Below are positions 1 to 64,000 of a stretch of DNA of 64,000 nt, piece by piece; the stretch's first letter is position 1; each line of letters begins with the position of its first letter. Source of the stretch: an uncultured Bacteroidales bacterium (GTDB lineage Bacteria > Bacteroidota > Bacteroidia > Bacteroidales > Paludibacteraceae); assembly GCA_900316995.1 (NCBI GenBank), contig ONEZ01000004.1, positions 62,001 through 126,000 of the forward strand. Reading direction: 5' to 3'. Under the pieces are notes generated by a model. It had not been told where the DNA came from, did no database searches, and saw only the letters and a program-made list of their open reading frames with translations. The position numbers and the translations under genes were made by a program.

Positions 1-1996
1 ACTCAGCATCTGCTGGCTTTTCTGGAGTGTTGCCTGTGTATAATGGAATTTGACCATACTCTACTTCTGAACTCTGAAGTTCATCTCCATTGTAGTTTTC
101 AAAGGTGATCAGGTACTTATTTACAATGCTTGAGTAAGTGGCTGTATAATCCTTTGCTCCTGTCACCTTACCTATCTCGCTATCCCAAGCGTTGAAGGTG
201 TACGTGTACTGGGCTGTTGGCTGCTTGGTTGGAGTCTCACCTTTGTAAACTGGGTCAGTACCGTAATCAAGTTCCTCAGTTTGAAGTACTGAGCCATCCT
301 CATTAAGGAAGCGTATTAAATATTTGTTTACCGTACTGCTGAATTGAGCAGTGTAGGTTTGTGCGTCAACAACTGCAACCACCTCGGGTGACCAGCCTGA
401 GAAGGTGTAGGTAAACTCAGCATCTGCTGGTTTCTCTGGAGTTGCGCCTAAGTAAGAAGGCATCTGACCATACTCCACTTCACCGCTTTGGAGTACATCT
501 CCATTGTAGTTTTCAAAAGTGATTAGATACTTGTTTATAGTATAAGTGTATGTTGCCTTGTAGTCAATATTTTTATCAACTGATGTAATTGTATTATTCC
601 AGCCTTTGAACCTATATGAATACTTTTTTGATGATGGTCTTTGTGGCTCCACTCCTTTATAACATGGGGTCTCGCCATAAGCGAGTGTCTCTGATTGCAA
701 TATAGTACCATCATAATTTAGAAAACGAACAACGAAATTAAATATGGGGAATCCATCATTAACATTGTTTATATCTTGTACAAACACTGCTTCGCTTTCA
801 CCATTAAGCATATCGGGGAATGATTCGGAGCGCATCTCTTGTTCTGTCTTGACAATTCCATTTCCTGAACCTCCACACGAGTTCAAGTAATAGCTATTAG
901 TTACAGTTCCATTTCCAATACCATATTTGTAAGAACCAGTACTTAATGTCCCTACATTATAAGAATTTACTATTGTAGCTTTTTCAGCAATTCCATAGGA
1001 TGCTCCTTCTGAATTAATCTCCCCCCTATTATAACAACTGGTAATAGTAGTAAACCCTTCATCCCCACCACATAATATTCCTCCAGCTTCACAAATACCA
1101 GAACCTGAAGAAGAAGCAGAAATTGATCCTGTATTACTACAATTTGTAAAAGTTCTGCCAATACAACTTGATATTCCTCCAGCATGAGAAGAAGATGATG
1201 TGTAGGAAGAAGTAGTAGAAGAAGAAGCTGAAACTGATCCTATATTACTACAATTTGTAAAAGAACCGCCAGTATAGCCTGATATTCCTCCTGCATAAGC
1301 ATCAGTATATAAAGATTTTGCTGAATAGGAAGAAACTAGTCCTGTATTACTACAATTTGTAAAAGAGCCAAGATAGCCTGATATTCCTCCTGCATAAGAA
1401 GTTTGATTAGAAGAAGCAGTGACTGATCCTGTATTACTACAATTTGTAAAAGAACCGCCACCATAGCCTGATATTCCTCCTGCATAAACACGAGCGCCAA
1501 TAACAGTAGAAGAAACGTTACAATCATTTTTACAATTTTCTATTCTTCCGCTATTCTGTCCTGTAATTCCGCCCAAACAGTTTCCACCTCTTACTAATCC
1601 AGAAACCGATAGATTCTTGATTGTATTGGTTGTATATCCAAACAATCCATTGAGTTCTCTAGATTTAGTTATTTTAATTTTTTTAATAACGTGGCCTGCA
1701 CCATCAAATACGCCCTTAAATTTATATGTATCACTACCTATAGGTATCCATTCAATATCATTAAGATCTATATCATCTGTCTGAATAAAATAATTACCAG
1801 CATAACTGTTATCTGCATTTACAGTTTGTGCAAGATACGCTAGATTCTGCGCGGTCTGAATTTGATATGGATCAGAGTTTGTACCAGAGCCAGCGGTCCA
1901 AACACTAGCAGTACCATCCCATACGCTTTCTGAATAAATGGGAAGTGAAAACAAAAAGGCTGCAAAAAAGTAAAAATAGCGTAATGATTTTTTCAT
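1..1996 (-). CDS. GLUG-motif and InlB B-repeat surface protein, C-terminus cut by window edge
   Basis: Open frame from the ATG at 1996 to the left edge, about 665 residues with no stop. The N-terminus is a signal peptide (MKKS, then a hydrophobic stretch ending near IYSES), so the product is exported. Residues of about 90-400 carry repeated GLUG-like units built on GGISGY and FTNCSNTGS, expected to form a beta-solenoid. From about residue 418 there are InlB B-type (Listeria-Bacteroides) repeats of about 69 residues, with three complete and a fourth entering the edge at KPADAE. The repeats alternate between a NYNGD/SGWSPE form and an FLNEDG/NAWDSE form, as in the proteins at 49341 and 56857. 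By analogy the missing C-terminus probably holds a T9SS sorting domain, which is inference. It lies 58 bases after the FRG gene on the same strand, and I see no clear promoter between them. Confidence 0.85.
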   Translation of the reverse strand, partial: MKKSLRYFYFFAAFLFSLPIYSESVWDGTASVWTAGSGTNSDPYQIQTAQNLAYLAQTVNADNSYAGNYFIQTDDIDLNDIEWIPIGSDTYKFKGVFDGAGHVIKKIKITKSRELNGLFGYTTNTIKNLSVSGLVRGGNCLGGITGQNSGRIENCKNDCNVSSTVIGARVYAGGISGYGGGSFTNCSNTGSVTASSNQTSYAGGISGYLGSFTNCSNTGLVSSYSAKSLYTDAYAGGISGYTGGSFTNCSNIGSVSASSSTTSSYTSSSSHAGGISSCIGRTFTNCSNTGSISASSSGSGICEAGGILCGGDEGFTTITSCYNRGEINSEGASYGIAEKATIVNSYNVGTLSTGSYKYGIGNGTVTNSYYLNSCGGSGNGIVKTEQEMRSESFPDMLNGESEAVFVQDINNVNDGFPIFNFVVRFLNYDGTILQSETLAYGETPCYKGVEPQRPSSKKYSYRFKGWNNTITSVDKNIDYKATYTYTINKYLITFENYNGDVLQSGEVEYGQMPSYLGATPEKPADAEFTYTFSGWSPEVVAVVDAQTYTAQFSSTVNKYLIRFLNEDGSVLQTEELDYGTDPVYKGETPTKQPTAQYTYTFNAWDSEIGKVTGAKDYTATYSSIVNKYLITFENYNGDELQSSEVEYGQIPLYTGNTPEKPADAE
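1010..1560 (-). repeat. GLUG-type repeats within the truncated surface protein
   Basis: About five in-frame repeats, each roughly 75-120 bases, share the plus-strand core tacaatttgtaaaag and then a run encoding GGISGY on the minus strand. The spacers between cores are Ser-rich and differ in length. They are protein repeats, not a CRISPR array, because the frame stays open throughout. Confidence 0.7.
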
Positions 1997-2054
1997 ATTA
2001 CAATATTTAATGTGTTATCGTTTTGAAAAAAAAATATCAAGTAACGGTACTCCA

Positions 2055-2909
2055 TTACATAATAGTTTTGATAAAATCCTGTTTTTCTGGACAAATTGTT
2101 GAAAATCTTATACCCATATATTTGTCAAGTAGCTCAAGAATGTGTTCCTTCCAATGAGAGGGTATATAGATTGTTTTTCTATTTATACGGGAGGGAAAAG
2201 GAATCACATGCTTTTTAACAATCTTACCACGTAATTCCATTTCATTCATTGAATGATAATATTCAAGACCTGATAATCCTCCAAATAAAAAAAATGAGCC
2301 ATACTGTGCACGAATTCTTGGATTATTAAGTTTGGTTTTAACAAGCACAACACTGTTAACATCTTCTGCATTTTGTTTAATCTGGTCTTCATCACTTTGC
2401 CATACACCTAAATCTTTTTCACAAAGCCATGGTAACAAACCAAATTTATCTTCATCTTTAAGACGAGCTATATTTGATAAAAGTGTCACTGTCTCACTAT
2501 CAATAGACTTTACATCTTCATTTTTTACCATGTACACTCTTAGCTCACCATCTTTATTAGATTTTGATTTATACGATTCTTTGTTACATACCATATCCCA
2601 TCCTCCACAAGCAAAAAACAGAGCAACCAAAATATTTGATGTAACATCTAACATACGTGTTGGGCAACCGAAATGTTGCAACTGAGTTAGTACGTCTATT
2701 GTATGAGCATGCGAAAATTCATCAGGATACTGACGGATAATCTCTTCAATTGACATCTTCTCTTTGTGGAGATTGTTATTTCTAAATAAAGATGGTACAT
2801 CCTCCCACGTAACATCTGGGACACCTCTGTAAGCAATCGTGTATTTACTTGTATCTACGTCACTTAATAAAAAGGACAATTGTTTGAATATTTCAGTAAA
2901 CTCCTCCAT
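2055..2909 (-). CDS. FRG-domain protein
   Basis: A 284-residue protein with FRG-domain hallmarks: YRGVPD near the N-terminus, LQHFGCPTRMLDVTSN followed by ALFFAC in the middle, and RIRAQYGSFFLFGG later. FRG domains are named for a conserved F/Y-R-G motif; their biochemical activity is not well settled. They occur alone or in accessory and suspected defence loci. I chose the ATG at 2909: it lies one base after the stop of the upstream gene, whereas the longer reading begins at a TTG inside that gene. There is no signal peptide, so it is probably cytoplasmic. It forms a tight pair with the 159-residue gene upstream. The FRG assignment is firm; the function is unknown. Confidence 0.8.
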   Translation of the reverse strand: MEEFTEIFKQLSFLLSDVDTSKYTIAYRGVPDVTWEDVPSLFRNNNLHKEKMSIEEIIRQYPDEFSHAHTIDVLTQLQHFGCPTRMLDVTSNILVALFFACGGWDMVCNKESYKSKSNKDGELRVYMVKNEDVKSIDSETVTLLSNIARLKDEDKFGLLPWLCEKDLGVWQSDEDQIKQNAEDVNSVVLVKTKLNNPRIRAQYGSFFLFGGLSGLEYYHSMNEMELRGKIVKKHVIPFPSRINRKTIYIPSHWKEHILELLDKYMGIRFSTICPEKQDFIKTIM

Positions 2910-2910
2910 A

Positions 2911-3390
2911 TTACTTAAAATCAAGAGTGTGTTTAATAGACTTAATCTGGTCTATAAAATAGAATAGCGAAAAGTATTTGTTCAATTCGCTTTTTGATAT
3001 GCCCAGATACAAGAAACTGGAAAATCCCTCTATGTCAATGATCCCCATACTTTCATTGTTTCTTTTAATAATATATCGACATTCATCTAAATTCAAAGTT
3101 GTATCGCTTAAGAGTATATCTGGCTTCAAAATCTTTAGTTGTTTTTCCAATTCCTTTGCATCATTTTTTAAGGTGAATGTCTCAACGAGCTCATATTTGT
3201 CAGGTCTTAACAGATTTCTAAATAAAAGATCCTTATCTACTTCAAATAGTTGCTCCGCAGCTAGATTTTTAGGTGTATCACTATCACTTTTATGGGAATT
3301 AGTGTTTTTAGGCGTTTTTACATCTTTTCCATCCTCAGTTACATACAAAATTTTCACATCTCTTTCTGTTTTGAATAAATGAGCATTCAT
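2911..3390 (-). CDS. Hypothetical protein paired with FRG-domain gene
   Basis: A 159-residue protein I do not recognise. It has no signal peptide or membrane segment. Residues of about 20-45 are Lys/Ser/Thr-rich and probably disordered. A Leu/Lys/Glu-rich stretch follows (ELEKQLKILKPDILL), then a C-terminal hydrophobic and aromatic part (GFSSFLYLGISKSELNKYF). The stop codon lies one base before the FRG gene start, so the two are very likely translated from one mRNA and may act together. No Bacteroidota-type promoter is evident just upstream. Confidence 0.6.
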   Translation of the reverse strand: MNAHLFKTERDVKILYVTEDGKDVKTPKNTNSHKSDSDTPKNLAAEQLFEVDKDLLFRNLLRPDKYELVETFTLKNDAKELEKQLKILKPDILLSDTTLNLDECRYIIKRNNESMGIIDIEGFSSFLYLGISKSELNKYFSLFYFIDQIKSIKHTLDFK

Positions 3391-3450
3391 AGTTTGATTT
3401 TTTTAGTTTGTTCTCACGCCATAGATTTATTATCATTCTCCCTCAGACAT

Positions 3451-3620
3451 AAAAAAAGCGGGACTAACTTTGTTGCTCGTCCCACATTTCTAGGCTCTGG
3501 AATGCCCATCACAATAGTACGAACAACAAGAAGCCCACGCCGTATGTAATACCCGCGGCACAGAGCCGCAGATGTAATTACACACCCGCAGGCATTCATT
3601 GTTGCTATGTTTCTATTGTG
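3451..3620 (-). other. Structured non-coding region, possible small RNA
   Basis: No convincing gene occupies 3391-3963. This part holds several inverted repeats: cacaatag at 3510-3517 against ctattgtg at 3613-3620, gaatgcc at 3500-3506 against ggcattc at 3591-3597, and gcggc/gccgc around 3555-3569. On the minus strand it ends in a gggac/gtccc hairpin (3460-3483) followed by a seven-base T run (3457-3451), resembling an intrinsic terminator. That arrangement would suit a short minus-strand RNA ending near 3451. A 61-codon open frame also exists here (3414-3599) but lacks protein-like features. Function is unknown. Confidence 0.3.
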
Positions 3621-3703
3621 ATTTGAATTTTCCAGATTCAGAAATGTAGAAACAAAGCGTCAACAAACGCCTAATATGTTATGTCTTTTTGCATTCCTAT
3701 TAT

Positions 3704-3741
3704 GAGATTCTTCACTACACTACGTTTCGTTCAGAATGACG
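3704..3741 (+). repeat. REP-like intergenic element, copy A
   Basis: Begins GAGATTCTTC and ends CAGAATGACG, with a short variable centre. Related copies lie at 3904-3939, 47165-47195 and 49290-49317, all between genes. The conserved ends pair imperfectly with each other. Confidence 0.6.
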
Positions 3742-3863
3742 TAACGGAACACCAGCCCACTATGCAACCGCTCTGCGCTCAGAGTTTATAATGTGGGCTA
3801 TCGTTTGCAAATCTACACATAAAATAATAGAATTGCAAATTTATTTTGCATATTTAATAAAGC

Positions 3864-3899
3864 AAAAGCGTTAGCACTGATTGGTGCTAACGCTCTTTT
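3864..3899 (-). terminator. Terminator after the PorP/SprF-like gene
   Basis: A perfect 11-bp stem (3867-3877 with 3884-3894) closes a six-base loop. On the minus strand it is followed by a T-rich tract (TTTGCTTT). It lies about 65 bases beyond the stop of the 3964-4953 gene, which fits the end of the adhesin/PorP transcript. Confidence 0.75.
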
Positions 3900-3903
3900 G
3901 TAT

Positions 3904-3939
3904 GAGATTCTTCGTATGCTTTGCATACTCAGAATGACG
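3904..3939 (+). repeat. REP-like intergenic element, copy B
   Basis: Same ends as copy A (GAGATTCTTC and CAGAATGACG). The centre is a small hairpin, TATGC-TTT-GCATA. It sits between the terminator and the stop codon of the PorP/SprF-like gene. Confidence 0.6.
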
Positions 3940-3963
3940 AATAAGCATTTCTAAACCATTCTG

Positions 3964-4953
3964 TTAATAGCAGAAGAAATGCCGATCGTTTGGTTTGTAC
4001 TCCTTGAAGCGGTAGGTGAGCACTATCTCATGGCTACCGCCTGATACGTTGGCAAGTTTGGAAAGGCTCACATCATAGCTGTATGAGAGGCTGAAGCCTG
4101 CTATGGAGCCGCCTATCATCACCTTGAGCGCATCGGTGCTTGTAAGACCGTCAGGGCTGTAGAACGGAATACCACGGTAACCTATGCCCACCATCAGGTA
4201 TTTACGGTGATACATGGCGTCAATGTCTATCTGGTGATACTGCCCCTGCCACTGATAGAGGGCGGCAAAGGTTACATCGTCCTTGGGGTCATATTTGCCA
4301 TAACCTTGCGATATAGGAATCATTCCACCTGCAAATACGTTAAGTTTAAGATACTGGCGTGTGGCAGGCTGGTTAGTAATGGAGATGCTGTTTCCAAGCA
4401 GACGGTCTGCACACACACCACCAAAGAAATACGGGCCTGTGAACATAATGGACACGGCGGCGTCAAAGCGCACCATGGAGGTTTGGTCGGCTTGGAATGA
4501 TGACGTACCAATCACGGAGCCGTCAGCGGCTATCTGGTCAACAAATGTGGCTTTGCTAAGGTCAACCGTTCTGTAGAACACACCAAGCTGCAAGCCTGGG
4601 CGGAAGTACCAGTCCTGAGTCATTTGAACAGCATAGTTATACTGCAAATTGAACTGAAGCTGAGCAAGCATACCAGTGGCGTACGATGTGTAGTTCAGAT
4701 TGGCACCGAACGACGAGCGTATAGGGTGGAAGTACTGGTCATAACTTACAAGTCCGGTCTGTGAGCCCTTTATTGATGACCACTGGTTACGATATGTGGC
4801 ATACACCCTGCCACCGCCCGTGTAACCGGCAAATGAAGGGGCTAACACTGTGGTTGCTGACCAAGGCTGTGACAGCAGAAAGTCCTGAGCTCCTGCTGTT
4901 ACAGTCATAGCTGCCAAAATTAACGCCAATATATATTTTCTTTTCTTCATCAT
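3964..4953 (-). CDS. PorP/SprF family outer membrane protein
   Basis: A 329-residue protein with a signal peptide ending near TAGAQD and a repeated amphipathic beta pattern typical of an outer membrane barrel. The early part (LLSQPW, then APSFAGYTGGGRVYATYRNQW) matches the PorP/SprF type IX secretion family, where NPA-F and R-NQW motifs are characteristic. In gliding Bacteroidota SprF is needed for surface delivery of SprB and is encoded just downstream of it. Here too the gene follows an SprB-like adhesin gene: its ATG overlaps the adhesin TGA by four bases (4950-4953), so translation is coupled. A second ATG at 4950 is an alternative start. Proposed role: outer membrane partner for secretion or anchoring of the giant adhesin. 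Confidence 0.85.
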   Translation of the reverse strand: MMKKRKYILALILAAMTVTAGAQDFLLSQPWSATTVLAPSFAGYTGGGRVYATYRNQWSSIKGSQTGLVSYDQYFHPIRSSFGANLNYTSYATGMLAQLQFNLQYNYAVQMTQDWYFRPGLQLGVFYRTVDLSKATFVDQIAADGSVIGTSSFQADQTSMVRFDAAVSIMFTGPYFFGGVCADRLLGNSISITNQPATRQYLKLNVFAGGMIPISQGYGKYDPKDDVTFAALYQWQGQYHQIDIDAMYHRKYLMVGIGYRGIPFYSPDGLTSTDALKVMIGGSIAGFSLSYSYDVSLSKLANVSGGSHEIVLTYRFKEYKPNDRHFFCY

Positions 4954-7900
4954 CTTACAAGCATTAAGTTTCCTGATACTTTGAATGGGGTTCCGTCTTT
5001 ATACCTACCTTCCGCCTTATATACGTATGTGCCCTGGACTGCACACTTACCTTGGAAGTAGCCGTCCCAGCCTATTAGAACATCGTTTGACTGGAACACT
5101 TGTGTACCCCACTGGTTATATATGCTGAGTGAGTAGGTATCAACGTTACGCCATACCGGATAGAATATGTCAAGCCTGCGCTCTTCAGGAGAATAAGCAC
5201 CGCCGTTTGCTTGCTCTAAGTTTGGAACAAACGCTGTTGGGAACACTATGAATGACTCACGGCTTACATTTATATAGTTCTCAGCCACGATGGTGTCTTT
5301 ACAGCCCTTCTCATCTGTTACCACAAGTTTGATGGTATATACATCGCTCTCCTGGTACTTGTATGTAGGGTTCTCTTCAGTAGATGTTCCGTTAGGAGCT
5401 TTTACATACTTATCACCAAAGTCCCAGAACCAAGCCACAGTGTTATGTGATGTGTTATAGAACTGAGCCAAAGCATTAGGTATGTAGAGCTGGGTAGGAC
5501 CTGATGTGAATGAGGCTTCCGGCTGAGGATAAACGGTGATGGTACCCTCGTATGTATCTGTCTTGCGGTCTCCTTTGGCAGTGAGTTTTACAGTGAAAGT
5601 GCCTGCCTTCTCAAAGGTGTGCTCAGGGCTGCGCTGCTCAGATGTGAAGCCGTCACCAAACTCCCACTTGTAGGTGGCGTCACCCACTGTGGTGTTATTG
5701 AAATAGACGGTGAACGGAACACAGCCTGCATCCTTCTCCACTTTATATGATGCTATAGGCTCATCCACGCCACGTATCTGAACTTCATCATACGCCTCGC
5801 AGTTGTAACCTTTGAGAGTCCAGCGCAAGGTGTTGATGCCCTCTGACAGTCCGCGTACCGTGGTGTTCTCTGAGGTTGGGTCATCCACAGTACCTGCACC
5901 GCCAACCACTGTCCACTCACCTTTCACATTCTTATCACTGACAATACGTGCCGACAGACGATACGTACCGTCTGTAGTGGTGCCGTCTTCTCCTGCGTCT
6001 GCAAGTTTCTGCAAACTGTGAGATACCACATTAACATCTATTGTGTTACTGCAAACACCGTAGTAAACCTCCCAGCGGATTACATTGGTGTTCTTGGTGC
6101 TTAGGTCTGTAACCATGGTCTCATTGCCGTCTGGTGTCTCCACATGACCGTCTCCTGCTATGAGTGTCCAACGGCCTGCGCCAAACTCAGGCTCGCCTGC
6201 ACGCAAGCGTACATTGTCTTCACATGTGATTATATCAGTAGCCTCCGGCTGTGTGATGCCTGGATTGTCATTAGTAACAGCCACTGTATCAAAGTTCAGG
6301 CAGTAGCCATCATTAACGTTCCAGCGGAACTCATTCTTGCCAAAGAGCAAATCTGTAATCTCTGTGGTGGCGCTTGTTGGAGTCTTTATATTTGCATTAC
6401 CTGATATAAGGCTCCACTCTGCTGTAGTGCCTGAAACATTCTTGGCGTTAAGGCGGGTGTCTGTCTTACAAGCTGTATTAAAGTCAACACCTGCCTCTGC
6501 TATAGGCAGCGGACGTATTGTCACAAACTTGCTTATGGCAGGAGCCTCCATACAAGCATTGCTCGGAGCCACACTCACTGTAGAGCTTAACGCATACTCA
6601 TCAATGGTTATGAGCACAGAACGTGTACCCTGACCTGATGTTATGGTGTAGCCTGTAGGCACTGTCCACTCATAATGTGTGGCGCCCGTTATTTCTGATA
6701 CAGAAAGCTGGAACATAGCGGTGTTCTTACATACATAGAGCGGCGATGTTATCTCTCCGCCTGCCTCAATAGGCTTGGTAACCTCCACGTAGATTGATGA
6801 TGAGCCGCCCTCACCACAGTCATTCTTACCGTGAACCTTAATCTCACCGCTCACAGCGTCACTGCCTACGGCAATGGTGACATCGGAGGAGCCAAGACCA
6901 CTTGCTATAGAGAAGCCTGCAGGCAGCTCCCACTCATACTTGTCAGCATAACTGATAACCTGTGTATGGTACTTCACCTCAGAGTCACGGCAAACCACAT
7001 TAGGACCGCTAATGAGTGTGGCGTCAAGCGGAAGCATTCCCACCTTGGTCTGGAACTGCTTGCCCAGCTTGGTTATACAGTTCTCGCCTGAGCGTATTGA
7101 CTCAAATATGAAGATATTGTCTTCACGGGTTGGAGTATGGACAATCTTCTGACCATCTTCTGTAACATCCTCCTCCAGATGCTGGCCGTTTATTGTGTAG
7201 GTAACCACCCACGGAGAATCTCCTGTTGGGTGCAGTACAAGTTCCACAGGATTAGGCTGGCAAATGTACGGGGGCACATCTATTGTAAGGTTTGGATATG
7301 CGTATGTGGTAACATCAAACTCATGGTCAACACTTACCGTGCAGTGTTCATTAGAGACTGTAAGTATGGTATAGTGTGTGGTGCCTGTAGCTGTTGGTGT
7401 TATAGCAAGCTCAGTGTGAGCGCTGCTGAACGGGCCATCGGTGTATGTATGGCTGCCGTCTGTATATGTCACGCTCCATGGACCTTCATTAAAGAACATC
7501 ATATCCACTATTACGGCATCGCCCAGGCAGCAGTCTGTTCCTGTAGAGAGTATTGAAACGCCTGGTTTGGCATACACCTCCACTGGCACACTGCCTGAAG
7601 TTTCAAGTTCACAGCCTGCAGCGTCTGCAACCTTTACAAGTGAGTACTCAACATCCACTTCCGGACTAATCTCTATTGATGTGGTGCGTTCTGTAGCCAC
7701 GGCTTGCATGATGTCACGTCCGTCTGTATATGTTACATCCCATGGTGATGTACCCTCTAAATTGATGAACAGTTCCATCTTATCTCCTTCACATATAGAG
7801 TTGCCTCCACTGAGAAGAGCATGCAATGCTTCACGCTCCTTGATAGTGAAGATTGTGTCAACAGTGCATCTGTTCTGGTCTTCCATACGCAGATGATACT

Positions 7901-10900
7901 CACCTGCAGTAAGGTTGCTCTGATCTTTATCTTCCGGTTTTACGTCAAATCCAGACCAGCGGAATTTGTAATCTGGAGTGCCTCCCTTGATAGTCAGCTC
8001 TATGGCGCCTTCATGAAGTCCGTTGCAAGCATTATCTGTAATCTCTGCTTCAAGCTCTAACAGTTTTGGTTGCGTAACCTCTATGTTAAAGGTCTCAGCA
8101 GGCAGGCAGTTCTTGCTATCCTTAATATAGGCGGTATATTGACCTGCTATAAGATGAGATACATTATTAACGCCTGTTACATGAAGGTTAGGTCCTTGCC
8201 ATTCTATACTATATGGAGGTGTACCGCCGTCTATCTGCAGATTGATGTAACCGTCAGCATCACCAAAGCAATCAAGGGCGGTCTTACTTGACGGCAGCAG
8301 CTGCCACTCCACCGGTTCCTTGTCTGCTATGAGATAGGAGTTTGAATATCTGTTGCCTTGCTGGTCTTCAACAACCACCGTATAGGTGTCAGCATCAAGG
8401 TTATATATCTTCTGCTCGTTTGATGTGTAACCCTTCAGCGATGTCCAGTTACAGTTATAAGGAGCATATCCACCTGATATAGTAAGCTCAATGTAACCTT
8501 TATCTCCATAACAGTCTATGTACTTTATCTTAGGTGTTACAACCATGCTCTCAGGCTGGGTTATCTCAACCATAATATCTTTAGAGCAATCATACTGGTC
8601 TCTTACTGTGAGATAATACTTACCTGCAATGAGGTTATACTGGTTAAGATCCTTCTCCTTGGTAGGATCTATGCCCACACCGCTCCAAGTGTAGTCAAGC
8701 GGAGGTGTGCCACCAGTAACCTGCAACTCTATGTAGCCAGTAGCCTGACCATGTATAGCCACATCCTCCTTATGAGTAACTATAATGTTAATAGGAACTG
8801 AGCTCTTAATCACAGTATTATCTGTGGCTGAGCAACCATTCCTGTCTGTAACATCCACACGATAGTAGCCGCTACCAAGGTTTGTAAGATGCGAGCCTCT
8901 GCCGTATTCCACATCATCTTTATACCAGATGTATTCGTATGGCATTGTGCCTGCGCCTTCTGGTACGTTAGCGTATGCCTCACCGTCATCAAGACCATTG
9001 CAAAGCACATCTGTGGCATCAATCTTAACTGTGAGTTTAGTTGGTTCTGTTATCTCAACATCATCTGTAAGCGTACAGCCGTTAGCGTCAGAGACTGTGA
9101 ATGTGTAGGTGTCAGCAGGAAGATTCTCAGACTCATATCCTGTGAAACGCCATGTGCCAGTGCTGTTCTTCCACTCAGGAACGTATGAGCCTGCACCACC
9201 TCTCACCTCTGCCTTTAGGGTTCCGTCAAGTTTGCCATAACATGACACAGGTGTGGACTCCAGATTCATCTGCATCTCTGTAAGAGCATCAAGAGTGAAT
9301 ACTTTTGACTCCTTGCAGGTATTGGCATCTGTAACCTCCACACGGTATGTCTCACCGCTGACTAGCGTGGTCTGATCCTTAACATCAGGCTGAACGCCCT
9401 CGCCGCCAGTCCAAGAGTATGTATATTGCGGCGTGCCACCAGTTACTGTCAGGGTTATCTTACCCTGCTTCTGCATGAAGCACTTGTTGTTCTCTACAAC
9501 ACCATCCACTTTAAGCGGCTCTGACGGTCCGTCTATTCTTTGTGATATAACCGCAGCCTGGCAATTATTTGCATCCTTTAGCGATATGGTGTAAGTACCT
9601 GCACCAAGACCCGTAACGTATGATGAGTCTGCCAATACAGCAGGTATGTCATTGCCATTCCAAGTAACTGTATATGGTGCTGTACCTCCGCTATATGCAC
9701 ACTTGATGGCACCATTCTTGTCTCCGTAACACTTTACAGATAGAATGGAGCCGCTTGTTACAACCTCAGCTATAAGTTCATTAGGTTCTTCAACCTTGTA
9801 TGTACGGGTGAAGCTTGCGCCTGAATGGTCTGATACCACAACAGTATAGTCATCAGCTGGTACATTTAGAATATCTTTGGTGGAGGCTGTGTAACCCTTA
9901 ACTGAGGTCCAAGAGTAACTGTAATCTCCGTCACCTCCTGAAACATTAAGAACTATGCCACCAGTTGACAATCCGTAGCATGAAGCATCTGTAACGGTTG
10001 CCTTTACATCAAGAACCTCCGGCTGGGTTATTGATACCATTTCATACTCCTTACAGCCATTAGCGTCTTCTACTACAAGATAGTAGTTGCCTGCAAGCAG
10101 GTCTGTAAGCACCTCATTATGCTCATTAGCAGATGTTATGCTTGGACCGCTCCATGTGAATGTATATGGCTGTGAGCCTTCATGTGCCTCAGCATTGATT
10201 TTGCCGGTAGCCTCTCCATATATGGCCACATCCTCTTTTGTGTAACTGATGGTCAGCTTATTTGGCTGGGTCACTGTAAGAGCCGGTGTGCTGACAGAAC
10301 ACCCGTTGGCATCTTTGATGTTAGCCATATACTGTGCGGGCTCAAGGTTGGTCATCTCATCCTCTATTGATATTACCGTTGTAACATCAGGCAGCTTAAA
10401 CCATTCATACTTATAGGCAGGAGTTCCGTCGCTTGCATCCACAGAGACTTTACCGTTATTGTTTCCATAGCAATCCACATTCCATACAGAGGTGGTTACC
10501 TTAAGCTCATCAGGCTGCTCTATCTTTACAAATGCGTTTGCCTTACAGCCAAGATTATCTTTCACCTCTACATGATACTCACCTGCATCCATCGCAGTCA
10601 TCACAGAGTCATTTGATATGACGGTTGATGCGTCATTCTTCCACTCAAAACTGTATGGGAAGACACCTCCGTCAACCTCAACCCATATCTTACCGCTTGC
10701 ATCATTGTGGCACTTGAGGTTATTACCCTTTGCAACCGCGTTAATGGCTTCAGGGTCAAACAGTGTGAACTTGCGGCTTATGCTACATCCATTAGCATCA
10801 GTTACAACCACCTCAAAGTCCCCACCGTTCAAGCCAGTCTGGTTCTGGTCTGTGGTTCTGACACCTGTGCCAGACCACTGGTAGCTGTACGGTTCCGTAC

Positions 10901-13900
10901 CACCCTGCATCTCTATGGTTATGCTACCAGCACCCTCACCGTGGCATGTATTCTCTGTGGTTACGGCGCTCTTGAATGAGAGCGGTGCGTCTGGTTGGGT
11001 TATTGTCTGAGTTAGAGATGTAGGACATCCTAAAGCATCCACAATCTTAACCTGATATGTGGCGGCTGCAAGGTTCTTTACATGAGCTGAATCAGTTTTC
11101 TGCTCATCTGTAACTCCAATCCATGTAACACTATATGGCAGAGTACCACCCTCTATTGCTATATCAATGTTAGCTACTTCATCACCATAGCAAGGCTCCT
11201 CAAAGTTAGAGGTAATTGTAGTCTCCACTGTGAGTGCCTCAGGCTCTGTAACCTGATAATCATTTTCATAAATGTTACCAAGTGAGTCCTCTACCTTAAA
11301 GTGATAATATCCAGCCTTGAGTGAGGTTATATCTTTGCTTGATGATGTGGTGGCATCAGGATATGTCCATGTATAGATATATGGTCCGGCTGCACCGCTT
11401 ACACTCATATAGATGTGACCGTCATTACCATCCTTGCAGTTTACATTCTTAATCTCCTCACCTATAGTATAAGGTGTAGGCTCTTTTATCATAGCACTGG
11501 TGGATGCGGTGCATCCGCGTGCATCTGTCACCGTTACATAGTAGTTGCCAGCCAGCAAGTTTGTTTGATTCTGACTATCCTCTGTGGCTGGGGTCACACT
11601 ACGTCCTGTCCAGTGGTAACTGTAGTTTGAGGTACCGCCTGTAACTTCAATCTCTATTGCTCCCGTAGCCTCTCCTATAATCTCAACATCTGTGGTTGAT
11701 GTAACATGGACTTGGAGCTGTTTCGGAGCCAACAGCGTTTCTGTAGCAGAGGCTTCACAGCCATTGGCATCTTTAATTGTAACCTGATAGTTGCCACTCG
11801 GCACACCTACAAGCGTGGCGTCTGTACCCACAATCTGACCCGATGTAAGGTTTTTCCACTCATAGCTTGGCGTACCTGTGCCGCCTGAAGGTATTGCTCG
11901 CAGCACTCCTGTGCGCTTACCTGTGCAGTCAACATCTTGTTTCTGAATACTTACTTTAAGTTCAGTAGGCTCGGTTATGGTGAAATCAACCGTGCGTGTA
12001 CAACCCACACTGTCTGTTACAGAGAATGTGTAGTCTTCTTTTGCAAGGTTGAAATCAAGTGAATCTTTTACAATCACCGTACCGGAGTTCTTAAAGCTCA
12101 AGGTATGGTCGTATGGCAGTCTGCCTCCAGTTACAGTGGCTATGAAGCTACCATCATTCTTATCAGCGCAAGTTACGTTTGTACTTGTATAGTCAAGTTT
12201 GAGCTTCTCAACCTCAATAACCTTTGACATTGCAAACATACAGCCGTTATGGTTGGCGGCAACTTTCAACAGTGCATAGTCAAGCGGAACACCGTCAAAA
12301 TAGATAGGATTGCCGTCTCCGGTTATTTCCTGGAAAAAGTTGTTATTTACAGTTAGCGTATATTTCACATCAGGCTCAGTACGCTCCATCTTAACTGCGT
12401 TATTGCCATCCTTGCAGTACAGGCTAATCTGAGGTATATCGGCGATGCGCTCTATATAGAATGACTTCTCCTTTGTACTGCTACAAACCTCAACACCATC
12501 CTCTATGAGTTTGTGATTCATAGTCACCATGTACAGTCCTTCTCCAAGCAGTTTAGGATATATTACAGCGGTGCCGTCACCGTTATCAACAAAGGCAGGA
12601 CTACCAGGCTCGCTAAAGGAGAATGTGGTGTTCTGAGTGTGGTTGGCCACAATATTAACCTCATCACGGTCAGCACATATATATTCAAGGTGTTCAAACC
12701 CTCCAAAGTCAGAAGCCTCATTCAGTATGCGGAATGACTTTGTAAGAGTGGTCTCGCAGCTCTCCTGCTGCCCTGTTGAAATATTATAGTGAATTGTGTA
12801 GTGATACGTTACATCGTATGATGTACTGAAGTCACCTTGGGTAAGGTCTATCGATGCATACCCCTTGCGTGACGGATCATTAGTCAGGAATGACGGGCCT
12901 GTGAAGGTGGCATCGCCGTAGTCAATTGGGAATCCGAATATCTCCACACCACCCTCAGGGCTGCAATACTTCTCTTCCAAACCAAATATGGCAAGATTGT
13001 CAGTTCCACGCACCTGAATCTGAGTGGTGTCTCGTGAAATACAAGAGTGAGAGTTCTTAGTCTCGTATGTCATTTCAAACACGCCAAGACCAGCTGTCTG
13101 AGTGTAGAACGTATTGTTTATAAGCGCACCCTCAGGAGCATTTGTGGTGTAGAATCCTCCAAGCGGAGTGGCTGCAAGTTTTATTACATCTCCCTTGCAG
13201 TAGTCTGACTTGAGGTTCATGTCGATAGGTGTAGGCGCATACACATTTGTATATTCTGTATAAGACCAGTCACAAGTGCCGTCATTATAGTCATATACAA
13301 TCTTATAATAACCCTCACCCCATGTTGGGCGGAAGTATGGCGGGTTAGACTTAGGCACCACCGCCTCCACAAGTTCCCAGTCTTCTTCTGCGGAGCAATC
13401 TGTACCACTCTTGCAGCGGTATATATTTACAACACCGTCAGTTTCTGTAAGTGAGGTTATGTTTATAACCACATCGTCATCATAATCACAATAAGAGTCT
13501 GCCAGACCAAAAGGGTCTATGTTGACAGGAGCCCTTACAGCATATGGAGCTGTATAATTATGCGGACATCCCTTATCATCCAAAATGGTGTATATGGCAG
13601 AGTGAGCGCCCTGACTGAGCCCGTAAGGATTATACGTGGCTACACCATTCTGCTGTGTGAACGGAACTCCGTTAAAATTATAGGTACCCGTTATGTTATC
13701 AGCAATAATCTTAGCAGAGGTGGATTTGTTGCAGACAACGTCACTTGGATCGTATGAGAAGCCCTTCATATCAACAAGCTCCTGATTATCAAGCCTTATC
13801 TCCACTTGCTTAGTCTTAGAGGCCTCACACCCGAACTCATCTTTAATATAATAGGTAATCCAATATGAGCCGGCTGAGAAATTCTTGAAATCAGCCTGAG

Positions 13901-16900
13901 AAAGATCTGGATTTGTAACCACTATGGATGCCTGATGCGCACCAGCGTCAGCAAGAACATCCCAGCGTCCGTTTCTCTGCTGTGGATAGCCCTGCAGTTT
14001 GTATGCTTGTGTAGGATGCTCAATATCCGGCAGACAGTAGCTATAGCTTGGTCTGTATGGAGGACCAAAGTCAGGAACTATCATCCAGTCAACCTTGGTG
14101 ATGATGGCACTCACAAATACAGTGACAGTGGTATCAAACACACAACCCTGCAAACCGTATGTATAAGTGATGTCCACTGTAGAGTTCTGGGTTATGGATG
14201 AAAAGTCAAGCTGATTTGTGCCCACAAGAACACTTGACGGATTTGTAGAGAACGAGCCACCTGTAGGATAGCCGGTTATAGTAGTGGTTTCATTGTTACA
14301 GTAGTAGGCTGGATCACGCAGACCCTCAATCTTCAGAGAACCGGCGTCAGCAACTGTGATTGTTATCTTATCATTGATTTCACAACCTGTCTCAGTCCAT
14401 GCATATATTGAATACTCCGATGTAGCGGCTGGTGACACAACTATGGATTTCTTGTCACGTTCACCTGTACTCCACTGATAGTGAGCCTTGTCACCGTCAT
14501 AGTCAATGGAAAGAACTATATTATCTCCAGGACATACAGCAGGACTTGTCTGGCTTGAATGAATCTTGAAGTCATCAAGAGAAGGTATGTCAAGGTCAAG
14601 AGTAGGGTTAGCACCCTGTGAATAGTAGTTTGTACAATAATTATCCTCCAGCTTCTTTATGGTTATGGTGGTGGCGGTATAAGGAGTAAGGTCGTATGTA
14701 TATACGTTATTGTCAACAGTCACCACTCTGTCAACATCATTTTCAGAAAGGGTGAACTTGAAAGGAGCATCTCCAATAAGTGTAATTTGAATCTGAGTGG
14801 TCTCTCCAGGACAAGCCACATAGCCAAGATTTTCTATCTTTGCATCTGGTAGATGGCGCTCTATAATGTTGGCGCTGCCGGCCATATCCTCCTCACATTC
14901 TGTACCAATAACCCTTGCCTTAACGGTATAAAGCCCGTCTTCATTGTCATACCACTGCAGGGCTGCGCCAGTTCCTGGTATGTAATCCTCTTTAAGCACC
15001 CCGTCTTTATAAAGAGCGTACTCCACATTACGGTCAGAACTTGACAGCTTCACTATCATTGACGTAGTAGGCTGTCCAGTACAGTAATAGTTGTCTCCGC
15101 TCACAGTATAGACGTTAGGTTTGTTAACCTTGGTAATCTTCACCTGATCTGTGTTAGAGCAGTGAGGATCTGCATGCAACGTGGCGGTAAGAGTAAGCAA
15201 TATATCTTCTGTAATAGGTGTGGTATATGTGCTTGCAGATGTAGGGTTAGCCACTTTATCTGCAGGACTCCACTGATAATCCACCCCAAACACGTTTGCC
15301 ATACCCACCTTGGCCTCTGTACCGATGCAGACGGCTTGATCATCACCAGCGTCAGCATCGGGGATGGCAACCACAACTGCGTTCAGATTGATAGATGAAG
15401 AGCATACCGACATCTCTGACGGAAGTGGCGAGAGTTTTCTTGTGGCTGAAACCGTGAACTCCTGATTAGTGTCAAGAGGCACTGTGGAGGTTGAAGCCGA
15501 TATAGGATTGACAACCTTTTCAGACGGTGTCCATGAGTAGGAGACATCACCCTCCACAGAGAGAGCATTAAAGGTTGCCGTAGTATTTGGACATATTGAA
15601 ACAGAAGTGCTCTCATAAGAGAGTACAGGTTTGGAAGTCACATTAACCACAACAGACGATGTTGCGTAACATGCACTCATTGACTCATTGTACGCTGTAA
15701 CCTTGAATGTAACAGTGCTGTTGAGCGGACGTGTTACAGGCTGCGCCACATTAGGGTCTTCAAGCAGGTTTGACGGTTCCCACATATAGCGTATCTGAGG
15801 GTCTGTAGAAGGAGCGGAACCAAGCAATGTGGTTTCTCCCGCGCATATATACCTGTCATCACCTGCATACACAGTAGGTTTACTACGGACGTCCACAATA
15901 ACCTGAACACGCTCACTTTCACATCCGTCAGCAGAAAGCTGCACCACCCAGTATGACAGAACACCAACCACATTCTTATTGAAATCAGGAACAGATGCCA
16001 TACGCACGGTAGATGTTTCTGACTCGTACCAGCGCAGTTCTCCAGTTGCAATTACAAGGTCCGCCCACGCACCCGTACCAGAGGTCTGGCACTCCACATA
16101 ATTTTTGACATCGGGGACATTAGGTTTCTCATACACAATAACAGAAACCTTTACACGACCGCTCTCACATCCGCCAGCCGATGTTTGTGAAACCCAATAT
16201 GAAGAGTTCTGAGTTGCGTTTTTATTAAAGTCAGGGACCGATGGCATGGCACCCTCTGACGTGTCAGATGTGTACCATTTAAGTGTACCCGATGCAATTA
16301 CAAGAGACTCCCATGACTCTGTGCCTGGCAGAGGGCAATCCACATAATCCTTTACCAATGGTACGTCAGGGATACGTCTGTAAGTGGCGACAGCTTCTCC
16401 TGCCTGAGACTCACACCCGCCAGAAGATGCAGTTACAGAAGCTGTATATTGACCCAAATCCACTGGATTAACAACTGTGTAACTTTCCGCTGCTGTTACA
16501 GGCACGTCATTCACTTTCCAAGTGTAGGTATTAGATGAATCATAATTTTTTACAGTAAATACAACCGGAGTTCCACACGCTGCAGCCACTTCAAGCTGAG
16601 GCACAGCAGGAGCACTTCTATAAACTCTGCTAACCGGCTGAGAAGTCTGGCTTGTACAACCGTTATCAGCAGTAACCTCCATTGTATATGTAACGCCCGC
16701 CTCTGGTGCAGGAACAGTGTATGTACTGCCGGAAGGGGTGACAACCGAGCCATTAAGTTTCCAAGTGTATGACACTCCTGCAACTGGATTTTCAAGAGTA
16801 AAGACAGGAGCCGTACCGCAGTTATCAGCAGATACTGACACCAACGGCATCTCCACCAAATCAGGAAGTACGGACACCTCTGTGACTAACGTACCTTTAG

Positions 16901-17840
16901 CGCCACTAAGATCAGAGAAACACCCGCTCATAACATATTGGCGTCCACGTACAGGATTAACCACCTCGTAGAGATTTGACGTAAATGACACAGAAGTTCC
17001 GTTAAGAGTGAATACCGGAGTGTACTTAGTAGCATCATACGCACCCAGACGGAATATGAGCGTATTGCAGCCGTCACCCACCTGAGTCAGTTCAGGAGTG
17101 GGTATAAATGACGCACTAAGTGTATATACAGCGCCGTTTTTCTGCAAATTCAGGGTTACCTTATCACCAGACTTGAGACCAGGCAGATCCAAATAACAGT
17201 CACCTGCCCCACCGCCGCCAATACCGCTGCCAGCATTTAGCACTGTGCCAGAGCTTGGATGCCCAACCTGACCGGCATCCCAAGACCACGATGCTCCATC
17301 TGATGATTTCAGTATCTTGAAACTTGCATTAACAGTGGCCACACTGAACGTAAACGCGTATTCATTACCAGTCCCCATGAACACGTGGCTGCCGGCAGAT
17401 GACGGCTGACCTGCAACACAATCACTTGTGATAGGCTGAATCCAGCAAGCCATACCATAAATGTAATTTGTATCATCCATGGCAGTAAATGAATGAGGGA
17501 AGTAGTTATCCTTGTCAGACTGAGAGCTGTATATGTTTACGCTAAACACCCCCGATGCTGATGTTCCAAGAGAACTTAAACCCGCAGTAACCGAAGATGA
17601 TGTCCGAGCGTTATTCTCCCCCACCCAGAAGCTGTAGTCCGCCCACTCCGATGAAGGCACAGAGGCATACACAATCATCTCATCACTCACATTGGTGCCC
17701 GCATTCTCAAACGAATAGTATGTCACGTCTGACGAGTTGGCTGTGGGGAAAAGAGCCAAGGTGTAAACAGCATACGCACTGCTAAAAGGAAGCAACATCA
17801 GTGTGGACAGAACCACTATTTTGTATAAGATTTTTTTCAT
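4950..17840 (-). CDS. Giant SprB-like repeat adhesin with gliding-motility-type C-terminal domain
   Basis: A 4296-residue exported protein. I chose the ATG at 17840 because it begins a clean signal peptide (MKKILYKIVVL, ending near SSAYA); the frame stays open a further 23 codons upstream but that part overlaps the promoter. Order of parts: an unassigned N-terminal domain (to about 330); Cys-containing Ig-like modules (about 340-1870); 18 SprB-type repeats (about 1879-3338), each with a pattern like C-G-x-x-x-G and GGT-PY-Y-W; more Ig/PKD-like modules; two PKD domains with W-FGDG and W-FGDK motifs (about 4030-4190); and a C-terminal domain of about 100 residues resembling the CHU_C / gliding motility-associated (type B) T9SS signal (FPTAFVPN, YNQWGTQVF, GWDGYFQG, GTYVYK). 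It is a probable T9SS cargo displayed on the cell surface as an adhesin. It is coupled to the PorP/SprF-like gene. SprB of Flavobacterium is the closest functional model, but gliding cannot be inferred from this alone. Confidence 0.88.
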   Translation of the reverse strand: MKKILYKIVVLSTLMLLPFSSAYAVYTLALFPTANSSDVTYYSFENAGTNVSDEMIVYASVPSSEWADYSFWVGENNARTSSSVTAGLSSLGTSASGVFSVNIYSSQSDKDNYFPHSFTAMDDTNYIYGMACWIQPITSDCVAGQPSSAGSHVFMGTGNEYAFTFSVATVNASFKILKSSDGASWSWDAGQVGHPSSGTVLNAGSGIGGGGAGDCYLDLPGLKSGDKVTLNLQKNGAVYTLSASFIPTPELTQVGDGCNTLIFRLGAYDATKYTPVFTLNGTSVSFTSNLYEVVNPVRGRQYVMSGCFSDLSGAKGTLVTEVSVLPDLVEMPLVSVSADNCGTAPVFTLENPVAGVSYTWKLNGSVVTPSGSTYTVPAPEAGVTYTMEVTADNGCTSQTSQPVSRVYRSAPAVPQLEVAAACGTPVVFTVKNYDSSNTYTWKVNDVPVTAAESYTVVNPVDLGQYTASVTASSGGCESQAGEAVATYRRIPDVPLVKDYVDCPLPGTESWESLVIASGTLKWYTSDTSEGAMPSVPDFNKNATQNSSYWVSQTSAGGCESGRVKVSVIVYEKPNVPDVKNYVECQTSGTGAWADLVIATGELRWYESETSTVRMASVPDFNKNVVGVLSYWVVQLSADGCESERVQVIVDVRSKPTVYAGDDRYICAGETTLLGSAPSTDPQIRYMWEPSNLLEDPNVAQPVTRPLNSTVTFKVTAYNESMSACYATSSVVVNVTSKPVLSYESTSVSICPNTTATFNALSVEGDVSYSWTPSEKVVNPISASTSTVPLDTNQEFTVSATRKLSPLPSEMSVCSSSINLNAVVVAIPDADAGDDQAVCIGTEAKVGMANVFGVDYQWSPADKVANPTSASTYTTPITEDILLTLTATLHADPHCSNTDQVKITKVNKPNVYTVSGDNYYCTGQPTTSMIVKLSSSDRNVEYALYKDGVLKEDYIPGTGAALQWYDNEDGLYTVKARVIGTECEEDMAGSANIIERHLPDAKIENLGYVACPGETTQIQITLIGDAPFKFTLSENDVDRVVTVDNNVYTYDLTPYTATTITIKKLEDNYCTNYYSQGANPTLDLDIPSLDDFKIHSSQTSPAVCPGDNIVLSIDYDGDKAHYQWSTGERDKKSIVVSPAATSEYSIYAWTETGCEINDKITITVADAGSLKIEGLRDPAYYCNNETTTITGYPTGGSFSTNPSSVLVGTNQLDFSSITQNSTVDITYTYGLQGCVFDTTVTVFVSAIITKVDWMIVPDFGPPYRPSYSYCLPDIEHPTQAYKLQGYPQQRNGRWDVLADAGAHQASIVVTNPDLSQADFKNFSAGSYWITYYIKDEFGCEASKTKQVEIRLDNQELVDMKGFSYDPSDVVCNKSTSAKIIADNITGTYNFNGVPFTQQNGVATYNPYGLSQGAHSAIYTILDDKGCPHNYTAPYAVRAPVNIDPFGLADSYCDYDDDVVINITSLTETDGVVNIYRCKSGTDCSAEEDWELVEAVVPKSNPPYFRPTWGEGYYKIVYDYNDGTCDWSYTEYTNVYAPTPIDMNLKSDYCKGDVIKLAATPLGGFYTTNAPEGALINNTFYTQTAGLGVFEMTYETKNSHSCISRDTTQIQVRGTDNLAIFGLEEKYCSPEGGVEIFGFPIDYGDATFTGPSFLTNDPSRKGYASIDLTQGDFSTSYDVTYHYTIHYNISTGQQESCETTLTKSFRILNEASDFGGFEHLEYICADRDEVNIVANHTQNTTFSFSEPGSPAFVDNGDGTAVIYPKLLGEGLYMVTMNHKLIEDGVEVCSSTKEKSFYIERIADIPQISLYCKDGNNAVKMERTEPDVKYTLTVNNNFFQEITGDGNPIYFDGVPLDYALLKVAANHNGCMFAMSKVIEVEKLKLDYTSTNVTCADKNDGSFIATVTGGRLPYDHTLSFKNSGTVIVKDSLDFNLAKEDYTFSVTDSVGCTRTVDFTITEPTELKVSIQKQDVDCTGKRTGVLRAIPSGGTGTPSYEWKNLTSGQIVGTDATLVGVPSGNYQVTIKDANGCEASATETLLAPKQLQVHVTSTTDVEIIGEATGAIEIEVTGGTSNYSYHWTGRSVTPATEDSQNQTNLLAGNYYVTVTDARGCTASTSAMIKEPTPYTIGEEIKNVNCKDGNDGHIYMSVSGAAGPYIYTWTYPDATTSSSKDITSLKAGYYHFKVEDSLGNIYENDYQVTEPEALTVETTITSNFEEPCYGDEVANIDIAIEGGTLPYSVTWIGVTDEQKTDSAHVKNLAAATYQVKIVDALGCPTSLTQTITQPDAPLSFKSAVTTENTCHGEGAGSITIEMQGGTEPYSYQWSGTGVRTTDQNQTGLNGGDFEVVVTDANGCSISRKFTLFDPEAINAVAKGNNLKCHNDASGKIWVEVDGGVFPYSFEWKNDASTVISNDSVMTAMDAGEYHVEVKDNLGCKANAFVKIEQPDELKVTTSVWNVDCYGNNNGKVSVDASDGTPAYKYEWFKLPDVTTVISIEDEMTNLEPAQYMANIKDANGCSVSTPALTVTQPNKLTISYTKEDVAIYGEATGKINAEAHEGSQPYTFTWSGPSITSANEHNEVLTDLLAGNYYLVVEDANGCKEYEMVSITQPEVLDVKATVTDASCYGLSTGGIVLNVSGGDGDYSYSWTSVKGYTASTKDILNVPADDYTVVVSDHSGASFTRTYKVEEPNELIAEVVTSGSILSVKCYGDKNGAIKCAYSGGTAPYTVTWNGNDIPAVLADSSYVTGLGAGTYTISLKDANNCQAAVISQRIDGPSEPLKVDGVVENNKCFMQKQGKITLTVTGGTPQYTYSWTGGEGVQPDVKDQTTLVSGETYRVEVTDANTCKESKVFTLDALTEMQMNLESTPVSCYGKLDGTLKAEVRGGAGSYVPEWKNSTGTWRFTGYESENLPADTYTFTVSDANGCTLTDDVEITEPTKLTVKIDATDVLCNGLDDGEAYANVPEGAGTMPYEYIWYKDDVEYGRGSHLTNLGSGYYRVDVTDRNGCSATDNTVIKSSVPINIIVTHKEDVAIHGQATGYIELQVTGGTPPLDYTWSGVGIDPTKEKDLNQYNLIAGKYYLTVRDQYDCSKDIMVEITQPESMVVTPKIKYIDCYGDKGYIELTISGGYAPYNCNWTSLKGYTSNEQKIYNLDADTYTVVVEDQQGNRYSNSYLIADKEPVEWQLLPSSKTALDCFGDADGYINLQIDGGTPPYSIEWQGPNLHVTGVNNVSHLIAGQYTAYIKDSKNCLPAETFNIEVTQPKLLELEAEITDNACNGLHEGAIELTIKGGTPDYKFRWSGFDVKPEDKDQSNLTAGEYHLRMEDQNRCTVDTIFTIKEREALHALLSGGNSICEGDKMELFINLEGTSPWDVTYTDGRDIMQAVATERTTSIEISPEVDVEYSLVKVADAAGCELETSGSVPVEVYAKPGVSILSTGTDCCLGDAVIVDMMFFNEGPWSVTYTDGSHTYTDGPFSSAHTELAITPTATGTTHYTILTVSNEHCTVSVDHEFDVTTYAYPNLTIDVPPYICQPNPVELVLHPTGDSPWVVTYTINGQHLEEDVTEDGQKIVHTPTREDNIFIFESIRSGENCITKLGKQFQTKVGMLPLDATLISGPNVVCRDSEVKYHTQVISYADKYEWELPAGFSIASGLGSSDVTIAVGSDAVSGEIKVHGKNDCGEGGSSSIYVEVTKPIEAGGEITSPLYVCKNTAMFQLSVSEITGATHYEWTVPTGYTITSGQGTRSVLITIDEYALSSTVSVAPSNACMEAPAISKFVTIRPLPIAEAGVDFNTACKTDTRLNAKNVSGTTAEWSLISGNANIKTPTSATTEITDLLFGKNEFRWNVNDGYCLNFDTVAVTNDNPGITQPEATDIITCEDNVRLRAGEPEFGAGRWTLIAGDGHVETPDGNETMVTDLSTKNTNVIRWEVYYGVCSNTIDVNVVSHSLQKLADAGEDGTTTDGTYRLSARIVSDKNVKGEWTVVGGAGTVDDPTSENTTVRGLSEGINTLRWTLKGYNCEAYDEVQIRGVDEPIASYKVEKDAGCVPFTVYFNNTTVGDATYKWEFGDGFTSEQRSPEHTFEKAGTFTVKLTAKGDRKTDTYEGTITVYPQPEASFTSGPTQLYIPNALAQFYNTSHNTVAWFWDFGDKYVKAPNGTSTEENPTYKYQESDVYTIKLVVTDEKGCKDTIVAENYINVSRESFIVFPTAFVPNLEQANGGAYSPEERRLDIFYPVWRNVDTYSLSIYNQWGTQVFQSNDVLIGWDGYFQGKCAVQGTYVYKAEGRYKDGTPFKVSGNLMLVR
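7826..12205 (-). repeat. Six-module SprB super-repeat, three copies
   Basis: Eighteen SprB-type modules of about 81 residues are arranged as three cycles of six. One marker module has no first Cys and reads as D-V-x-I-x-G-x-A-T-G; its plus-strand tagcct anchor occurs near 8741, 10208 and 11666, giving periods of 1467 and 1458 bases. The module after it always ends with a G-N/A-x-Y/F form instead of the usual G-C. The other four positions also resemble their counterparts in the other cycles. Confidence 0.8.
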
Positions 17841-17868
17841 CAGTATTTGGTGTTTTTTAAGTAACCTA

Positions 17869-17900
17869 CAAATATAACCATAATTGTGCAAAGCACAAAA
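17869..17900 (-). promoter_or_regulatory. Promoter of the giant adhesin gene
   Basis: On the minus strand TTTTG (17900-17896), a 19-base spacer, then TATATTTG (17876-17869) match the Bacteroidota -33/-7 consensus. The start codon follows 28 bases later. The -33 element lies inside the T tract of the upstream terminator. Confidence 0.75.
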
Positions 17901-17927
17901 AAAATGCACACTAATGTGTGCATTTTT
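17897..17927 (-). terminator. Intrinsic terminator of the acyltransferase gene
   Basis: A perfect stem, AAAAATGCACAC with GTGTGCATTTTT, closes a four-base loop (17912-17915). On the minus strand it runs into an unbroken T tract. It lies about 22 bases after the stop of the 17949-18905 gene. Confidence 0.8.
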
Positions 17928-17948
17928 GTATTCGTATGTTAAAAATGA

Positions 17949-18905
17949 CTATAAATTACCCTTTGTACGCTCATTTCGCTCCGCAAGGAACGTCTCTATG
18001 TGGCGTTGTTTTTTCTGCTCGTAAATATCATCAAGATCTATAAGCAGGCCAAACTCTATCACATTGCCAAACGAGTGGCAAATGGCGGCGCCAAAATAAC
18101 GAAGCTTGGGAGCCAACGCTATATAGGCGTTTACAAGCGGCGGGATATTCACCCCAAGCTCACGCACTCTGCGGTTAAGATTCTTGAAATCCTCCTTGTA
18201 ATCTCCAGTATTAAAAAGTTCATCACACTCGCTCTGTGAAACAGTGGTCACAAACGGCTCTATCGGGGTTATAAGCCCTTCTGAGTCCTTATAATACTTG
18301 GATATAAAGCTAAGTATGAGGTCACGCGCATGTGCATCATATTTCGGATATATCGTAACCTTGCCAAAAAAGTGTTTGATACCCTTTACGATAATAGTAA
18401 GAGCACCCAGGCCGTCCCACAAATTATCAAGTGCAAAGAGGCTTTTAGTACCCATCTTGGTAGCCTGGTAGTCAGGGTGTACAAAAGAGCGGCCAAGTTC
18501 CAATGTAGTGGGCATATACTCAGCCTTGAATTTCTCAGAAAAATGGAAAATCTCAGAAGTGGCAAGCCGCGGCTGACCATTACTGTCAAGCGCCACATCG
18601 GAGCCTAAAATAAACCTGTAACCGCCTAATATCTCCTGATTCTGAGGGTCCCACACAAAGAGCTGAGTGTAGCAATGCTCCATCTCATCAAACTCATCAA
18701 CATCACATGACTTACCCGCTCCACCGCCAGGCAGACGGAACGACCACTCCCTGAGCCTGCCAATTTCACGCATAATATTAGGAGACTCAGCAGCGGTTGT
18801 AACGTAAATTTCATTACCACCTTTGTTGGTGTTTCTAAGGAACTTATCAGGGGTTAGCTCCTTAATGATAAGTTCACGATCTACACGGTCTATGAGCTTT
18901 TCCAT
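17949..18905 (-). CDS. GNAT-fold N-acyltransferase, OlsB/GlsB-like
   Basis: A 318-residue cytoplasmic protein. The central region carries LELGRSFVHPDYQ, the hallmark of OlsB-type acyl-ACP-dependent N-acyltransferases (hemolysin-like GNAT family), and a preceding GGYRFILG strand. In this family OlsB makes lyso-ornithine lipid, and Bacteroides GlsB makes lyso-glycine lipid. The usual partner O-acyltransferase (GlsA/OlsA) is not adjacent, so the exact substrate is uncertain. Length fits GlsB-like proteins. Two ATGs compete (18911 and 18905). I favour 18905 because the -7 box ends only two bases before 18911; the mRNA would be nearly leaderless. It is divergent from mraZ. Confidence 0.7.
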   Translation of the reverse strand: MEKLIDRVDRELIIKELTPDKFLRNTNKGGNEIYVTTAAESPNIMREIGRLREWSFRLPGGGAGKSCDVDEFDEMEHCYTQLFVWDPQNQEILGGYRFILGSDVALDSNGQPRLATSEIFHFSEKFKAEYMPTTLELGRSFVHPDYQATKMGTKSLFALDNLWDGLGALTIIVKGIKHFFGKVTIYPKYDAHARDLILSFISKYYKDSEGLITPIEPFVTTVSQSECDELFNTGDYKEDFKNLNRRVRELGVNIPPLVNAYIALAPKLRYFGAAICHSFGNVIEFGLLIDLDDIYEQKKQRHIETFLAERNERTKGNL

Positions 18906-18913
18906 AATCATTG

Positions 18914-18945
18914 CAAAGATAGTAAAACCTATGCGCTCCGCAAAA
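18914..18945 (-). promoter_or_regulatory. Promoter of the acyltransferase gene
   Basis: TTTTG (18945-18941), a 19-base spacer and TATCTTTG (18921-18914) on the minus strand match the Bacteroidota consensus. The box ends eight bases before the ATG at 18905, suggesting a leaderless or nearly leaderless transcript. Confidence 0.75.
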
Positions 18946-19040
18946 TAAAATCACAAAAAATTTACTTCCTATACAACTCATGATAAAAATCACAAAACCG
19001 CACCCCACTACAACGTATTAAAATTGATTGTTGATAACTT

Positions 19041-19096
19041 TTGTGTCTAATTGTGTCTAAAAAAGTTGTAAAGTGGGGAATTTTGACCTATCTTTA
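19041..19096 (+). promoter_or_regulatory. Promoter and possible MraZ operator of the dcw cluster
   Basis: TTG (19066-19068), a 20-base spacer and TATCTTTA (19089-19096) form a plausible promoter 28 bases before mraZ. Just upstream the decamer TTGTGTCTAA occurs twice head to tail (19041-19060), and GTGGGG lies at 19073-19078. MraZ proteins are known to bind short direct repeats at ten-base spacing upstream of their own gene, so these are candidate operators; that part is inference. Confidence 0.55.
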
Positions 19097-19124
19097 CCAC
19101 CGAAAAGTAAAATAATATAAAACA

Positions 19125-19580
19125 ATGCAGTCACTAATTGGCAACATAGACGCAAGGGTTGATGCAAAGGGGAGAGCCTTTCTGCCAGTGCAGTTGCGCA
19201 AGCAACTATCTGACTGCAAAAGTTTTGTATTAAGGAAGGACATCTTCTGCAACTGTCTGGTGCTATACCCTGAAAGCACATGGGAGGAGATGGTTTCAAG
19301 CTTGAGAAAGAACCTTAACAGCTGGAACCGTGAGCAGGCGCAGGCTTTCAGGCAGTTTGTATCAGAAGCAGACAGGGTTGAGACTGAAGAGAATGGCAGA
19401 ATGTTAATTCCACGCAGATACATTGATGCGCTGGGCATAAAGTCTGACATCCGTTTTGTGGGCAGTGACACCACCATAGAGATATGGCCTGCAGGCAAGA
19501 TAGAGGAGACATTCACTGATGCCGACAACTTTGCAAAAAATATAGAACGGCTAATGGAGGGCAAATCCGCTACAGAGTAG
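19125..19580 (+). CDS. mraZ: Transcriptional regulator MraZ
   Basis: A 151-residue protein with two SpoVT/AbrB-like halves: the first contains DARVDAKGRAFLP, the second ENGRMLIPRRY. MraZ is a DNA-binding regulator of the division and cell wall cluster that usually represses its own promoter. It is first in the cluster, as is typical. Its TAG stop at 19578-19580 abuts the rsmH ATG with no gap, indicating co-translation. Length is usual for the family. Confidence 0.93.
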   Translation: MQSLIGNIDARVDAKGRAFLPVQLRKQLSDCKSFVLRKDIFCNCLVLYPESTWEEMVSSLRKNLNSWNREQAQAFRQFVSEADRVETEENGRMLIPRRYIDALGIKSDIRFVGSDTTIEIWPAGKIEETFTDADNFAKNIERLMEGKSATE

Positions 19581-20480
19581 ATGACCGATACATACCACAT
19601 CCCTGTTTTACTGCGTCAGAGCATTGATGCTCTTGACATTAAGGGGAACGGCGTCTATGCGGACCTTACATTTGGAGGAGGAGGACATTCAAGGGAGATT
19701 CTAAAGCATTTGGGCAATGACGGCAGGCTTTTAGCTTTTGACCAGGACAAGGACACTCTGGCAAACATACCATCTGATTCCCGCCTGCTCTTTGCACAGA
19801 GCAACTTCAGATACCTGAAAAACTTTTCAAAATATTACGGAGTATTGCCGCTTGACGGAATACTCGCAGATTTAGGCGTATCGTCACACCATTTTGACGA
19901 GTCTGAAAGAGGGTTCTCTTTCAGGTTTGACGGGCCTCTTGACATGAGGATGAATCAAACCTCAGACAAGACAGCCAAGCTGGTTATCAACACCTGTTCC
20001 GAGGCGGAGCTTGCAGATATTCTATATTACTATGGAGAGTTGCAACAGGCAAAACGGATAGCATCGGCTGTGGTGAAGAGCCGTCAACAGAAAAGCATTG
20101 ACACCATATTTGAACTGGTTCAGGTGGTGGAGCGCTTTTGCGGACATGACAAAAAACGTGATTTGGCAAAAATATTCCAGGCTATAAGAATAGAGGTGAA
20201 TGATGAGCTTGAAGCTCTTAAAGAGATGCTTCTCAGCACAAGCAAAGTTCTTAAAAGCGGCGGACGTCTGGTGGTTATAACCTACCACTCTTTGGAGGAC
20301 CGTCTTGTCAAGAACTTTATGAAGAGCGGAAACTTTGAAGGGCGTATGGAGCAGGATTTCTACGGCAACATATCAGCTCCGCTAAGGCCTATAGGAAAAG
20401 CTGTGACGCCAGACAACGATGAGATAGAGGCAAACCCACGCTCACGTAGTGCAAAACTGAGGATTGCAGAAAAGATATGA
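19581..20480 (+). CDS. rsmH: 16S rRNA (cytosine-1402-N4)-methyltransferase RsmH
   Basis: A 299-residue methyltransferase, also called MraW, that methylates N4 of C1402 of 16S rRNA using S-adenosylmethionine. The S-adenosylmethionine-binding FGGGGHSREIL lies near residue 31, and later family motifs are present (DLGVSSHHFDE, RGFSFRFDGPLDMRM, TYHSLEDR). It begins directly after the mraZ stop and overlaps ftsL by four bases (20477-20480). Length is normal. Confidence 0.95.
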   Translation: MTDTYHIPVLLRQSIDALDIKGNGVYADLTFGGGGHSREILKHLGNDGRLLAFDQDKDTLANIPSDSRLLFAQSNFRYLKNFSKYYGVLPLDGILADLGVSSHHFDESERGFSFRFDGPLDMRMNQTSDKTAKLVINTCSEAELADILYYYGELQQAKRIASAVVKSRQQKSIDTIFELVQVVERFCGHDKKRDLAKIFQAIRIEVNDELEALKEMLLSTSKVLKSGGRLVVITYHSLEDRLVKNFMKSGNFEGRMEQDFYGNISAPLRPIGKAVTPDNDEIEANPRSRSAKLRIAEKI

Positions 20481-20845
20481 GTAAATTTTTCAGTAAAATA
20501 TCAGAGAACCCAACATTCTCCAACTTCAAGTCTATCACAATTAAAGACTTTGCAAGCGGGAGGATATTCCTTAACAAGTTTCTATTAAGGCAGGGAAAGT
20601 TAGTGCTGCTGATTATTGTACTCATTTTCTTTTACATGAACAACCGTATGGTTTGTGAAAAGATGCTCCACAAAATTGATGCCCTTAACAAGGAGCTCAC
20701 CACAACCAAATATCTGGCAATAATAACTGAGACAGAGCTGCTTGAGGCAGGCAGAGAACAGGAGATAGAGAAGCGCATAGCTGAAAAAGGGCTGAACCTT
20801 ACGGCACTTGACATGCCACCGTTCATTATTAAGGAGGAGGAGTAA
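20477..20845 (+). CDS. ftsL: FtsL-like cell division protein
   Basis: A 122-residue bitopic membrane protein. A short cytoplasmic part is followed by one hydrophobic segment (about 38-54, LVLLIIVLIFFYMNN), then a periplasmic heptad-like stretch (about 58-105) rich in Leu, Glu and Lys. This is the FtsL plan: with FtsB and FtsQ it links the divisome to FtsW/FtsI. Identification rests mainly on topology and on position between rsmH and ftsI, because FtsL sequences diverge strongly. It overlaps both neighbours (four bases with rsmH, one base with ftsI). Confidence 0.85.
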   Translation: MSKFFSKISENPTFSNFKSITIKDFASGRIFLNKFLLRQGKLVLLIIVLIFFYMNNRMVCEKMLHKIDALNKELTTTKYLAIITETELLEAGREQEIEKRIAEKGLNLTALDMPPFIIKEEE

Positions 20846-22947
20846 TGGTGTTTATTGTAATACTATCCATTCTTGCTGTACTGATTGCAATAATAACAAT
20901 CTTTATAGTAAAAACAGAGGATGTAAAGACATCTATGATCCTCCGTTTCTGCATAGTTTACATATCAATGCTGGCAGTGGCGGTCATGATTTGCGCACAG
21001 GTTATAAAACTCCAGACCAAGGAGCATGACAAACTGGTCAGACTGCAACGCAAGGTGCAGACAACACCAGATTCCATAAAGGCGAGACGCGGCAATATCC
21101 TCAGTGATGACGGCCGTCTGATGGCAAGTTCAATGCCCACCTACTTTCTTAACATGGACATGAGAGTGGAGGCGTTCAAGGTGGTGGACAAAAAGAACGG
21201 CAAGACCTTTTTTGAAAACAATGTGGATTCACTTGCAATGGCTCTTTCAAATAAGTTTAAAGACAAGACTGCGGCTGAGTACAGCAAAGAGCTTAGAACA
21301 GCATACAGACAGAAGAAAAGCGAGCACAGAATTGTAAAAAAGGCCGTTAAGTACACTGATTATCTTGAAATTAAAGAGTTCCCAATTCTACGCAGAGGCA
21401 ATATACAGGGCGGTTTCACCACAGAGGAGCGTATGATAAGGGTGAACCCGTTTGGCATACTTGCTAAAAGAACGATCGGTGACATTTACGGCATAATGGA
21501 GAAGGGCGGCAGAAGCGGTCTGGAGAAGTTCTATGACAAGGAGTTAAAGGGTGAAAGCGGGCTTAAGATAACAGATAAAATGGCTGGCAAAAAGACAGAC
21601 ATAATCATTAAGCCAGCGATAGACGGCAAGGACATTGTCACCACCATAAACCTAAAGCTCCAAGAGACAGCTGAGCGTGCTTTAATGGCAGAGCTCACAA
21701 AAGATCAGGCTGAGTTCGGGTGCGCAGTGCTAATGGAGGTCAAGACAGGAGAGATTAAAGCCATTGCAAATCTTAAGCGAACACCCAACGGGTATAATGA
21801 AGTTACAAACATAGCTGTGGGTTCAGAGATAGATCCAGGCTCCACATTCAAGACTGTATCATTCCTTGTGGCAATGGACGACGGTGCCATAGACACCACC
21901 ACCATGGTCAACACCGGCAACGGAACATATAAATTCGCCAACCGTGTGATGAAAGACTGGACAGTAGGACGCCGTCCTGGATTTGGAGTGATAGATGTAC
22001 CCACGGTGATGTACCAGTCATCAAACGTGGGAGTCAGCGTGCTTATTGACAAGCATTACGGTCACAACCCACAAAAGTTCCTTGACCTTATACACGCCAC
22101 CAAGATAGACTCACCGCTTAAACTGGAGATTCCAGGGCACGCTAAGGTAAAGATAAAAGACACAGACAACAAAACATGGTCTAAAACATCATTACCTTGG
22201 ATGTCAATAGGTTACGAAGTTATTGTGCCGCCAATATACACGCTGATGTTCTATAACGCAATAGCTAACGGCGGACGTATGATGAAACCAATTTTTGCAA
22301 CTGAGATACGCGGACCGCTTGACTCTGTGAAGCACCTTACACCAGTGGTTGTAAATGAGCAAATCTGTAAGCCATCCACTCTTGGAAAGATACAGAAGAT
22401 ATTGGAGGGTGTGGTTACAAAGGGAACCGCCAAAGCAGTAAGTTCAAAACTGTTCCCTATAGCAGGCAAGACAGGAACATCACAGATATTTGAAAATGGC
22501 AAGAACACAAATGCAGAGGGCAAGACAAGGCATCAGATAACATTCTGCGGCTATTTTCCTGCAGACAACCCAATGTACTCGCTCATTGTATATATAAGAG
22601 AGCCAAAGGGTCCGGCATCAGCAGGTTCAATGTGTGGCAGTGTGTTCAAAACCATAGCTGAGAGAGCCTATATTCTGGGCGGCGGCGATGTACCATCTTG
22701 GGCGAAGGACAGTGTTGACAACGTTATTTCAGCAGAGCAGGCGGAGGCGCAGGAGATTATTCTGCACAGCGTGGATGAAGACATCATACCAGACCTTACA
22801 GAGCTTACAGCGGCAGAGTCAATATATCTGCTTGAAACACTTGGCATAGACGTGGAGATTAAGGGCGCAGGACGTGTTGCCGAGCAATCTGTAAAGCCAG
22901 GGACAAGCGCCACAGAAGTAAAAAAGATTACACTTACACTCAAATAA
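20845..22947 (+). CDS. ftsI: Penicillin-binding protein, division transpeptidase FtsI
   Basis: A 700-residue class B penicillin-binding protein that cross-links septal peptidoglycan in the periplasm. The N-terminal membrane anchor includes residues of about 31-50. The transpeptidase domain has all three motifs: S333-T-F-K336 (catalytic serine), S392-S-N394 and K542-T-G544. The C-terminus (about 645-700) is a PASTA domain (DLTELTAAESIYLLE, AEQSVKPGT), as in other Bacteroidota FtsI. TAATG overlaps join it to ftsL at 20845 and murE at 22947, so the genes are tightly co-expressed. Confidence 0.94.
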   Translation: MVFIVILSILAVLIAIITIFIVKTEDVKTSMILRFCIVYISMLAVAVMICAQVIKLQTKEHDKLVRLQRKVQTTPDSIKARRGNILSDDGRLMASSMPTYFLNMDMRVEAFKVVDKKNGKTFFENNVDSLAMALSNKFKDKTAAEYSKELRTAYRQKKSEHRIVKKAVKYTDYLEIKEFPILRRGNIQGGFTTEERMIRVNPFGILAKRTIGDIYGIMEKGGRSGLEKFYDKELKGESGLKITDKMAGKKTDIIIKPAIDGKDIVTTINLKLQETAERALMAELTKDQAEFGCAVLMEVKTGEIKAIANLKRTPNGYNEVTNIAVGSEIDPGSTFKTVSFLVAMDDGAIDTTTMVNTGNGTYKFANRVMKDWTVGRRPGFGVIDVPTVMYQSSNVGVSVLIDKHYGHNPQKFLDLIHATKIDSPLKLEIPGHAKVKIKDTDNKTWSKTSLPWMSIGYEVIVPPIYTLMFYNAIANGGRMMKPIFATEIRGPLDSVKHLTPVVVNEQICKPSTLGKIQKILEGVVTKGTAKAVSSKLFPIAGKTGTSQIFENGKNTNAEGKTRHQITFCGYFPADNPMYSLIVYIREPKGPASAGSMCGSVFKTIAERAYILGGGDVPSWAKDSVDNVISAEQAEAQEIILHSVDEDIIPDLTELTAAESIYLLETLGIDVEIKGAGRVAEQSVKPGTSATEVKKITLTLK

Positions 22948-24401
22948 TGATACTTGGGCAATTAATAGAGGAACTTAATGTCAAGAAAGTCTATGGCTCT
23001 CTTGACAAGGAGATTACAGGAGTATGCTTTGATTCACGCAAGGCAGCCCCAGGAGCCATATTCACAGCCGTAAAAGGCACTGTAAGTGACGGTAGCGAGT
23101 ATATTGACGCAGCCATACAGGCTGGTGCCACTGCTGTGATTTGCTCAAACATTCCAGACAATCCAAACCCCGATGTCACCTATATAACGGTGGCAGACAC
23201 AGCGGAGGCGCTTGGAGAGGTGGCATCGGCGTATTACGGCAAGCCATCTGAAAGGATGATTGTAGTGGGTGTTACAGGTACAAACGGCAAGACAACCATA
23301 GCCACCCTACTCTACAAGCTGTTCAAAAGGCTTGGTCATAAGACAGGACTCCTTTCAACAGTGTGCAATATGATTGATGACGAGGAGGTTCCGAGCACAC
23401 ACACCACCCCAGACCCTGTGGAGCTTAACGCTCTGATGGCAAGAATGGTGGAGAGAGGATGTTCAAGAGTGTTTATGGAGGTCAGCAGCCATGCCATAGA
23501 CCAGAAACGCATAGCAGGACTTTGGTTTGACGGAGCCATATTCACAAACCTCACCCGTGACCATCTTGACTATCACAAAACCATGGAGGCATACCTCAAG
23601 GCTAAAAAGAGTTTCTTTGACAACCTGCCAGCCACAGCGTTCGCCCTTACAAATGCGGATGACCGTAACGGCATTGTAATGCTTCAAAACACAAAGGCAA
23701 ACAAATACACCTATAGCGTAACCTCTATGGCTGATTTCAAGTGCAAGATAAAGGAGCACAGTTTTGAGGGAATGTTACTGAGTATAAACAACATAGAGGC
23801 GTCACTGGGATTTGTAGGCAAATTTAACGCCTATAACCTTACTGCTGTCTATGGAGCCGCCTATCTGCTGCAAGTAAAGCCACAGGAGATAATGGTGGCG
23901 CTTAGCGCACTCTCACCTGTGTCAGGACGTTTTCAGAAGGTGACATCGCCAGACGGCAAACTGGCCATTGTGGATTACGCTCACACCCCAGACGCACTTG
24001 AGAATGTGATTGACACAATAAATGACATACGCCTTGAGAATCCAAAGTATGGAAGGCTCATTACTGTAGTTGGCTGCGGTGGCAATCGTGACAAGGGCAA
24101 GCGCCCCATTATGGCAAAAACCGCCGCACAGAAAAGTGACAACGTGATACTCACTTCAGACAATCCGCGTTTTGAGAACCCGTCAGATATCCTTAAAGAT
24201 ATGACAGCAGGGCTTGACGAGGCGCTCATGAAAAAGGTTCTGGTCATAGAGAACAGAGAGCAGGCCATAAAGACCGCCCGTACCATGGCAGCAACAAATG
24301 ATATTGTACTAATTGCAGGCAAAGGGCATGAAACCTATCAGGATATCCAAGGAGTGAAACATCATTTTGACGACCGTGAACAATGGACAGTTGACAATTG
24401 A
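22947..24401 (+). CDS. murE: UDP-MurNAc-tripeptide synthetase MurE
   Basis: A 484-residue Mur ligase that adds the third stem-peptide residue to UDP-MurNAc-L-Ala-D-Glu in the cytoplasm with ATP. The P-loop is GVTGTNGKTT (about 109-118). The DNPR motif (in TSDNPRFENP, about 410) is the marker for meso-diaminopimelate rather than lysine specificity. Mur ligase N-terminal, central and C-terminal domains are all present. The start overlaps the ftsI stop by one base. The last codons are made from a 7-bp repeat that continues downstream. Confidence 0.95.
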   Translation: MILGQLIEELNVKKVYGSLDKEITGVCFDSRKAAPGAIFTAVKGTVSDGSEYIDAAIQAGATAVICSNIPDNPNPDVTYITVADTAEALGEVASAYYGKPSERMIVVGVTGTNGKTTIATLLYKLFKRLGHKTGLLSTVCNMIDDEEVPSTHTTPDPVELNALMARMVERGCSRVFMEVSSHAIDQKRIAGLWFDGAIFTNLTRDHLDYHKTMEAYLKAKKSFFDNLPATAFALTNADDRNGIVMLQNTKANKYTYSVTSMADFKCKIKEHSFEGMLLSINNIEASLGFVGKFNAYNLTAVYGAAYLLQVKPQEIMVALSALSPVSGRFQKVTSPDGKLAIVDYAHTPDALENVIDTINDIRLENPKYGRLITVVGCGGNRDKGKRPIMAKTAAQKSDNVILTSDNPRFENPSDILKDMTAGLDEALMKKVLVIENREQAIKTARTMAATNDIVLIAGKGHETYQDIQGVKHHFDDREQWTVDN

Positions 24402-24438
24402 CAATTGACAATTGACATTTGATATTTGACAGTTGACT
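24389..24438 (+). repeat. Short tandem repeat at the murE 3' end
   Basis: GACAATT repeats with a 7-base period about three times, followed by degenerate copies (TTGATATTTGACAGTTGAC). It starts inside the final codons of murE and fills most of the 75-base gap before mraY. Confidence 0.7.
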
Positions 24439-24476
24439 TTTAACAAAGAATACAATTAAAAAATTAACCCTAAATA

Positions 24477-25703
24477 ATGTTCTACTATTTATTCAGATTC
24501 ATACACGAAGCGTTTAGCCTGCCAGGCTCAGGATTGTACAGCTATGTATCATTCCGTGCGCCTCTCACCTTTGTAACAGCCATTTTCATATCAATGATTA
24601 TTGGTAAGCATATAATCAAATATCTGCAAAAAAAGCAGATTGGCGAGAGCATAAGAGACCTTGGGCTTGAAGGCCAGCTAAGCAAAAAGGGCACCCCTAC
24701 CATGGGAGGTATAATAATTATCATTGCCATACTGGTGCCATGCCTTCTGTTTGGCAGACTTAGGAACATCTACCTGCTGCTAATGCTGCTCACAACCGTA
24801 TGGCTGGGTGCACTTGGTTTTGCAGATGACTATATAAAAGTGTTCAAGAAGAACAAGGAGGGTATGCCAGGCAAGGCAAAGATAGCAGGGCAGATAGGGC
24901 TTGGTCTCATAGTTGGGCTTACGTTGTTCCTAAGCCCTGAGGCCGTTATTATTGAGAATCCTAAAGGGCTTACCAAGGCAGAGGTAGAGCATGTAGAGCG
25001 CCTCGGCGATGAGCATGTATCAAAATCAACAAAGACTACAATCCCGTTTGTCAAGGGCAATAACCTTGACTACGCCGATGTGGTGGCCTTTATGGGAGAA
25101 CATAAGCAGAAAGCGGCATGGGTTCTGTTTGTAATAATTACAATATTTGTTATAACAGCAACATCAAACGGAGCCAACCTTACTGACGGTCTTGACGGAC
25201 TTGCAGCTGGAACGTCAAGTATAATAGGAGCGGCGCTGGCGGTGCTGGCGTACGTGTCAAGTAACATTATGATGGCAAACTATCTGAACATTATGTTTGT
25301 TCCCGGCAGTGATGAACTTGTGGTCTATGCAGCGGCCTTTATGGGTGCAATGGTGGGTTTTCTATGGTATAATTCATTTCCCGCACAGGTGTTCATGGGC
25401 GATACAGGCAGCCTTACAATAGGTGGCATCATAGCCGTGTTCAGCATTATAATACACAAGGAGTTCCTACTCCCTGTTCTTTGCGGAATATTCCTTGTAG
25501 AAGACCTCTCTGTAATGTTACAGGTGTCTTATTTCAAATATACAAAGAAAAAATACGGTGAAGGCAGACGCATTCTGCTAATGTCACCACTCCATCACCA
25601 CTTCCAGAAAAAGGGCATACCAGAAGCCAAGATAGTAACCCGTTTCTGGATTGTAGGAATAGCACTTGCAGTATTCACAATATTAACTCTGAAAATCAGA
25701 TGA
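24477..25703 (+). CDS. mraY: Phospho-MurNAc-pentapeptide transferase MraY
   Basis: A 408-residue polytopic membrane enzyme that transfers phospho-MurNAc-pentapeptide to undecaprenyl phosphate, forming lipid I. Family motifs are clear: TPTMGG near 73, FADDYIK near 114, NLTDGLDGLA near 235, MGDTGSL near 309 and PLHHHF near 370. It is somewhat longer than the usual 360 residues because of a charged insert of about 45 residues near 160-205, which I believe is common in Bacteroidota MraY. The stop overlaps the murD start (ATGA, 25700-25703). Confidence 0.95.
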   Translation: MFYYLFRFIHEAFSLPGSGLYSYVSFRAPLTFVTAIFISMIIGKHIIKYLQKKQIGESIRDLGLEGQLSKKGTPTMGGIIIIIAILVPCLLFGRLRNIYLLLMLLTTVWLGALGFADDYIKVFKKNKEGMPGKAKIAGQIGLGLIVGLTLFLSPEAVIIENPKGLTKAEVEHVERLGDEHVSKSTKTTIPFVKGNNLDYADVVAFMGEHKQKAAWVLFVIITIFVITATSNGANLTDGLDGLAAGTSSIIGAALAVLAYVSSNIMMANYLNIMFVPGSDELVVYAAAFMGAMVGFLWYNSFPAQVFMGDTGSLTIGGIIAVFSIIIHKEFLLPVLCGIFLVEDLSVMLQVSYFKYTKKKYGEGRRILLMSPLHHHFQKKGIPEAKIVTRFWIVGIALAVFTILTLKIR

Positions 25704-27037
25704 AAAACAAAAAAATTGTAGTGTTAGGCGGTGGCGAGAGCGGCTCAGGAGCAGCCGTACTTGCCAAAGTAAAAGGATTTGACGTATTTCTGTCAGACTC
25801 TGGCGTTATCAAACCAAATTACAAAGAGCTCTTAGACAAGTACAACATTGAGTGGGAGGAGGGAGCGCACACAGAGGAGCGCATACTTAAGGCTGACGAG
25901 ATCATAAAGAGCCCTGGTATCCCAGAGAAGGCGCCGCTTATACAGAAGCTGCGCGCTCTTGGCACGCCAATAATATCAGAGATAGAGTTTGCAGGACGCT
26001 ACAACACGGCTAAGACCGTATGTATAACAGGTAGCAACGGTAAGACCACCACCACGATGCTAACCTACCACATTCTACAGAACGCAGGACTTAACGTGGG
26101 GCTTGCGGGGAATGTAGGAAAGAGCTTTGCACTGCAAGTGGCAGAGAACGACTATGACTACTATGTTATAGAGCTAAGCAGTTTCCAGCTGGACGGAATG
26201 TATGACTTTAAGGCCGACATCGCTGTGCTTCTTAACATTACGCCTGACCATCTGGACCGTTACGAGTATAAGTTCCAGAACTATATAGACTCCAAGATGC
26301 GTATTACTCAGAATCAGACAAAAGATGATGTGTTCATCTACTGGAACGACGATGAGAACATTCGCCGCAGCCTCTCTGGTATTGTAAGCAATGCACGCAA
26401 GGCTCCGTTCTCACTAAAGAAGAGCAGTGAGACCAAAGCGTACGTTGAAGATGACAAACTGACCATTCAGAGTGAGGACAGTCTGTTCAGCATAAGCGTT
26501 AGCGACCTTTCTCTCAAAGGCACTCATAACATATACAACTCTATGGCGGCGGCACTCTCCGCATCGGCGTTATATATAAAAAATGATGACATACGCGCAT
26601 CACTACAGAATTTTGAGGGCGTGGAGCACCGCTTGGAGCCAGTGGCCAAAGTTAAAGGAGTACTTTATGTAAATGACTCCAAAGCCACAAACGTAAACTC
26701 ATGCTGGTATGCTCTTGAGAGCATGAAAACACCAGTTGTGCTTATACTTGGAGGTACAGACAAAGGCAATGACTACTCAGAGATTCTGCCGCTTGTGAAG
26801 AAAAAAGTGCGTGCGCTTGTCTTTATGGGCAAAGACAATTCCAAGCTTGAGAAATTCTTTACAGGGGTAAAGCCATTCGTGAGTGTAAGCTCCATGGATG
26901 ACGCTATTCAAGAGTGTTACAAGGTGGCTGAAAGCGGCGACACAGTGCTGTTGTCACCATGCTGCGCAAGTTTTGACCTTTTCAAGAATTACGAGGATAG
27001 AGGCCGTCTGTTTAAGCAGGCGGTCAGAGGACTTTAA
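25700..27037 (+). CDS. murD: UDP-N-acetylmuramoylalanine--D-glutamate ligase MurD
   Basis: A 445-residue cytoplasmic Mur ligase that adds D-Glu to UDP-MurNAc-L-Ala. It has an N-terminal GGGESGSGAA nucleotide-type loop, the P-loop ITGSNGKTTTT (about 111-121), ELSSFQLD, NITPDHLDRY and the C-terminal LSPCCASFDLFKNYEDRG segment typical of MurD. It overlaps mraY by four bases. Length matches the family. Confidence 0.95.
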   Translation: MKNKKIVVLGGGESGSGAAVLAKVKGFDVFLSDSGVIKPNYKELLDKYNIEWEEGAHTEERILKADEIIKSPGIPEKAPLIQKLRALGTPIISEIEFAGRYNTAKTVCITGSNGKTTTTMLTYHILQNAGLNVGLAGNVGKSFALQVAENDYDYYVIELSSFQLDGMYDFKADIAVLLNITPDHLDRYEYKFQNYIDSKMRITQNQTKDDVFIYWNDDENIRRSLSGIVSNARKAPFSLKKSSETKAYVEDDKLTIQSEDSLFSISVSDLSLKGTHNIYNSMAAALSASALYIKNDDIRASLQNFEGVEHRLEPVAKVKGVLYVNDSKATNVNSCWYALESMKTPVVLILGGTDKGNDYSEILPLVKKKVRALVFMGKDNSKLEKFFTGVKPFVSVSSMDDAIQECYKVAESGDTVLLSPCCASFDLFKNYEDRGRLFKQAVRGL

Positions 27038-27052
27038 AGTTATACAGTTGAC

Positions 27053-27088
27053 AATTCACCGATTCACCGATTCACCGATTAAACATTT
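27053..27088 (+). repeat. 8-bp tandem repeat between murD and ftsW
   Basis: ATTCACCG occurs three times in a row (27054-27077), then runs into ATTAAACATTTAA just before the ftsW start. Such tracts change length easily by slippage. It lies in the 53-base intergenic gap. Confidence 0.7.
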
Positions 27089-27090
27089 AA

Positions 27091-28365
27091 ATGAGAGACT
27101 TTCTTAAAAGCGTATTCAAGGGCAACCCAGCGTTATGGGCGGTAATCTTTATACTGATTGCCATCTCTGTGGTGCTTATGTTCAGTGCAATAAGCTCTGT
27201 GGCATATAAGTACGCAAACTATCTGGATCCGTTCTATGGTCATGTGAAGCACTTGGTGTTTGGCATGATTGCAATGCTCATTATGAGCAGGATCCCCTAT
27301 CGCATATTAAGAAGGCTCTATGTGGTCCTGCTGCCAATCACAATAGTAATACTGTTTATAACGCCATATATAGGCGTAACACTTAACGGGGGAACCAGAG
27401 CAATACGTATAGCCGGATTTGACGTTCAGCCTCAGGAGTTCGCAAAACTTTTCATAATAATGTTTTTAGCGGACATACTATCTGTATATCAGCAGAATAG
27501 CACAAATAAAGATATTACAGAAGATGTAAGAAACGCAAATGAAAAGGCCTATTTCTGGGCTATACTTGCGGTAGTTTTTGTAACAATAATGCCTATTGCG
27601 GTTCAGAACTTCTCAACCGCCGTGATGATAGCATTGCTCACATTCATCATGATGATAGTGGGCCGTGTGAACTGGAAGCGAATGGCCATTCTCACAGGAA
27701 CCACGTTGGGGGTGGGCATCCTTGTGATAGTTATACTTATTAACCTGCCACAATCTGTAAATGAAAAACTGCCTGGGCACATGTCATCAATCAAGGGACG
27801 TATAGAAAGAGCCATGACAGACATTACAACACCTGATGACCAAAAAGTGTATAAAATCACCGATGAGAACCGTCAGCCTATGCACGCCAAAATAGCCATT
27901 GCTAACGGTCGTATCCCGTCAGGGCCAGGCAATAGTATTCAGAGAGACTACCTGCCACTGGCATTCTCAGATTTCATATTTGCAATACTCATTGAGGAGT
28001 CTGGCTGGTTTGGAATAATGCTCACAATGCTTTCATACCTTGCAATGCTGTTTATTGCAGGTACAATACTCTATAAGAGTGACAAAATATATCCGTCACT
28101 GCTATCCATAGGACTATGCACCATGATAGTCATGCAAGCCATGATTAGTATGTGTGTGGCGGTGGGTTTAGGGCCGGTTACAGGTCAGCCGCTCCCGCTC
28201 ATAAGCCGTGGAGGCTCCTCTATACTTATGACCTGTATAATGTTAGGAATAGTTTTGAGCATAAGCAGAGAAATCTATACGCAGCGAAAAGCAATAACAG
28301 AAGATGCAAACGGTGAATCGGAGAACCAGACAACTGATGAAACGATTAACCAATTGAACGATTAA
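27091..28365 (+). CDS. ftsW: Septal peptidoglycan polymerase FtsW
   Basis: A 424-residue SEDS-family membrane protein that polymerises lipid II into septal glycan strands with FtsI. About ten hydrophobic segments are visible. Family features include NGGTRAI near 97, QPQEFAKL near 113, GPGNSIQRDYLPLAFSDFIFAI near the catalytic region (about 276-297) and PLPLISRGGSS near 367. The hydrophilic tail (ETINQLND) is encoded by an ACGATTAACC-type repeat, so tail length may vary. Confidence 0.94.
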   Translation: MRDFLKSVFKGNPALWAVIFILIAISVVLMFSAISSVAYKYANYLDPFYGHVKHLVFGMIAMLIMSRIPYRILRRLYVVLLPITIVILFITPYIGVTLNGGTRAIRIAGFDVQPQEFAKLFIIMFLADILSVYQQNSTNKDITEDVRNANEKAYFWAILAVVFVTIMPIAVQNFSTAVMIALLTFIMMIVGRVNWKRMAILTGTTLGVGILVIVILINLPQSVNEKLPGHMSSIKGRIERAMTDITTPDDQKVYKITDENRQPMHAKIAIANGRIPSGPGNSIQRDYLPLAFSDFIFAILIEESGWFGIMLTMLSYLAMLFIAGTILYKSDKIYPSLLSIGLCTMIVMQAMISMCVAVGLGPVTGQPLPLISRGGSSILMTCIMLGIVLSISREIYTQRKAITEDANGESENQTTDETINQLND

Positions 28366-28379
28366 CCGATTAAACGAAA
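28344..28379 (+). repeat. Repeat tract spanning the ftsW stop codon
   Basis: CGATTAACC occurs twice (starting near 28344 and 28359) with an AATTGAA spacer, then CGATTAAACG. The first part encodes the last residues of FtsW and the rest fills the gap before murG-murC. Confidence 0.6.
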
Positions 28380-28384
28380 ATAAT

Positions 28385-30904
28385 ATGAAACCGAGATTTA
28401 TCATCAGCGGAGGCGGCACTGGCGGTCATATATTTCCGGCAGTGAGCATTGCAGGAGCCCTGAAACAGATGGTTCCTGACTCAGAGATTCTATTTGTGGG
28501 AGCTGAAGGTAGAATGGAGATGGAGAAGGTACCTGCAGCAGGCTACGATATAGTTGGACTGCCTATTCAGGGGTTATACAGAAGCTTCACCCCAAAGAAT
28601 CTCAAGGTACTGTATAATGCACTTAAAAGCATACGCCTCTCTAAAAAGATAATCAAGGATTTCAACCCCGATGCAGTCATAGGTGTGGGCGGTTATGCCA
28701 GCGGTCCTGTACTATGGCAGGCGCAGAGCATGGGCATCCCCACCCTGCTCCAGGAGCAGAACTCATACGCAGGTGTGACTAACAAGCTGCTGAGTAAAAG
28801 ATGTGACCGTATATGCGTAGCATACAGCGGAATGGAGAGATTCTTCCCAGCTGATAAGATAACCCTGACAGGAAATCCGGTACGTTCAACGCTACTTGGT
28901 GACAATGAGAAGAAAAAGTGTGACGGGTACAAAGAGTTCCAGCTTGACCCTAACAAAAAGACACTGCTTGTAATTGGCGGCAGCCTTGGAGCCAGAACCA
29001 TAAACCAGAGCATACTGGCAGGGCTCAAGGAGATAACAGGAGCATATAAGGATTCTGTACAGGTTATTTGGCAGACAGGCAAGTTCTATATTGAAGAAAT
29101 ACGCCAAAAAGCAAAGGAATATGACCTTAGCAACGTGATTATAACAGACTTTGTATCACGCATGGACCTTGCCTACGCCATAGCAGACCTTGTTATATCA
29201 CGTTCAGGAGCCAGCTCCATATCAGAACTATGCCTGCTCGGTAAGCCTTGCATACTGGTGCCGTCGCCAAACGTGGCTGAAGACCACCAGACCAAAAACG
29301 CCATGGCTCTCTCCACACAAGATGCCGCAGTGCTGATAACTGACAAAGAGGCGCCAGAGCGCCTTACAAAGGAGGCAATGGCGTTAATTGAGAATGACAA
29401 CAAACTGGAATCCCTGCATAAGAACATACTCAAGCTGGCAAAACCAAACGCCACAAGAGACATAGCGCAGCAAGTGCTTGACCTTATAGGCTACAAAGGT
29501 CCTGTAGTACCAGAGCCGCAGCCGCAGATGGTATCAAAAAAGGAGCGGAAGAACTACTACTTTTTAGGCATCGGAGGCATAGGCATGAGCGCACTCGCAC
29601 GCTGGTTCAACAAGAAAGGACATCGTGTGGCAGGATATGACCTCACCAAAACGCCACTCACAGAAGCGCTTGAAGCTGAAGGCATTGACATACACTATAA
29701 AGATAACATCAGCCTTATACCAGTAAAATTCATGGACCCGGACAAAACCACAATAGTATATACCCCGGCCATCCCTGATAACATGAGTGAACTAAAGTTT
29801 TTCCGTAGCGGCAAGTTCACAATATACAAGCGCTCAGAAGTGTTAGGAGTACTCACAGAAGGCAAGGATTCACTATGTGTGGCAGGCAGTCACGGCAAGA
29901 CCACCACATCCACAATGATAGCCCATATACTGCACTCTTCCAAGGCTGGTGTGAGCGCATTCTTAGGCGGCATATCAAAGAACTTTGGCAGCAACTTAGT
30001 GGTTGACACGGCAAGCCGAATGGTAGTAGCGGAAGCAGATGAGTATGACCGTTCATTCCTGCACCTGAAACCATACATGGCGGTGGTAACAGCCACAGAC
30101 GCAGACCATCTTGACATCTACGGAACCAAGGAGGAGATGCTTAAAGCATACTCACAATTCACACACCTGATACGTAAAGGCGGAGTGCTCATTTACAAAA
30201 AAGGCATTGAGCTTCAACCTGATACAGTAGATGGCGTAACGTCATACACCTACTCCATGACAGATGAGAGCGCAGACTTCCATGCTGCAAACATAAAGGT
30301 GTCAGAAGGCACAATAACATTTGATTTCATAGGCCCCGATGTCAAGATAGAAAACGTGGAGTTAGGAGTGCCGGTAATGGTTAATGTGGAGAACGCAGTG
30401 GCAGCCATGGCCATAGCTCACCTTAACAAAGTGTCTGACAGTGCCATACGCAATGCAATGTCCACATTCCAAGGTACAAAGCGCCGTTTTGACATAAGAG
30501 TAAAGAACAGCAAGGTGGTCTATATAGATGACTATGCTCACCACCCAGGAGAGATTAAAGCCACTCTTAACAGCATAAAGCAGCTATACCCTGGCAAAAA
30601 GATATGCTGCGCTTTCCAGCCGCACCTTTACAGCCGCACAAGAGATTTTGCGCCCCAGTTTGCAGAGAGTCTCTCTATAGCAGACCATGTTATACTGCTT
30701 GACATATATCCGGCCCGTGAGAAACCAATTCCAGGGGTGACATCGGAGATCATATACAAAGGGCTTAAACGCGGACACAAGACCCTCTGCAAGAAAGAGC
30801 AGCTTACAGATGTCATCAAGAACATGGACTATGACATACTGGTCACCATGGGAGCAGGAAACATAGACGCATATACAGACACTATAGCAAATTACCTTAA
30901 GTGA
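28385..30904 (+). CDS. murG-murC: MurG-MurC fusion (lipid II synthase / UDP-MurNAc--L-alanine ligase)
   Basis: One unbroken 839-codon frame contains two complete enzymes. Residues 1 to about 370 are MurG, the glycosyltransferase that converts lipid I to lipid II (GGGTGGHIFPA at 9-19, GVGGYASGP near 101, GGSLGAR near 198, SRSGASSISEL near 272). A Pro-rich linker (GPVVPEPQPQ) follows. Residues of about 382-839 are MurC, which adds L-Ala to UDP-MurNAc (GIGGIGMSALA near 395, P-loop GSHGKTTTS near 503, then DADHLDIYG and DDYAHHPGE). Both halves have the usual length of the separate enzymes. An internal ATG at 29528, with no clear ribosome binding site, could give free MurC. MurG acts at the inner membrane and MurC is cytoplasmic, so fusion would tether the first ligase to the membrane. 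It overlaps ftsQ by four bases (GTGA). Confidence 0.93.
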   Translation: MKPRFIISGGGTGGHIFPAVSIAGALKQMVPDSEILFVGAEGRMEMEKVPAAGYDIVGLPIQGLYRSFTPKNLKVLYNALKSIRLSKKIIKDFNPDAVIGVGGYASGPVLWQAQSMGIPTLLQEQNSYAGVTNKLLSKRCDRICVAYSGMERFFPADKITLTGNPVRSTLLGDNEKKKCDGYKEFQLDPNKKTLLVIGGSLGARTINQSILAGLKEITGAYKDSVQVIWQTGKFYIEEIRQKAKEYDLSNVIITDFVSRMDLAYAIADLVISRSGASSISELCLLGKPCILVPSPNVAEDHQTKNAMALSTQDAAVLITDKEAPERLTKEAMALIENDNKLESLHKNILKLAKPNATRDIAQQVLDLIGYKGPVVPEPQPQMVSKKERKNYYFLGIGGIGMSALARWFNKKGHRVAGYDLTKTPLTEALEAEGIDIHYKDNISLIPVKFMDPDKTTIVYTPAIPDNMSELKFFRSGKFTIYKRSEVLGVLTEGKDSLCVAGSHGKTTTSTMIAHILHSSKAGVSAFLGGISKNFGSNLVVDTASRMVVAEADEYDRSFLHLKPYMAVVTATDADHLDIYGTKEEMLKAYSQFTHLIRKGGVLIYKKGIELQPDTVDGVTSYTYSMTDESADFHAANIKVSEGTITFDFIGPDVKIENVELGVPVMVNVENAVAAMAIAHLNKVSDSAIRNAMSTFQGTKRRFDIRVKNSKVVYIDDYAHHPGEIKATLNSIKQLYPGKKICCAFQPHLYSRTRDFAPQFAESLSIADHVILLDIYPAREKPIPGVTSEIIYKGLKRGHKTLCKKEQLTDVIKNMDYDILVTMGAGNIDAYTDTIANYLK

Positions 30905-31662
30905 ACGCCACAGTAAAGAAAATATTAAAAATCACAGGTATTGTACTCATAGTTACAGTACTCTCAGGTTATGCAGTTTTTGCAGCAGTGGTAACAAGCA
31001 ACTATCACCCAGACAAGATGTGTAATAATGTGGTGGTCAATATTCTTGACTTTGACAAGTACAAGTTTATAAATGAATCCACAGTATATGTCACACTTAA
31101 GAAAGCAGGCCTGAACCCAGTGGGCAGAACCGTCACACACCAGATGTCAGACCGCATAGAGAAGTGCGTTGCATCCATAAATGTGGTGCGTTCCGCTATA
31201 TGTTATGTTGCTTCAAACGGCGATGTAGTGATTAATATAACCCAGCGGGACCCTGTGTATCGTGTAATAACACCTAAGAGGAGCTACTACGTTGACATTG
31301 ACCGTAAAACAATGCCGGTATCCAAGACATTCACCACCCTTCTGCCCCTTGTAACAGGGTACGTAACAGAAGAGATGGCAACCGGTGCCGTATATGACTT
31401 TATTACAGACCTCTATTCACGTCAGTTCTGGAAAAACCATATAGGACAGGTGAACTTCACAGCCGACGGCAATATTGAGCTGATAACAAAGATAGGCGCA
31501 GGTAAGATAATAATAAATGACCTGAGCACATACAAAACGAAACTGAAACAGGCGGAAGATTGGTATAAACAATACCCCAAGCAAGCGTGGAGCAACAAGT
31601 ACAGCGTAGTGGATATGAGATACAATAATCTTATTTATTGCAAGAAAGGAGGCAACAAATGA
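30901..31662 (+). CDS. ftsQ: Cell division protein FtsQ
   Basis: A 253-residue protein with a short cytoplasmic start, one membrane segment (about 10-32, ITGIVLIVTVLSGYAVFAAVV) and a periplasmic region with a POTRA-like and beta domain, which is the FtsQ/DivIB plan. FtsQ recruits FtsL/FtsB to the divisome. The start is GTG at 30901, overlapping the murC stop (GTGA). The stop overlaps the ftsA ATG. Sequence conservation is low, and the call rests on topology and on position before ftsA and ftsZ. Confidence 0.88.
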   Translation: MNATVKKILKITGIVLIVTVLSGYAVFAAVVTSNYHPDKMCNNVVVNILDFDKYKFINESTVYVTLKKAGLNPVGRTVTHQMSDRIEKCVASINVVRSAICYVASNGDVVINITQRDPVYRVITPKRSYYVDIDRKTMPVSKTFTTLLPLVTGYVTEEMATGAVYDFITDLYSRQFWKNHIGQVNFTADGNIELITKIGAGKIIINDLSTYKTKLKQAEDWYKQYPKQAWSNKYSVVDMRYNNLIYCKKGGNK

Positions 31663-32678
31663 ATGAGACAACCGTAGCAGCAATAGACCTTGGCAGTTCC
31701 AAGATAACTGGCGTAGTAGCTAAAAAAGGAAGCGAAGGAGTGGAGGTCGTTGCCATAGAGACTGAGCCGAGTGAAGGCGGTGTAAACAAAGGTGTGCTTA
31801 CAAATATAGACACTGTGGTTCTGCAAATGAACCGAATAATGAAGAAGTTGTGCAATGTTGCAAACATAAAAAACATTACAAACTGCTATGTAATCTGGCA
31901 GAACCATCTGCATGATGCAGAGGCGGCTAAGGCGCTTGAAAAGAAAATGAAACTCACAAAGCTCATATTCCCGTCTGTGAGCAGCATTAGCCTCGTTGCG
32001 CAAACATTCATACCATCTGATGAGAGGGAGACAGGCTGTATTGCCATTGATTTTGGCGATACCGCCACAGCATATACCTACATAGAAGGTCTGAACACAA
32101 ACATAGACAAGGTGATTCCTGGAGGAAGCCGCCATATAACCACAGACCTTATGGGCATATTCAAATATGACTATAAGTTAGCAGAGACCCTGAAACTAAA
32201 GTTAGGAAAGGCAGTCTATCTAAACGAACCTGACCGCTACATACAGCTAAGCAGAGACCCTGATAACAGAGTCCGCCATAGTGAGCTCTCAGGCTACATC
32301 TCACAGAGGGTGGATGACATATTCAAGTATGTGCTTGCACCGCTTCAGAAAAACCACTGGAACTCAAATCATAACCGCATAATATACATTACGGGAGGCG
32401 GAGCCTCACTTCAACAGATAGAGAAATACCTTAATATGCATTCAGGTCTCACATCTAAGGTTATTAAGCCACGCGAGGCTGCATTTACAGGAGATAAAGC
32501 AGCCGGCCTGCTAAAGCCAAAATACACAGCCTTGGCGGCACTGGTGCTTAATGCAGACAAACAGTGTGATGAGGTCATAGAGAAACCAGGAATCTTTAGA
32601 GGGTTCAAAAAATTCATAAACAAGGGCACAAACACCACAAAGAGTATCTTTGATGTGTCAGACGAAGAAAAATTCTAA
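31659..32678 (+). CDS. ftsA: Cell division protein FtsA, shortened
   Basis: A 339-residue actin-like protein that tethers FtsZ to the membrane; E. coli FtsA has 420. I chose the ATG at 31659 because AAGGAGG (31646-31652) lies six bases before it and it overlaps the ftsQ stop (ATGA). Phosphate-1 loop DLGSSKITGVV (10-20) and adenosine loop ITGGGASLQQ are present. The usual DIGGGTTD phosphate-2 loop is instead DFGDTATAY. After NITNCYVIW the sequence goes almost directly to LTKLIFPSVSS, so about 80-85 residues that form subdomain 1C (SHS2) in other FtsA are missing. The C-terminus (GIFRGFKKFI) could be a weak amphipathic membrane helix. Subdomain 1C normally contacts neighbouring subunits and later divisome proteins. 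The position between ftsQ and ftsZ supports identity. Confidence 0.88.
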   Translation: MNETTVAAIDLGSSKITGVVAKKGSEGVEVVAIETEPSEGGVNKGVLTNIDTVVLQMNRIMKKLCNVANIKNITNCYVIWQNHLHDAEAAKALEKKMKLTKLIFPSVSSISLVAQTFIPSDERETGCIAIDFGDTATAYTYIEGLNTNIDKVIPGGSRHITTDLMGIFKYDYKLAETLKLKLGKAVYLNEPDRYIQLSRDPDNRVRHSELSGYISQRVDDIFKYVLAPLQKNHWNSNHNRIIYITGGGASLQQIEKYLNMHSGLTSKVIKPREAAFTGDKAAGLLKPKYTALAALVLNADKQCDEVIEKPGIFRGFKKFINKGTNTTKSIFDVSDEEKF

Positions 32679-32691
32679 AAAAAATACCAAT

Positions 32692-33951
32692 ATGTTAGAT
32701 TACGCATTACCAAAAGAAATTAATCAAATCATTAAAGTGATAGGTGTAGGCGGCGGTGGAAGTAACGCTGTGAACCACATGTACCAGGAGGGGATACACA
32801 ACGTTTCATTTGCCGTATGCAACGCTGATATACAAGACCTTACCAGTTCTCCAGTACCAGTCAAGATACAGATAGGAGAAAAACTTACAGACGGGCTTGG
32901 CTGCGGTGCCAAACCAGAAATAGGACGTGCGGCAGCTCTTGAGAGTGAGGATGCCATAAAGGAGCTTCTTAGTGACGGCACCAAGATGGTGTTCATAACC
33001 GCAGGCATGGGTGGCGGAACAGGAACCGGAGCCGCGCCAGTAGTGGCAAACATAGCCAAGGAGCTGGGTCTGCTAACCATTGGAATAGTGACCATACCAT
33101 TCAAACTGGAGCTTGGCAGCCGCATACGCAAAGCTGTACAAGGCGTAACAGAGATGAGCAAATATGTTGACGCACTACTTATAATAAACAATGAGAAACT
33201 TATAGAACTATACCCTGACATGACCCTTGACGCAGCCTTCTATAAGGCCGACGAGGTGCTTTCAGAATCAGCAAAGGGCATAGCAGAGATGATTACAAAG
33301 AAGGGGGAGATTGTAAACGTGGATTTCGCCGATGTAAACACCATACTTAAAGACAGCGGCGTAGCCATAATGAACAGTGGTATGGCTGAGGGTGAGAATC
33401 GTGTAAAAGAAGCCATAGAAGAGGCACTCTCCACCCCACTTCTAAAGAACAAAGACATTAAGCAGGCTACACGCATACTAATGTACGTCTATACATCATC
33501 AGAGCACAAGCTCACAATGCGTGAAATGGGAGAGATATCACGCTTTGTCAATGACATAAACAAGGACAGCGAGGAGGAGATGATATGGGGCGGCACATAC
33601 GATGACAACCTTGAGAAATCAATCAAGATAACCATCATAGCCACAGGCTTCAACTCTGAGAACATATCAGAGATAACTGACACTGGCACCATATACAACA
33701 CATATTACGGAGAAAACGCTGTAAAGCAGCACAATGAAGACCGTGCCAGAAAACGTGAACTTGAGGCTCAGACAGAAGCTGACGCCACAGCAGACATCGT
33801 AACATCGGAGGAAGACACAGAAAAAGCCGCATCAGAGACAAAAGAGGAGAAGAAAGATGATATGGAGGTTATAGGGTTTGAAGACTGGGCAGACACCAGT
33901 GATGACAACTTCTCAGACTTTGACACACCACCTTCACTTAGAAAGAAGTAA
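32692..33951 (+). CDS. ftsZ: Cell division GTPase FtsZ
   Basis: A 419-residue tubulin-like GTPase that forms the cytokinetic ring. Start chosen at ATG 32692 (MLDYALPKE), 13 bases after the ftsA stop; a longer reading overlaps ftsA and adds Lys/Asn-rich residues unlike FtsZ. Motifs: GVGGGGSNAVNHM (GTP binding), AGMGGGTGTGAAP (signature loop) and NVDFADVNTILKDSG (T7 synergy loop). An acidic, Glu/Thr-rich linker (about 340-405) leads to the conserved tail FDTPPSLRKK, which binds FtsA. It is the last gene of the cluster and is convergent with lptG, with 12 bases between stops. Confidence 0.96.
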   Translation: MLDYALPKEINQIIKVIGVGGGGSNAVNHMYQEGIHNVSFAVCNADIQDLTSSPVPVKIQIGEKLTDGLGCGAKPEIGRAAALESEDAIKELLSDGTKMVFITAGMGGGTGTGAAPVVANIAKELGLLTIGIVTIPFKLELGSRIRKAVQGVTEMSKYVDALLIINNEKLIELYPDMTLDAAFYKADEVLSESAKGIAEMITKKGEIVNVDFADVNTILKDSGVAIMNSGMAEGENRVKEAIEEALSTPLLKNKDIKQATRILMYVYTSSEHKLTMREMGEISRFVNDINKDSEEEMIWGGTYDDNLEKSIKITIIATGFNSENISEITDTGTIYNTYYGENAVKQHNEDRARKRELEAQTEADATADIVTSEEDTEKAASETKEEKKDDMEVIGFEDWADTSDDNFSDFDTPPSLRKK

Positions 33952-33963
33952 ATAATACGGTTC

Positions 33964-35043
33964 CTACTTCTGAGCCTTATAATACAGCACACCGCCCACA
34001 CAGGCGAACACAAAACATGGTAACCATATCGCAAGCGCAGGATTAACACTGGCTTGCGATGTGAGTATTGAGGAGAGCAGCGTACAAAGTATATACACAA
34101 CGCTTAATGCAAGCCCTATAAACATGTGCAAACCAGTACCGCCCCTCACCTTTCTTGAAGCCACACACACTCCAATAAAAGCAAGCACAAATGAACCAAA
34201 CGGTCCTGCATAACGCTTGTGATACTCAAGTTTGTAATTATTAAGGCCGGCACGTCCGCGCGCCTCCTGATGCTCAATGAACTCCTTCAACTGAGGATTA
34301 GTCAGTCTCTCAAAATGGTTCTTAGCTAAAACAAACTCAGACGGGTGCATAGAAAGGTTCAAACACATGGAGTCTCCATTTGTTGAAATTTCACGCATAC
34401 CCACAAATTCACGAAGCAGATATTTTCTAATAGTCCATGTATCAGCAGAATCAAACCATGCCACCTTGGCGGTAAGACGGCTTTTAAGCACCTTCCCGTC
34501 AAAACGGTCAAGGGAGAACATATAGCCAATACTGTCTTTAAGGTCATAACGCTCCATATACACTATCTCACCAGGCGCTGTCATAAGCTGTACATTATGC
34601 AATACATGGAAAGGAGGCATGTGATCCACATGAACAGACTCAAAATTGAGTCTTTGGTCATTTCCTGGAGGAATAACCCATCCGCCTATATAGAACGTAA
34701 AAAGAGCAATCAGGGCGGCTGAAATCATATATGGCCTAATTATACGGGCAAATGATATACCACCAGCCAGCATGGCTATAATCTCAGAGTGAAACGCTAA
34801 TTTAGATGTTATAAAAATAACAGAGATAAAAGTGAACAGAGGACTGAACAAATTAGCGTAATACGGCACAAAATGGATGTAGTATTGCGTAACCACCTCC
34901 ATAAAAGTGAGGTTCTCATTATAAAAGTCATCCATCTTCTCAGTTATGTCAATAACAATGGCAATGCTAATAATCATAAGTAATGAGAGCACGTATGCAC
35001 CCAGCACCTTTTTGATTATATAGAAATCCAGAGTCTTGAGCAT
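33964..35043 (-). CDS. LptF/LptG family permease
   Basis: A 359-residue YjgP/YjgQ-type membrane protein with three N-terminal hydrophobic segments (about 15-35, 60-85, 95-120), a large periplasmic jellyroll-like middle part, and three C-terminal segments from about 275. This is the LptF/LptG plan; with LptB these extract lipopolysaccharide from the inner membrane. A candidate lptB is at 46385. Whether it is F or G cannot be told from sequence alone. It follows sprA by six bases, so ruvA, sprA and this gene probably form one operon. Confidence 0.85.
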   Translation of the reverse strand: MLKTLDFYIIKKVLGAYVLSLLMIISIAIVIDITEKMDDFYNENLTFMEVVTQYYIHFVPYYANLFSPLFTFISVIFITSKLAFHSEIIAMLAGGISFARIIRPYMISAALIALFTFYIGGWVIPPGNDQRLNFESVHVDHMPPFHVLHNVQLMTAPGEIVYMERYDLKDSIGYMFSLDRFDGKVLKSRLTAKVAWFDSADTWTIRKYLLREFVGMREISTNGDSMCLNLSMHPSEFVLAKNHFERLTNPQLKEFIEHQEARGRAGLNNYKLEYHKRYAGPFGSFVLAFIGVCVASRKVRGGTGLHMFIGLALSVVYILCTLLSSILTSQASVNPALAIWLPCFVFACVGGVLYYKAQK

Positions 35044-35049
35044 AACACA

Positions 35050-38000
35050 CTATCTTGTAAGCAGAATCTTAACCGCAATACCCACATCAGATGTGGTGGT
35101 AGGATATGAGGTTGAAACCATAGGCTTGCGAACCTGCAAATCATAGTAGAGGCGGAAGTTTATACGCTCACTGAACACATAGTCTGCAGCAAACTTGAAG
35201 GCGGCCACCATATCACCAGCTGTTGCCTGAGACTGTGCAAGCTCTATCTTACGTACAATGGTCTGCGTATTCTTTAAAGAGAAGTCTGCACGCAGGTTAA
35301 GGTCATTCTTCACCTTTTTGTCCCTGTTCTTCTGTTTAATGGTGAATGAAAGATCCGCAAACTTGTAACCTATACCCACTACGTATTCATTGTTCCATGA
35401 CTCCACTATCTGGTTACTTGCCAAGTTAAGTCCAAGCGAGCGTCCTTTACGCCACTCTACCTTGGCCGATAGAGAATTCTTAAGGTTAATATCCACACCA
35501 ATAAGCGGACTGAACTGCTCTGTAATGGTTACAGAACCAATAGTGTATCTGCCAGACGGAGCCAGACCGCCAGTCATAACATCCTTTACATAACCAAACT
35601 CATCACCATTCACCGCTATATATGACTGATCTGCTGTAAATGAACCTATCTGGTACTTACAGTTATATGCGTGAGTAATATTCACACTGCGGAAATGCTC
35701 CTTAACCCAAGGGATTCTGGTAAGGCCGTCAAATGTAACCTGCCAGTTTGGCAGGAACGTCCAGAACTTAGGTATAAGGTCAAGCGACACACCATCAGCA
35801 CTACGTCCGCCGTAAGCCGCAAGGAATGCAGGAACAAGCACATCGTCTGTGTTTAATCCGTAACTTGTATTAGGATTGTGCTTATTGTTAAGCCTCTGCT
35901 GCATTACACTACGGTAAGCAAGGAATTTGTCAAACAATTCTGACTGCAGGCCTCCGTCTCTCTTCATAGCGGCAAAAGCAGTCCCGATAGCCACAAAACT
36001 CATAGAGAAGTTACCACCCACCGATGTCACAAACGCATCATTCTGGAACTGAACCTCACGGTTGTTCACATACTGGCGGTCAACTGCTACATTTATTCTC
36101 AAGCCACCTATAGGCTCCACAAGTGCAGTGGCTTTGAATGACTCTGTATGAGCCATGGTGGCGGCATTATATACAGCACCGTTAGTCACAAGCCAGCCGT
36201 TTCTAATGGCACGCTCCAACATATCAGCCTTCTGCGCACCAAACACAAAATCCCAACCCGGAGCTAACTGCCCCTCAAAACTGCTCAAACCAAGGAACGC
36301 CACTCCAGGTTTGAATCCAGGCAGTACAGTACCGTCAGACTGAGTATAGTTGAATGTTACATTACGCACCATCATACCCACACGTGCGGTAACATCAAGA
36401 GGCACATTCTCACTTTCATCTGTGGCTATATTGAGCGACAGCTCACCGTCTTGTTTTGCCTTAATACGTATAGTATTGTTATCCACAACCTTATACTTGA
36501 GTTTGACAGGCGCACCGTCAATAGTGGCGTTCAAGTTAAGGCGTGTGTTATTCAGCCTGTGGTTTATAGTAACATACTCACCCTTTACCAGTTTAACCTT
36601 TTGGCTAAAGTTACGAGGCTTACGGGCAGTTTTCTTAGGAGCGTTTTTACCGCCATATTTACGGTTAACCTCCTTAGCGTATGCAGACTTGTTATAAAGT
36701 GTCTCAAAGTTAATCTTTCCGTCAACGCCCCACGTTCCCTTGCTGTTAGCCGTGTTAGCAATAGTCTGGTTACCGTATGCCCATGTATAAACACCGTCAT
36801 ACTTCATGTTACCAGATAGCCAGTTAAGGAAGTTTATTTTGTTAAACGGTATAGCCCACGATGCTGTAAACCTCTGGTCATAGTTCATAGGGCTGCCCAG
36901 ATGTGCGAAACTCTTACGCACAGAATCCTTCCATGCCTGATACTCATCAGGATAGAGTACACTATTCACACCACCCTCATTCTCTGTAATACGAGAAGAG
37001 TTGTTTGTGGTAAGAGTGAGGCGTATGTTCTTTGTTATGTCCCAAGCGATGTCAAAACTGTTATTCCAGAGGAAATCCTTTTTGAACGTAGGGTCAAGTG
37101 ACGCATAGTCATTGTTGAAATCCCGAACCTGCTGCTCATAATAGTTTCTTGTAAAGTTTGTCTTGTAAGCAAAACGCTTAGGAGCGTAATTGATGCCTAT
37201 ATCAGATATCCAACGCCAGTTCTTATTGTTTTTTAGTTTGTCTATCTTGCCAAACGGCTCCCAAGGCTTTGGAGTCCAAGAGAACTCATACTGGCCATAT
37301 ACATTGCAGTACTGCTCATAGTTGCGTACTGTGTTAGGGTCACGTGATGTGGTCTCAGAGTAAGAACCACCTATAGTGATATTGGCAGGGTCCCATGGAC
37401 GCGGACCATTCTTGCCGGTATATCCCACACGTATGTTAGGGATGCTCAAACTCTTGTTTGTATGAACGGTCTGAGCCAGACGCAGTATGGAGTCACGCAT
37501 AGCACGGTCTTCTGTGGTACGCAGGGCGTCTCTTAGCAGAATATCCTTGTCAAGCGGATTATACTTAGGGTTCATAATCTCATTAGAGAATGAGAACTTT
37601 ATAGGGAACACCACATTGGCCTTCTCAGGGAACAGCTTGCCCAGGTCTATGCCCGCATTTATATTGTACTGATAGTAGTCTTCCTGACGACGGTCAGAAA
37701 TCTTCTGCTCTATCTGCCCAAAACCTATGGTCTCAACCCTGCCTGCAGCACTGAATGTTATAAAGTCTGCAATAGCTATGTCAAGGTTTGCGAGAGCAGC
37801 CACACCACCCCTCTGATCAAAGTTTGTGAGCAGAAGTTCATCAACCCAAATTTCAGCAGACTGTATCAGACGGGAGTTATTACGGATACCTATCATAATA
37901 ACCTGAACCTCACCAAGGCTTGGATTACCCTTTATAGCCACACGGTTCAAAGGCTTGTCAGGGTCAACACTGGCATATTCAGTAAGGTTTGTGACAGCAC

Positions 38001-41000
38001 TTGAAGAACTACCCTTCTCCTGGTTACGCTTCTTTTTCAAATCAGTAAACAAAGATAGCGGGAAGTCAAACTTATTATTATCAGGCCATACAGACTTACG
38101 GTCTGTCTGATTATTATTGGAGTAAACTCCCGGAGCCGTTAAGTCAAGCGGTATCTCATACTCATAGTAGTTGTTCTGGTAGTCAGAACCTATACGCATG
38201 AAGATGCTCACATCCTTGTTCTCCAGCAGATTATCGTCACGCAAAGCCTCAGCATGAACAAACATTTGCAAGCGGCCGTACTGGCGCATATCATAACCGC
38301 CAAGTTTCTTATAGACCGCACGGGCGTCCTTAGGGAAGAGATTTCTTACATTTATTGCCATTGACTGTTCATTCTCCTGACGCACCTGCTGCTGGCTTGG
38401 GTCAATCACACGTGTAACGCCCGGAGGCAGTACATAGTTTACAGGCACCTTGGAGGCATTCTCTTCAATGCTTACAGCAGATGACTCTATAGATGCAGAG
38501 GTGTTATAGTAATCCTGGTCAAGAGGCTTGGTATATGTACGCCACTCGCCCTTAACAAGCTGCATGGTGGCAAAACGCAAGTGTGTCTCCTCTTCAAAGT
38601 TTGTAAGGTACATACGCATGAAGCGTAAAGACTTAAAGCTTCTTATACCGCCCACAGACTTATATGCGTCAGGATCTCTTAGAGGCACCTTGAACTGATA
38701 CCATTTTATGGTGGTTTTGTTTCCGTTTTTAAGTGTTACTGACGATGTCACCACATCTGATATGTAGTTCTGCCCTACAACCATCTCATCAGGATGCAGA
38801 GGAATCTCATACTCAAAATACTTTTCAGTATCATTCATGGTGTTATCCAAGTTGATATCCTCCACATCGGGATAGTTAGTGGCTGAAGTTGTATAACCCT
38901 CACCATTATCTGCCACAGGAGAGTTACCCTCTGTACCATTATAACGCTTGTAGCGGTTAAGGATTGACACCGCATTGTTATCATAGTCAGCACCTCTGTA
39001 ATGGTGGAAATTATCACCCGCAGGGTCATTGAGGGGAGAGAACGGGTCACTCATGTTCTTGTTAAGAGCATCAGGGTCAAGTTTCGCCCTAAAGGCATCC
39101 ACGAACTCCTTGTATGCACCAAACTCCTTCTCCTCTGTGGTGGAAAGGCCGTTCAAACCAACATCCTGTACTGCACGCTCGGCAGGATTGGAATCAAAAG
39201 AGTAGTTTATAGACTGCTTGTTTGAAACCTTGCCCCAGACTGTGGTGGTGTAGTCAGACGGTGTTGCGCCTGATGACAATCCGTTCTCGTATGACTTGCG
39301 TCCGTCCTTTAGAATATCCTCAGATACATTACCAAAATCCACATAGAGGGTACCACCCTTCATTGTACCGTCATTATATACAAACGGGTCCATCAGCCAG
39401 AACTCAAGGTACTCTATGTTATTGGTCTCAAAGTCTGTGGTCTCCAATTTACGCATAATGCCGCCCCACTTTGACTTAGGATCTATAAGGTTACCCTTGC
39501 TGTCAAAGTTTTGAGCAAAAATATTATAAGGGCCACGCTCTGTTGGATAGTATGAGAGGTCAAGAGTCTGTATGTATGATGACTGGCCATACACAAGCTC
39601 CTTGTTTGGGAATATCTCCTGTTCAGCCACCTCACGCACAAAGTGGTTAGAAAGCTGTTCCTTGTCTGTACGTATGTGAGCAGGCGTGGAAGCGGTGCTA
39701 CGGTTAAACATATTGTCAATGTAGTACCATGAGAGAAGCGCACGGTTTTTACCGTACTCCACGTTATTGCCCAGCAAAGACTCTGTGAAGCGCGACGGCG
39801 TAGATGCCAGTCTCCAGTTTGATGCGTAGCGTACGTCAAAACCTATCTTAGTGGATTCAAAATCATCTACATACACCTTGCCGTTTGCGCCACGGGCAGT
39901 ACCTGGAATCATGTGAGCAAACTCAGCATTGAACACTATGGTTGACGGCTGCTTGAGATTAAGAATAGGTATCTTATTAAATGCGTCTGTAATACTCTGG
40001 AACTGATTACGATAAGAGGCGTTCAAGCCCCATATAGTATTAGCCACAGGGTCATCACCGTATGAAGATTTCTCAGTAAGCGGTTTTTCACTGAGGTACA
40101 TCACTGTACCACCAATGTTAAAATGGTCATTAAAGGCGTAGTTTAGGTGGGTTCCTATCAAAGACTTACGCTTCATATTGAACATAGACTGGCTCTCAAG
40201 AGTAACGCTTACCGGAGTACCTAACTCTATAATATCCTGATTTAGGATATTAACCACACCCATCATGTAATCCACGGTGTAATCTACATTCTCAGTAAGA
40301 GTGCGTCCGCCAGCAGTAACCTTCACAGACCCCTTAGGTATGTTCATGGCATTGAGCCTTATCTCTGAGCCTGACGATGCGCGGTACTCTCCGCTCATGT
40401 AGAACTTATTCTTCTCAGCCATCTCCTGAGCCACCACCAAAGTGGAGTCATACAGTGCTTGGAAGCAGTATTTCTTAACTAATTCAGGGTCATTGCCAAG
40501 TTTCTTAGCCAGATAGCTGCCAAAAGGCTCCAGCACAGGGAATATAATCTTGCCGTTCTGTGGCAGGATAGTGAAGCCCTCCACAAAGTCAAACATACCA
40601 TCACCCTTAGGAGTCTTCTGGTTGTGAGTATCCAAATTATCCAAATTCAGCACCCTGATGAGAGGCTCACGAGCTATAGGACCTTCATCAAGATAGCGCA
40701 GGTCTATACCTGTGGAGTCATTACGGTACATAACATTGAGAGAGAACCTGTCACGCTGCACTTGGTATGCGCCTAATGAATAGATGTTCTTCATCATAAG
40801 TTTCCAAGTAGGAAGCTCAGGTGAAGTCTCCACTGTCTTCAGCATCTTGAGGGCAAGCGGTTTTGCGTGGTCAGAACCTTTTGAAAGCTCACCTACAGTG
40901 TAAACATTGCCTTTATAAGTGTATTGGAAAGCCACTGCCAGCACTTCATCATTATTGAGTGCTGTTTTGAGCGATATGTAACCTAAAGTCTTGTTAAGAG

Positions 41001-42321
41001 TATATTCATTATTATCAAGTTTTCTGGCACCTTCAAGTTTGGAGTAATCCACGCCAGCCTCCATTGCATAGCCCGCCAGATAGGAATCAACGCTGTAGAT
41101 GTCTGGCAATCCGCCAACACTGCGCACTACATCAGGGAAAAGGTTATTGGCATCATTGTCAGGAGCAGGCATGCCAGTAGGATTAAACCCTGGATTGTAT
41201 ATATTAGCCTTTTCATTCTCAGCCAAATCCACAAAAGCAACTATATTAGTCACATTATTGTAGTTTACTGAATTCTTGTTAGTCACCCACACTTCCACAT
41301 CTCCAATTGTAACCCCCGATGATACGTTTGGCAGGTCTGCCACCCACTCATCATAATGGCTGCGGAAAAAGTGCGTGAGGAAGAAGTGGCGGTTCTCATC
41401 GTATGCGTCAGCCCTTATCTCATACTTGGAAGTCTGGGCGCCGCTTGTGCTCACCGTTTTACCGTCGCTCTCCTGCTGTGATATAACAGCATCAATGGTG
41501 AGTTTGCCAAACTGCAACTGTGTTTTGAAACCAAACAAGCTTGTATTACCGGTTATCAGGCTACCAGAGAGAGGCATACTTACGTTACCAGCCTCCAGAA
41601 CCTTTATAATATCGTCCTCTTTACCCTCATATTTAACCTTTACAAGAGACTGATCATAATCAAAGGTGGCCTCGGTGTTATAGTTCAATCCAAATTTAAG
41701 TTTATCACCCACGGAGCCGTCAACACTAAGCTGTATTTTCTCATCAAAATCAAAAGTAGGCGCAGGTTTCTGTGCTCGCTCGTTTAACGAAGGGTCTTTT
41801 AATCGCTTGAAATTCAAGCCAAAATCCAATTCAGCAGAACCCTGTAACTTAATTTGTATGCCTCCCGGACCAAACACACGGTCAGCCTTGCCAATATTGA
41901 ACTTCATGTCTGTGATGGAGAACTTGTTCTTCTTGGATTTCTCCTCAGCTGTACGGTTCTTGTAGTATTCCCGCATTGACTGCTGCGCCATGTAATCTGC
42001 ATATTCATTGCTTTGCAGATAGAATGGCACATCTAGCTGTTCATCACCTACACGAGTGTTGTAGTAATATTTACCAGTGGCTGGATCATAGTTTACCTCC
42101 GTATTTATATTCTCAGGCCGACCAAGGTCTGTAGAACCCTTAACATTCAAGTCTTCAGGATTTTGCGGATACACAGGCGCCGGACGATAGCGTCTGGCAG
42201 AATCCTGTCTTGCGGCAGCGGCGGCGTTTACCTCCTCCTGTGCATCTGCCGTCACGGCACCTGACAGAACCAGTACGGCAAGTAAAAATATACGTAGGTA
42301 AGATATGTAGTGTCTATCCAT
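35050..42321 (-). CDS. sprA: T9SS outer membrane translocon SprA/Sov
   Basis: A 2423-residue exported protein with a signal peptide ending near VTADAQ. Size and sequence fit SprA (Flavobacterium) / Sov (Porphyromonas), the giant 36-strand barrel through which type IX cargo crosses the outer membrane. Support: long runs of alternating amphipathic strands, DYMMGVVNIL and PKGSVKVTAGGRTL segments, the VYVDDFESTKIGFD motif, and a C-terminus ending in a strand (VGIAVKILLTR). It follows ruvA by ten bases, a neighbourhood common in Bacteroidota. It is the machine expected to export the adhesin and the FISUMP/InlB proteins in this window. Confidence 0.93.
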   Translation of the reverse strand: MDRHYISYLRIFLLAVLVLSGAVTADAQEEVNAAAAARQDSARRYRPAPVYPQNPEDLNVKGSTDLGRPENINTEVNYDPATGKYYYNTRVGDEQLDVPFYLQSNEYADYMAQQSMREYYKNRTAEEKSKKNKFSITDMKFNIGKADRVFGPGGIQIKLQGSAELDFGLNFKRLKDPSLNERAQKPAPTFDFDEKIQLSVDGSVGDKLKFGLNYNTEATFDYDQSLVKVKYEGKEDDIIKVLEAGNVSMPLSGSLITGNTSLFGFKTQLQFGKLTIDAVISQQESDGKTVSTSGAQTSKYEIRADAYDENRHFFLTHFFRSHYDEWVADLPNVSSGVTIGDVEVWVTNKNSVNYNNVTNIVAFVDLAENEKANIYNPGFNPTGMPAPDNDANNLFPDVVRSVGGLPDIYSVDSYLAGYAMEAGVDYSKLEGARKLDNNEYTLNKTLGYISLKTALNNDEVLAVAFQYTYKGNVYTVGELSKGSDHAKPLALKMLKTVETSPELPTWKLMMKNIYSLGAYQVQRDRFSLNVMYRNDSTGIDLRYLDEGPIAREPLIRVLNLDNLDTHNQKTPKGDGMFDFVEGFTILPQNGKIIFPVLEPFGSYLAKKLGNDPELVKKYCFQALYDSTLVVAQEMAEKNKFYMSGEYRASSGSEIRLNAMNIPKGSVKVTAGGRTLTENVDYTVDYMMGVVNILNQDIIELGTPVSVTLESQSMFNMKRKSLIGTHLNYAFNDHFNIGGTVMYLSEKPLTEKSSYGDDPVANTIWGLNASYRNQFQSITDAFNKIPILNLKQPSTIVFNAEFAHMIPGTARGANGKVYVDDFESTKIGFDVRYASNWRLASTPSRFTESLLGNNVEYGKNRALLSWYYIDNMFNRSTASTPAHIRTDKEQLSNHFVREVAEQEIFPNKELVYGQSSYIQTLDLSYYPTERGPYNIFAQNFDSKGNLIDPKSKWGGIMRKLETTDFETNNIEYLEFWLMDPFVYNDGTMKGGTLYVDFGNVSEDILKDGRKSYENGLSSGATPSDYTTTVWGKVSNKQSINYSFDSNPAERAVQDVGLNGLSTTEEKEFGAYKEFVDAFRAKLDPDALNKNMSDPFSPLNDPAGDNFHHYRGADYDNNAVSILNRYKRYNGTEGNSPVADNGEGYTTSATNYPDVEDINLDNTMNDTEKYFEYEIPLHPDEMVVGQNYISDVVTSSVTLKNGNKTTIKWYQFKVPLRDPDAYKSVGGIRSFKSLRFMRMYLTNFEEETHLRFATMQLVKGEWRTYTKPLDQDYYNTSASIESSAVSIEENASKVPVNYVLPPGVTRVIDPSQQQVRQENEQSMAINVRNLFPKDARAVYKKLGGYDMRQYGRLQMFVHAEALRDDNLLENKDVSIFMRIGSDYQNNYYEYEIPLDLTAPGVYSNNNQTDRKSVWPDNNKFDFPLSLFTDLKKKRNQEKGSSSSAVTNLTEYASVDPDKPLNRVAIKGNPSLGEVQVIMIGIRNNSRLIQSAEIWVDELLLTNFDQRGGVAALANLDIAIADFITFSAAGRVETIGFGQIEQKISDRRQEDYYQYNINAGIDLGKLFPEKANVVFPIKFSFSNEIMNPKYNPLDKDILLRDALRTTEDRAMRDSILRLAQTVHTNKSLSIPNIRVGYTGKNGPRPWDPANITIGGSYSETTSRDPNTVRNYEQYCNVYGQYEFSWTPKPWEPFGKIDKLKNNKNWRWISDIGINYAPKRFAYKTNFTRNYYEQQVRDFNNDYASLDPTFKKDFLWNNSFDIAWDITKNIRLTLTTNNSSRITENEGGVNSVLYPDEYQAWKDSVRKSFAHLGSPMNYDQRFTASWAIPFNKINFLNWLSGNMKYDGVYTWAYGNQTIANTANSKGTWGVDGKINFETLYNKSAYAKEVNRKYGGKNAPKKTARKPRNFSQKVKLVKGEYVTINHRLNNTRLNLNATIDGAPVKLKYKVVDNNTIRIKAKQDGELSLNIATDESENVPLDVTARVGMMVRNVTFNYTQSDGTVLPGFKPGVAFLGLSSFEGQLAPGWDFVFGAQKADMLERAIRNGWLVTNGAVYNAATMAHTESFKATALVEPIGGLRINVAVDRQYVNNREVQFQNDAFVTSVGGNFSMSFVAIGTAFAAMKRDGGLQSELFDKFLAYRSVMQQRLNNKHNPNTSYGLNTDDVLVPAFLAAYGGRSADGVSLDLIPKFWTFLPNWQVTFDGLTRIPWVKEHFRSVNITHAYNCKYQIGSFTADQSYIAVNGDEFGYVKDVMTGGLAPSGRYTIGSVTITEQFSPLIGVDINLKNSLSAKVEWRKGRSLGLNLASNQIVESWNNEYVVGIGYKFADLSFTIKQKNRDKKVKNDLNLRADFSLKNTQTIVRKIELAQSQATAGDMVAAFKFAADYVFSERINFRLYYDLQVRKPMVSTSYPTTTSDVGIAVKILLTR

Positions 42322-42331
42322 TTTAAGCTAA

Positions 42332-42919
42332 TTACATCATTTTGAGAGCAAGTTTAATAATCTGCTCCACACTGGCTGACGGGTTCTCCTCTGTAATCTT
42401 CTGCACAGTTTTGCGAACCTGAGGTGCTGCAAAGCCAAGCATCTGCAGAGCCTGTACGGCTTCATCGGCATCAGCGCTGACAACAGCAGAGCCCTTTGTC
42501 TCCAACCCGCTCACGCTCACTGTTCCAACCTTATCCTTAAGGTCCACAATAATGCGCTGCGCAGTCTTAAGACCAATACCCTTAACACCTTTAAGAACTC
42601 TCTCATTACCGGTCAGAACCGCATCACGCAACTCTGCCGTGCTAACAGAAGAGAGTATCATTCTGGCAGTACCTGCGCCCACCCCTGATACTGAAACAAG
42701 CAGGGTGAACATCTGCCTCTCCTCCTTGGTGGCAAATCCGTAGAGTGTATAGGCATCCTCTCGTATAGCCTCATACACATATAGTTTTACGTTCTGCCTG
42801 CCATTAAGAGCGGAGTATGTGCCAAGTGTTATATTAACAGCAAAACCCACCCCCGCAGTCTCCACAACCGCCATAGCGGGGCTCAGTTCTGTAAGATTTC
42901 CAGATATATATTCAAACAT
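42332..42919 (-). CDS. ruvA: Holliday junction branch migration protein RuvA
   Basis: A 195-residue DNA-binding protein that loads the RuvB motor on Holliday junctions. N-terminal OB-fold (MFEYISGNL, AVVETAGVGF), two helix-hairpin-helix motifs (LLVSVSGVGAGTARMIL, LKGVKGIGLKTAQRII) and the C-terminal RuvB-interacting helical domain (EAVQALQMLGF) are all present. Length is normal. First gene of the ruvA-sprA-lptF/G set. Confidence 0.95.
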   Translation of the reverse strand: MFEYISGNLTELSPAMAVVETAGVGFAVNITLGTYSALNGRQNVKLYVYEAIREDAYTLYGFATKEERQMFTLLVSVSGVGAGTARMILSSVSTAELRDAVLTGNERVLKGVKGIGLKTAQRIIVDLKDKVGTVSVSGLETKGSAVVSADADEAVQALQMLGFAAPQVRKTVQKITEENPSASVEQIIKLALKMM

Positions 42920-43000
42920 TTTTTAACTCTCAACTCTCAATTTATCACTGTTCCTAAATAATAACGATATAACACCTACTATATTGCAAAAAAGACGCAT

Positions 43001-43038
43001 AAAAAAAGATTGAATGCGCCGCATCCAATCTTTTTTTT
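43001..43038. terminator. Bidirectional terminator
   Basis: A-rich left arm (43001-43017) and T-rich right arm (43021-43038) form a near-perfect 17-bp hairpin with a three-base loop and one mismatch. It lies just after the stop of the 43061 gene on the minus strand and works as a poly-T terminator in either direction, isolating ruvA from the barrel-gene cluster. Confidence 0.8.
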
Positions 43039-43060
43039 ATCATAAACTGTCAACTGACAA

Positions 43061-43633
43061 CTAAAAGCGGTATCTCACGCTTAGGCATAACGCACCAGCG
43101 TAGAGTCCGGACAAATAGTAACCCGTCTTAACAGGCTCATAAACAGAGCGTACAAACAACGGTGCAAACACAGGACGCCAGTCAAATGCAAGCTGTAATG
43201 GGAACCAGAAATTGTACTCCACGCCTATGCGACCTGCAACACCCACAAACCCGGAATCATAACCGTCATTGTAATACTTGCTCCACGCATCACCGCCTCT
43301 TAGATAACCAGCACCAAGACCTACGCCTGCATACCAGTTCCACTCACCCTTCTTATCCCATTGTTTTATTGGAAAAATCCAATCGTATGTGGCAACTGCC
43401 TCCACACCTACAAGCCAAGGTTTGGTACCAGCTGCATATATCATAGGATATACATTAGGCACACACACGTCAAAAACAAGACCGGCATCTATTGTCACCA
43501 TATTACGGGTTCCTATACCATGCTGGTATGAAACCTCCGCAGTGGAACCCACACGGCCACCTACTGCACGCGGCTGAGCGTATGCACATACACACAGCGC
43601 AACTACTGCAAGAGAAAGGATAAATCTTTTCAT
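43061..43633 (-). CDS. Small outer membrane beta-barrel protein, paralogue 3
   Basis: A 190-residue exported protein. Start chosen at the ATG at 43633 (MKRFILSL), which gives a clean signal peptide cut after CAYA; the longer reading adds 11 residues. The mature protein begins QPRAVGGRVGS and has alternating beta strands, WNWYAGVGLGAGY, FWFPLQLAFDWRPV and a C-terminal CLSVRYRF ending in Phe, the outer membrane barrel signature. It is the last of three tandem paralogues and the most diverged. Function unknown. Confidence 0.8.
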   Translation of the reverse strand: MKRFILSLAVVALCVCAYAQPRAVGGRVGSTAEVSYQHGIGTRNMVTIDAGLVFDVCVPNVYPMIYAAGTKPWLVGVEAVATYDWIFPIKQWDKKGEWNWYAGVGLGAGYLRGGDAWSKYYNDGYDSGFVGVAGRIGVEYNFWFPLQLAFDWRPVFAPLFVRSVYEPVKTGYYLSGLYAGALCLSVRYRF

Positions 43634-43683
43634 ATATAAGACATATAAAGAACTGTTGAGAGCCAAAAATTAACAACTTTCAA

Positions 43684-44265
43684 TTAGAACTTGTATCTTA
43701 CGCCGATACAGAATGCGCCTGCATAAAGCCCTGAAACGTAATACCTTGCCACATCTCCATTAAATATAGGGCCAATAACGGGGCGCCAATCAAATGAGAG
43801 CTGTAACGGAAACCAGAAGTTGTACTCCACACCTATACGGCCTGCCGCGCCCACGTATCCAAGATTAATTCCTCCGTATTCGCTGTAAGCACCGTATTTA
43901 CCATAGACAACATATCTGTGATATCCTGCACCAAGACCAACACCTGCATACCAGTTCCATTCTCCCTTTCCAGTCCAAGCCTTAATATTAAATATCCAGT
44001 CGTATGTTACTACAGCCTCCACGCCGAATATGGCATCTACCGAACCGCTGTAATAGTAGTACCCGTAACCGCCGTATCCATAATGGAAATATACAGGGAA
44101 TATGTCATATACAAAACCAAAATCAATGGAGACCATATTCTTACCCACTGTGTGCTGGTAAGAGGCTTCTATAGCAGAACCCGTACGGCCACCTATAGCC
44201 CTTGGCTGAGCGTATGCCCATAAGCCAAACGTAATGACGGCAAAGAAGAGGACAGCTCTTTTCAT
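43684..44265 (-). CDS. Small outer membrane beta-barrel protein, paralogue 2
   Basis: A 193-residue exported protein with the same plan as its neighbours: signal peptide cut after LWAYA, QPRAIGGRTGS, WNWYAGVGLGAGY, FWFPLQLSFDWRPV and a terminal GVRYKF. The ATG at 44265 is preferred over one three codons earlier. A Gly/Tyr-rich loop (GYGGYGYYYYSG) near residue 65 is unique to this copy and probably faces outward. Predicted eight-strand-sized barrel; role unknown. Confidence 0.8.
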   Translation of the reverse strand: MKRAVLFFAVITFGLWAYAQPRAIGGRTGSAIEASYQHTVGKNMVSIDFGFVYDIFPVYFHYGYGGYGYYYYSGSVDAIFGVEAVVTYDWIFNIKAWTGKGEWNWYAGVGLGAGYHRYVVYGKYGAYSEYGGINLGYVGAAGRIGVEYNFWFPLQLSFDWRPVIGPIFNGDVARYYVSGLYAGAFCIGVRYKF

Positions 44266-44336
44266 ATAAGACATTTATAAAGAAAAATTGAGAGTCAGGA
44301 ATTAAAAATTCCCAACTCTCAATTCTCAAATCTCAA

Positions 44337-44837
44337 TTAGAATTTGTATCTTACGCCAAGGCAGATAGCTCCTGCGTAAAGGCCGCCTGTATTAAATCCG
44401 GCACCACCTTCACCGCCGTATGCATAGAAGGCAGGACCTATAACAGGACGCCAGTCAAATGAGAGCTGAAGTGGGAACCAGAAGTCATACTCAATACCAA
44501 AGCGGCCTGCAGCACCCACGCTCATGTTTAATGCAGGAAGAGTTGGCCAGTACCATGCTACTGCACCACCGACACCCATATACCAGTGCCACTCTCCCTT
44601 ATGGCTCCAAGGTACAGTTGCACCAAACGGATCAATCCAGTCGTATGTAACGGCAGCTTCAAGACCGGCATATCCAACAATACCAAAGTCAATGCTCAGC
44701 ATATTGTTGCCAAGACCATGCTCGTATGAAACCTCGGTACCATAACCCTGACGGATACCAATTGCACGTGGCTGTGCGTATGCAGCAGCAATAGAAGCCA
44801 CCACAAAAGTAACAAGTAGTAATAATTTCTTTTTCAT
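44337..44837 (-). CDS. Small outer membrane beta-barrel protein, paralogue 1
   Basis: A 166-residue exported protein, first of the three-gene tandem set and the shortest. The signal peptide ends at AAAYA and the mature protein starts QPRAIGIRQGYG. It has the shared motifs WHWYMGVGG, FWFPLQLSFDWRPV and a terminal GVRYKF. A TACCTTTG -7 element lies 45 bases upstream, and the two later copies lack a visible promoter of their own, so all three are probably one operon. Confidence 0.8.
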   Translation of the reverse strand: MKKKLLLLVTFVVASIAAAYAQPRAIGIRQGYGTEVSYEHGLGNNMLSIDFGIVGYAGLEAAVTYDWIDPFGATVPWSHKGEWHWYMGVGGAVAWYWPTLPALNMSVGAAGRFGIEYDFWFPLQLSFDWRPVIGPAFYAYGGEGGAGFNTGGLYAGAICLGVRYKF

Positions 44838-44881
44838 AATTAAAAAATATTGATTAAGAACTATATCCCAATTTTTTTGTG

Positions 44882-44889
44882 CAAAGGTA
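44882..44889 (-). promoter_or_regulatory. -7 promoter element for the three barrel genes
   Basis: TACCTTTG on the minus strand matches the Bacteroidota -7 consensus 45 bases before the 44837 start. No good TTG is found at the expected -33 position. Confidence 0.55.
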
Positions 44890-44992
44890 GATATTTTTTG
44901 ATTATCTTTTCATACATATCCACATTTTTTAACAAATCCGCCTTGCTTTTCATAAAAATTGTAAACAAAATGAAATATAATAAGACTATTTC

Positions 44993-45022
44993 TTGTGTTT
45001 CAAATAAATATACATACCTTTG
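44993..45022 (+). promoter_or_regulatory. Promoter of the small lipoprotein gene
   Basis: TTG (44993-44995), a 19-base spacer and TACCTTTG (45015-45022) match the Bacteroidota consensus. The start codon follows 51 bases later. Confidence 0.75.
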
Positions 45023-45073
45023 CAAGCATAACAGAGAAACACATTATTATTTACTTATTCTAATTAAATCACC

Positions 45074-45385
45074 ATGAAGAAAATTTTTACATTTATTGCA
45101 GTTGCCGCTATGGCATTGTCATTCTCAGCTTGTAAAAAAAGCGTATCAAGCCTTGACCCATCTAAACTTGATGACACAACAGAAAAATGCTGGAAAGCAA
45201 CTATTAAAGCTTCAGCAGCCGGTCACACAGGCACTGATGAAAGCTATTACTGGTGTACAGAAAGAACGCTTGTTATACACCTACAGAAGACAGAAAAAAT
45301 TAGTTCCTCCGTTAAATGTTCTTACGAAGCTGCTCCTAAATACAAAGATGAGATGAGCTGCGATGATGCCAATTACAATTACTAA
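45074..45385 (+). CDS. Small predicted lipoprotein
   Basis: A 103-residue protein with a lipoprotein signal: a hydrophobic stretch ending in the lipobox LSFSAC, so Cys20 would be lipidated. Lys-rich residues follow the Cys (CKKSVSS). The mature part has four more cysteines (near 35, 57, 77 and 92) that could form two disulfides, and no recognised domain. It has its own promoter and terminator, so it is a single-gene unit. Function unknown. Confidence 0.75.
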   Translation: MKKIFTFIAVAAMALSFSACKKSVSSLDPSKLDDTTEKCWKATIKASAAGHTGTDESYYWCTERTLVIHLQKTEKISSSVKCSYEAAPKYKDEMSCDDANYNY

Positions 45386-45410
45386 AAATGTAAAACCATG
45401 TTTATCAAAG

Positions 45411-45438
45411 AAAGCGGCGTTTTTTGCCGCTTTTTTTG
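45411..45438 (+). terminator. Intrinsic terminator after the lipoprotein gene
   Basis: Perfect 8-bp stem AAAGCGGC / GCCGCTTT with a seven-base loop, followed by TTTT. It lies 25 bases after the lipoprotein stop and directly before nfo. Confidence 0.85.
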
Positions 45439-45446
45439 TATCTTTA
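45439..45446 (+). promoter_or_regulatory. Candidate -7 element of nfo
   Basis: TATCTTTA is a one-base variant of TAnnTTTG and ends four bases before the nfo ATG, which would give a leaderless mRNA. No clear -33 is seen because the terminator occupies that position. Confidence 0.4.
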
Positions 45447-45450
45447 CCAC

Positions 45451-46335
45451 ATGAAATTTATAGGAGCACACGTAAGTGCAAGCGGTGGCGTGGAGAACGC
45501 ACCGCTTAACGCCCATGCCATAGGAGCCACGGCGTTTGCACTTTTCACAAAGAACCAGAGACAGTGGTTTGCGCCAGAGCTTACAGCGCAAAGTATTGAA
45601 CTTTTCAAAGCCAGATGTGCGGATTTAGGTTACACCCCCGCACAGATTCTGCCACATGACAGCTACCTTATAAACCTTGGACATCCTGATAATGAACAGA
45701 TTGAAAAGTCAAGAGAGTCTTTCATTGGAGAGATGCAGAGGTGTATGGCATTAGGCCTTGACCGCCTTAATTTCCACCCGGGCAGCCATCTTAAGGAGAT
45801 TTCTGAAACCGAGTGTATTAAACGCATAGCAGAATCTATAAACATTGCTCTTGACAAGACATCGGGGGTGACAGCGGTTATAGAGAACACCGCCGGCCAA
45901 GGCAGTAACATTGGATACCGCTGGGAGCACATAGCTGAAATAATAGACGGTGTGGAGGATAAGAGCCGTGTGGGTTTCTGTATTGACACATGCCACGCCT
46001 TTGCAGCAGGTTATGACTTGCGCCCCGATGCGGCATCGCTGCCCGATATGTTTGCCACTGCAACCGTTGGCTATAAGGCTGTAATGGAGGAGGCTGACCG
46101 CATAATTGGTCTTAAATATCTGCGTGGAATGCACCTCAACGATGCCAAGAAAGGTGTAGGAAGCCGTGTTGACCGCCATGAGAGCCTTGGGCAGGGAGAA
46201 ATAGGAATGGAGGCTTTCAAAGCCATTATTCAAGACCCGCGCACAGATAATATTCCACTCATTCTTGAAACACCCAACGAGGAGATTTGGGCGGAAGAAA
46301 TTCAGACTCTTAAGCAGTTGATAATGGAGAATTGA
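45451..46335 (+). CDS. nfo: Endonuclease IV (AP endonuclease)
   Basis: A 294-residue zinc-dependent enzyme that cleaves DNA 5' of abasic sites in base excision repair. Start taken at the ATG at 45451 ([13 protein letters not shown]); the longer reading begins inside the terminator. Metal-binding and family motifs are all present: [72 protein letters not shown] and ILETPN. Length is normal to slightly long. Confidence 0.96.
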
Positions 46336-46384
46336 GAGTTAACTGTCAACTCTCAACTGTCAACTCTCAACTGTCAACTCTCAA
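46336..46384. repeat. 14-bp tandem repeat between nfo and lptB
   Basis: CTGTCAACTCTCAA repeats about three times and fills the gap between the two convergent stop codons completely. No hairpin terminator is visible here. Confidence 0.75.
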
Positions 46385-47149
46385 CTATTTGATTATTCCG
46401 TCCATATTCTTTCTCTGAAGTACGAAGTTGGAGCCAAGATACTTCTGCTTTACCACTGGGTTTACAGCAAGCTCTTCTGCTGTACCTTGGAACATTATCT
46501 TACCTTCAAACAACATGTAGGCACGGTCTGTAATGCTCAAGGTTTCATGCACATTGTGGTCTGTTATAAGGATGCCTATATTCTTGAATTTCAGCTTAAA
46601 AACTATATTCTGAATATCCTCTACCGCTATAGGGTCAACACCTGCGAAAGGCTCGTCAAGCATAATGAACTTAGGTTCTATGGCAAGGCAGCGGGCTATC
46701 TCGCATCGGCGGCGTTCACCTCCTGAAAGCTGGTCTCCAAGGCTCTTACGCACCTTCTGCAAGTGAAACTCCTCTATAAGAGATTCCAGTTTCTCTTTTT
46801 GGTACTCTTTAGAGAACTTTGTCATTTCAAGCACTCCCTTTATATTGTCCTCCACGCTAAGCTGACGGAACACTGATGCCTCCTGTGCCAAATAGCCAAT
46901 TCCTGCACGGGCACGTTTATATACCGGGTATTTTGATATGTCAAGGTCATCAAGAAAAATTTTGCCTGAATTAGGTTTTACCAAGCCTGTGGTCATATAA
47001 AATGTAGTGGTCTTACCTGCCCCGTTTGGTCCTAAAAGCCCCACAATCTCCCCTTGCTCCACATGTATTGACACATCGTTGACAACAGTACGCTTACCGT
47101 ACTGCTTGAACAAATGCTCCGTTCTAAGTATTAGTTTTTCTTTTTCCAT
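46385..47149 (-). CDS. lptB: LPS export ABC transporter ATP-binding protein LptB
   Basis: A 254-residue ABC ATPase that powers lipopolysaccharide extraction with LptF/LptG. Walker [10 protein letters not shown] (about 40), Q-loop near LAQEASVF, signature [16 protein letters not shown] and Walker B FIMLDEPF are present, with the H-loop [22 protein letters not shown] is typical of LptB. I prefer the ATG at 47149 (MEKEKL) over one four codons upstream. It follows manC by 64 bases with a REP-like element between; the permease partner candidate is at 33964. Confidence 0.93.
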
Positions 47150-47164
47150 GTCATGTAACATTGC

Positions 47165-47195
47165 GAGATCCTTCGGCTAAAGCCTCAGGATGACG
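47165..47195 (+). repeat. REP-like intergenic element, copy C
   Basis: GAGATCCTTC and CAGGATGACG ends around a GGCT-AA-AGCC hairpin. It is a variant of copies A and B with compensated changes (TT to CC in one arm, AA to GG in the other), which supports selection for pairing. Confidence 0.6.
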
Positions 47196-47213
47196 TTAAC
47201 CGTCAACTCTCAA

Positions 47214-48299
47214 CTAAATAAACTCATCCCCTTTTTCAAGCAGTGAGACGTCATTAACAAACTGCCTTATTCGTTGTTCATCACTCTTTTTACAGATGAG
47301 TAGCGCGTTATCTGTATCCACCACTATGCAATCTTCAAGTCCTTGGACCACAGCAATTTTACCTTCAGGCACCACTATTATGTTCTTATGGCAGTCATAA
47401 CAGAGGGATTTCCCTTTGGGTTTTGCGTTTGAATTGTCATCTTTGTCAAGTGTGTCATAGAGTGAGCCCCAAGTTCCAAGGTCTGACCATCCAAAGTCTC
47501 CAAACAGTACATGGGCGTTGGTCACATGCTCCATAATACCATAGTCTATTGATATTTTTTGGCATGACGGGAAGTACTCATCTATAAACGCCTGCTCAGA
47601 ATCTGTGCCCATAAAGGCAAGTCCCATTTCAAACTTTGCAAATGTATTCGGCAGGAACTTGCGGAATGCGGCGCGTATGGTTTTCACACTCCAGAAGAAC
47701 ATTCCTGAGTTCCAGTAGAACTCTCCGCTATCCATAAACACCTTGGCAAGTTCTGCATTAGGCTTTTCTGTAAAGGTCTTAACCTTTCTTATGCCGTTCT
47801 CCACCTCTTGACCAGCCTGAATATAGCCGTAACCTGTTTCAGGGCGTGAAGGGGTGATGCCAAGCGTGAGTATCGCATCGTTGTTCGCCACAAAATCCAT
47901 GCCTTGTATGGCCGCCTCAATAAACTCCGCTTCTTTAGTTATGAGATGGTCTGAGGGAACCACAAACATAACACCATTCTTATTGGCGGCATACACTCTG
48001 GCTGCGGCATACGCTATGCAAGGAGCTGTATTTCTGCGTGCAGGCTCCAGCAAAACCTGACGGGCTGATACCATGGGCAACTGCTCAAGCACCATATCAC
48101 GGTAGGCCTTGTTTGTAACTATGAGTATATTCTCCTTTGGCACCAATTTTGCAGTACGGTCGTATGTCATCTGGAGCAATGAACGCCCCGTGCCTAAGAA
48201 ATCAAGGAATTGTTTTGGTCTGGAATTTCTGCTGTAGGGCCAAAAACGCGCCCCCACTCCGCCAGCCATTATCACGCAGTAGTTGTTATTTGTTGTCAT
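47214..48299 (-). CDS. manC: Mannose-1-phosphate guanylyltransferase
   Basis: A 361-residue cytoplasmic nucleotidyltransferase that makes GDP-mannose from mannose-1-phosphate and GTP, feeding surface polysaccharide and GDP-fucose pathways. N-terminal signature AGGVGARFWPYSR with PKQFL, then VPSDHLI and FTEKPNAE, mark the family. It has only the transferase domain and a short beta-helix tail, without the phosphomannose isomerase domain of bifunctional forms. It has a tandem duplicated promoter directly upstream. Confidence 0.93.
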   Translation of the reverse strand: MTTNNNYCVIMAGGVGARFWPYSRNSRPKQFLDFLGTGRSLLQMTYDRTAKLVPKENILIVTNKAYRDMVLEQLPMVSARQVLLEPARRNTAPCIAYAAARVYAANKNGVMFVVPSDHLITKEAEFIEAAIQGMDFVANNDAILTLGITPSRPETGYGYIQAGQEVENGIRKVKTFTEKPNAELAKVFMDSGEFYWNSGMFFWSVKTIRAAFRKFLPNTFAKFEMGLAFMGTDSEQAFIDEYFPSCQKISIDYGIMEHVTNAHVLFGDFGWSDLGTWGSLYDTLDKDDNSNAKPKGKSLCYDCHKNIIVVPEGKIAVVQGLEDCIVVDTDNALLICKKSDEQRIRQFVNDVSLLEKGDEFI

Positions 48300-48320
48300 C
48301 TAAGTTCAAAACGTTTGTAG

Positions 48321-48380
48321 TTTGGAGTACAAAAGTAACACTTTGAGTTTGGAGTACAAAAGTAACACTTTGAGTTTGGA
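48321..48380. repeat. 27-bp tandem repeat carrying promoter elements
   Basis: Two identical 27-base units (48321-48347 and 48348-48374) and the first six bases of a third. Each unit contains a minus-strand TACTTTTG box, so duplication of the unit doubled the manC promoter. Confidence 0.85.
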
Positions 48381-48391
48381 TGTGCAAAAAA
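48330..48391 (-). promoter_or_regulatory. Two overlapping promoters of manC
   Basis: Minus-strand TACTTTTG boxes at 48337-48330 and 48364-48357. The proximal box has its -33 TTG 19 bases away, formed by the last bases of the distal -7 box. The distal box has TTG (48387-48385) 20 bases away. Both fit the Bacteroidota consensus. Confidence 0.7.
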
Positions 48392-48395
48392 ATTT

Positions 48396-49277
48396 CTACC
48401 TGAAGTTGACGGTAATCTTGAGCCCTGCTTCCCAAAAACCAAGTGAGCTGGCTGAATTTGTGACGGAGACCACATCTACTGTGGCGGCAGGAGCCTGAGG
48501 GTTCTCTCCTATGCCGTGAACATACACCATGCTGTTCACTGTGTTACGGCTAAACACATTATATACGCAGTAGTCAAAATAGGCTCCCACCCCGATGCCA
48601 GGACCGTGCTTGATTTTTATCTCGTAGCCAACATCGCCGCCGGCAAAGAGCTGGAACTTAGGGGTGTTCCATGAGCCGTTAGACTTAACCGTATAATCAT
48701 TTACGCAGCCTGTAAACGGCTCATCCACAAGCGTTACTCCGTACTTGGCGTAATATGCCGTAATGTGTATGTCATCAGCGGTCTGATTATACGTACCTGC
48801 AAGCGGGAATGCCATTCTCACTCCTGCGTTAAAAAAGAGGCCGTTAAACAGAAAAGAGAACATGACCGGTATCTGCAACTGAACTTGAGAGAGCTGAGCC
48901 TTTACATTCTCTGCAGTTACAGTATAGTCAAGGCGGTCTCCTTCTGAATCAGATGTAGTGTACTGATCTTTTACGGAGCCGCTTAAACTTGCCGTACTGT
49001 AGCCAAGGCTTAGTCCTGTCTTTATCCCAAGGAAAGGGCGGTTATACATACTGCGGTTAAAATAACGGGTGTACTCCATATCAAGTCTGGCGGCAAAGCC
49101 CATGCCTCCGCTGATGCCTGCATCGGGAGCTGATATTGAAGAAACTCCACCTCTCGCCCCTACTCCAAACTGATTCATTCCTCTGTTAAACCTTGATGCG
49201 GCGTATGTACACAGCACGCTGAGTGTCAGCATAGTGCCAAGTACCACCCTTTTTGCTATTTGAGCACTCTCTACCAT
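48396..49277 (-). CDS. Outer membrane beta-barrel partner of the FISUMP/InlB protein, cassette 1
   Basis: A 293-residue exported barrel. Start chosen at the ATG at 49277 (MVESAQIAKRVV), which gives a signal peptide cut near CTYA. The longer reading would begin inside a REP-like element (49290-49317). The mature protein has amphipathic strands, a loop with KDQYTTSDSEGDRLDYTV, then QLQIPVMFSFLF, FGVGARGG and a C-terminal strand ending FR. The same loop and order occur in the C-terminal part of the 55468 protein, so they are paralogues. It is the second gene of a two-gene unit with the 49341 cargo gene, 63 bases downstream of it. Proposed role: dedicated outer membrane partner; unproven. Confidence 0.82.
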   Translation of the reverse strand: MVESAQIAKRVVLGTMLTLSVLCTYAASRFNRGMNQFGVGARGGVSSISAPDAGISGGMGFAARLDMEYTRYFNRSMYNRPFLGIKTGLSLGYSTASLSGSVKDQYTTSDSEGDRLDYTVTAENVKAQLSQVQLQIPVMFSFLFNGLFFNAGVRMAFPLAGTYNQTADDIHITAYYAKYGVTLVDEPFTGCVNDYTVKSNGSWNTPKFQLFAGGDVGYEIKIKHGPGIGVGAYFDYCVYNVFSRNTVNSMVYVHGIGENPQAPAATVDVVSVTNSASSLGFWEAGLKITVNFR

Positions 49278-49289
49278 TCTTATTATTCC

Positions 49290-49317
49290 CGTCACTCTGA
49301 GCCTTGCGAAGAGTCTC
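49290..49317 (-). repeat. REP-like intergenic element, copy D
   Basis: On the minus strand GAGACTCTTCG and CTCAGAGTGACG ends resemble copies A-C. It lies between the FISUMP/InlB gene and its barrel partner and argues against the longer reading of the barrel gene. Confidence 0.55.
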
Positions 49318-49340
49318 ACGCTCATTGTGACTTATTTCAT

Positions 49341-52300
49341 TTAACGCTTTCTTACTATGTACTTGAAGGTCTCCATGCCCTTGGATGTCCACACCACCAC
49401 AATGTATGTGCCTGCCATAGGCTCGGCTTTGAACGCTGCGGCTGGCTCTCCGTCTGTACGGAAACTGCGGTACAAGCGGCCTGCCACATCATATACATAG
49501 ACCTCAACCTCCTCCTTTGGCAGGTTCACAATCTCTATCTGCTGCTCCGGATATGTTATCGTAGGACTTACTGCCATTGCACGCTTAGTAGTACCCTTAG
49601 GGGCGTAGTGGAACACCACTGTACGCATCAGTCCGCTACAGCCTACCTCAGTGGTCTGCCATGGCAGGTCTATAAGGGCGTAATAGTCGCCTGTGTCATT
49701 CAATTTGCTGTTTATAGTATAGTAGTAGCCCGTACCAACCTTCTCATCGTCGCGTTCTCCGCTGTCAAGATTGTCCATCTCGCCAACCACTCTGTACCAG
49801 TCTACAATGTTCTCATTCAGGTTGTAACCCTTATCCTTGAGGGCGTTTGCGTTCAACATCAAGAGCCAGTCATACTTGGCTACAGCCGGAGCGTTAGCGC
49901 ACTCTGGGGTGTTATCGGCGGTCTGATGTATAAAGGAAACTGTAAACGCCATATCTTCTGTTACTGTTATCTTTATCTCCGCCGATGTCTCCCCTGTGCT
50001 CCATTTACTTACATGGTAGCCGTGCTCTGGGGTTGCGGTCAAAGTCACTTCTTTTCCATAACTGTATGTTCCGCCGCCGCTCACAGTTCCGCCATCGCCT
50101 GTTACCTCTGCTGTTACGGTATATGTGTTCAGCACTTTAGTAAACACTGCGGTGTAAGTTTGCGCTCCTGTTACGGCTGTAATGTTTGGACTCCAGCCAC
50201 TGAACGTGTAAGAATTCTCAGCATCAGCAGGTTTCACTGGAGTTGCACCTGTGTAAGCCGGGGACTGACCATACTCCACATCACCACTCTGTAACTCTGT
50301 ACCGTCATAGTACACAAACTTGATTTCGTATTTGTTTGTGGTTGAAGTGTAGGTTGCCTTGTAATCTTTTGCGCCTGTAACAGCTACAATCTCAGAATCC
50401 CAACCCTTGAAGGTGTAGGTGTATTGTGCAGTGGCTTCCTTGGTTGGTGTTTCTCCTTTGTATTCTGGGGTTGCACCGTATGCAAGCTCCTCACTCTGGA
50501 GTACAGCACCATCATCATTCAGGAAGCGCACTACGTACTTGTTAGTTGTGCTGCTGAACTGGGCGGTGTAGGTCTTTGCCTCTGTTACTGATGTTAGCTC
50601 TGGAGACCAACCTGTGAAGACGTAAGTGTTCTCAGCGTCTGCTGGCTTCTCTGGAGTTTCACCTGTATAAGCAGGAGTTACACCATACTCCACTTCACCA
50701 CTCTGTAGTTCTTCACCATTGTAGTTCACAAAGGTTATGAGATACTTATTAGTAGTAGGTGTATAAGTTGCAGTATAATCTTTTGCTCCAGCAACTTCCA
50801 CTATCTCACTATCCCAACCTGCAAATGTATAGGTATATTGTGCAGTAGCCTCCTTGGTTGGAGTCTCTCCTGTGTAAGCAGGAGTTGCTCCGTAATCAAG
50901 TTCCCCACTTTGCAGTTCAGTACCATCCTCATCCAAGAAACGGATAAAATATTTATTCACAGTGCTACTGAACTGAGCTATGTATGTTGCAGCATCTGTA
51001 ACCATAACCACCTCTGGGGACCAGCCACTGAAGTGGTATGTAAACTCAGCATCCGCAGGCTTCTCTGGAGTTGCTCCTGTGTAACTTGGAGTCTGACCAT
51101 ACTCCACCACACCGCTCTGCAACTCATCTCCATCATAATTCTTAAATACTATTGTGTATTTGTTCACAGTGCTGGTGTAAGTTGCTGTGTAGTCCTTAGC
51201 ACCAGTAACTTCTGCTATCTCAGAATCCCAGCCTTTGAATGTGTATGTGTATTGTGCAGTAGCATCCTTGGTCGGAGTTTCTCCAGTGTAAGCAGGAGTT
51301 GCACCATACTCAAGTTCCTCTTTCTGAAGCTCCGTGCCGTCTTCATCCAAGAAACGGATAAAATATTTATTTGTAGTTAAACTGTATGTAGCAGTATAAT
51401 CTTTTGCACCAGTTACTTCTGTTATCTCATTATCCCAACCATTGAAGGTGTATGTATATTGTGCAGTAGCCTGCTTGGTTGGGGTTTCTCCTGTGTATGC
51501 CGGAGTTGAACCGTAAGCCACCTCACTGCTCTGAAGCACGTCACCATTTTCATCTAAGAAACGGATAACATATTTATTTACAGTGTTACTGAACTGAGCT
51601 GTGTATGTTGCAGCATCTGTAACCATAACCACCTCTGGAGACCAACCACTGAAAGTGTAGGTATATTGGGCGGTAGCATCCTTGGTTGGCGTTTCGCCAG
51701 TGTATTCCGGCAGTGAGCCATACTCCACTTCACCGCTTTGCAGTTCTGTGCCGTCATAGTTCACAAACTTAATTTCAAACTTCTCAGGATTTTTTATACA
51801 ACGTACACATAATGCATGACTTTTAGCTTTTATCTCGTTGGCACCAAACATAAAGTTATCACCACCGTAATACACCTGCACAGTGCTGACATTAACGTCT
51901 GATATGGCATCCGATGTCCACCATTTGCCCCAGCCTCCAACACCGTAGGTACCAGACATATCCGCCCTATCAGCTGGCAGTGCAGAAAAACCGTATGTAT
52001 CAAAACCGTTTTTATCATTATGCCACCCCTGTTTTGTTTTTAAATGTTTGCCAGCAGTACCTTCTCCCTTGCTGTCAGTCAGTTCTATAAAGTCAACAAG
52101 TTCATGCCACTCATCAGTAGTAGGCAGATGCCATCCGTTAGGGCATATTCCCTGCCTGCGGTTCTTAAAAGGAGTTGTTTGGGACAGGGCCTCCGTATCA
52201 TTGGCAAAGCCAACCGCTGCCGCCCAACTAAAGAAAGTGCCAAGGTAAGGAATCTGGCTGCTTAATAATTTACCGTTAAATCCAGCCTGATTAGTGCCAG

Positions 52301-52625
52301 AAGAAGGATACACCTGATAATAAGGATAATAAGCATTGGTCACACGAGGCAATGGAACAGTTGCGCCTGCCCGTTCACTCTCAGTGTCATACTTATTGCA
52401 GCGCATATTTTCAGCCATCCATAGTTGTTTTCCAATTTTCACTACATTGTACTTGTTTCCACATATATCAGTAATAACAACTATAGAGTGCTCATTCTGC
52501 GGTGCATCAATAGGGGTAGGACCGCTAGATGGAGCGCCCATCGCCCCTAAGAACGCACACAGCAAAGCCACCACCAAGGCGAGCCTCAGCGTTATTAGTT
52601 TTGATATGTTGTCAAGTAAACCCAT
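49341..52625 (-). CDS. T9SS-exported FISUMP and InlB B-repeat protein, cassette 1
   Basis: A 1094-residue exported protein. Start is the ATG at 52625 (MGLLDN); the longer reading uses a TTG that overlaps the -7 box. After the signal peptide comes one FISUMP (Fibrobacter succinogenes major paralogous) domain at about 48-280, with DICGNKYNVVKIGKQLWMAEN and GICPNGWHLPTTDEW. Then eight InlB B-type repeats of about 69 residues (282-832), a diverged repeat (VTLTATPEHGYHVSKWS), a shared domain starting ADNTPECANAP (about 903-1015) and a type A-like T9SS sorting domain (about 1017-1094; VYVYDVAGRLYRSF, AGTYIVVV, YIVRKR). Likely surface-attached or secreted by T9SS. The barrel gene follows. Confidence 0.88.
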   Translation of the reverse strand: MGLLDNISKLITLRLALVVALLCAFLGAMGAPSSGPTPIDAPQNEHSIVVITDICGNKYNVVKIGKQLWMAENMRCNKYDTESERAGATVPLPRVTNAYYPYYQVYPSSGTNQAGFNGKLLSSQIPYLGTFFSWAAAVGFANDTEALSQTTPFKNRRQGICPNGWHLPTTDEWHELVDFIELTDSKGEGTAGKHLKTKQGWHNDKNGFDTYGFSALPADRADMSGTYGVGGWGKWWTSDAISDVNVSTVQVYYGGDNFMFGANEIKAKSHALCVRCIKNPEKFEIKFVNYDGTELQSGEVEYGSLPEYTGETPTKDATAQYTYTFSGWSPEVVMVTDAATYTAQFSNTVNKYVIRFLDENGDVLQSSEVAYGSTPAYTGETPTKQATAQYTYTFNGWDNEITEVTGAKDYTATYSLTTNKYFIRFLDEDGTELQKEELEYGATPAYTGETPTKDATAQYTYTFKGWDSEIAEVTGAKDYTATYTSTVNKYTIVFKNYDGDELQSGVVEYGQTPSYTGATPEKPADAEFTYHFSGWSPEVVMVTDAATYIAQFSSTVNKYFIRFLDEDGTELQSGELDYGATPAYTGETPTKEATAQYTYTFAGWDSEIVEVAGAKDYTATYTPTTNKYLITFVNYNGEELQSGEVEYGVTPAYTGETPEKPADAENTYVFTGWSPELTSVTEAKTYTAQFSSTTNKYVVRFLNDDGAVLQSEELAYGATPEYKGETPTKEATAQYTYTFKGWDSEIVAVTGAKDYKATYTSTTNKYEIKFVYYDGTELQSGDVEYGQSPAYTGATPVKPADAENSYTFSGWSPNITAVTGAQTYTAVFTKVLNTYTVTAEVTGDGGTVSGGGTYSYGKEVTLTATPEHGYHVSKWSTGETSAEIKITVTEDMAFTVSFIHQTADNTPECANAPAVAKYDWLLMLNANALKDKGYNLNENIVDWYRVVGEMDNLDSGERDDEKVGTGYYYTINSKLNDTGDYYALIDLPWQTTEVGCSGLMRTVVFHYAPKGTTKRAMAVSPTITYPEQQIEIVNLPKEEVEVYVYDVAGRLYRSFRTDGEPAAAFKAEPMAGTYIVVVWTSKGMETFKYIVRKR
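50130..51781 (-). repeat. Eight InlB B-type repeats, about 207 bp each
   Basis: In-frame repeats of two kinds. Type A has FVNYDG, SGWSPE and YTAQF; type B has RFLDEDG, GWDSEI and YTATY. Order in the protein is A B B A B A B A, so the AB alternation has one break near the second and third units. Confidence 0.8.
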
Positions 52626-52631
52626 TTTGTG

Positions 52632-52663
52632 CAAAGGTATGTATTACACCCTAATGATGCAAA
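52632..52663 (-). promoter_or_regulatory. Promoter of the cassette 1 cargo gene
   Basis: Minus-strand TTTG (52663-52660), a 20-base spacer and TACCTTTG (52639-52632) match the Bacteroidota consensus. The ATG at 52625 begins seven bases after the box, so the mRNA should be leaderless or nearly so. Confidence 0.75.
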
Positions 52664-52708
52664 TCTTTTTTGTGAAAAAGGTTGATGAATGAGTAGGGCA
52701 CAAAAAAG

Positions 52709-52834
52709 GCTGACGGAGAGTCAGCAAGCACGCTTCTGCGTGCCGTGCGTTAGCACGAAAGGGCAGCGTAGCTGCCATAATGAATGAAAAAGGGCACAAT
52801 AAAAGCTGACGGAGGGTCAGCTTTTATTGTGCCC
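52709..52834. other. Cluster of five hairpins next to tRNA-Leu
   Basis: Five perfect hairpins follow each other: gctgac/gtcagc at 52709-52725, gcacgc/gcgtgc at 52728-52743, cgtgc/gcacg at 52744-52757, ggcagc/gctgcc at 52762-52776, and a 19-bp perfect stem with a five-base loop at 52792-52834. The last stem overlaps the 3' end of tRNA-Leu and probably ends its transcript. Segments 52684-52725 and 52779-52821 are also similar direct repeats about 95 bases apart. Confidence 0.75.
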
Positions 52835-52913
52835 GGAACCGGGATCGAACCGGTATGGAGGTTAATCCACTGGTGTTTGAGACCAGCGCGTCTACCAATT
52901 CCGCCATCCGGGC
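52830..52913 (-). tRNA. tRNA-Leu (anticodon CAA)
   Basis: 84 bases on the minus strand. Acceptor GCCCGGA pairs with TCCGGGC; the D arm, a long variable arm typical of class II tRNA, and the TPsi arm with GGTTCGATCC are present. The anticodon stem CTGGT/ACCAG closes loop CTCAAAC, giving anticodon CAA. The CCA end is not encoded. Confidence 0.95.
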
Positions 52914-52935
52914 AAGTGTTTTAGTTTACAGGCTG

Positions 52936-52943
52936 CAAAGGTA
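52936..52943 (-). promoter_or_regulatory. -7 promoter element of tRNA-Leu
   Basis: TACCTTTG on the minus strand, 22 bases before the tRNA 5' end. The expected -33 region is A/T-rich without a clear TTG. Confidence 0.55.
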
Positions 52944-52987
52944 ATACATTTTTTTTGTTTTCCAATTTAATCAAGATATTTTTACTA

Positions 52988-52995
52988 TCTTTGGC
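52988..52995 (+). promoter_or_regulatory. -7 promoter element of the WG-repeat gene
   Basis: TATCTTTG exactly matches TAnnTTTG and lies 24 bases before the ATG at 53020. The -33 position reads TTT. Confidence 0.6.
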
Positions 52996-53019
52996 ACAAG
53001 TAACACAACCCCCATCACC

Positions 53020-54039
53020 ATGAAAAAGACAATTACCCTTATTTTATTGCTTATCACAATATGTGGCACAGCCTCAGCCCAATCCGCTTATAACCAACTA
53101 AAGACACTTGCTGGCACAGACGTTACCGTACCTAAGCCAAGTAACCCTGTATGTGCATATTGCGGTGTACCGCTTAACGGAACCCCACACAAGTCAACAT
53201 GCCCGTATGCCACCACAAGCGCCGCCACAAGTACAGGTTCATACAACACGCGTACCACCAGTGGTTATTCAGGCTCAACCGTATCCACTAACCAATACCT
53301 TATATCAACTGCAACATCGTTGCTTGGAGGTATGTTATCTGCGGCACTTAGCTCAAACCGCCAGCGCCAGATAACATCTGAAATCAGCAAACAGGCTGGC
53401 AATGGTGACGGAGGCTTTTACGTAACCAAAAACAGTGACGGGTACTACTCCATCTGGGATGACGAAGAGCAGAAATGGGTTATCACTCCAGAAGCCAGCA
53501 TAATGACCCGTATGTATCTATATGACTGCCATGCCGCCTGCATACAACGCTGGACTGGCAAAAAATGGGGCATCGCTGACCTAACCAGAAGGAACAAAGC
53601 TTGGGCAAGCAAATTCACCTACTGGTTCCAATTTGACGATGTTAACTGCGTGGACAAGAACGCACCTATAAGTGTGGCAAAGGGCAAGAAGAACCCTAAA
53701 TGGGGACTGATTACAAAAAACAAGAATAATGACAGCTGGACTATGACCTACAAACCAGAGTTCAGCTCACTCTCAATCATACAGGCAGACGGACGCTTTT
53801 TTGCCGTATGCGGCAAAGACGGCCTCTACACACTTATAGACCTGTTTGGCAATGTGCTTATACCACTGCTTTACAAAGCCATATCCCCAGCTTACGTTGA
53901 GGATGGCACCATCTACTTTACCATACAGGGGAATGACGGCTGGGGTATTATAGATGAGCACGGCAAGGAGATACTGCCATGCATCTATGAGAGCATAACC
54001 ATAGGAGAGGACGGCTTGGAAACCACCATGCGCCAGTAA
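53020..54039 (+). CDS. Exported WG-repeat-like protein with a CCHC cluster
   Basis: A 339-residue protein with a signal peptide cut near TASA. Residues C45, C48, H57 and C61 form a CxxC...HxxxC cluster that could bind zinc, unusual for an exported protein. A Ser/Thr-rich stretch (about 63-95) and a Leu/Ala/Ser segment (LISTATSLLGGMLSAALS) follow. The C-terminal half has WG-repeat-like units (KKWGIADL, PKWGLITK, DGLYTLIDLFGNVLIPLLY, DGWGIIDEHGKEILP). WG repeats build beta-propeller-like or solenoid folds of unknown role. Its stop is one base from the stop of the convergent ATPase gene. Confidence 0.75.
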   Translation: MKKTITLILLLITICGTASAQSAYNQLKTLAGTDVTVPKPSNPVCAYCGVPLNGTPHKSTCPYATTSAATSTGSYNTRTTSGYSGSTVSTNQYLISTATSLLGGMLSAALSSNRQRQITSEISKQAGNGDGGFYVTKNSDGYYSIWDDEEQKWVITPEASIMTRMYLYDCHAACIQRWTGKKWGIADLTRRNKAWASKFTYWFQFDDVNCVDKNAPISVAKGKKNPKWGLITKNKNNDSWTMTYKPEFSSLSIIQADGRFFAVCGKDGLYTLIDLFGNVLIPLLYKAISPAYVEDGTIYFTIQGNDGWGIIDEHGKEILPCIYESITIGEDGLETTMRQ

Positions 54040-54040
54040 G

Positions 54041-55168
54041 CTACCTCTGTTGTTTTAACCAGTAGGCAAACATTGGGTCTTGAAGAACTATCTTCTTAGA
54101 GGGAAGAATATCTATGATATCTTTCTTAAGGCAGCTGTCTTTTAGGTTCTTGATGTTGGCTGATGTTCCTAAATTGTACCTCTTAAGCACTGCTTCTGAA
54201 GAAAAGTTTATTTCTCCATTATTAATAGCATTGATAAAATTAATCTGTTTGGCTGTAAGGGAGTCTATCAAGTTGCAGAACAATAGATTCAGCTGACCTA
54301 TAATGCCGTCAAATGCATCTTTTACAATTTCATACGTGCAGACGTCGTTAGTTCTTAGCCAACTCTGCTGTGCAAGCTGCTGTACATAGTACGGGTGCAA
54401 ATCCACAAGCAGTACAAGTTCAAGCGCTGTATCCTCAGAAATGGTTTTACCTGTGCGTGCAAAAGTTTCTGTTATGAACTCTACCCAGTTCTCTTCATCA
54501 ATTTTTTCAAGAAATTTAATATCTCCAAATTTGTAGAATGGGTTAGAGTAATTGCCAAAGATGTCTAAAAGCATGTGGCGTTTGCTTCCATACAGACAAT
54601 AGCATACCGATGTGTGTTTCTGCCAGTGTGAACGTAATTTCTTCTGAAAATCAAGAGTATTATCAAATTCACATATATTTTGAAACTCATCTATACACAC
54701 AACTACTCTCTTGTGCCGTTCTTTGGCTATGTTTTGCGGCAAATCAAGTATCTCATCAACTGAGAACTGCTTGTCTTTGAAATCCACACCAAGTGATAAT
54801 TCGGCGGTTCCCATCCCGTCACCCAATGTTATTTTAGGCAAAAGGCCTCCAAGATATTTCTTCGCCGATGCCACAAATTCCTCAATTTTAGAAACTCCAG
54901 CCTTTAGTACAGCAGATGCAAAAGTGTTGTAGAAATCCGCCTCAGTTCTACAATTGAACACATCAATGCTTACTGTTATAAAATCCGGGTCTTCTGATAG
55001 TTCTAATAATGCCTTGTTTACAAGAGACGTTTTCCCCCAGCGTCGTGGTGAAATTATAACCGTATTAATTAGTCCCCTAAAGTTGTTTACAAGTGCTTCT
55101 GTCTCTTGTTTCCTGTCTGTAAATGAAGCTCCGTCAGCTATTTTCCCATATATAAAAGGTATCTCCAT
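54041..55168 (-). CDS. P-loop ATPase of the archaeal ATPase / STAND-like family
   Basis: A 375-residue cytoplasmic ATPase. Start taken at the ATG at 55168 (MEIPFIYGK); the longer reading would add 60 low-complexity residues encoded by the tandem repeats and promoter. Walker A SPRRWGKTSLV lies near 40-50 and Walker B VVVCIDEFQN near 155. A downstream HPYYVQQLAQ helix and C-terminal winged-helix-like part fit the ATPase_2 (PF01637) group, widespread in Bacteroidales and of unknown function. It is a single gene with its own promoter. Confidence 0.8.
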   Translation of the reverse strand: MEIPFIYGKIADGASFTDRKQETEALVNNFRGLINTVIISPRRWGKTSLVNKALLELSEDPDFITVSIDVFNCRTEADFYNTFASAVLKAGVSKIEEFVASAKKYLGGLLPKITLGDGMGTAELSLGVDFKDKQFSVDEILDLPQNIAKERHKRVVVCIDEFQNICEFDNTLDFQKKLRSHWQKHTSVCYCLYGSKRHMLLDIFGNYSNPFYKFGDIKFLEKIDEENWVEFITETFARTGKTISEDTALELVLLVDLHPYYVQQLAQQSWLRTNDVCTYEIVKDAFDGIIGQLNLLFCNLIDSLTAKQINFINAINNGEINFSSEAVLKRYNLGTSANIKNLKDSCLKKDIIDILPSKKIVLQDPMFAYWLKQQR

Positions 55169-55216
55169 AGTCAATGTGTCTTGCTTATTATCTACAGTGT
55201 TATTGCTATCACATTG

Positions 55217-55224
55217 CAAATGTA
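55217..55224 (-). promoter_or_regulatory. -7 promoter element of the ATPase gene
   Basis: TACATTTG on the minus strand matches the Bacteroidota -7 consensus 48 bases before the start at 55168. Its -33 region falls in the adjacent tandem repeat. Confidence 0.6.
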
Positions 55225-55230
55225 ATAAAT

Positions 55231-55288
55231 TTATTTGAAATAAAACTATTTGAAATGATTTTATTTGAAATAAAAGTATTTGAAATTT
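55231..55288. repeat. 30-bp tandem repeat at the ATPase promoter
   Basis: Two near-identical units (55231-55258 and 55261-55288), each made of the palindrome TTATTTGAAATAA and a TATTTGAAAT half. They overlap the -33 region of the ATPase promoter, so they may be operator sites. Confidence 0.75.
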
Positions 55289-55410
55289 TCGTAGATTTAG
55301 ACAACTTTGCAGTAGACATTCGTTGGAAAAAGTGCGGCAAACAGCCAAATATTCGTTGGGAAAAGTGTAGCAAAACTCAAAAAATGATTTGATAAGAGCC
55401 TGAAAACCAA

Positions 55411-55440
55411 CGCCACTACCCGTATGGTTGGGCAGTGGCG
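55411..55440. terminator. Probable terminator after cassette 2 barrel gene
   Basis: An 11-bp GC-rich stem with one G-U pair (55411-55421 with 55430-55440) encloses an eight-base loop. It lies about 28 bases beyond the stop at 55468. The T tract is better on the plus strand (GAATTTTTG) than on the minus strand (TTGGTTTT). Confidence 0.55.
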
Positions 55441-55467
55441 GAATTTTTGTGACAGTTCAAGAGGAAG

Positions 55468-56838
55468 TTACTTGCCAAAGTTGATGTTATACACAACCTT
55501 AATACCCACATCAAAGTAACCTAACTTGTTAATTGCTGCATCTACAGCAGGTAACACCTTAACCTCTGGTGCTGGGTTCTGAGGGTCTGCACCAATCTGC
55601 GGTATTGAAATCAGGCTCTTTGCCTCAGCGTTACGCTTAAAGGTGTTATAGGCGCAATAGTCCGCGTACACCCCAATGCCCAGACTTTGGTTATTCTTAA
55701 GTTTGAACTCATAACCTATTTCTGCCGAAGCGTAGAGCTGGAACATTGGTGCGCTCCATTCTCCCTTTGCATTCTTCTGCTCGTCAGTAACTCTACCTGT
55801 TATCAGATTATCAACACGTGTAACGCCGTAGGCATCGTAGTAGGCGGCAATATGCGGGTTCTCTAATGTCTGACTGTATGGTGAATAGACAGGTATTACA
55901 AACCGTGGACCTACGTTAAAGAACAAACCCTTGTGCAGCAATGTGAACATCAAAGGAATCTGAACCTGCAACTGCCCAAGCGTAGCGTTCACGGCATCGG
56001 CGGTAATAGTGTAGTCAATGCGGTCTCCGTCAGCATCTGTAGTGGTATATTGGTCATTTACACTTCCCTTTATGCCAGACGATGTATAGCCTACAGAAAC
56101 GCCAGCCAAAATGCCGCAATAAGGCTTATTTTCATTGCTACGCTTAAAGTAATGAGCATATTGAATGTCAAGCATGGCGTTGTAGCCCATCTTCCAACTG
56201 TAGTTCTGTTCTGTAAATGTGTTGGCGGCAACACCGCCTCTTAATCCTACGGATACACGGTCAAAACCTTTCAAGGCGATTGAATCAATCTTTGTTTGAG
56301 CAGCAGCGCTGACTGAATCAGGCTTCACTATATATACAGTATCCTTGCTCTGCCATTTTGTGCCACCATCAACAAACATGGTGTCATACTGTATAATGAC
56401 CTTGCGGTTAACCTTTAACACCGTGTCTATGCTGAACTCCACCTTACGGTCCTTGTATATGGTGTCTCTCAGAATAAGCGTATCTGTAACAACTTTAATC
56501 ACAGTATCATATAGAATAACGTACCTGCGCCCCAGTTTGTCAATGTTTGAGTCTGCTATGTGCAACACGTTCTTCTCCTGCTCCTTGGTGGCAACAGGAA
56601 CATCAGCCACTTTAACCCAAGAGTATATCTCTTGCAGCAGTACACCATCGGGGTGCTGCTTGCTTCCAACCTGCTGTACAGTGTATGTCTTACCCAAGAA
56701 ACGTTGCGGTATGCGCTCGCCTGTGGCGTATGTTGATGCTGTCTCACTCAAAGTTACCTTATCGCCTACATTTACAGCACCAGCTGTTGTTATGGTGGCT
56801 ATTACGCTTATCAGTGTGAAAAATATCTTGCTTTTCAT
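55468..56838 (-). CDS. SH3-like domain plus outer membrane barrel, partner in cassette 2
   Basis: A 456-residue exported protein. After the signal peptide (cut near TTAGA), residues of about 22-80 (VNVGDKVTLSETASTYATG, IPQRFLGKTYTV, LLQEIYSWVKV) resemble the SH3-like cell-wall-binding modules found in phage lysins and amidases; that similarity is from memory. A stalk of repeated D-T-V/I/L strands (about 108-175) follows. The C-terminal part (about 195-456) is a barrel paralogous to the 48396 protein, with VNDQYTTTDADGDRIDYTI and QVQIPLMFTLL. If correct, it could grip peptidoglycan with one end and sit in the outer membrane with the other. The 56857 cargo gene ends 18 bases upstream, so they share an mRNA. 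Confidence 0.8.
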   Translation of the reverse strand: MKSKIFFTLISVIATITTAGAVNVGDKVTLSETASTYATGERIPQRFLGKTYTVQQVGSKQHPDGVLLQEIYSWVKVADVPVATKEQEKNVLHIADSNIDKLGRRYVILYDTVIKVVTDTLILRDTIYKDRKVEFSIDTVLKVNRKVIIQYDTMFVDGGTKWQSKDTVYIVKPDSVSAAAQTKIDSIALKGFDRVSVGLRGGVAANTFTEQNYSWKMGYNAMLDIQYAHYFKRSNENKPYCGILAGVSVGYTSSGIKGSVNDQYTTTDADGDRIDYTITADAVNATLGQLQVQIPLMFTLLHKGLFFNVGPRFVIPVYSPYSQTLENPHIAAYYDAYGVTRVDNLITGRVTDEQKNAKGEWSAPMFQLYASAEIGYEFKLKNNQSLGIGVYADYCAYNTFKRNAEAKSLISIPQIGADPQNPAPEVKVLPAVDAAINKLGYFDVGIKVVYNINFGK

Positions 56839-56856
56839 ATTATACCTCCTTCCCTT

Positions 56857-59800
56857 TTACTTGACAATGTATTTTACAGACTCCGTTCCATCAGCACTCT
56901 TAATAACCACTATGTAGCTCCCCTGCCTCATTTCAGCCTCAAACTCAGCTGTATCCGCACCATGCGATGCAAAATGTCTGCAAAGCTTGCCTACATTGTC
57001 ATAGACGTATATCTCACAGTTCTCTTCCTGTGGCAGGTGCATAACCTGCATCCTTTGGTTTGGATAGGCTATTGTAGGAATCACTGCTGGAGCAGACCTC
57101 TTTGACGCTCCGTAACGGAACACCTGTGTGCGCATTATGCCCTTGCAGCCAACTTCTGAGGTCTGCTTTGGCAAGTCAATTAATGCGTAGTAGTCTCCTG
57201 TACCGACGAAAGACTTGTCTATGGTGTAGCCGTAGCCTTTGCCCACAAGCTGGTCTGTATGCATTGAGGCTGGATCATCAATGTTATCCATCTCCCCAAC
57301 TATCCTGTACCAGCTTACGTTGCCCTCACCAAAGGCGTAGCCTTGTGCGTTTAGTGCCTTAACGTTTATCATAAACAGCCAGTCATATTTTGCTACTGAC
57401 GGTGCGTTGTCACACGCAGGGGTGTTGTCCGCGCTCTGGCGTATCATTGTTATATTGTAGTGGAACAGGCTGTCACACTTGAGCGGAGTTACCTTTAGGT
57501 CATCTATTCTCTGGCTCTTGGTTACAAATATAGTCTTACCTGATTTAAGTGTAATCTCACCGCCCTCTGGGACAGAAACATCTATATCCTTCTCCACAGT
57601 GCAATGTATGAACTGGAAATAGGCTGTTAGTGTGGTGTCTTTAGTTATGATTATATGTATGGCTGAAGATTTTTCTCCATTACTCCAATACGTAAACTCA
57701 TAACCTTCATTTGGAGTTGCAGTAAGTGTGGCTGTTTCTCCATAGTCATATACGCCGTCACCTGTTGTCACACCTTCTGTTTGTGCTATAGTTTTTACGG
57801 TGTATTTGTTGGTTATACTTGAGAACTGGGCGGTATAGGTCTTTGGCTCTGTTACCTCAGCAATCTCTGGCTCCCAACCGCTGAATGTGTATGTATATTG
57901 GGCATCTGCTGGCTTGACCGGTGTCTGACCTTTATACTTTGGAGTGGCTCCGTAGTCTAGTTCTTCACTCTGCAACTCTTCACCATCGTAGTTCACAAAT
58001 TTGATTTCATATTTGTTCACTACGCTGCTATAGGTTGCAGTATAGTCTGTAGCCTCTGTTACGGTGGTTATTGCCTTGTCCCAACCATTGAAAGTATAGG
58101 TGTACTGCGCTGTGGCTGGTTTGGTTGGCTCTAGGCCTTTATACTCAGGTGTTGCACCATAATCCAAACTCTCAGACTGTAATACATCACCGTCATCATT
58201 CAAGAAACGGATGGTGTATTTGTTGGTTGTGCTGCTGAACTGGGCTGTATAAGTCTTCGCCTCAGTCACTTCCGCAATCTCAGGACTCCAACCAATAAAG
58301 ATGTAGGTATACTGGGCATCTGCTGGCTTGACAGGTGTCTGACCTTTATACTCTGGAGTGGCTCCGTAGTCTAGTTCTTCACTCTGCAACTCCTCACCAT
58401 CATAGTTTACAAACTTGATTTCATACTTGTTCACTACGCTGTTATAGGTTGCAGTATAGTCTGTTGCCTCAGTTACAGTGGTTATCGTTTTATCCCAACC
58501 TGCAAAGGTGTAAGTGTACTGGGCCGTAGTTGGTTTGGTTGGTGTTGATCCCTTGTACTCTGGTGTTGCACCATAATACAAACTTTCAGACTGCAAAACC
58601 TCACCGTTATCATTTAAGAAGCGAATGGTGTATTTATTGGTTGTGTTAGAGAACTGGGCAGTATAAGTCTTCGCCTCTGTCACTTCCACAATCTCTGGAC
58701 TCCAGCCGCTAAATGTATAGGTGTACTGAGCATCCGCTGGCTTAACTGGTGTCTGACCTTTATACACAGGTGTAACGCCGTATTCAAGTTCTTCGCTTTG
58801 TAGTTCATCACCATTGTAGTTGACGAACTTAATTTCATACATGTTTACTGTACTGCTATAGGTTGCTGTATAGTCAGTTGCCTCAGTTACGGTGGTTATC
58901 GTTTTGTTCCAACCATTAAATGTGTAGGTATATTGGGCTGTTGCTGGTTTGGTAGGTTCTGAGCCTTTGTATTCAGGTGTAGCACCATAATCCAAACTCT
59001 CTGACTGCAATACCTCACCGTTATCATTCAGGAAACGAACGGTGTATTTGTTGGTGGTACTTGAGAACTGAGCGGTGTAGATTTGCAGACCTGTTACCTC
59101 AGTAATCTCAGGACTCCAACCGTTAAACATATATGTGTACTGGGCATCTGTTGGCTTAACAGGTGTCTGACCCTTATACTCTGGAGTAGCTCCGTAGTCT
59201 AGTTCCTCACTCTGCAACTCTTCACCATCATAGTTCACAAACTTTATATCGTATTTGTTTACCGTACTGTTATAGGTTGCAGTATAGTCCGTTGCCTCAG
59301 TAACACTACTAATAGCTTTATCCCAACCATCAAAGGTGTAAGTGTATTGTGCAGTGGCTGGTTTGGTAGGTTCTGAGCCTTTGTATTCAGGTGTAGCACC
59401 ATAATCCAAACTCTCTGACTGCAATACCTCACCGTTATCATTCAAGAAACGGATGGTGTATTTGTTGGTTGTACTTGAGAACTGAGCAGTGTAGGTCTGA
59501 GGACCTATAACCTCGGTAATCTCTGGTTCCCAACCATTGAAAGTGTAGGTATATTGGGCATCAGCCGGCTTGACAGGTGTTGAGCCCTTATACACAGGAG
59601 TTTCCCCATATTCAAGTTCTTCACTTTGCAGTTCCTCGTTGTCATAGTTTACGAACTTAACCTCATACTTTACTCTTTGCACTAGACGAACTGAATGACC
59701 TACCGAACGAGAAAAATTAAAACCAGCCTCATAAGTGGTCTCTTTGGCGATTCCAAGGGCACTTTTCGCTGGTTGGTCAACGCTATGAGAAGAGGACCAG

Positions 59801-62800
59801 TATGCAATTGTCGGATCAAATTGCGTGCTACCAACCCTTCTTAAAGCATTTGAAACCAACACCGCTCCAGCATCTTCCATTTGAAACCATTCCACCAATG
59901 AATACACATTTTTATCCCAACTATTAGTTCCTGGGGTAAAAGTTAATCCTTGCGGTAAAGACCACAAATCTGGCAAAATAAGATAACAGTGGATTCCATT
60001 AACGGTCGCATTTCCTCGCAAATTTTCTGCATTTTCACGAGTATTGAATAGATATTTCCACTCAACATCACTTAATGTATACCATAGATTAGGCATATCC
60101 CCTCCATTTGCAATAGCATTATACACTCCCCAGTCAGAATAAGCATATAAGCCCTGCAAATCTGTATTATAATCTCCTCCTGGATAGTAGTCAGCTTGAT
60201 TATTGCTGGTTGAGAAAGGTTGGAATGCGTTAGCACCACTATCCCAACCGCTTGTTCCCCATCCAAATAAGTCTATCCAACCATTGTACGTTGATGAGAT
60301 TAAACTATTGTCACTTTTTATACCATTCTCATATACAGTACCTCTTGTGGCATCACCTACATAATCCCATTGGTTTTCTGCAAAGCGCCAAGTTCCTTGT
60401 TGCGTTGTACCATCGGCGCACTGATGAGTGCCAAGTGCCGCATTATATTGTAAATTACCTTGTGAGAAATGTACTTTTTTATTCTCTCCTACGGAAAATT
60501 CACCATTCAAGACACCATTCTTATATACTAGTCGCTTAATAAATGTCGCAGTATAAACCTTATCCTCTGTCGCAGGGACTATTTCACTATCCCAACCACT
60601 AAACACATATTTGTATTCTTCTGAATCTGATGGTTTATATGGAGTTGCGCCTGTATAGACTGGCGTTGCACCATACTCGAATTCACTGATTTGAAGCTCG
60701 GTTCCGTCATCATTCAGAAAAATAATTTCTGCGTATTTAGTTTTGACACAACGAACACTCCTTACATACCACTTACTAATATTAGCACTACCGAGATTAT
60801 CCATTGTGTAATTAAAGTATTTATTTCTTGCAAACTCTTCATCATAGGGTGTTGCAGTCCAAAAATAAGCACCATAACCGACATTTAATACGCTGTATGC
60901 ATTCCCATAGCCAGCAGGCAGTGCTTCAAATCCATACAAATCCGTACCGTTCCCATTGTCATACCAACCTGATGTAGTTTTTAGTTTCTTCCCTGAATCA
61001 GCTGAACCACCTAGCGTTTCTGCAAGTTCATTCCATTCCGTCTCAGATGGTACATGCCATCCGTTTGGACAGATACCTTGGCGGGTTCCGCCGAAAGCCG
61101 TCGTCTGCTCTTTTGCTTCTGATGCACTAGACAAACCTACGACAGCAGCCCAATTGTATAGGAATCCTAACTTTTCCCTTTGAGCATCTGTTAGGTTACC
61201 GCTATAACTTGTAGTGGTATTTCTTCCATCTGTGTAATATGGGGCATACGTTGTGCTATTTGACGTGGGGAGTGTAACTCCAGCCTGCTCACTCTCTGTG
61301 TCATACTTATTGCACTTCATGTTTTCAGCCAGCCATACCTGATTTCCAATCTTCACATAACGATATGTATTACCACAAATATCGCTTACCGCCCCATTTG
61401 ACACTACCTTAAACACGGCGGTATAAGTTTTATCTTCTGTAACGGGTTCTATTTCATTGTCCCAACCCGTGAACGTGTATGTATATTCTGCATCTGAAGG
61501 CTTGGTTGGAGTTGCGCCTGTATAGACTGGCGTTGCACCATACTCGACTTCACTATTTTGTAATTCATTGCCATCATAGTTCAGAAAACTAATGGATACG
61601 TATCTGTTCTTTAGGCAACGTACACTTCTAGCATTCTCCTTGCTACTATGGCTATCAAACAGGTTTGCATCCGTATAATTGGTAAAGCGTAAATATGTCT
61701 CATTAACACTGTGTGGTTTATCAGTCCAATAGCTTGTTACGCCACCAATTTCTTTAATGTTCGTACCCCCTGCAAAACCAGCTGGTAAGGAGGCAAAGCC
61801 ATACAAGTCTCTACCATTGCCATCTTCGTACCATCCTGATGTAGTTTTTAACTTGCTCCCTGCTATGCTTTCGCCACCTATGGTTTTAACAAGTTCTTCC
61901 CATTCTGTTGTAGTTGGTATATGCCACCCATTAGGGCATATTCCTTGCCTGAAGCCATTATATTCGTAAGTGTCAATTTTTGCTTCTGCTTCAGTTGCAT
62001 AGCCTACTGCCGCTGCCCAGTTGTACAATAAACCAAGTTGGGCTTTTTGTTCGTTTGTGAGGTTTCCACTGTAACTTGTAGTTGTATTCCTTCCATCCGC
62101 ATAGTATGGTGTATAATAAGAAGATTCTCCGTATGCAGATAGTGTGGCACCAGCTCGTTCGCTCTCAGTGTCATACTTGTTGCACTTCATGTTTTCAGCC
62201 AGCCACACTTGATTACCTATCTTTACATAATGGTATGCATTCCCACAGATATCTCTTATCGTTCCATTTGACACAGCCTTAAACACGACGGCATAAGTCT
62301 TGTCTTCCGTGACGGGTTCAATTTCATTATCCCAACCCGTGAACGTGTATGTATATTCTGCATCTAAAGGCTTGGTTGGAGTTGCGCCTGTATAGACTGG
62401 CATTGCACCATAAGCTACTTCCGTACTTTGCAATTCGTTGCCGTCGTAGTTTATGAATTTGATTATCGGACTTCTAACACAACGGATGCTACGTACTTCA
62501 AATTTAGAAAGAGAATAACGCTCTAGTTTGTCATTATCATGTCTTAAGTAGTACTCATAAGCATAATCCTCGTTGATTGGAGTAGAGGTCCAGTAATAAG
62601 TACGCATACCTATAGTGCTTCCTGCAGAGGCAGTCACATGACCTGCCGGCAAAGCTTCAAAGCCATATAGGTCTGCTCCGTTACCATCGTCATACCATCC
62701 TGATGTGCTCTTCAATTGTTTACCGGCTGTGCCTTCTCCTTTCCCCTCTATAGTTTCTATATGTGTAATTAAAGCCTCATATTCTGCATCAGTTGGCAAA

Positions 62801-63210
62801 TGCCACCCATTAGGGCATATACCCTGACGTGGCACACTGAATGTAGATGTCATAGCTTGTGACTCTGATTCATTCGCAAGACCCACTGCAGCAGCCCAAT
62901 TATACAGCAATCCCAGTTTCTGTCTTTGCTCTGTTGAAAGATTTCCGCTCTTGTCAGTAACAACATCCTTTCCATCAATATAAATTGGAGCGTATGTACC
63001 AATATCTGATGTATTAAGTGTATTTCCAGCACGCTCGCTCTGGGTATCATACGTTGTACACTTCAAATTCTCGGCCATCCAGTATTGACCGCCTATTTTC
63101 ACATAGTTATATGTATTCCCGCAAACATCAGTAACCAAACCAGTTGTTTGAGCAACAACAGCGAGTACATTTAGTGTCAACGAACTTAGAATGAGTAGTG
63201 ATTTTTTCAT
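56857..63210 (-). CDS. T9SS-exported multi-FISUMP and InlB B-repeat protein, cassette 2
   Basis: A 2117-residue exported protein. Start is the ATG at 63210 (MKKSLLILSS), giving a signal peptide cut near VVAQ. Three FISUMP domains begin near residues 29, 317 and 604 (DVCGNTYNYVKIG, DICGNAYHYVKIG, DICGNTYRYVKIG; each later GICPNGWH), each followed by one InlB-type repeat, with a 287-residue period. Residues of about 894-1181 are a fourth, variant domain (KKVHFSQGNLQY, YWSSS, VRLVQR). Nine InlB repeats follow (about 1182-1800), then a diverged repeat, the ADNTPACDNAP domain shared with the 49341 protein, and a type A-like sorting domain (about 2041-2117; IYVYDNVGKLCRHF, GSYIVVIKS, KYIVK). Probable T9SS cargo; ligand unknown. 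Confidence 0.88.
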   Translation of the reverse strand: MKKSLLILSSLTLNVLAVVAQTTGLVTDVCGNTYNYVKIGGQYWMAENLKCTTYDTQSERAGNTLNTSDIGTYAPIYIDGKDVVTDKSGNLSTEQRQKLGLLYNWAAAVGLANESESQAMTSTFSVPRQGICPNGWHLPTDAEYEALITHIETIEGKGEGTAGKQLKSTSGWYDDGNGADLYGFEALPAGHVTASAGSTIGMRTYYWTSTPINEDYAYEYYLRHDNDKLERYSLSKFEVRSIRCVRSPIIKFINYDGNELQSTEVAYGAMPVYTGATPTKPLDAEYTYTFTGWDNEIEPVTEDKTYAVVFKAVSNGTIRDICGNAYHYVKIGNQVWLAENMKCNKYDTESERAGATLSAYGESSYYTPYYADGRNTTTSYSGNLTNEQKAQLGLLYNWAAAVGYATEAEAKIDTYEYNGFRQGICPNGWHIPTTTEWEELVKTIGGESIAGSKLKTTSGWYEDGNGRDLYGFASLPAGFAGGTNIKEIGGVTSYWTDKPHSVNETYLRFTNYTDANLFDSHSSKENARSVRCLKNRYVSISFLNYDGNELQNSEVEYGATPVYTGATPTKPSDAEYTYTFTGWDNEIEPVTEDKTYTAVFKVVSNGAVSDICGNTYRYVKIGNQVWLAENMKCNKYDTESEQAGVTLPTSNSTTYAPYYTDGRNTTTSYSGNLTDAQREKLGFLYNWAAVVGLSSASEAKEQTTAFGGTRQGICPNGWHVPSETEWNELAETLGGSADSGKKLKTTSGWYDNGNGTDLYGFEALPAGYGNAYSVLNVGYGAYFWTATPYDEEFARNKYFNYTMDNLGSANISKWYVRSVRCVKTKYAEIIFLNDDGTELQISEFEYGATPVYTGATPYKPSDSEEYKYVFSGWDSEIVPATEDKVYTATFIKRLVYKNGVLNGEFSVGENKKVHFSQGNLQYNAALGTHQCADGTTQQGTWRFAENQWDYVGDATRGTVYENGIKSDNSLISSTYNGWIDLFGWGTSGWDSGANAFQPFSTSNNQADYYPGGDYNTDLQGLYAYSDWGVYNAIANGGDMPNLWYTLSDVEWKYLFNTRENAENLRGNATVNGIHCYLILPDLWSLPQGLTFTPGTNSWDKNVYSLVEWFQMEDAGAVLVSNALRRVGSTQFDPTIAYWSSSHSVDQPAKSALGIAKETTYEAGFNFSRSVGHSVRLVQRVKYEVKFVNYDNEELQSEELEYGETPVYKGSTPVKPADAQYTYTFNGWEPEITEVIGPQTYTAQFSSTTNKYTIRFLNDNGEVLQSESLDYGATPEYKGSEPTKPATAQYTYTFDGWDKAISSVTEATDYTATYNSTVNKYDIKFVNYDGEELQSEELDYGATPEYKGQTPVKPTDAQYTYMFNGWSPEITEVTGLQIYTAQFSSTTNKYTVRFLNDNGEVLQSESLDYGATPEYKGSEPTKPATAQYTYTFNGWNKTITTVTEATDYTATYSSTVNMYEIKFVNYNGDELQSEELEYGVTPVYKGQTPVKPADAQYTYTFSGWSPEIVEVTEAKTYTAQFSNTTNKYTIRFLNDNGEVLQSESLYYGATPEYKGSTPTKPTTAQYTYTFAGWDKTITTVTEATDYTATYNSVVNKYEIKFVNYDGEELQSEELDYGATPEYKGQTPVKPADAQYTYIFIGWSPEIAEVTEAKTYTAQFSSTTNKYTIRFLNDDGDVLQSESLDYGATPEYKGLEPTKPATAQYTYTFNGWDKAITTVTEATDYTATYSSVVNKYEIKFVNYDGEELQSEELDYGATPKYKGQTPVKPADAQYTYTFSGWEPEIAEVTEPKTYTAQFSSITNKYTVKTIAQTEGVTTGDGVYDYGETATLTATPNEGYEFTYWSNGEKSSAIHIIITKDTTLTAYFQFIHCTVEKDIDVSVPEGGEITLKSGKTIFVTKSQRIDDLKVTPLKCDSLFHYNITMIRQSADNTPACDNAPSVAKYDWLFMINVKALNAQGYAFGEGNVSWYRIVGEMDNIDDPASMHTDQLVGKGYGYTIDKSFVGTGDYYALIDLPKQTSEVGCKGIMRTQVFRYGASKRSAPAVIPTIAYPNQRMQVMHLPQEENCEIYVYDNVGKLCRHFASHGADTAEFEAEMRQGSYIVVIKSADGTESVKYIVK
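57818..59667 (-). repeat. Nine InlB B-type repeats in strict AB alternation
   Basis: Order A B A B A B A B A. Type A: FVNYDGEELQ, GWSPEI, YTAQF. Type B: RFLNDNGEVLQ, GWDKTI, YTATY. The repeating DNA unit is therefore about 413 bases, and neighbouring AB pairs are very similar, suggesting recent amplification by pairs. Confidence 0.8.
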
Positions 63211-63261
63211 ATTCAGCAATTTTCAGATTAATAACGCATAGGGGAAAAAGTAAGGATGGTT

Positions 63262-63525
63262 CTAACTGATTATTTGTATGTCGTTTAATAATCCCTTTTC
63301 AGATATAAAGGCATCCAACATTTCTTGATCCCTAAAAATATCAAAATGAGAGGCACTACTTCCATACACCTCCTCTATTTTTTCTTGATCAAATTTGAAT
63401 TTATAGTTCCTCAAATGTTGCAATAAACCTTTAGTTCCATTATGCGCTAATATGTAGGATCTAATTTCTTCACATACTGCGGCTTGTACTTCCCTGATTA
63501 ATTTCTCTTTCTCAATTTTCTTCAT
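63262..63525 (-). CDS. Small hypothetical protein upstream of cassette 2
   Basis: An 87-residue protein without signal peptide, so probably cytoplasmic. It is mostly helical and charged, with an N-terminal KKIEKEKLIREVQAA, and I recognise no domain. It lies 51 bases before the giant FISUMP/InlB gene, and the only good promoter is upstream of this gene, so it may be the first gene of the cassette 2 operon. No counterpart is visible before cassette 1. Confidence 0.6.
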   Translation of the reverse strand: MKKIEKEKLIREVQAAVCEEIRSYILAHNGTKGLLQHLRNYKFKFDQEKIEEVYGSSASHFDIFRDQEMLDAFISEKGLLNDIQIIS

Positions 63526-63575
63526 GATTCTAATAATTTGAAGGGTTATTTTATTTGGTTATATTTCTCTCATTG

Positions 63576-63583
63576 CAAATATA
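63576..63583 (-). promoter_or_regulatory. -7 promoter element before the 87-residue gene and cassette 2
   Basis: TATATTTG on the minus strand exactly matches TAnnTTTG and lies 50 bases before the start at 63525. The -33 match is weak. Confidence 0.55.
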
Positions 63584-63723
63584 CCATTCTTCCCCTGAAA
63601 CATACGGAAAATCCTGTGTACCAATGGTTCACAGGGAACAAACAGTACACACTAAAAACACAATAAATTCAGCTTGGACTAAAAGAATGTGGGTGACAAG
63701 CTGAGTTTCTTAAATAAAATGAC

Positions 63724-63731
63724 TACTTTTG
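63724..63731 (+). promoter_or_regulatory. Candidate -7 element upstream of the structured region
   Basis: TACTTTTG matches TAnnTTTG on the plus strand, about 90 bases before the rod-like inverted repeat. No clear -33 is seen. Confidence 0.35.
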
Positions 63732-63821
63732 TGGGAAAGATTAATTCAAGAAAGGACTTTATATAGCAGAGAAGATATTTCAATAAAACACTTATAGTTT
63801 GAGCTTTACGCTCTTATTCTT

Positions 63822-63937
63822 CACATCGTAAACGACCAATTTACTGTAGAATAGGATGAGGGGCATAAGGTTCGCGTCTTGTGGCGTGAACTGTTACGTG
63901 CTTATATTCTACAGGGCTTTGGTCGGCCTACGATGTG
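63822..63937 (+). ncRNA. Candidate rod-like structured RNA
   Basis: A long inverted repeat folds into one rod: cacatcgta (63822-63830) with tacgatgtg (63929-63937), cgaccaa (63833-63839) with ttggtcg (63919-63925), ctgtagaata (63844-63853) with tattctacag (63905-63914), ataag with cttat, and a tip of gttcgcg/cgtgaac around an eight-base loop. All helices nest correctly with small internal loops. No open frame fits. A 6S-like RNA is one option, a mobile-element end another; neither is shown by sequence identity that I can recognise. Confidence 0.4.
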
Positions 63938-63967
63938 GTAAGTAAACGGATAGTTGACGCCATTTTT

Positions 63968-64000
63968 ATGAACCAACCAGAGCTGCACATAGGTAAAATG
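63968..64000 (+). CDS. Start of a possible helix-turn-helix protein, cut by window edge
   Basis: ATG followed by ten sense codons to the edge (MNQPELHIGKM). The HIGKM start resembles small Bacteroidales helix-turn-helix proteins as I remember them, but 11 codons cannot prove it. The rod-like element ends 30 bases upstream. Confidence 0.35.
   Translation, partial: MNQPELHIGKM

What the first reader, a model, noticed from the sequence alone, without database searches (positions are those of the whole stretch)
48396..63210. Duplicated cassette: T9SS FISUMP/InlB cargo followed by a dedicated outer membrane barrel
Two units in the same order and strand (49341 then 48396; 56857 then 55468) each pair a protein that has FISUMP domains, InlB B-repeats and a type A-like T9SS sorting domain with a barrel sharing a distinctive loop (DQYTT and GDRxDYT). 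The cargo proteins also share a domain starting ADNTP just before the sorting domain. This parallels the SprB-SprF pairing seen at 3964-17840, but with an unrelated-looking barrel. It could be an undescribed cargo-specific anchoring or delivery system. The truncated InlB protein at 1-1996 predicts a third copy, with a related barrel gene just outside the left edge.
Basis: partly seen in the sequence, partly recalled or inferred. Interest (0 to 1): 0.85.

Follow-up and report, generated by a model that had tools for sequence, protein, structure and literature searches.

The report
Secreted surface proteins paired with barrels
A gut-type bacterium carries several gene pairs in which a large exported surface protein is followed by its own small outer-membrane barrel, and some relatives of that barrel carry domains of the kind that hold on to the cell wall, suggesting an apparently undescribed way of bolting secreted proteins to the cell.

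Summary
Two cargo-barrel cassettes sit at the stated coordinates. The predicted third exists just left of the window, with a GDRVDYT barrel. A distant fourth lies elsewhere in the genome.

The rule is not FISUMP/InlB. It is a ~105-residue domain before the C-terminal signal (the 'ADNTP' domain). Of 71 distinct barrels found through barrel searches or the home cassettes, 68 directly follow a protein with it. In the home genome the 4 of 27 type A T9SS signals with a barrel carry it, against 0 of 19 others examined. The reverse is looser: 13 of 20 examined unpaired domain proteins have no barrel next to them.

The barrel is not PorP/SprF or PorV by sequence. Many members carry a wall-type module: 44 of 112 an endolysin-related domain, 9 OmpA, none both, 59 neither. 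One OmpA member sits inside an SH3 clade.

Best reading: a cognate T9SS anchor, possibly shuttle, for type A cargo, like PorE-PorP-type B but with the wall grip fused to the barrel. No binding was tested. Barrel divergence follows the sorting domain more than the docking domain, so the contact site is open.

The parts
48396..49325 (-). Partner barrel 1 (309 aa from the first ATG; no SH3-like or OmpA module found)
   Evidence: OMP_b-brl_2 28.8 bits against a cut-off of 27 for its barrel part
49341..52634 (-). Cargo 1 (about 1094 aa from the ATG at 52625): FISUMP, InlB-type repeats, pre-CTD domain, type A sorting domain
49344..49574 (-). Type A sorting domain of cargo 1
49599..49922 (-). Pre-CTD (ADNTP) domain of cargo 1
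51792..52442 (-). FISUMP domain of cargo 1
55468..56838 (-). Partner barrel 2 (456 aa): signal peptide, SH3-like module, linker, barrel
56578..56796 (-). SH3-like module related to phage endolysin domains
55981..56070 (-). Proposed extracellular loop 2 with DQYTT...GDRIDYT
   Evidence: hand topology
56857..63219 (-). Cargo 2 (about 2117 aa from the ATG at 63210): three FISUMP, InlB-type repeats, pre-CTD domain, type A sorting domain
56860..57087 (-). Type A sorting domain of cargo 2
57106..57435 (-). Pre-CTD domain of cargo 2
60742..61356 (-). FISUMP domain of cargo 2
61609..62226 (-). FISUMP domain of cargo 2
62473..63102 (-). FISUMP domain of cargo 2
1..1996 (-). N-terminal part of cargo 3; its C-terminus and barrel 3 lie left of the window (L001:10264-15996 and L001:9356-10249; window position = L001 position minus 14000)

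Best explanation
Each cassette is a cognate pair. The cargo carries a Sec-type signal (by eye) and is exported by the T9SS through its type A sorting domain (inferred from TIGR04183 and the presence of SprA and PorV). At the surface, the cargo's C-terminal region (the Ig-like pre-CTD domain, probably together with the sorting domain) docks on the long outer loops of a small, probably 8-stranded barrel encoded by the next gene (inferred). In many family members the barrel reaches into the periplasm with a wall-type module: an SH3-like domain at the N-terminus or an OmpA domain at the C-terminus. That module would tie the cargo through the outer membrane to peptidoglycan (inferred from domain identity and module replacement). 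Members without such a module, including two of the three close barrels here, would only hold cargo in the membrane or share a wall link. The barrel may also act as a dedicated shuttle.
For: 1) Pairing. Of 71 distinct strong barrels brought in by barrel searches (or the home cassettes), 68 directly follow a pre-CTD protein, 1 is cut by a sequence end and 2 do not. With the loci chosen for other reasons the figures are 99, 7 and 6 of 112. In the family search, 123 of the 150 best barrel places and 123 of the 150 best pre-CTD places form same-strand pairs. Control: no pre-CTD ORF at 15 loci of weak, generic barrel matches. 2) Within-genome control. Of 27 type A signals, 4 have a barrel and the same 4 have the domain; 0 of 19 others examined do (4 not fetched). 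3) The upstream domain is one family. Models built without the test row's genus recognised 33 of 33 distant upstream domains from 18 genera (stricter repeat). 4) The pair survives loss of the type A sorting domain. 10 of 99 paired cargos end in a short tail but keep the pre-CTD domain. 5) Wall-type modules. 44 of 112 have the SH3-like domain, 9 have OmpA, none has both. One OmpA barrel lies in a clade of 17 (support 100/100) whose other 16 are SH3. The SH3-like domain aligns with a region between GH25 and LysM in two phage muramidases (hhalign 97-98%). In 61 genomes (own and relatives) it occurs 4 times at E up to 0.001, all four in these barrels by position. 6) SprA, PorV, and a sorting-domain protein of PorU size next to PorV are present.
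Against: No binding, localisation or wall attachment was tested, and structure prediction was off. Pairing is not strict from the cargo side: of 20 fetched pre-CTD places that looked unpaired, 13 have no barrel directly downstream, 5 do, 1 lies near a contig end and 1 has a barrel-type leader cut by the contig end. Five of the 13 are followed by the same unrelated gene (by eye a MiaB-like enzyme). Such cargos need another anchor or a barrel encoded elsewhere. Barrel divergence follows the sorting domain (rank r 0.61; partial 0.60) more than the pre-CTD domain (0.28; partial 0.24) over 50 pairs, so the pre-CTD domain may not be the main contact. 59 of 112 barrels have neither module (some are cut), including two of the three close own-genome barrels. 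True orphan barrels exist (L046, L142). PG binding by this SH3-like domain is inferred from lysin relatives and not shown. A wall tie may place a shuttle or channel rather than hold cargo.
Confidence: 0.55

Rival explanations
1. Dedicated shuttle. The barrel takes this CTD subtype out of SprA in place of PorV, as PorP/SprF do for type B signals, and anchoring is secondary.
For: Of the three distance comparisons, barrel and CTD are the most strongly coupled. A CTD model trained outside the genus scores the three contig-17 paired CTDs at 56-58 bits; of the 20 other fetched CTD loci 4 were reported, at most 26.3 bits. Cognate shuttles are known for type B (PMC12618676, sections 4 and 12 read).
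Against: The barrel is not of the PorP/SprF or PorV family and looks 8-stranded (by hand). 10 of 99 cargos have lost the type A CTD but keep the barrel. A shuttle needs no wall-binding module. The paired contig-29 CTD is not recovered by the subtype model.
Confidence: 0.23
2. Nutrient pair. The cargo captures a ligand and the barrel takes it up, as in surface lipoprotein-barrel complexes such as SusCD.
For: Surface lipoprotein-barrel complexes are called a hallmark of Bacteroidota (PMC12578637, passages read). The cargo N-terminal parts are diverse.
Against: The barrel seems too small for a channel (hand topology), and wall-type modules do not fit a porin.
Confidence: 0.08
3. Operon neighbours without contact. 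An ordinary small OMP is co-inherited with a surface protein gene.
For: No interaction data. Some domain proteins have no barrel beside them. Small OMPs are common in Bacteroidota (recalled).
Against: The barrel-to-domain rule holds across many genera, within one genome, and while the rest of the cargo changes. Generic barrels do not show it.
Confidence: 0.1

Closest known systems
PorE-PorP-PG1035 complex of P. gingivalis and SprF-SprB of F. johnsoniae (PMC9143113, passages read; PMC12618676, sections 4 and 12 read)
   Same: A T9SS cargo is bound by, and in F. johnsoniae often encoded beside, a cognate outer-membrane barrel. In the PorE version a wall-binding OmpA-type domain completes the chain.
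   Different: There the cargo has a type B CTD and the barrel is a 14-stranded FadL-type PorP/SprF, with PorE a separate protein. Here the cargo has a type A CTD, the barrel is a small one unrelated by sequence, and the wall-type module, where present, is fused to the barrel.
PorZ/PorQ handling of an uncleaved sorting domain (PMC10202324, passages read)
   Same: A sorting-domain protein kept by a cognate barrel, which is proposed to protect the CTD from cleavage.
   Different: PorQ is described there as PorV-like. The barrel here is not. CTD fate here is unknown.
BT1927 S-layer surface lipoprotein with its putative 8-stranded anchor barrel BT1926 (PMC12578637, passages read)
   Same: A large surface protein with a small, probably 8-stranded barrel as its proposed anchor or secretion partner, encoded in one locus.
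   Different: That cargo is a surface lipoprotein, not a T9SS substrate. I did not have BT1926's sequence and did not test homology.
OMP_b-brl_2 (PF13568)
   Same: Some members score over its cut-off.
   Different: It is a broad family. The partner barrels form a narrower one with long, partly conserved loops.

Membership tests
PorP/SprF family | Match to PF11751 / TIGR03519 | tested here: not met
   No match for either window barrel, nor to PF11751 for the three barrel domains at E up to 10. hhalign against the window's SprF aligns only a signal peptide or a fragment.
PorP/SprF family | Partner cargo bears a type B CTD | tested here: not met
   The paired cargos of this genome match the type A model TIGR04183 over cut-off.
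PorV family | Match to NF033709 | tested here: not met
   The three matches in the genome lie elsewhere.
T9SS type A cargo | TIGR04183 over cut-off at the C-terminus | tested here: met
   26.3 and 27.0 bits against 23; third cargo 32.5 bits.
T9SS type A cargo | Export by SprA with PorV, CTD cleaved by PorU | not testable with these tools
   The genes are present (PorU by size and place only). The event needs an experiment.
OMP_b-brl_2 | Over the PF13568 cut-off (27 bits) | tested here: inconclusive
   28.8 bits for barrel 1, 22.9 for barrel 2, none for barrel 3. L105 and L115 are over it, L113 has none.
Peptidoglycan-anchored barrel (PorE/OmpA-like principle) | A recognised PG-binding domain in the chain | tested here: inconclusive
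   OmpA over cut-off in 7 of 10 relatives scanned, most of them picked for their long C-termini. In the home genome barrel 2 has only the lysin-related domain, barrels 1 and 3 have none, and the contig-29 barrel has OmpA.
Surface lipoprotein-barrel complexes | Lipobox cysteine at the cargo's signal peptide | tested here: not met
   Read by eye only, in the two window cargos; no cysteine at the end of the signal peptide.

The most novel reading that the evidence does not exclude
A wall-bolted fate for type A T9SS cargo, beside A-LPS linkage and release. A family of cognate barrels holds the uncleaved cargo C-terminus and grips peptidoglycan with a fused module. In one Bacteroidales family that module came from a lysin-type domain of Gram-positive bacteria or their phages, and it can be replaced by OmpA.
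Probability: 0.33. Interest if true: 0.78.

Novelty: new variant of a known kind. Interest (0 to 1): 0.62.

Why it matters
Type A CTDs are the most represented T9SS signal. The review passages read give A-LPS linkage or release as their fate and call the choice between them unresolved (PMC10202324). A cognate barrel family with built-in wall-type domains would give a subset of type A cargo its own destination, readable from sequence. It would help predict surface architecture in uncultured gut Bacteroidales. Members in another family of the class (f7) offer a possible route to a tractable host. The reuse of a lysin-type domain inside a Gram-negative periplasm would also be notable.

Tried and rejected
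The idea that pairing depends on FISUMP/InlB was rejected. Homology of the barrel to PorP/SprF or PorV was not supported. PDB profile searches for the barrel, the pre-CTD domain and the SH3-like domain gave only chance-level hits. Pfam scans of the pre-CTD and SH3-like members gave only scattered weak hits, one of them Ig_7 at E 0.025. The mirror-tree test went against a simple 'pre-CTD is the lock' view and is reported as such. A strict two-way pairing rule was rejected: many unpaired domain proteins have no barrel. hhalign A5 against A9 (probability 100) is not independent, because A9 contains two barrels that are also in A5; the independent link is the A5 search. The first leave-out test had kept some rows of the same genus in training; it was repeated strictly with the same 33 of 33. 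The first SH3 regular expression matched nothing and was corrected. The promoter-like count equalled the shuffled mean.

Literature. One search returned 9 papers, from which the main T9SS papers were taken. Searches returned none. Searches returned papers; I saw their titles and abstract starts, and none describes this pair. One search found 24 papers and listed 20. I read sections or passages of four papers only (PMC12618676, PMC9143113, PMC10202324, PMC12578637). A prior description elsewhere cannot be excluded.

Full report
The window is part of contig 17 of a 2.15 Mb draft genome. Named relatives are uncultured Bacteroidales, one of them a goat-reticulum MAG labelled Paludibacteraceae (that the RUG labels mean rumen is recalled). 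Both reported cassettes are present as described. The 18 kb fetched around the left edge shows the third cargo complete, with its barrel 14 bp downstream bearing DQYTTADADGDRVDYT. The own genome has three close barrel matches.

What defines the cargo. I aligned the C-termini of the proteins upstream of 38 barrels: 29 of the 30 loci (L005 is window barrel 2), six loci, the third own cassette and the two window cassettes. L006 and L035 are the same gene, so 37 are distinct. They share one plan: a variable N-terminal part, a ~105-residue pre-CTD domain, and a type A-like CTD. Gaps to the barrel are 9 to 87 bp. By eye, one CTD (L015) is degenerate and L023's pre-CTD domain is divergent or cut. FISUMP and InlB repeats are not general: 1 of 7 paired cargos scanned elsewhere has them.

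How strict the pairing is, from the barrel side. The barrel profile matches 160 of 300 family genomes and the pre-CTD profile 109 of 300. Only the 150 best places of each search are listed. Of these, 123 and 123 pair, with the domain 192 to 1258 bp upstream on the same strand. I looked at 21 of the 27 unpaired barrels (20 fetched, and L023). Several lie at contig ends and others have a divergent version of the domain upstream. With a broader model, 99 of 112 distinct strong barrels follow a domain protein, 7 lie within 200 bp of a sequence end and 6 do not. This set is mixed: some loci were chosen as paired, as unpaired, or around domain hits. Counting only barrels brought in by barrel searches or from the home cassettes, 68 of 71 pair, 1 is at an end and 2 do not. 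Of the six, L023 is a cut cargo with a CTD, L079 has a 118-aa domain ORF that my length filter dropped, L052 and L057 have a domain protein downstream, and L046 and L142 look like true orphans. Models built without the test row's genus still recognised 33 of 33 distant upstream domains from 18 genera. At 15 loci with weak, generic barrel matches (L148-L162) no ORF had the domain.

From the cargo side it is looser. I fetched 20 of the 27 domain places that looked unpaired. Five have a barrel after all and L068 has a barrel-type leader cut by the contig end. L066 has only 616 bp left. The other 13 have no barrel directly downstream; five of these (L072, L073, L074, L077, L078) are followed by the same unrelated gene. 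Four of the 13 (L064, L065, L069, L082) have a complete pair nearby in the same stretch.

Within the own genome, 27 type A signals were found. Four are followed by a barrel: three on contig 17 and one on contig 29, whose barrel carries OmpA. I fetched 20 of the 24 places outside the three contig-17 pairs. Only the contig-29 protein has the pre-CTD domain. The whole-genome pre-CTD search at 1e-5 found only the three contig-17 copies. A CTD model trained outside the genus scores the three contig-17 paired CTDs at 56-58 bits. Of the 20 other loci, 4 were reported, at most 26.3 bits; the paired contig-29 protein was not among them. So the paired CTDs of contig 17 form a subtype, but not one that covers the distant pair.

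Distribution. The first barrel profile matched 15 of 393 genomes of the order, of which four are the own genome and family members, and 4 of 395 of the phylum sample, own included. A profile widened with distant members matched 34 of 395, many of them weakly. Fourteen non-own genomes have a match better than 1e-40; in 13 of the 14 best-match loci a domain-plus-CTD protein is directly upstream (L142 is the exception).

The barrel. Alternating hydrophobicity in hand-drawn segments fits eight strands with short inner turns and four outer loops, three of them 30-41 residues long; strand 3 alternates weakly. This is a reading by eye, not a prediction. The DQYTT...GDRxDYT motif falls in the second outer loop and is kept in degenerate form in the 28 rows aligned. 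The barrel is not PorP/SprF or PorV by sequence.

Wall-type modules. Window barrel 2 and many relatives start with a ~70-residue domain (44 of 112 strong barrels), followed by a long linker rich in D/E/Q/A/P or DTV. tblastn of the window domain finds 207 phage records; of the 30 listed, 21 are annotated as lysin, endolysin, lysozyme or muramidase, 6 as hypothetical, and 3 have no annotation. A second query (L021) gives only weak hits (E 0.07 or more), 11 of 12 listed being lysins or cell wall hydrolases. In two phage muramidases the matching region lies between GH25 and LysM, with hhalign probabilities of 97.0 and 97.9%. The name SH3-like is my recollection of such lysin domains; neither Pfam nor NCBIfam names this stretch. 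In 61 genomes the domain occurs 4 times, each inside one of these barrels by position. Other members carry a C-terminal OmpA domain: 7 of the 10 barrels scanned, most of them picked for their length, and 9 of 112 by a local model. None has both; 59 have neither, some of them cut. On the barrel tree of 107 rows L018 (OmpA) lies inside a 100/100-supported clade of 17 whose other 16 have the SH3-like domain. L018 also has a weak carboxypeptidase-regulatory match before OmpA (E 0.0019, under cut-off), an order that recalls PorE as described in PMC9143113 (passages read). Replacement of one wall-type domain by another is the main reason to infer a wall tether.

What the barrel reads. Two lines disagree. 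Ten of 99 paired cargos lack a type A CTD and end in a short tail but keep the pre-CTD domain; 72 have the CTD by model and 17 more by eye. This favours the pre-CTD domain as the dock. Over 50 complete pairs, however, barrel distances follow CTD distances (rank r 0.61, partial 0.60) more than pre-CTD distances (0.28, partial 0.24). With Pearson correlation the partial values are 0.59 and 0.20; 0 and 7 of 500 permutations reached them. There was no species-tree control. The safest statement is that the barrel is matched to the whole C-terminal region.

Mechanism and place among known systems. SprA lies in the window (35050-42321) and PorV on contig 14, next to a 1132-aa frame with a CTD that fits PorU by size and position. 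Type B cargo is known to be bound by cognate PorP/SprF barrels, in one case linked to the wall by PorE (PMC9143113, passages; PMC12618676, sections 4 and 12). Cognate barrels have been proposed to protect CTDs from cleavage (PMC10202324, passages). BT1926 is a putative 8-stranded anchor of an S-layer lipoprotein (PMC12578637, passages). The present family works like these but does not meet the membership tests of PorP/SprF or PorV. I therefore rate it a new variant of a known kind.

Noticed in passing
L015, L048, L076, L080, L082, L083, L125 (cargo C-termini); also L036:1787-4268: A ~30-residue tail (pattern like NGKLYIITEDNVMYDAQGQKV) replaces the type A sorting domain in paired cargos and ends two neighbouring proteins in L036. 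It may be another surface-targeting signal. L061, L063 and L126 end in a different short tail.
   Followed up: partly
L064, L069, L100, L101, L102: Minimal cargos of about 240-270 aa holding little more than a signal peptide, the pre-CTD domain and the CTD; in each locus one sits beside a short barrel without a wall-type module.
   Followed up: partly
G000:C29, L110:3-2868: A fourth pair in the home genome, with a divergent pre-CTD domain and an OmpA-bearing barrel.
   Followed up: yes
L072, L073, L074, L077, L078: Domain proteins without a barrel, each followed by the same gene (by eye a MiaB-like methylthiotransferase). In L073, L074 and L078 the C-terminal domain after the pre-CTD domain was not matched by the CTD model.
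   Followed up: partly
L016 and L029 barrels: The lysin-related domain is duplicated in tandem.
   Followed up: no
L009, L010, L017 barrels: An extra N-terminal segment (FSGGDGSxxNPYxI..., GLUG-like by eye) precedes the lysin-related domain.
   Followed up: no
L046:3426-4805 and L142:1492-2379: Apparent orphan barrels without a domain protein upstream. In L052 and L057 the domain protein lies downstream instead.
   Followed up: partly
window 52709-52913: tRNA-Leu (52829-52913) runs into a 19-pair terminator-like hairpin (52792-52834), and a shorter related hairpin (52709-52725) lies near the start of cargo 1.
   Followed up: no
window 35050-42321: The gene for the T9SS translocon SprA lies in the same window as the cassettes.
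   Followed up: partly
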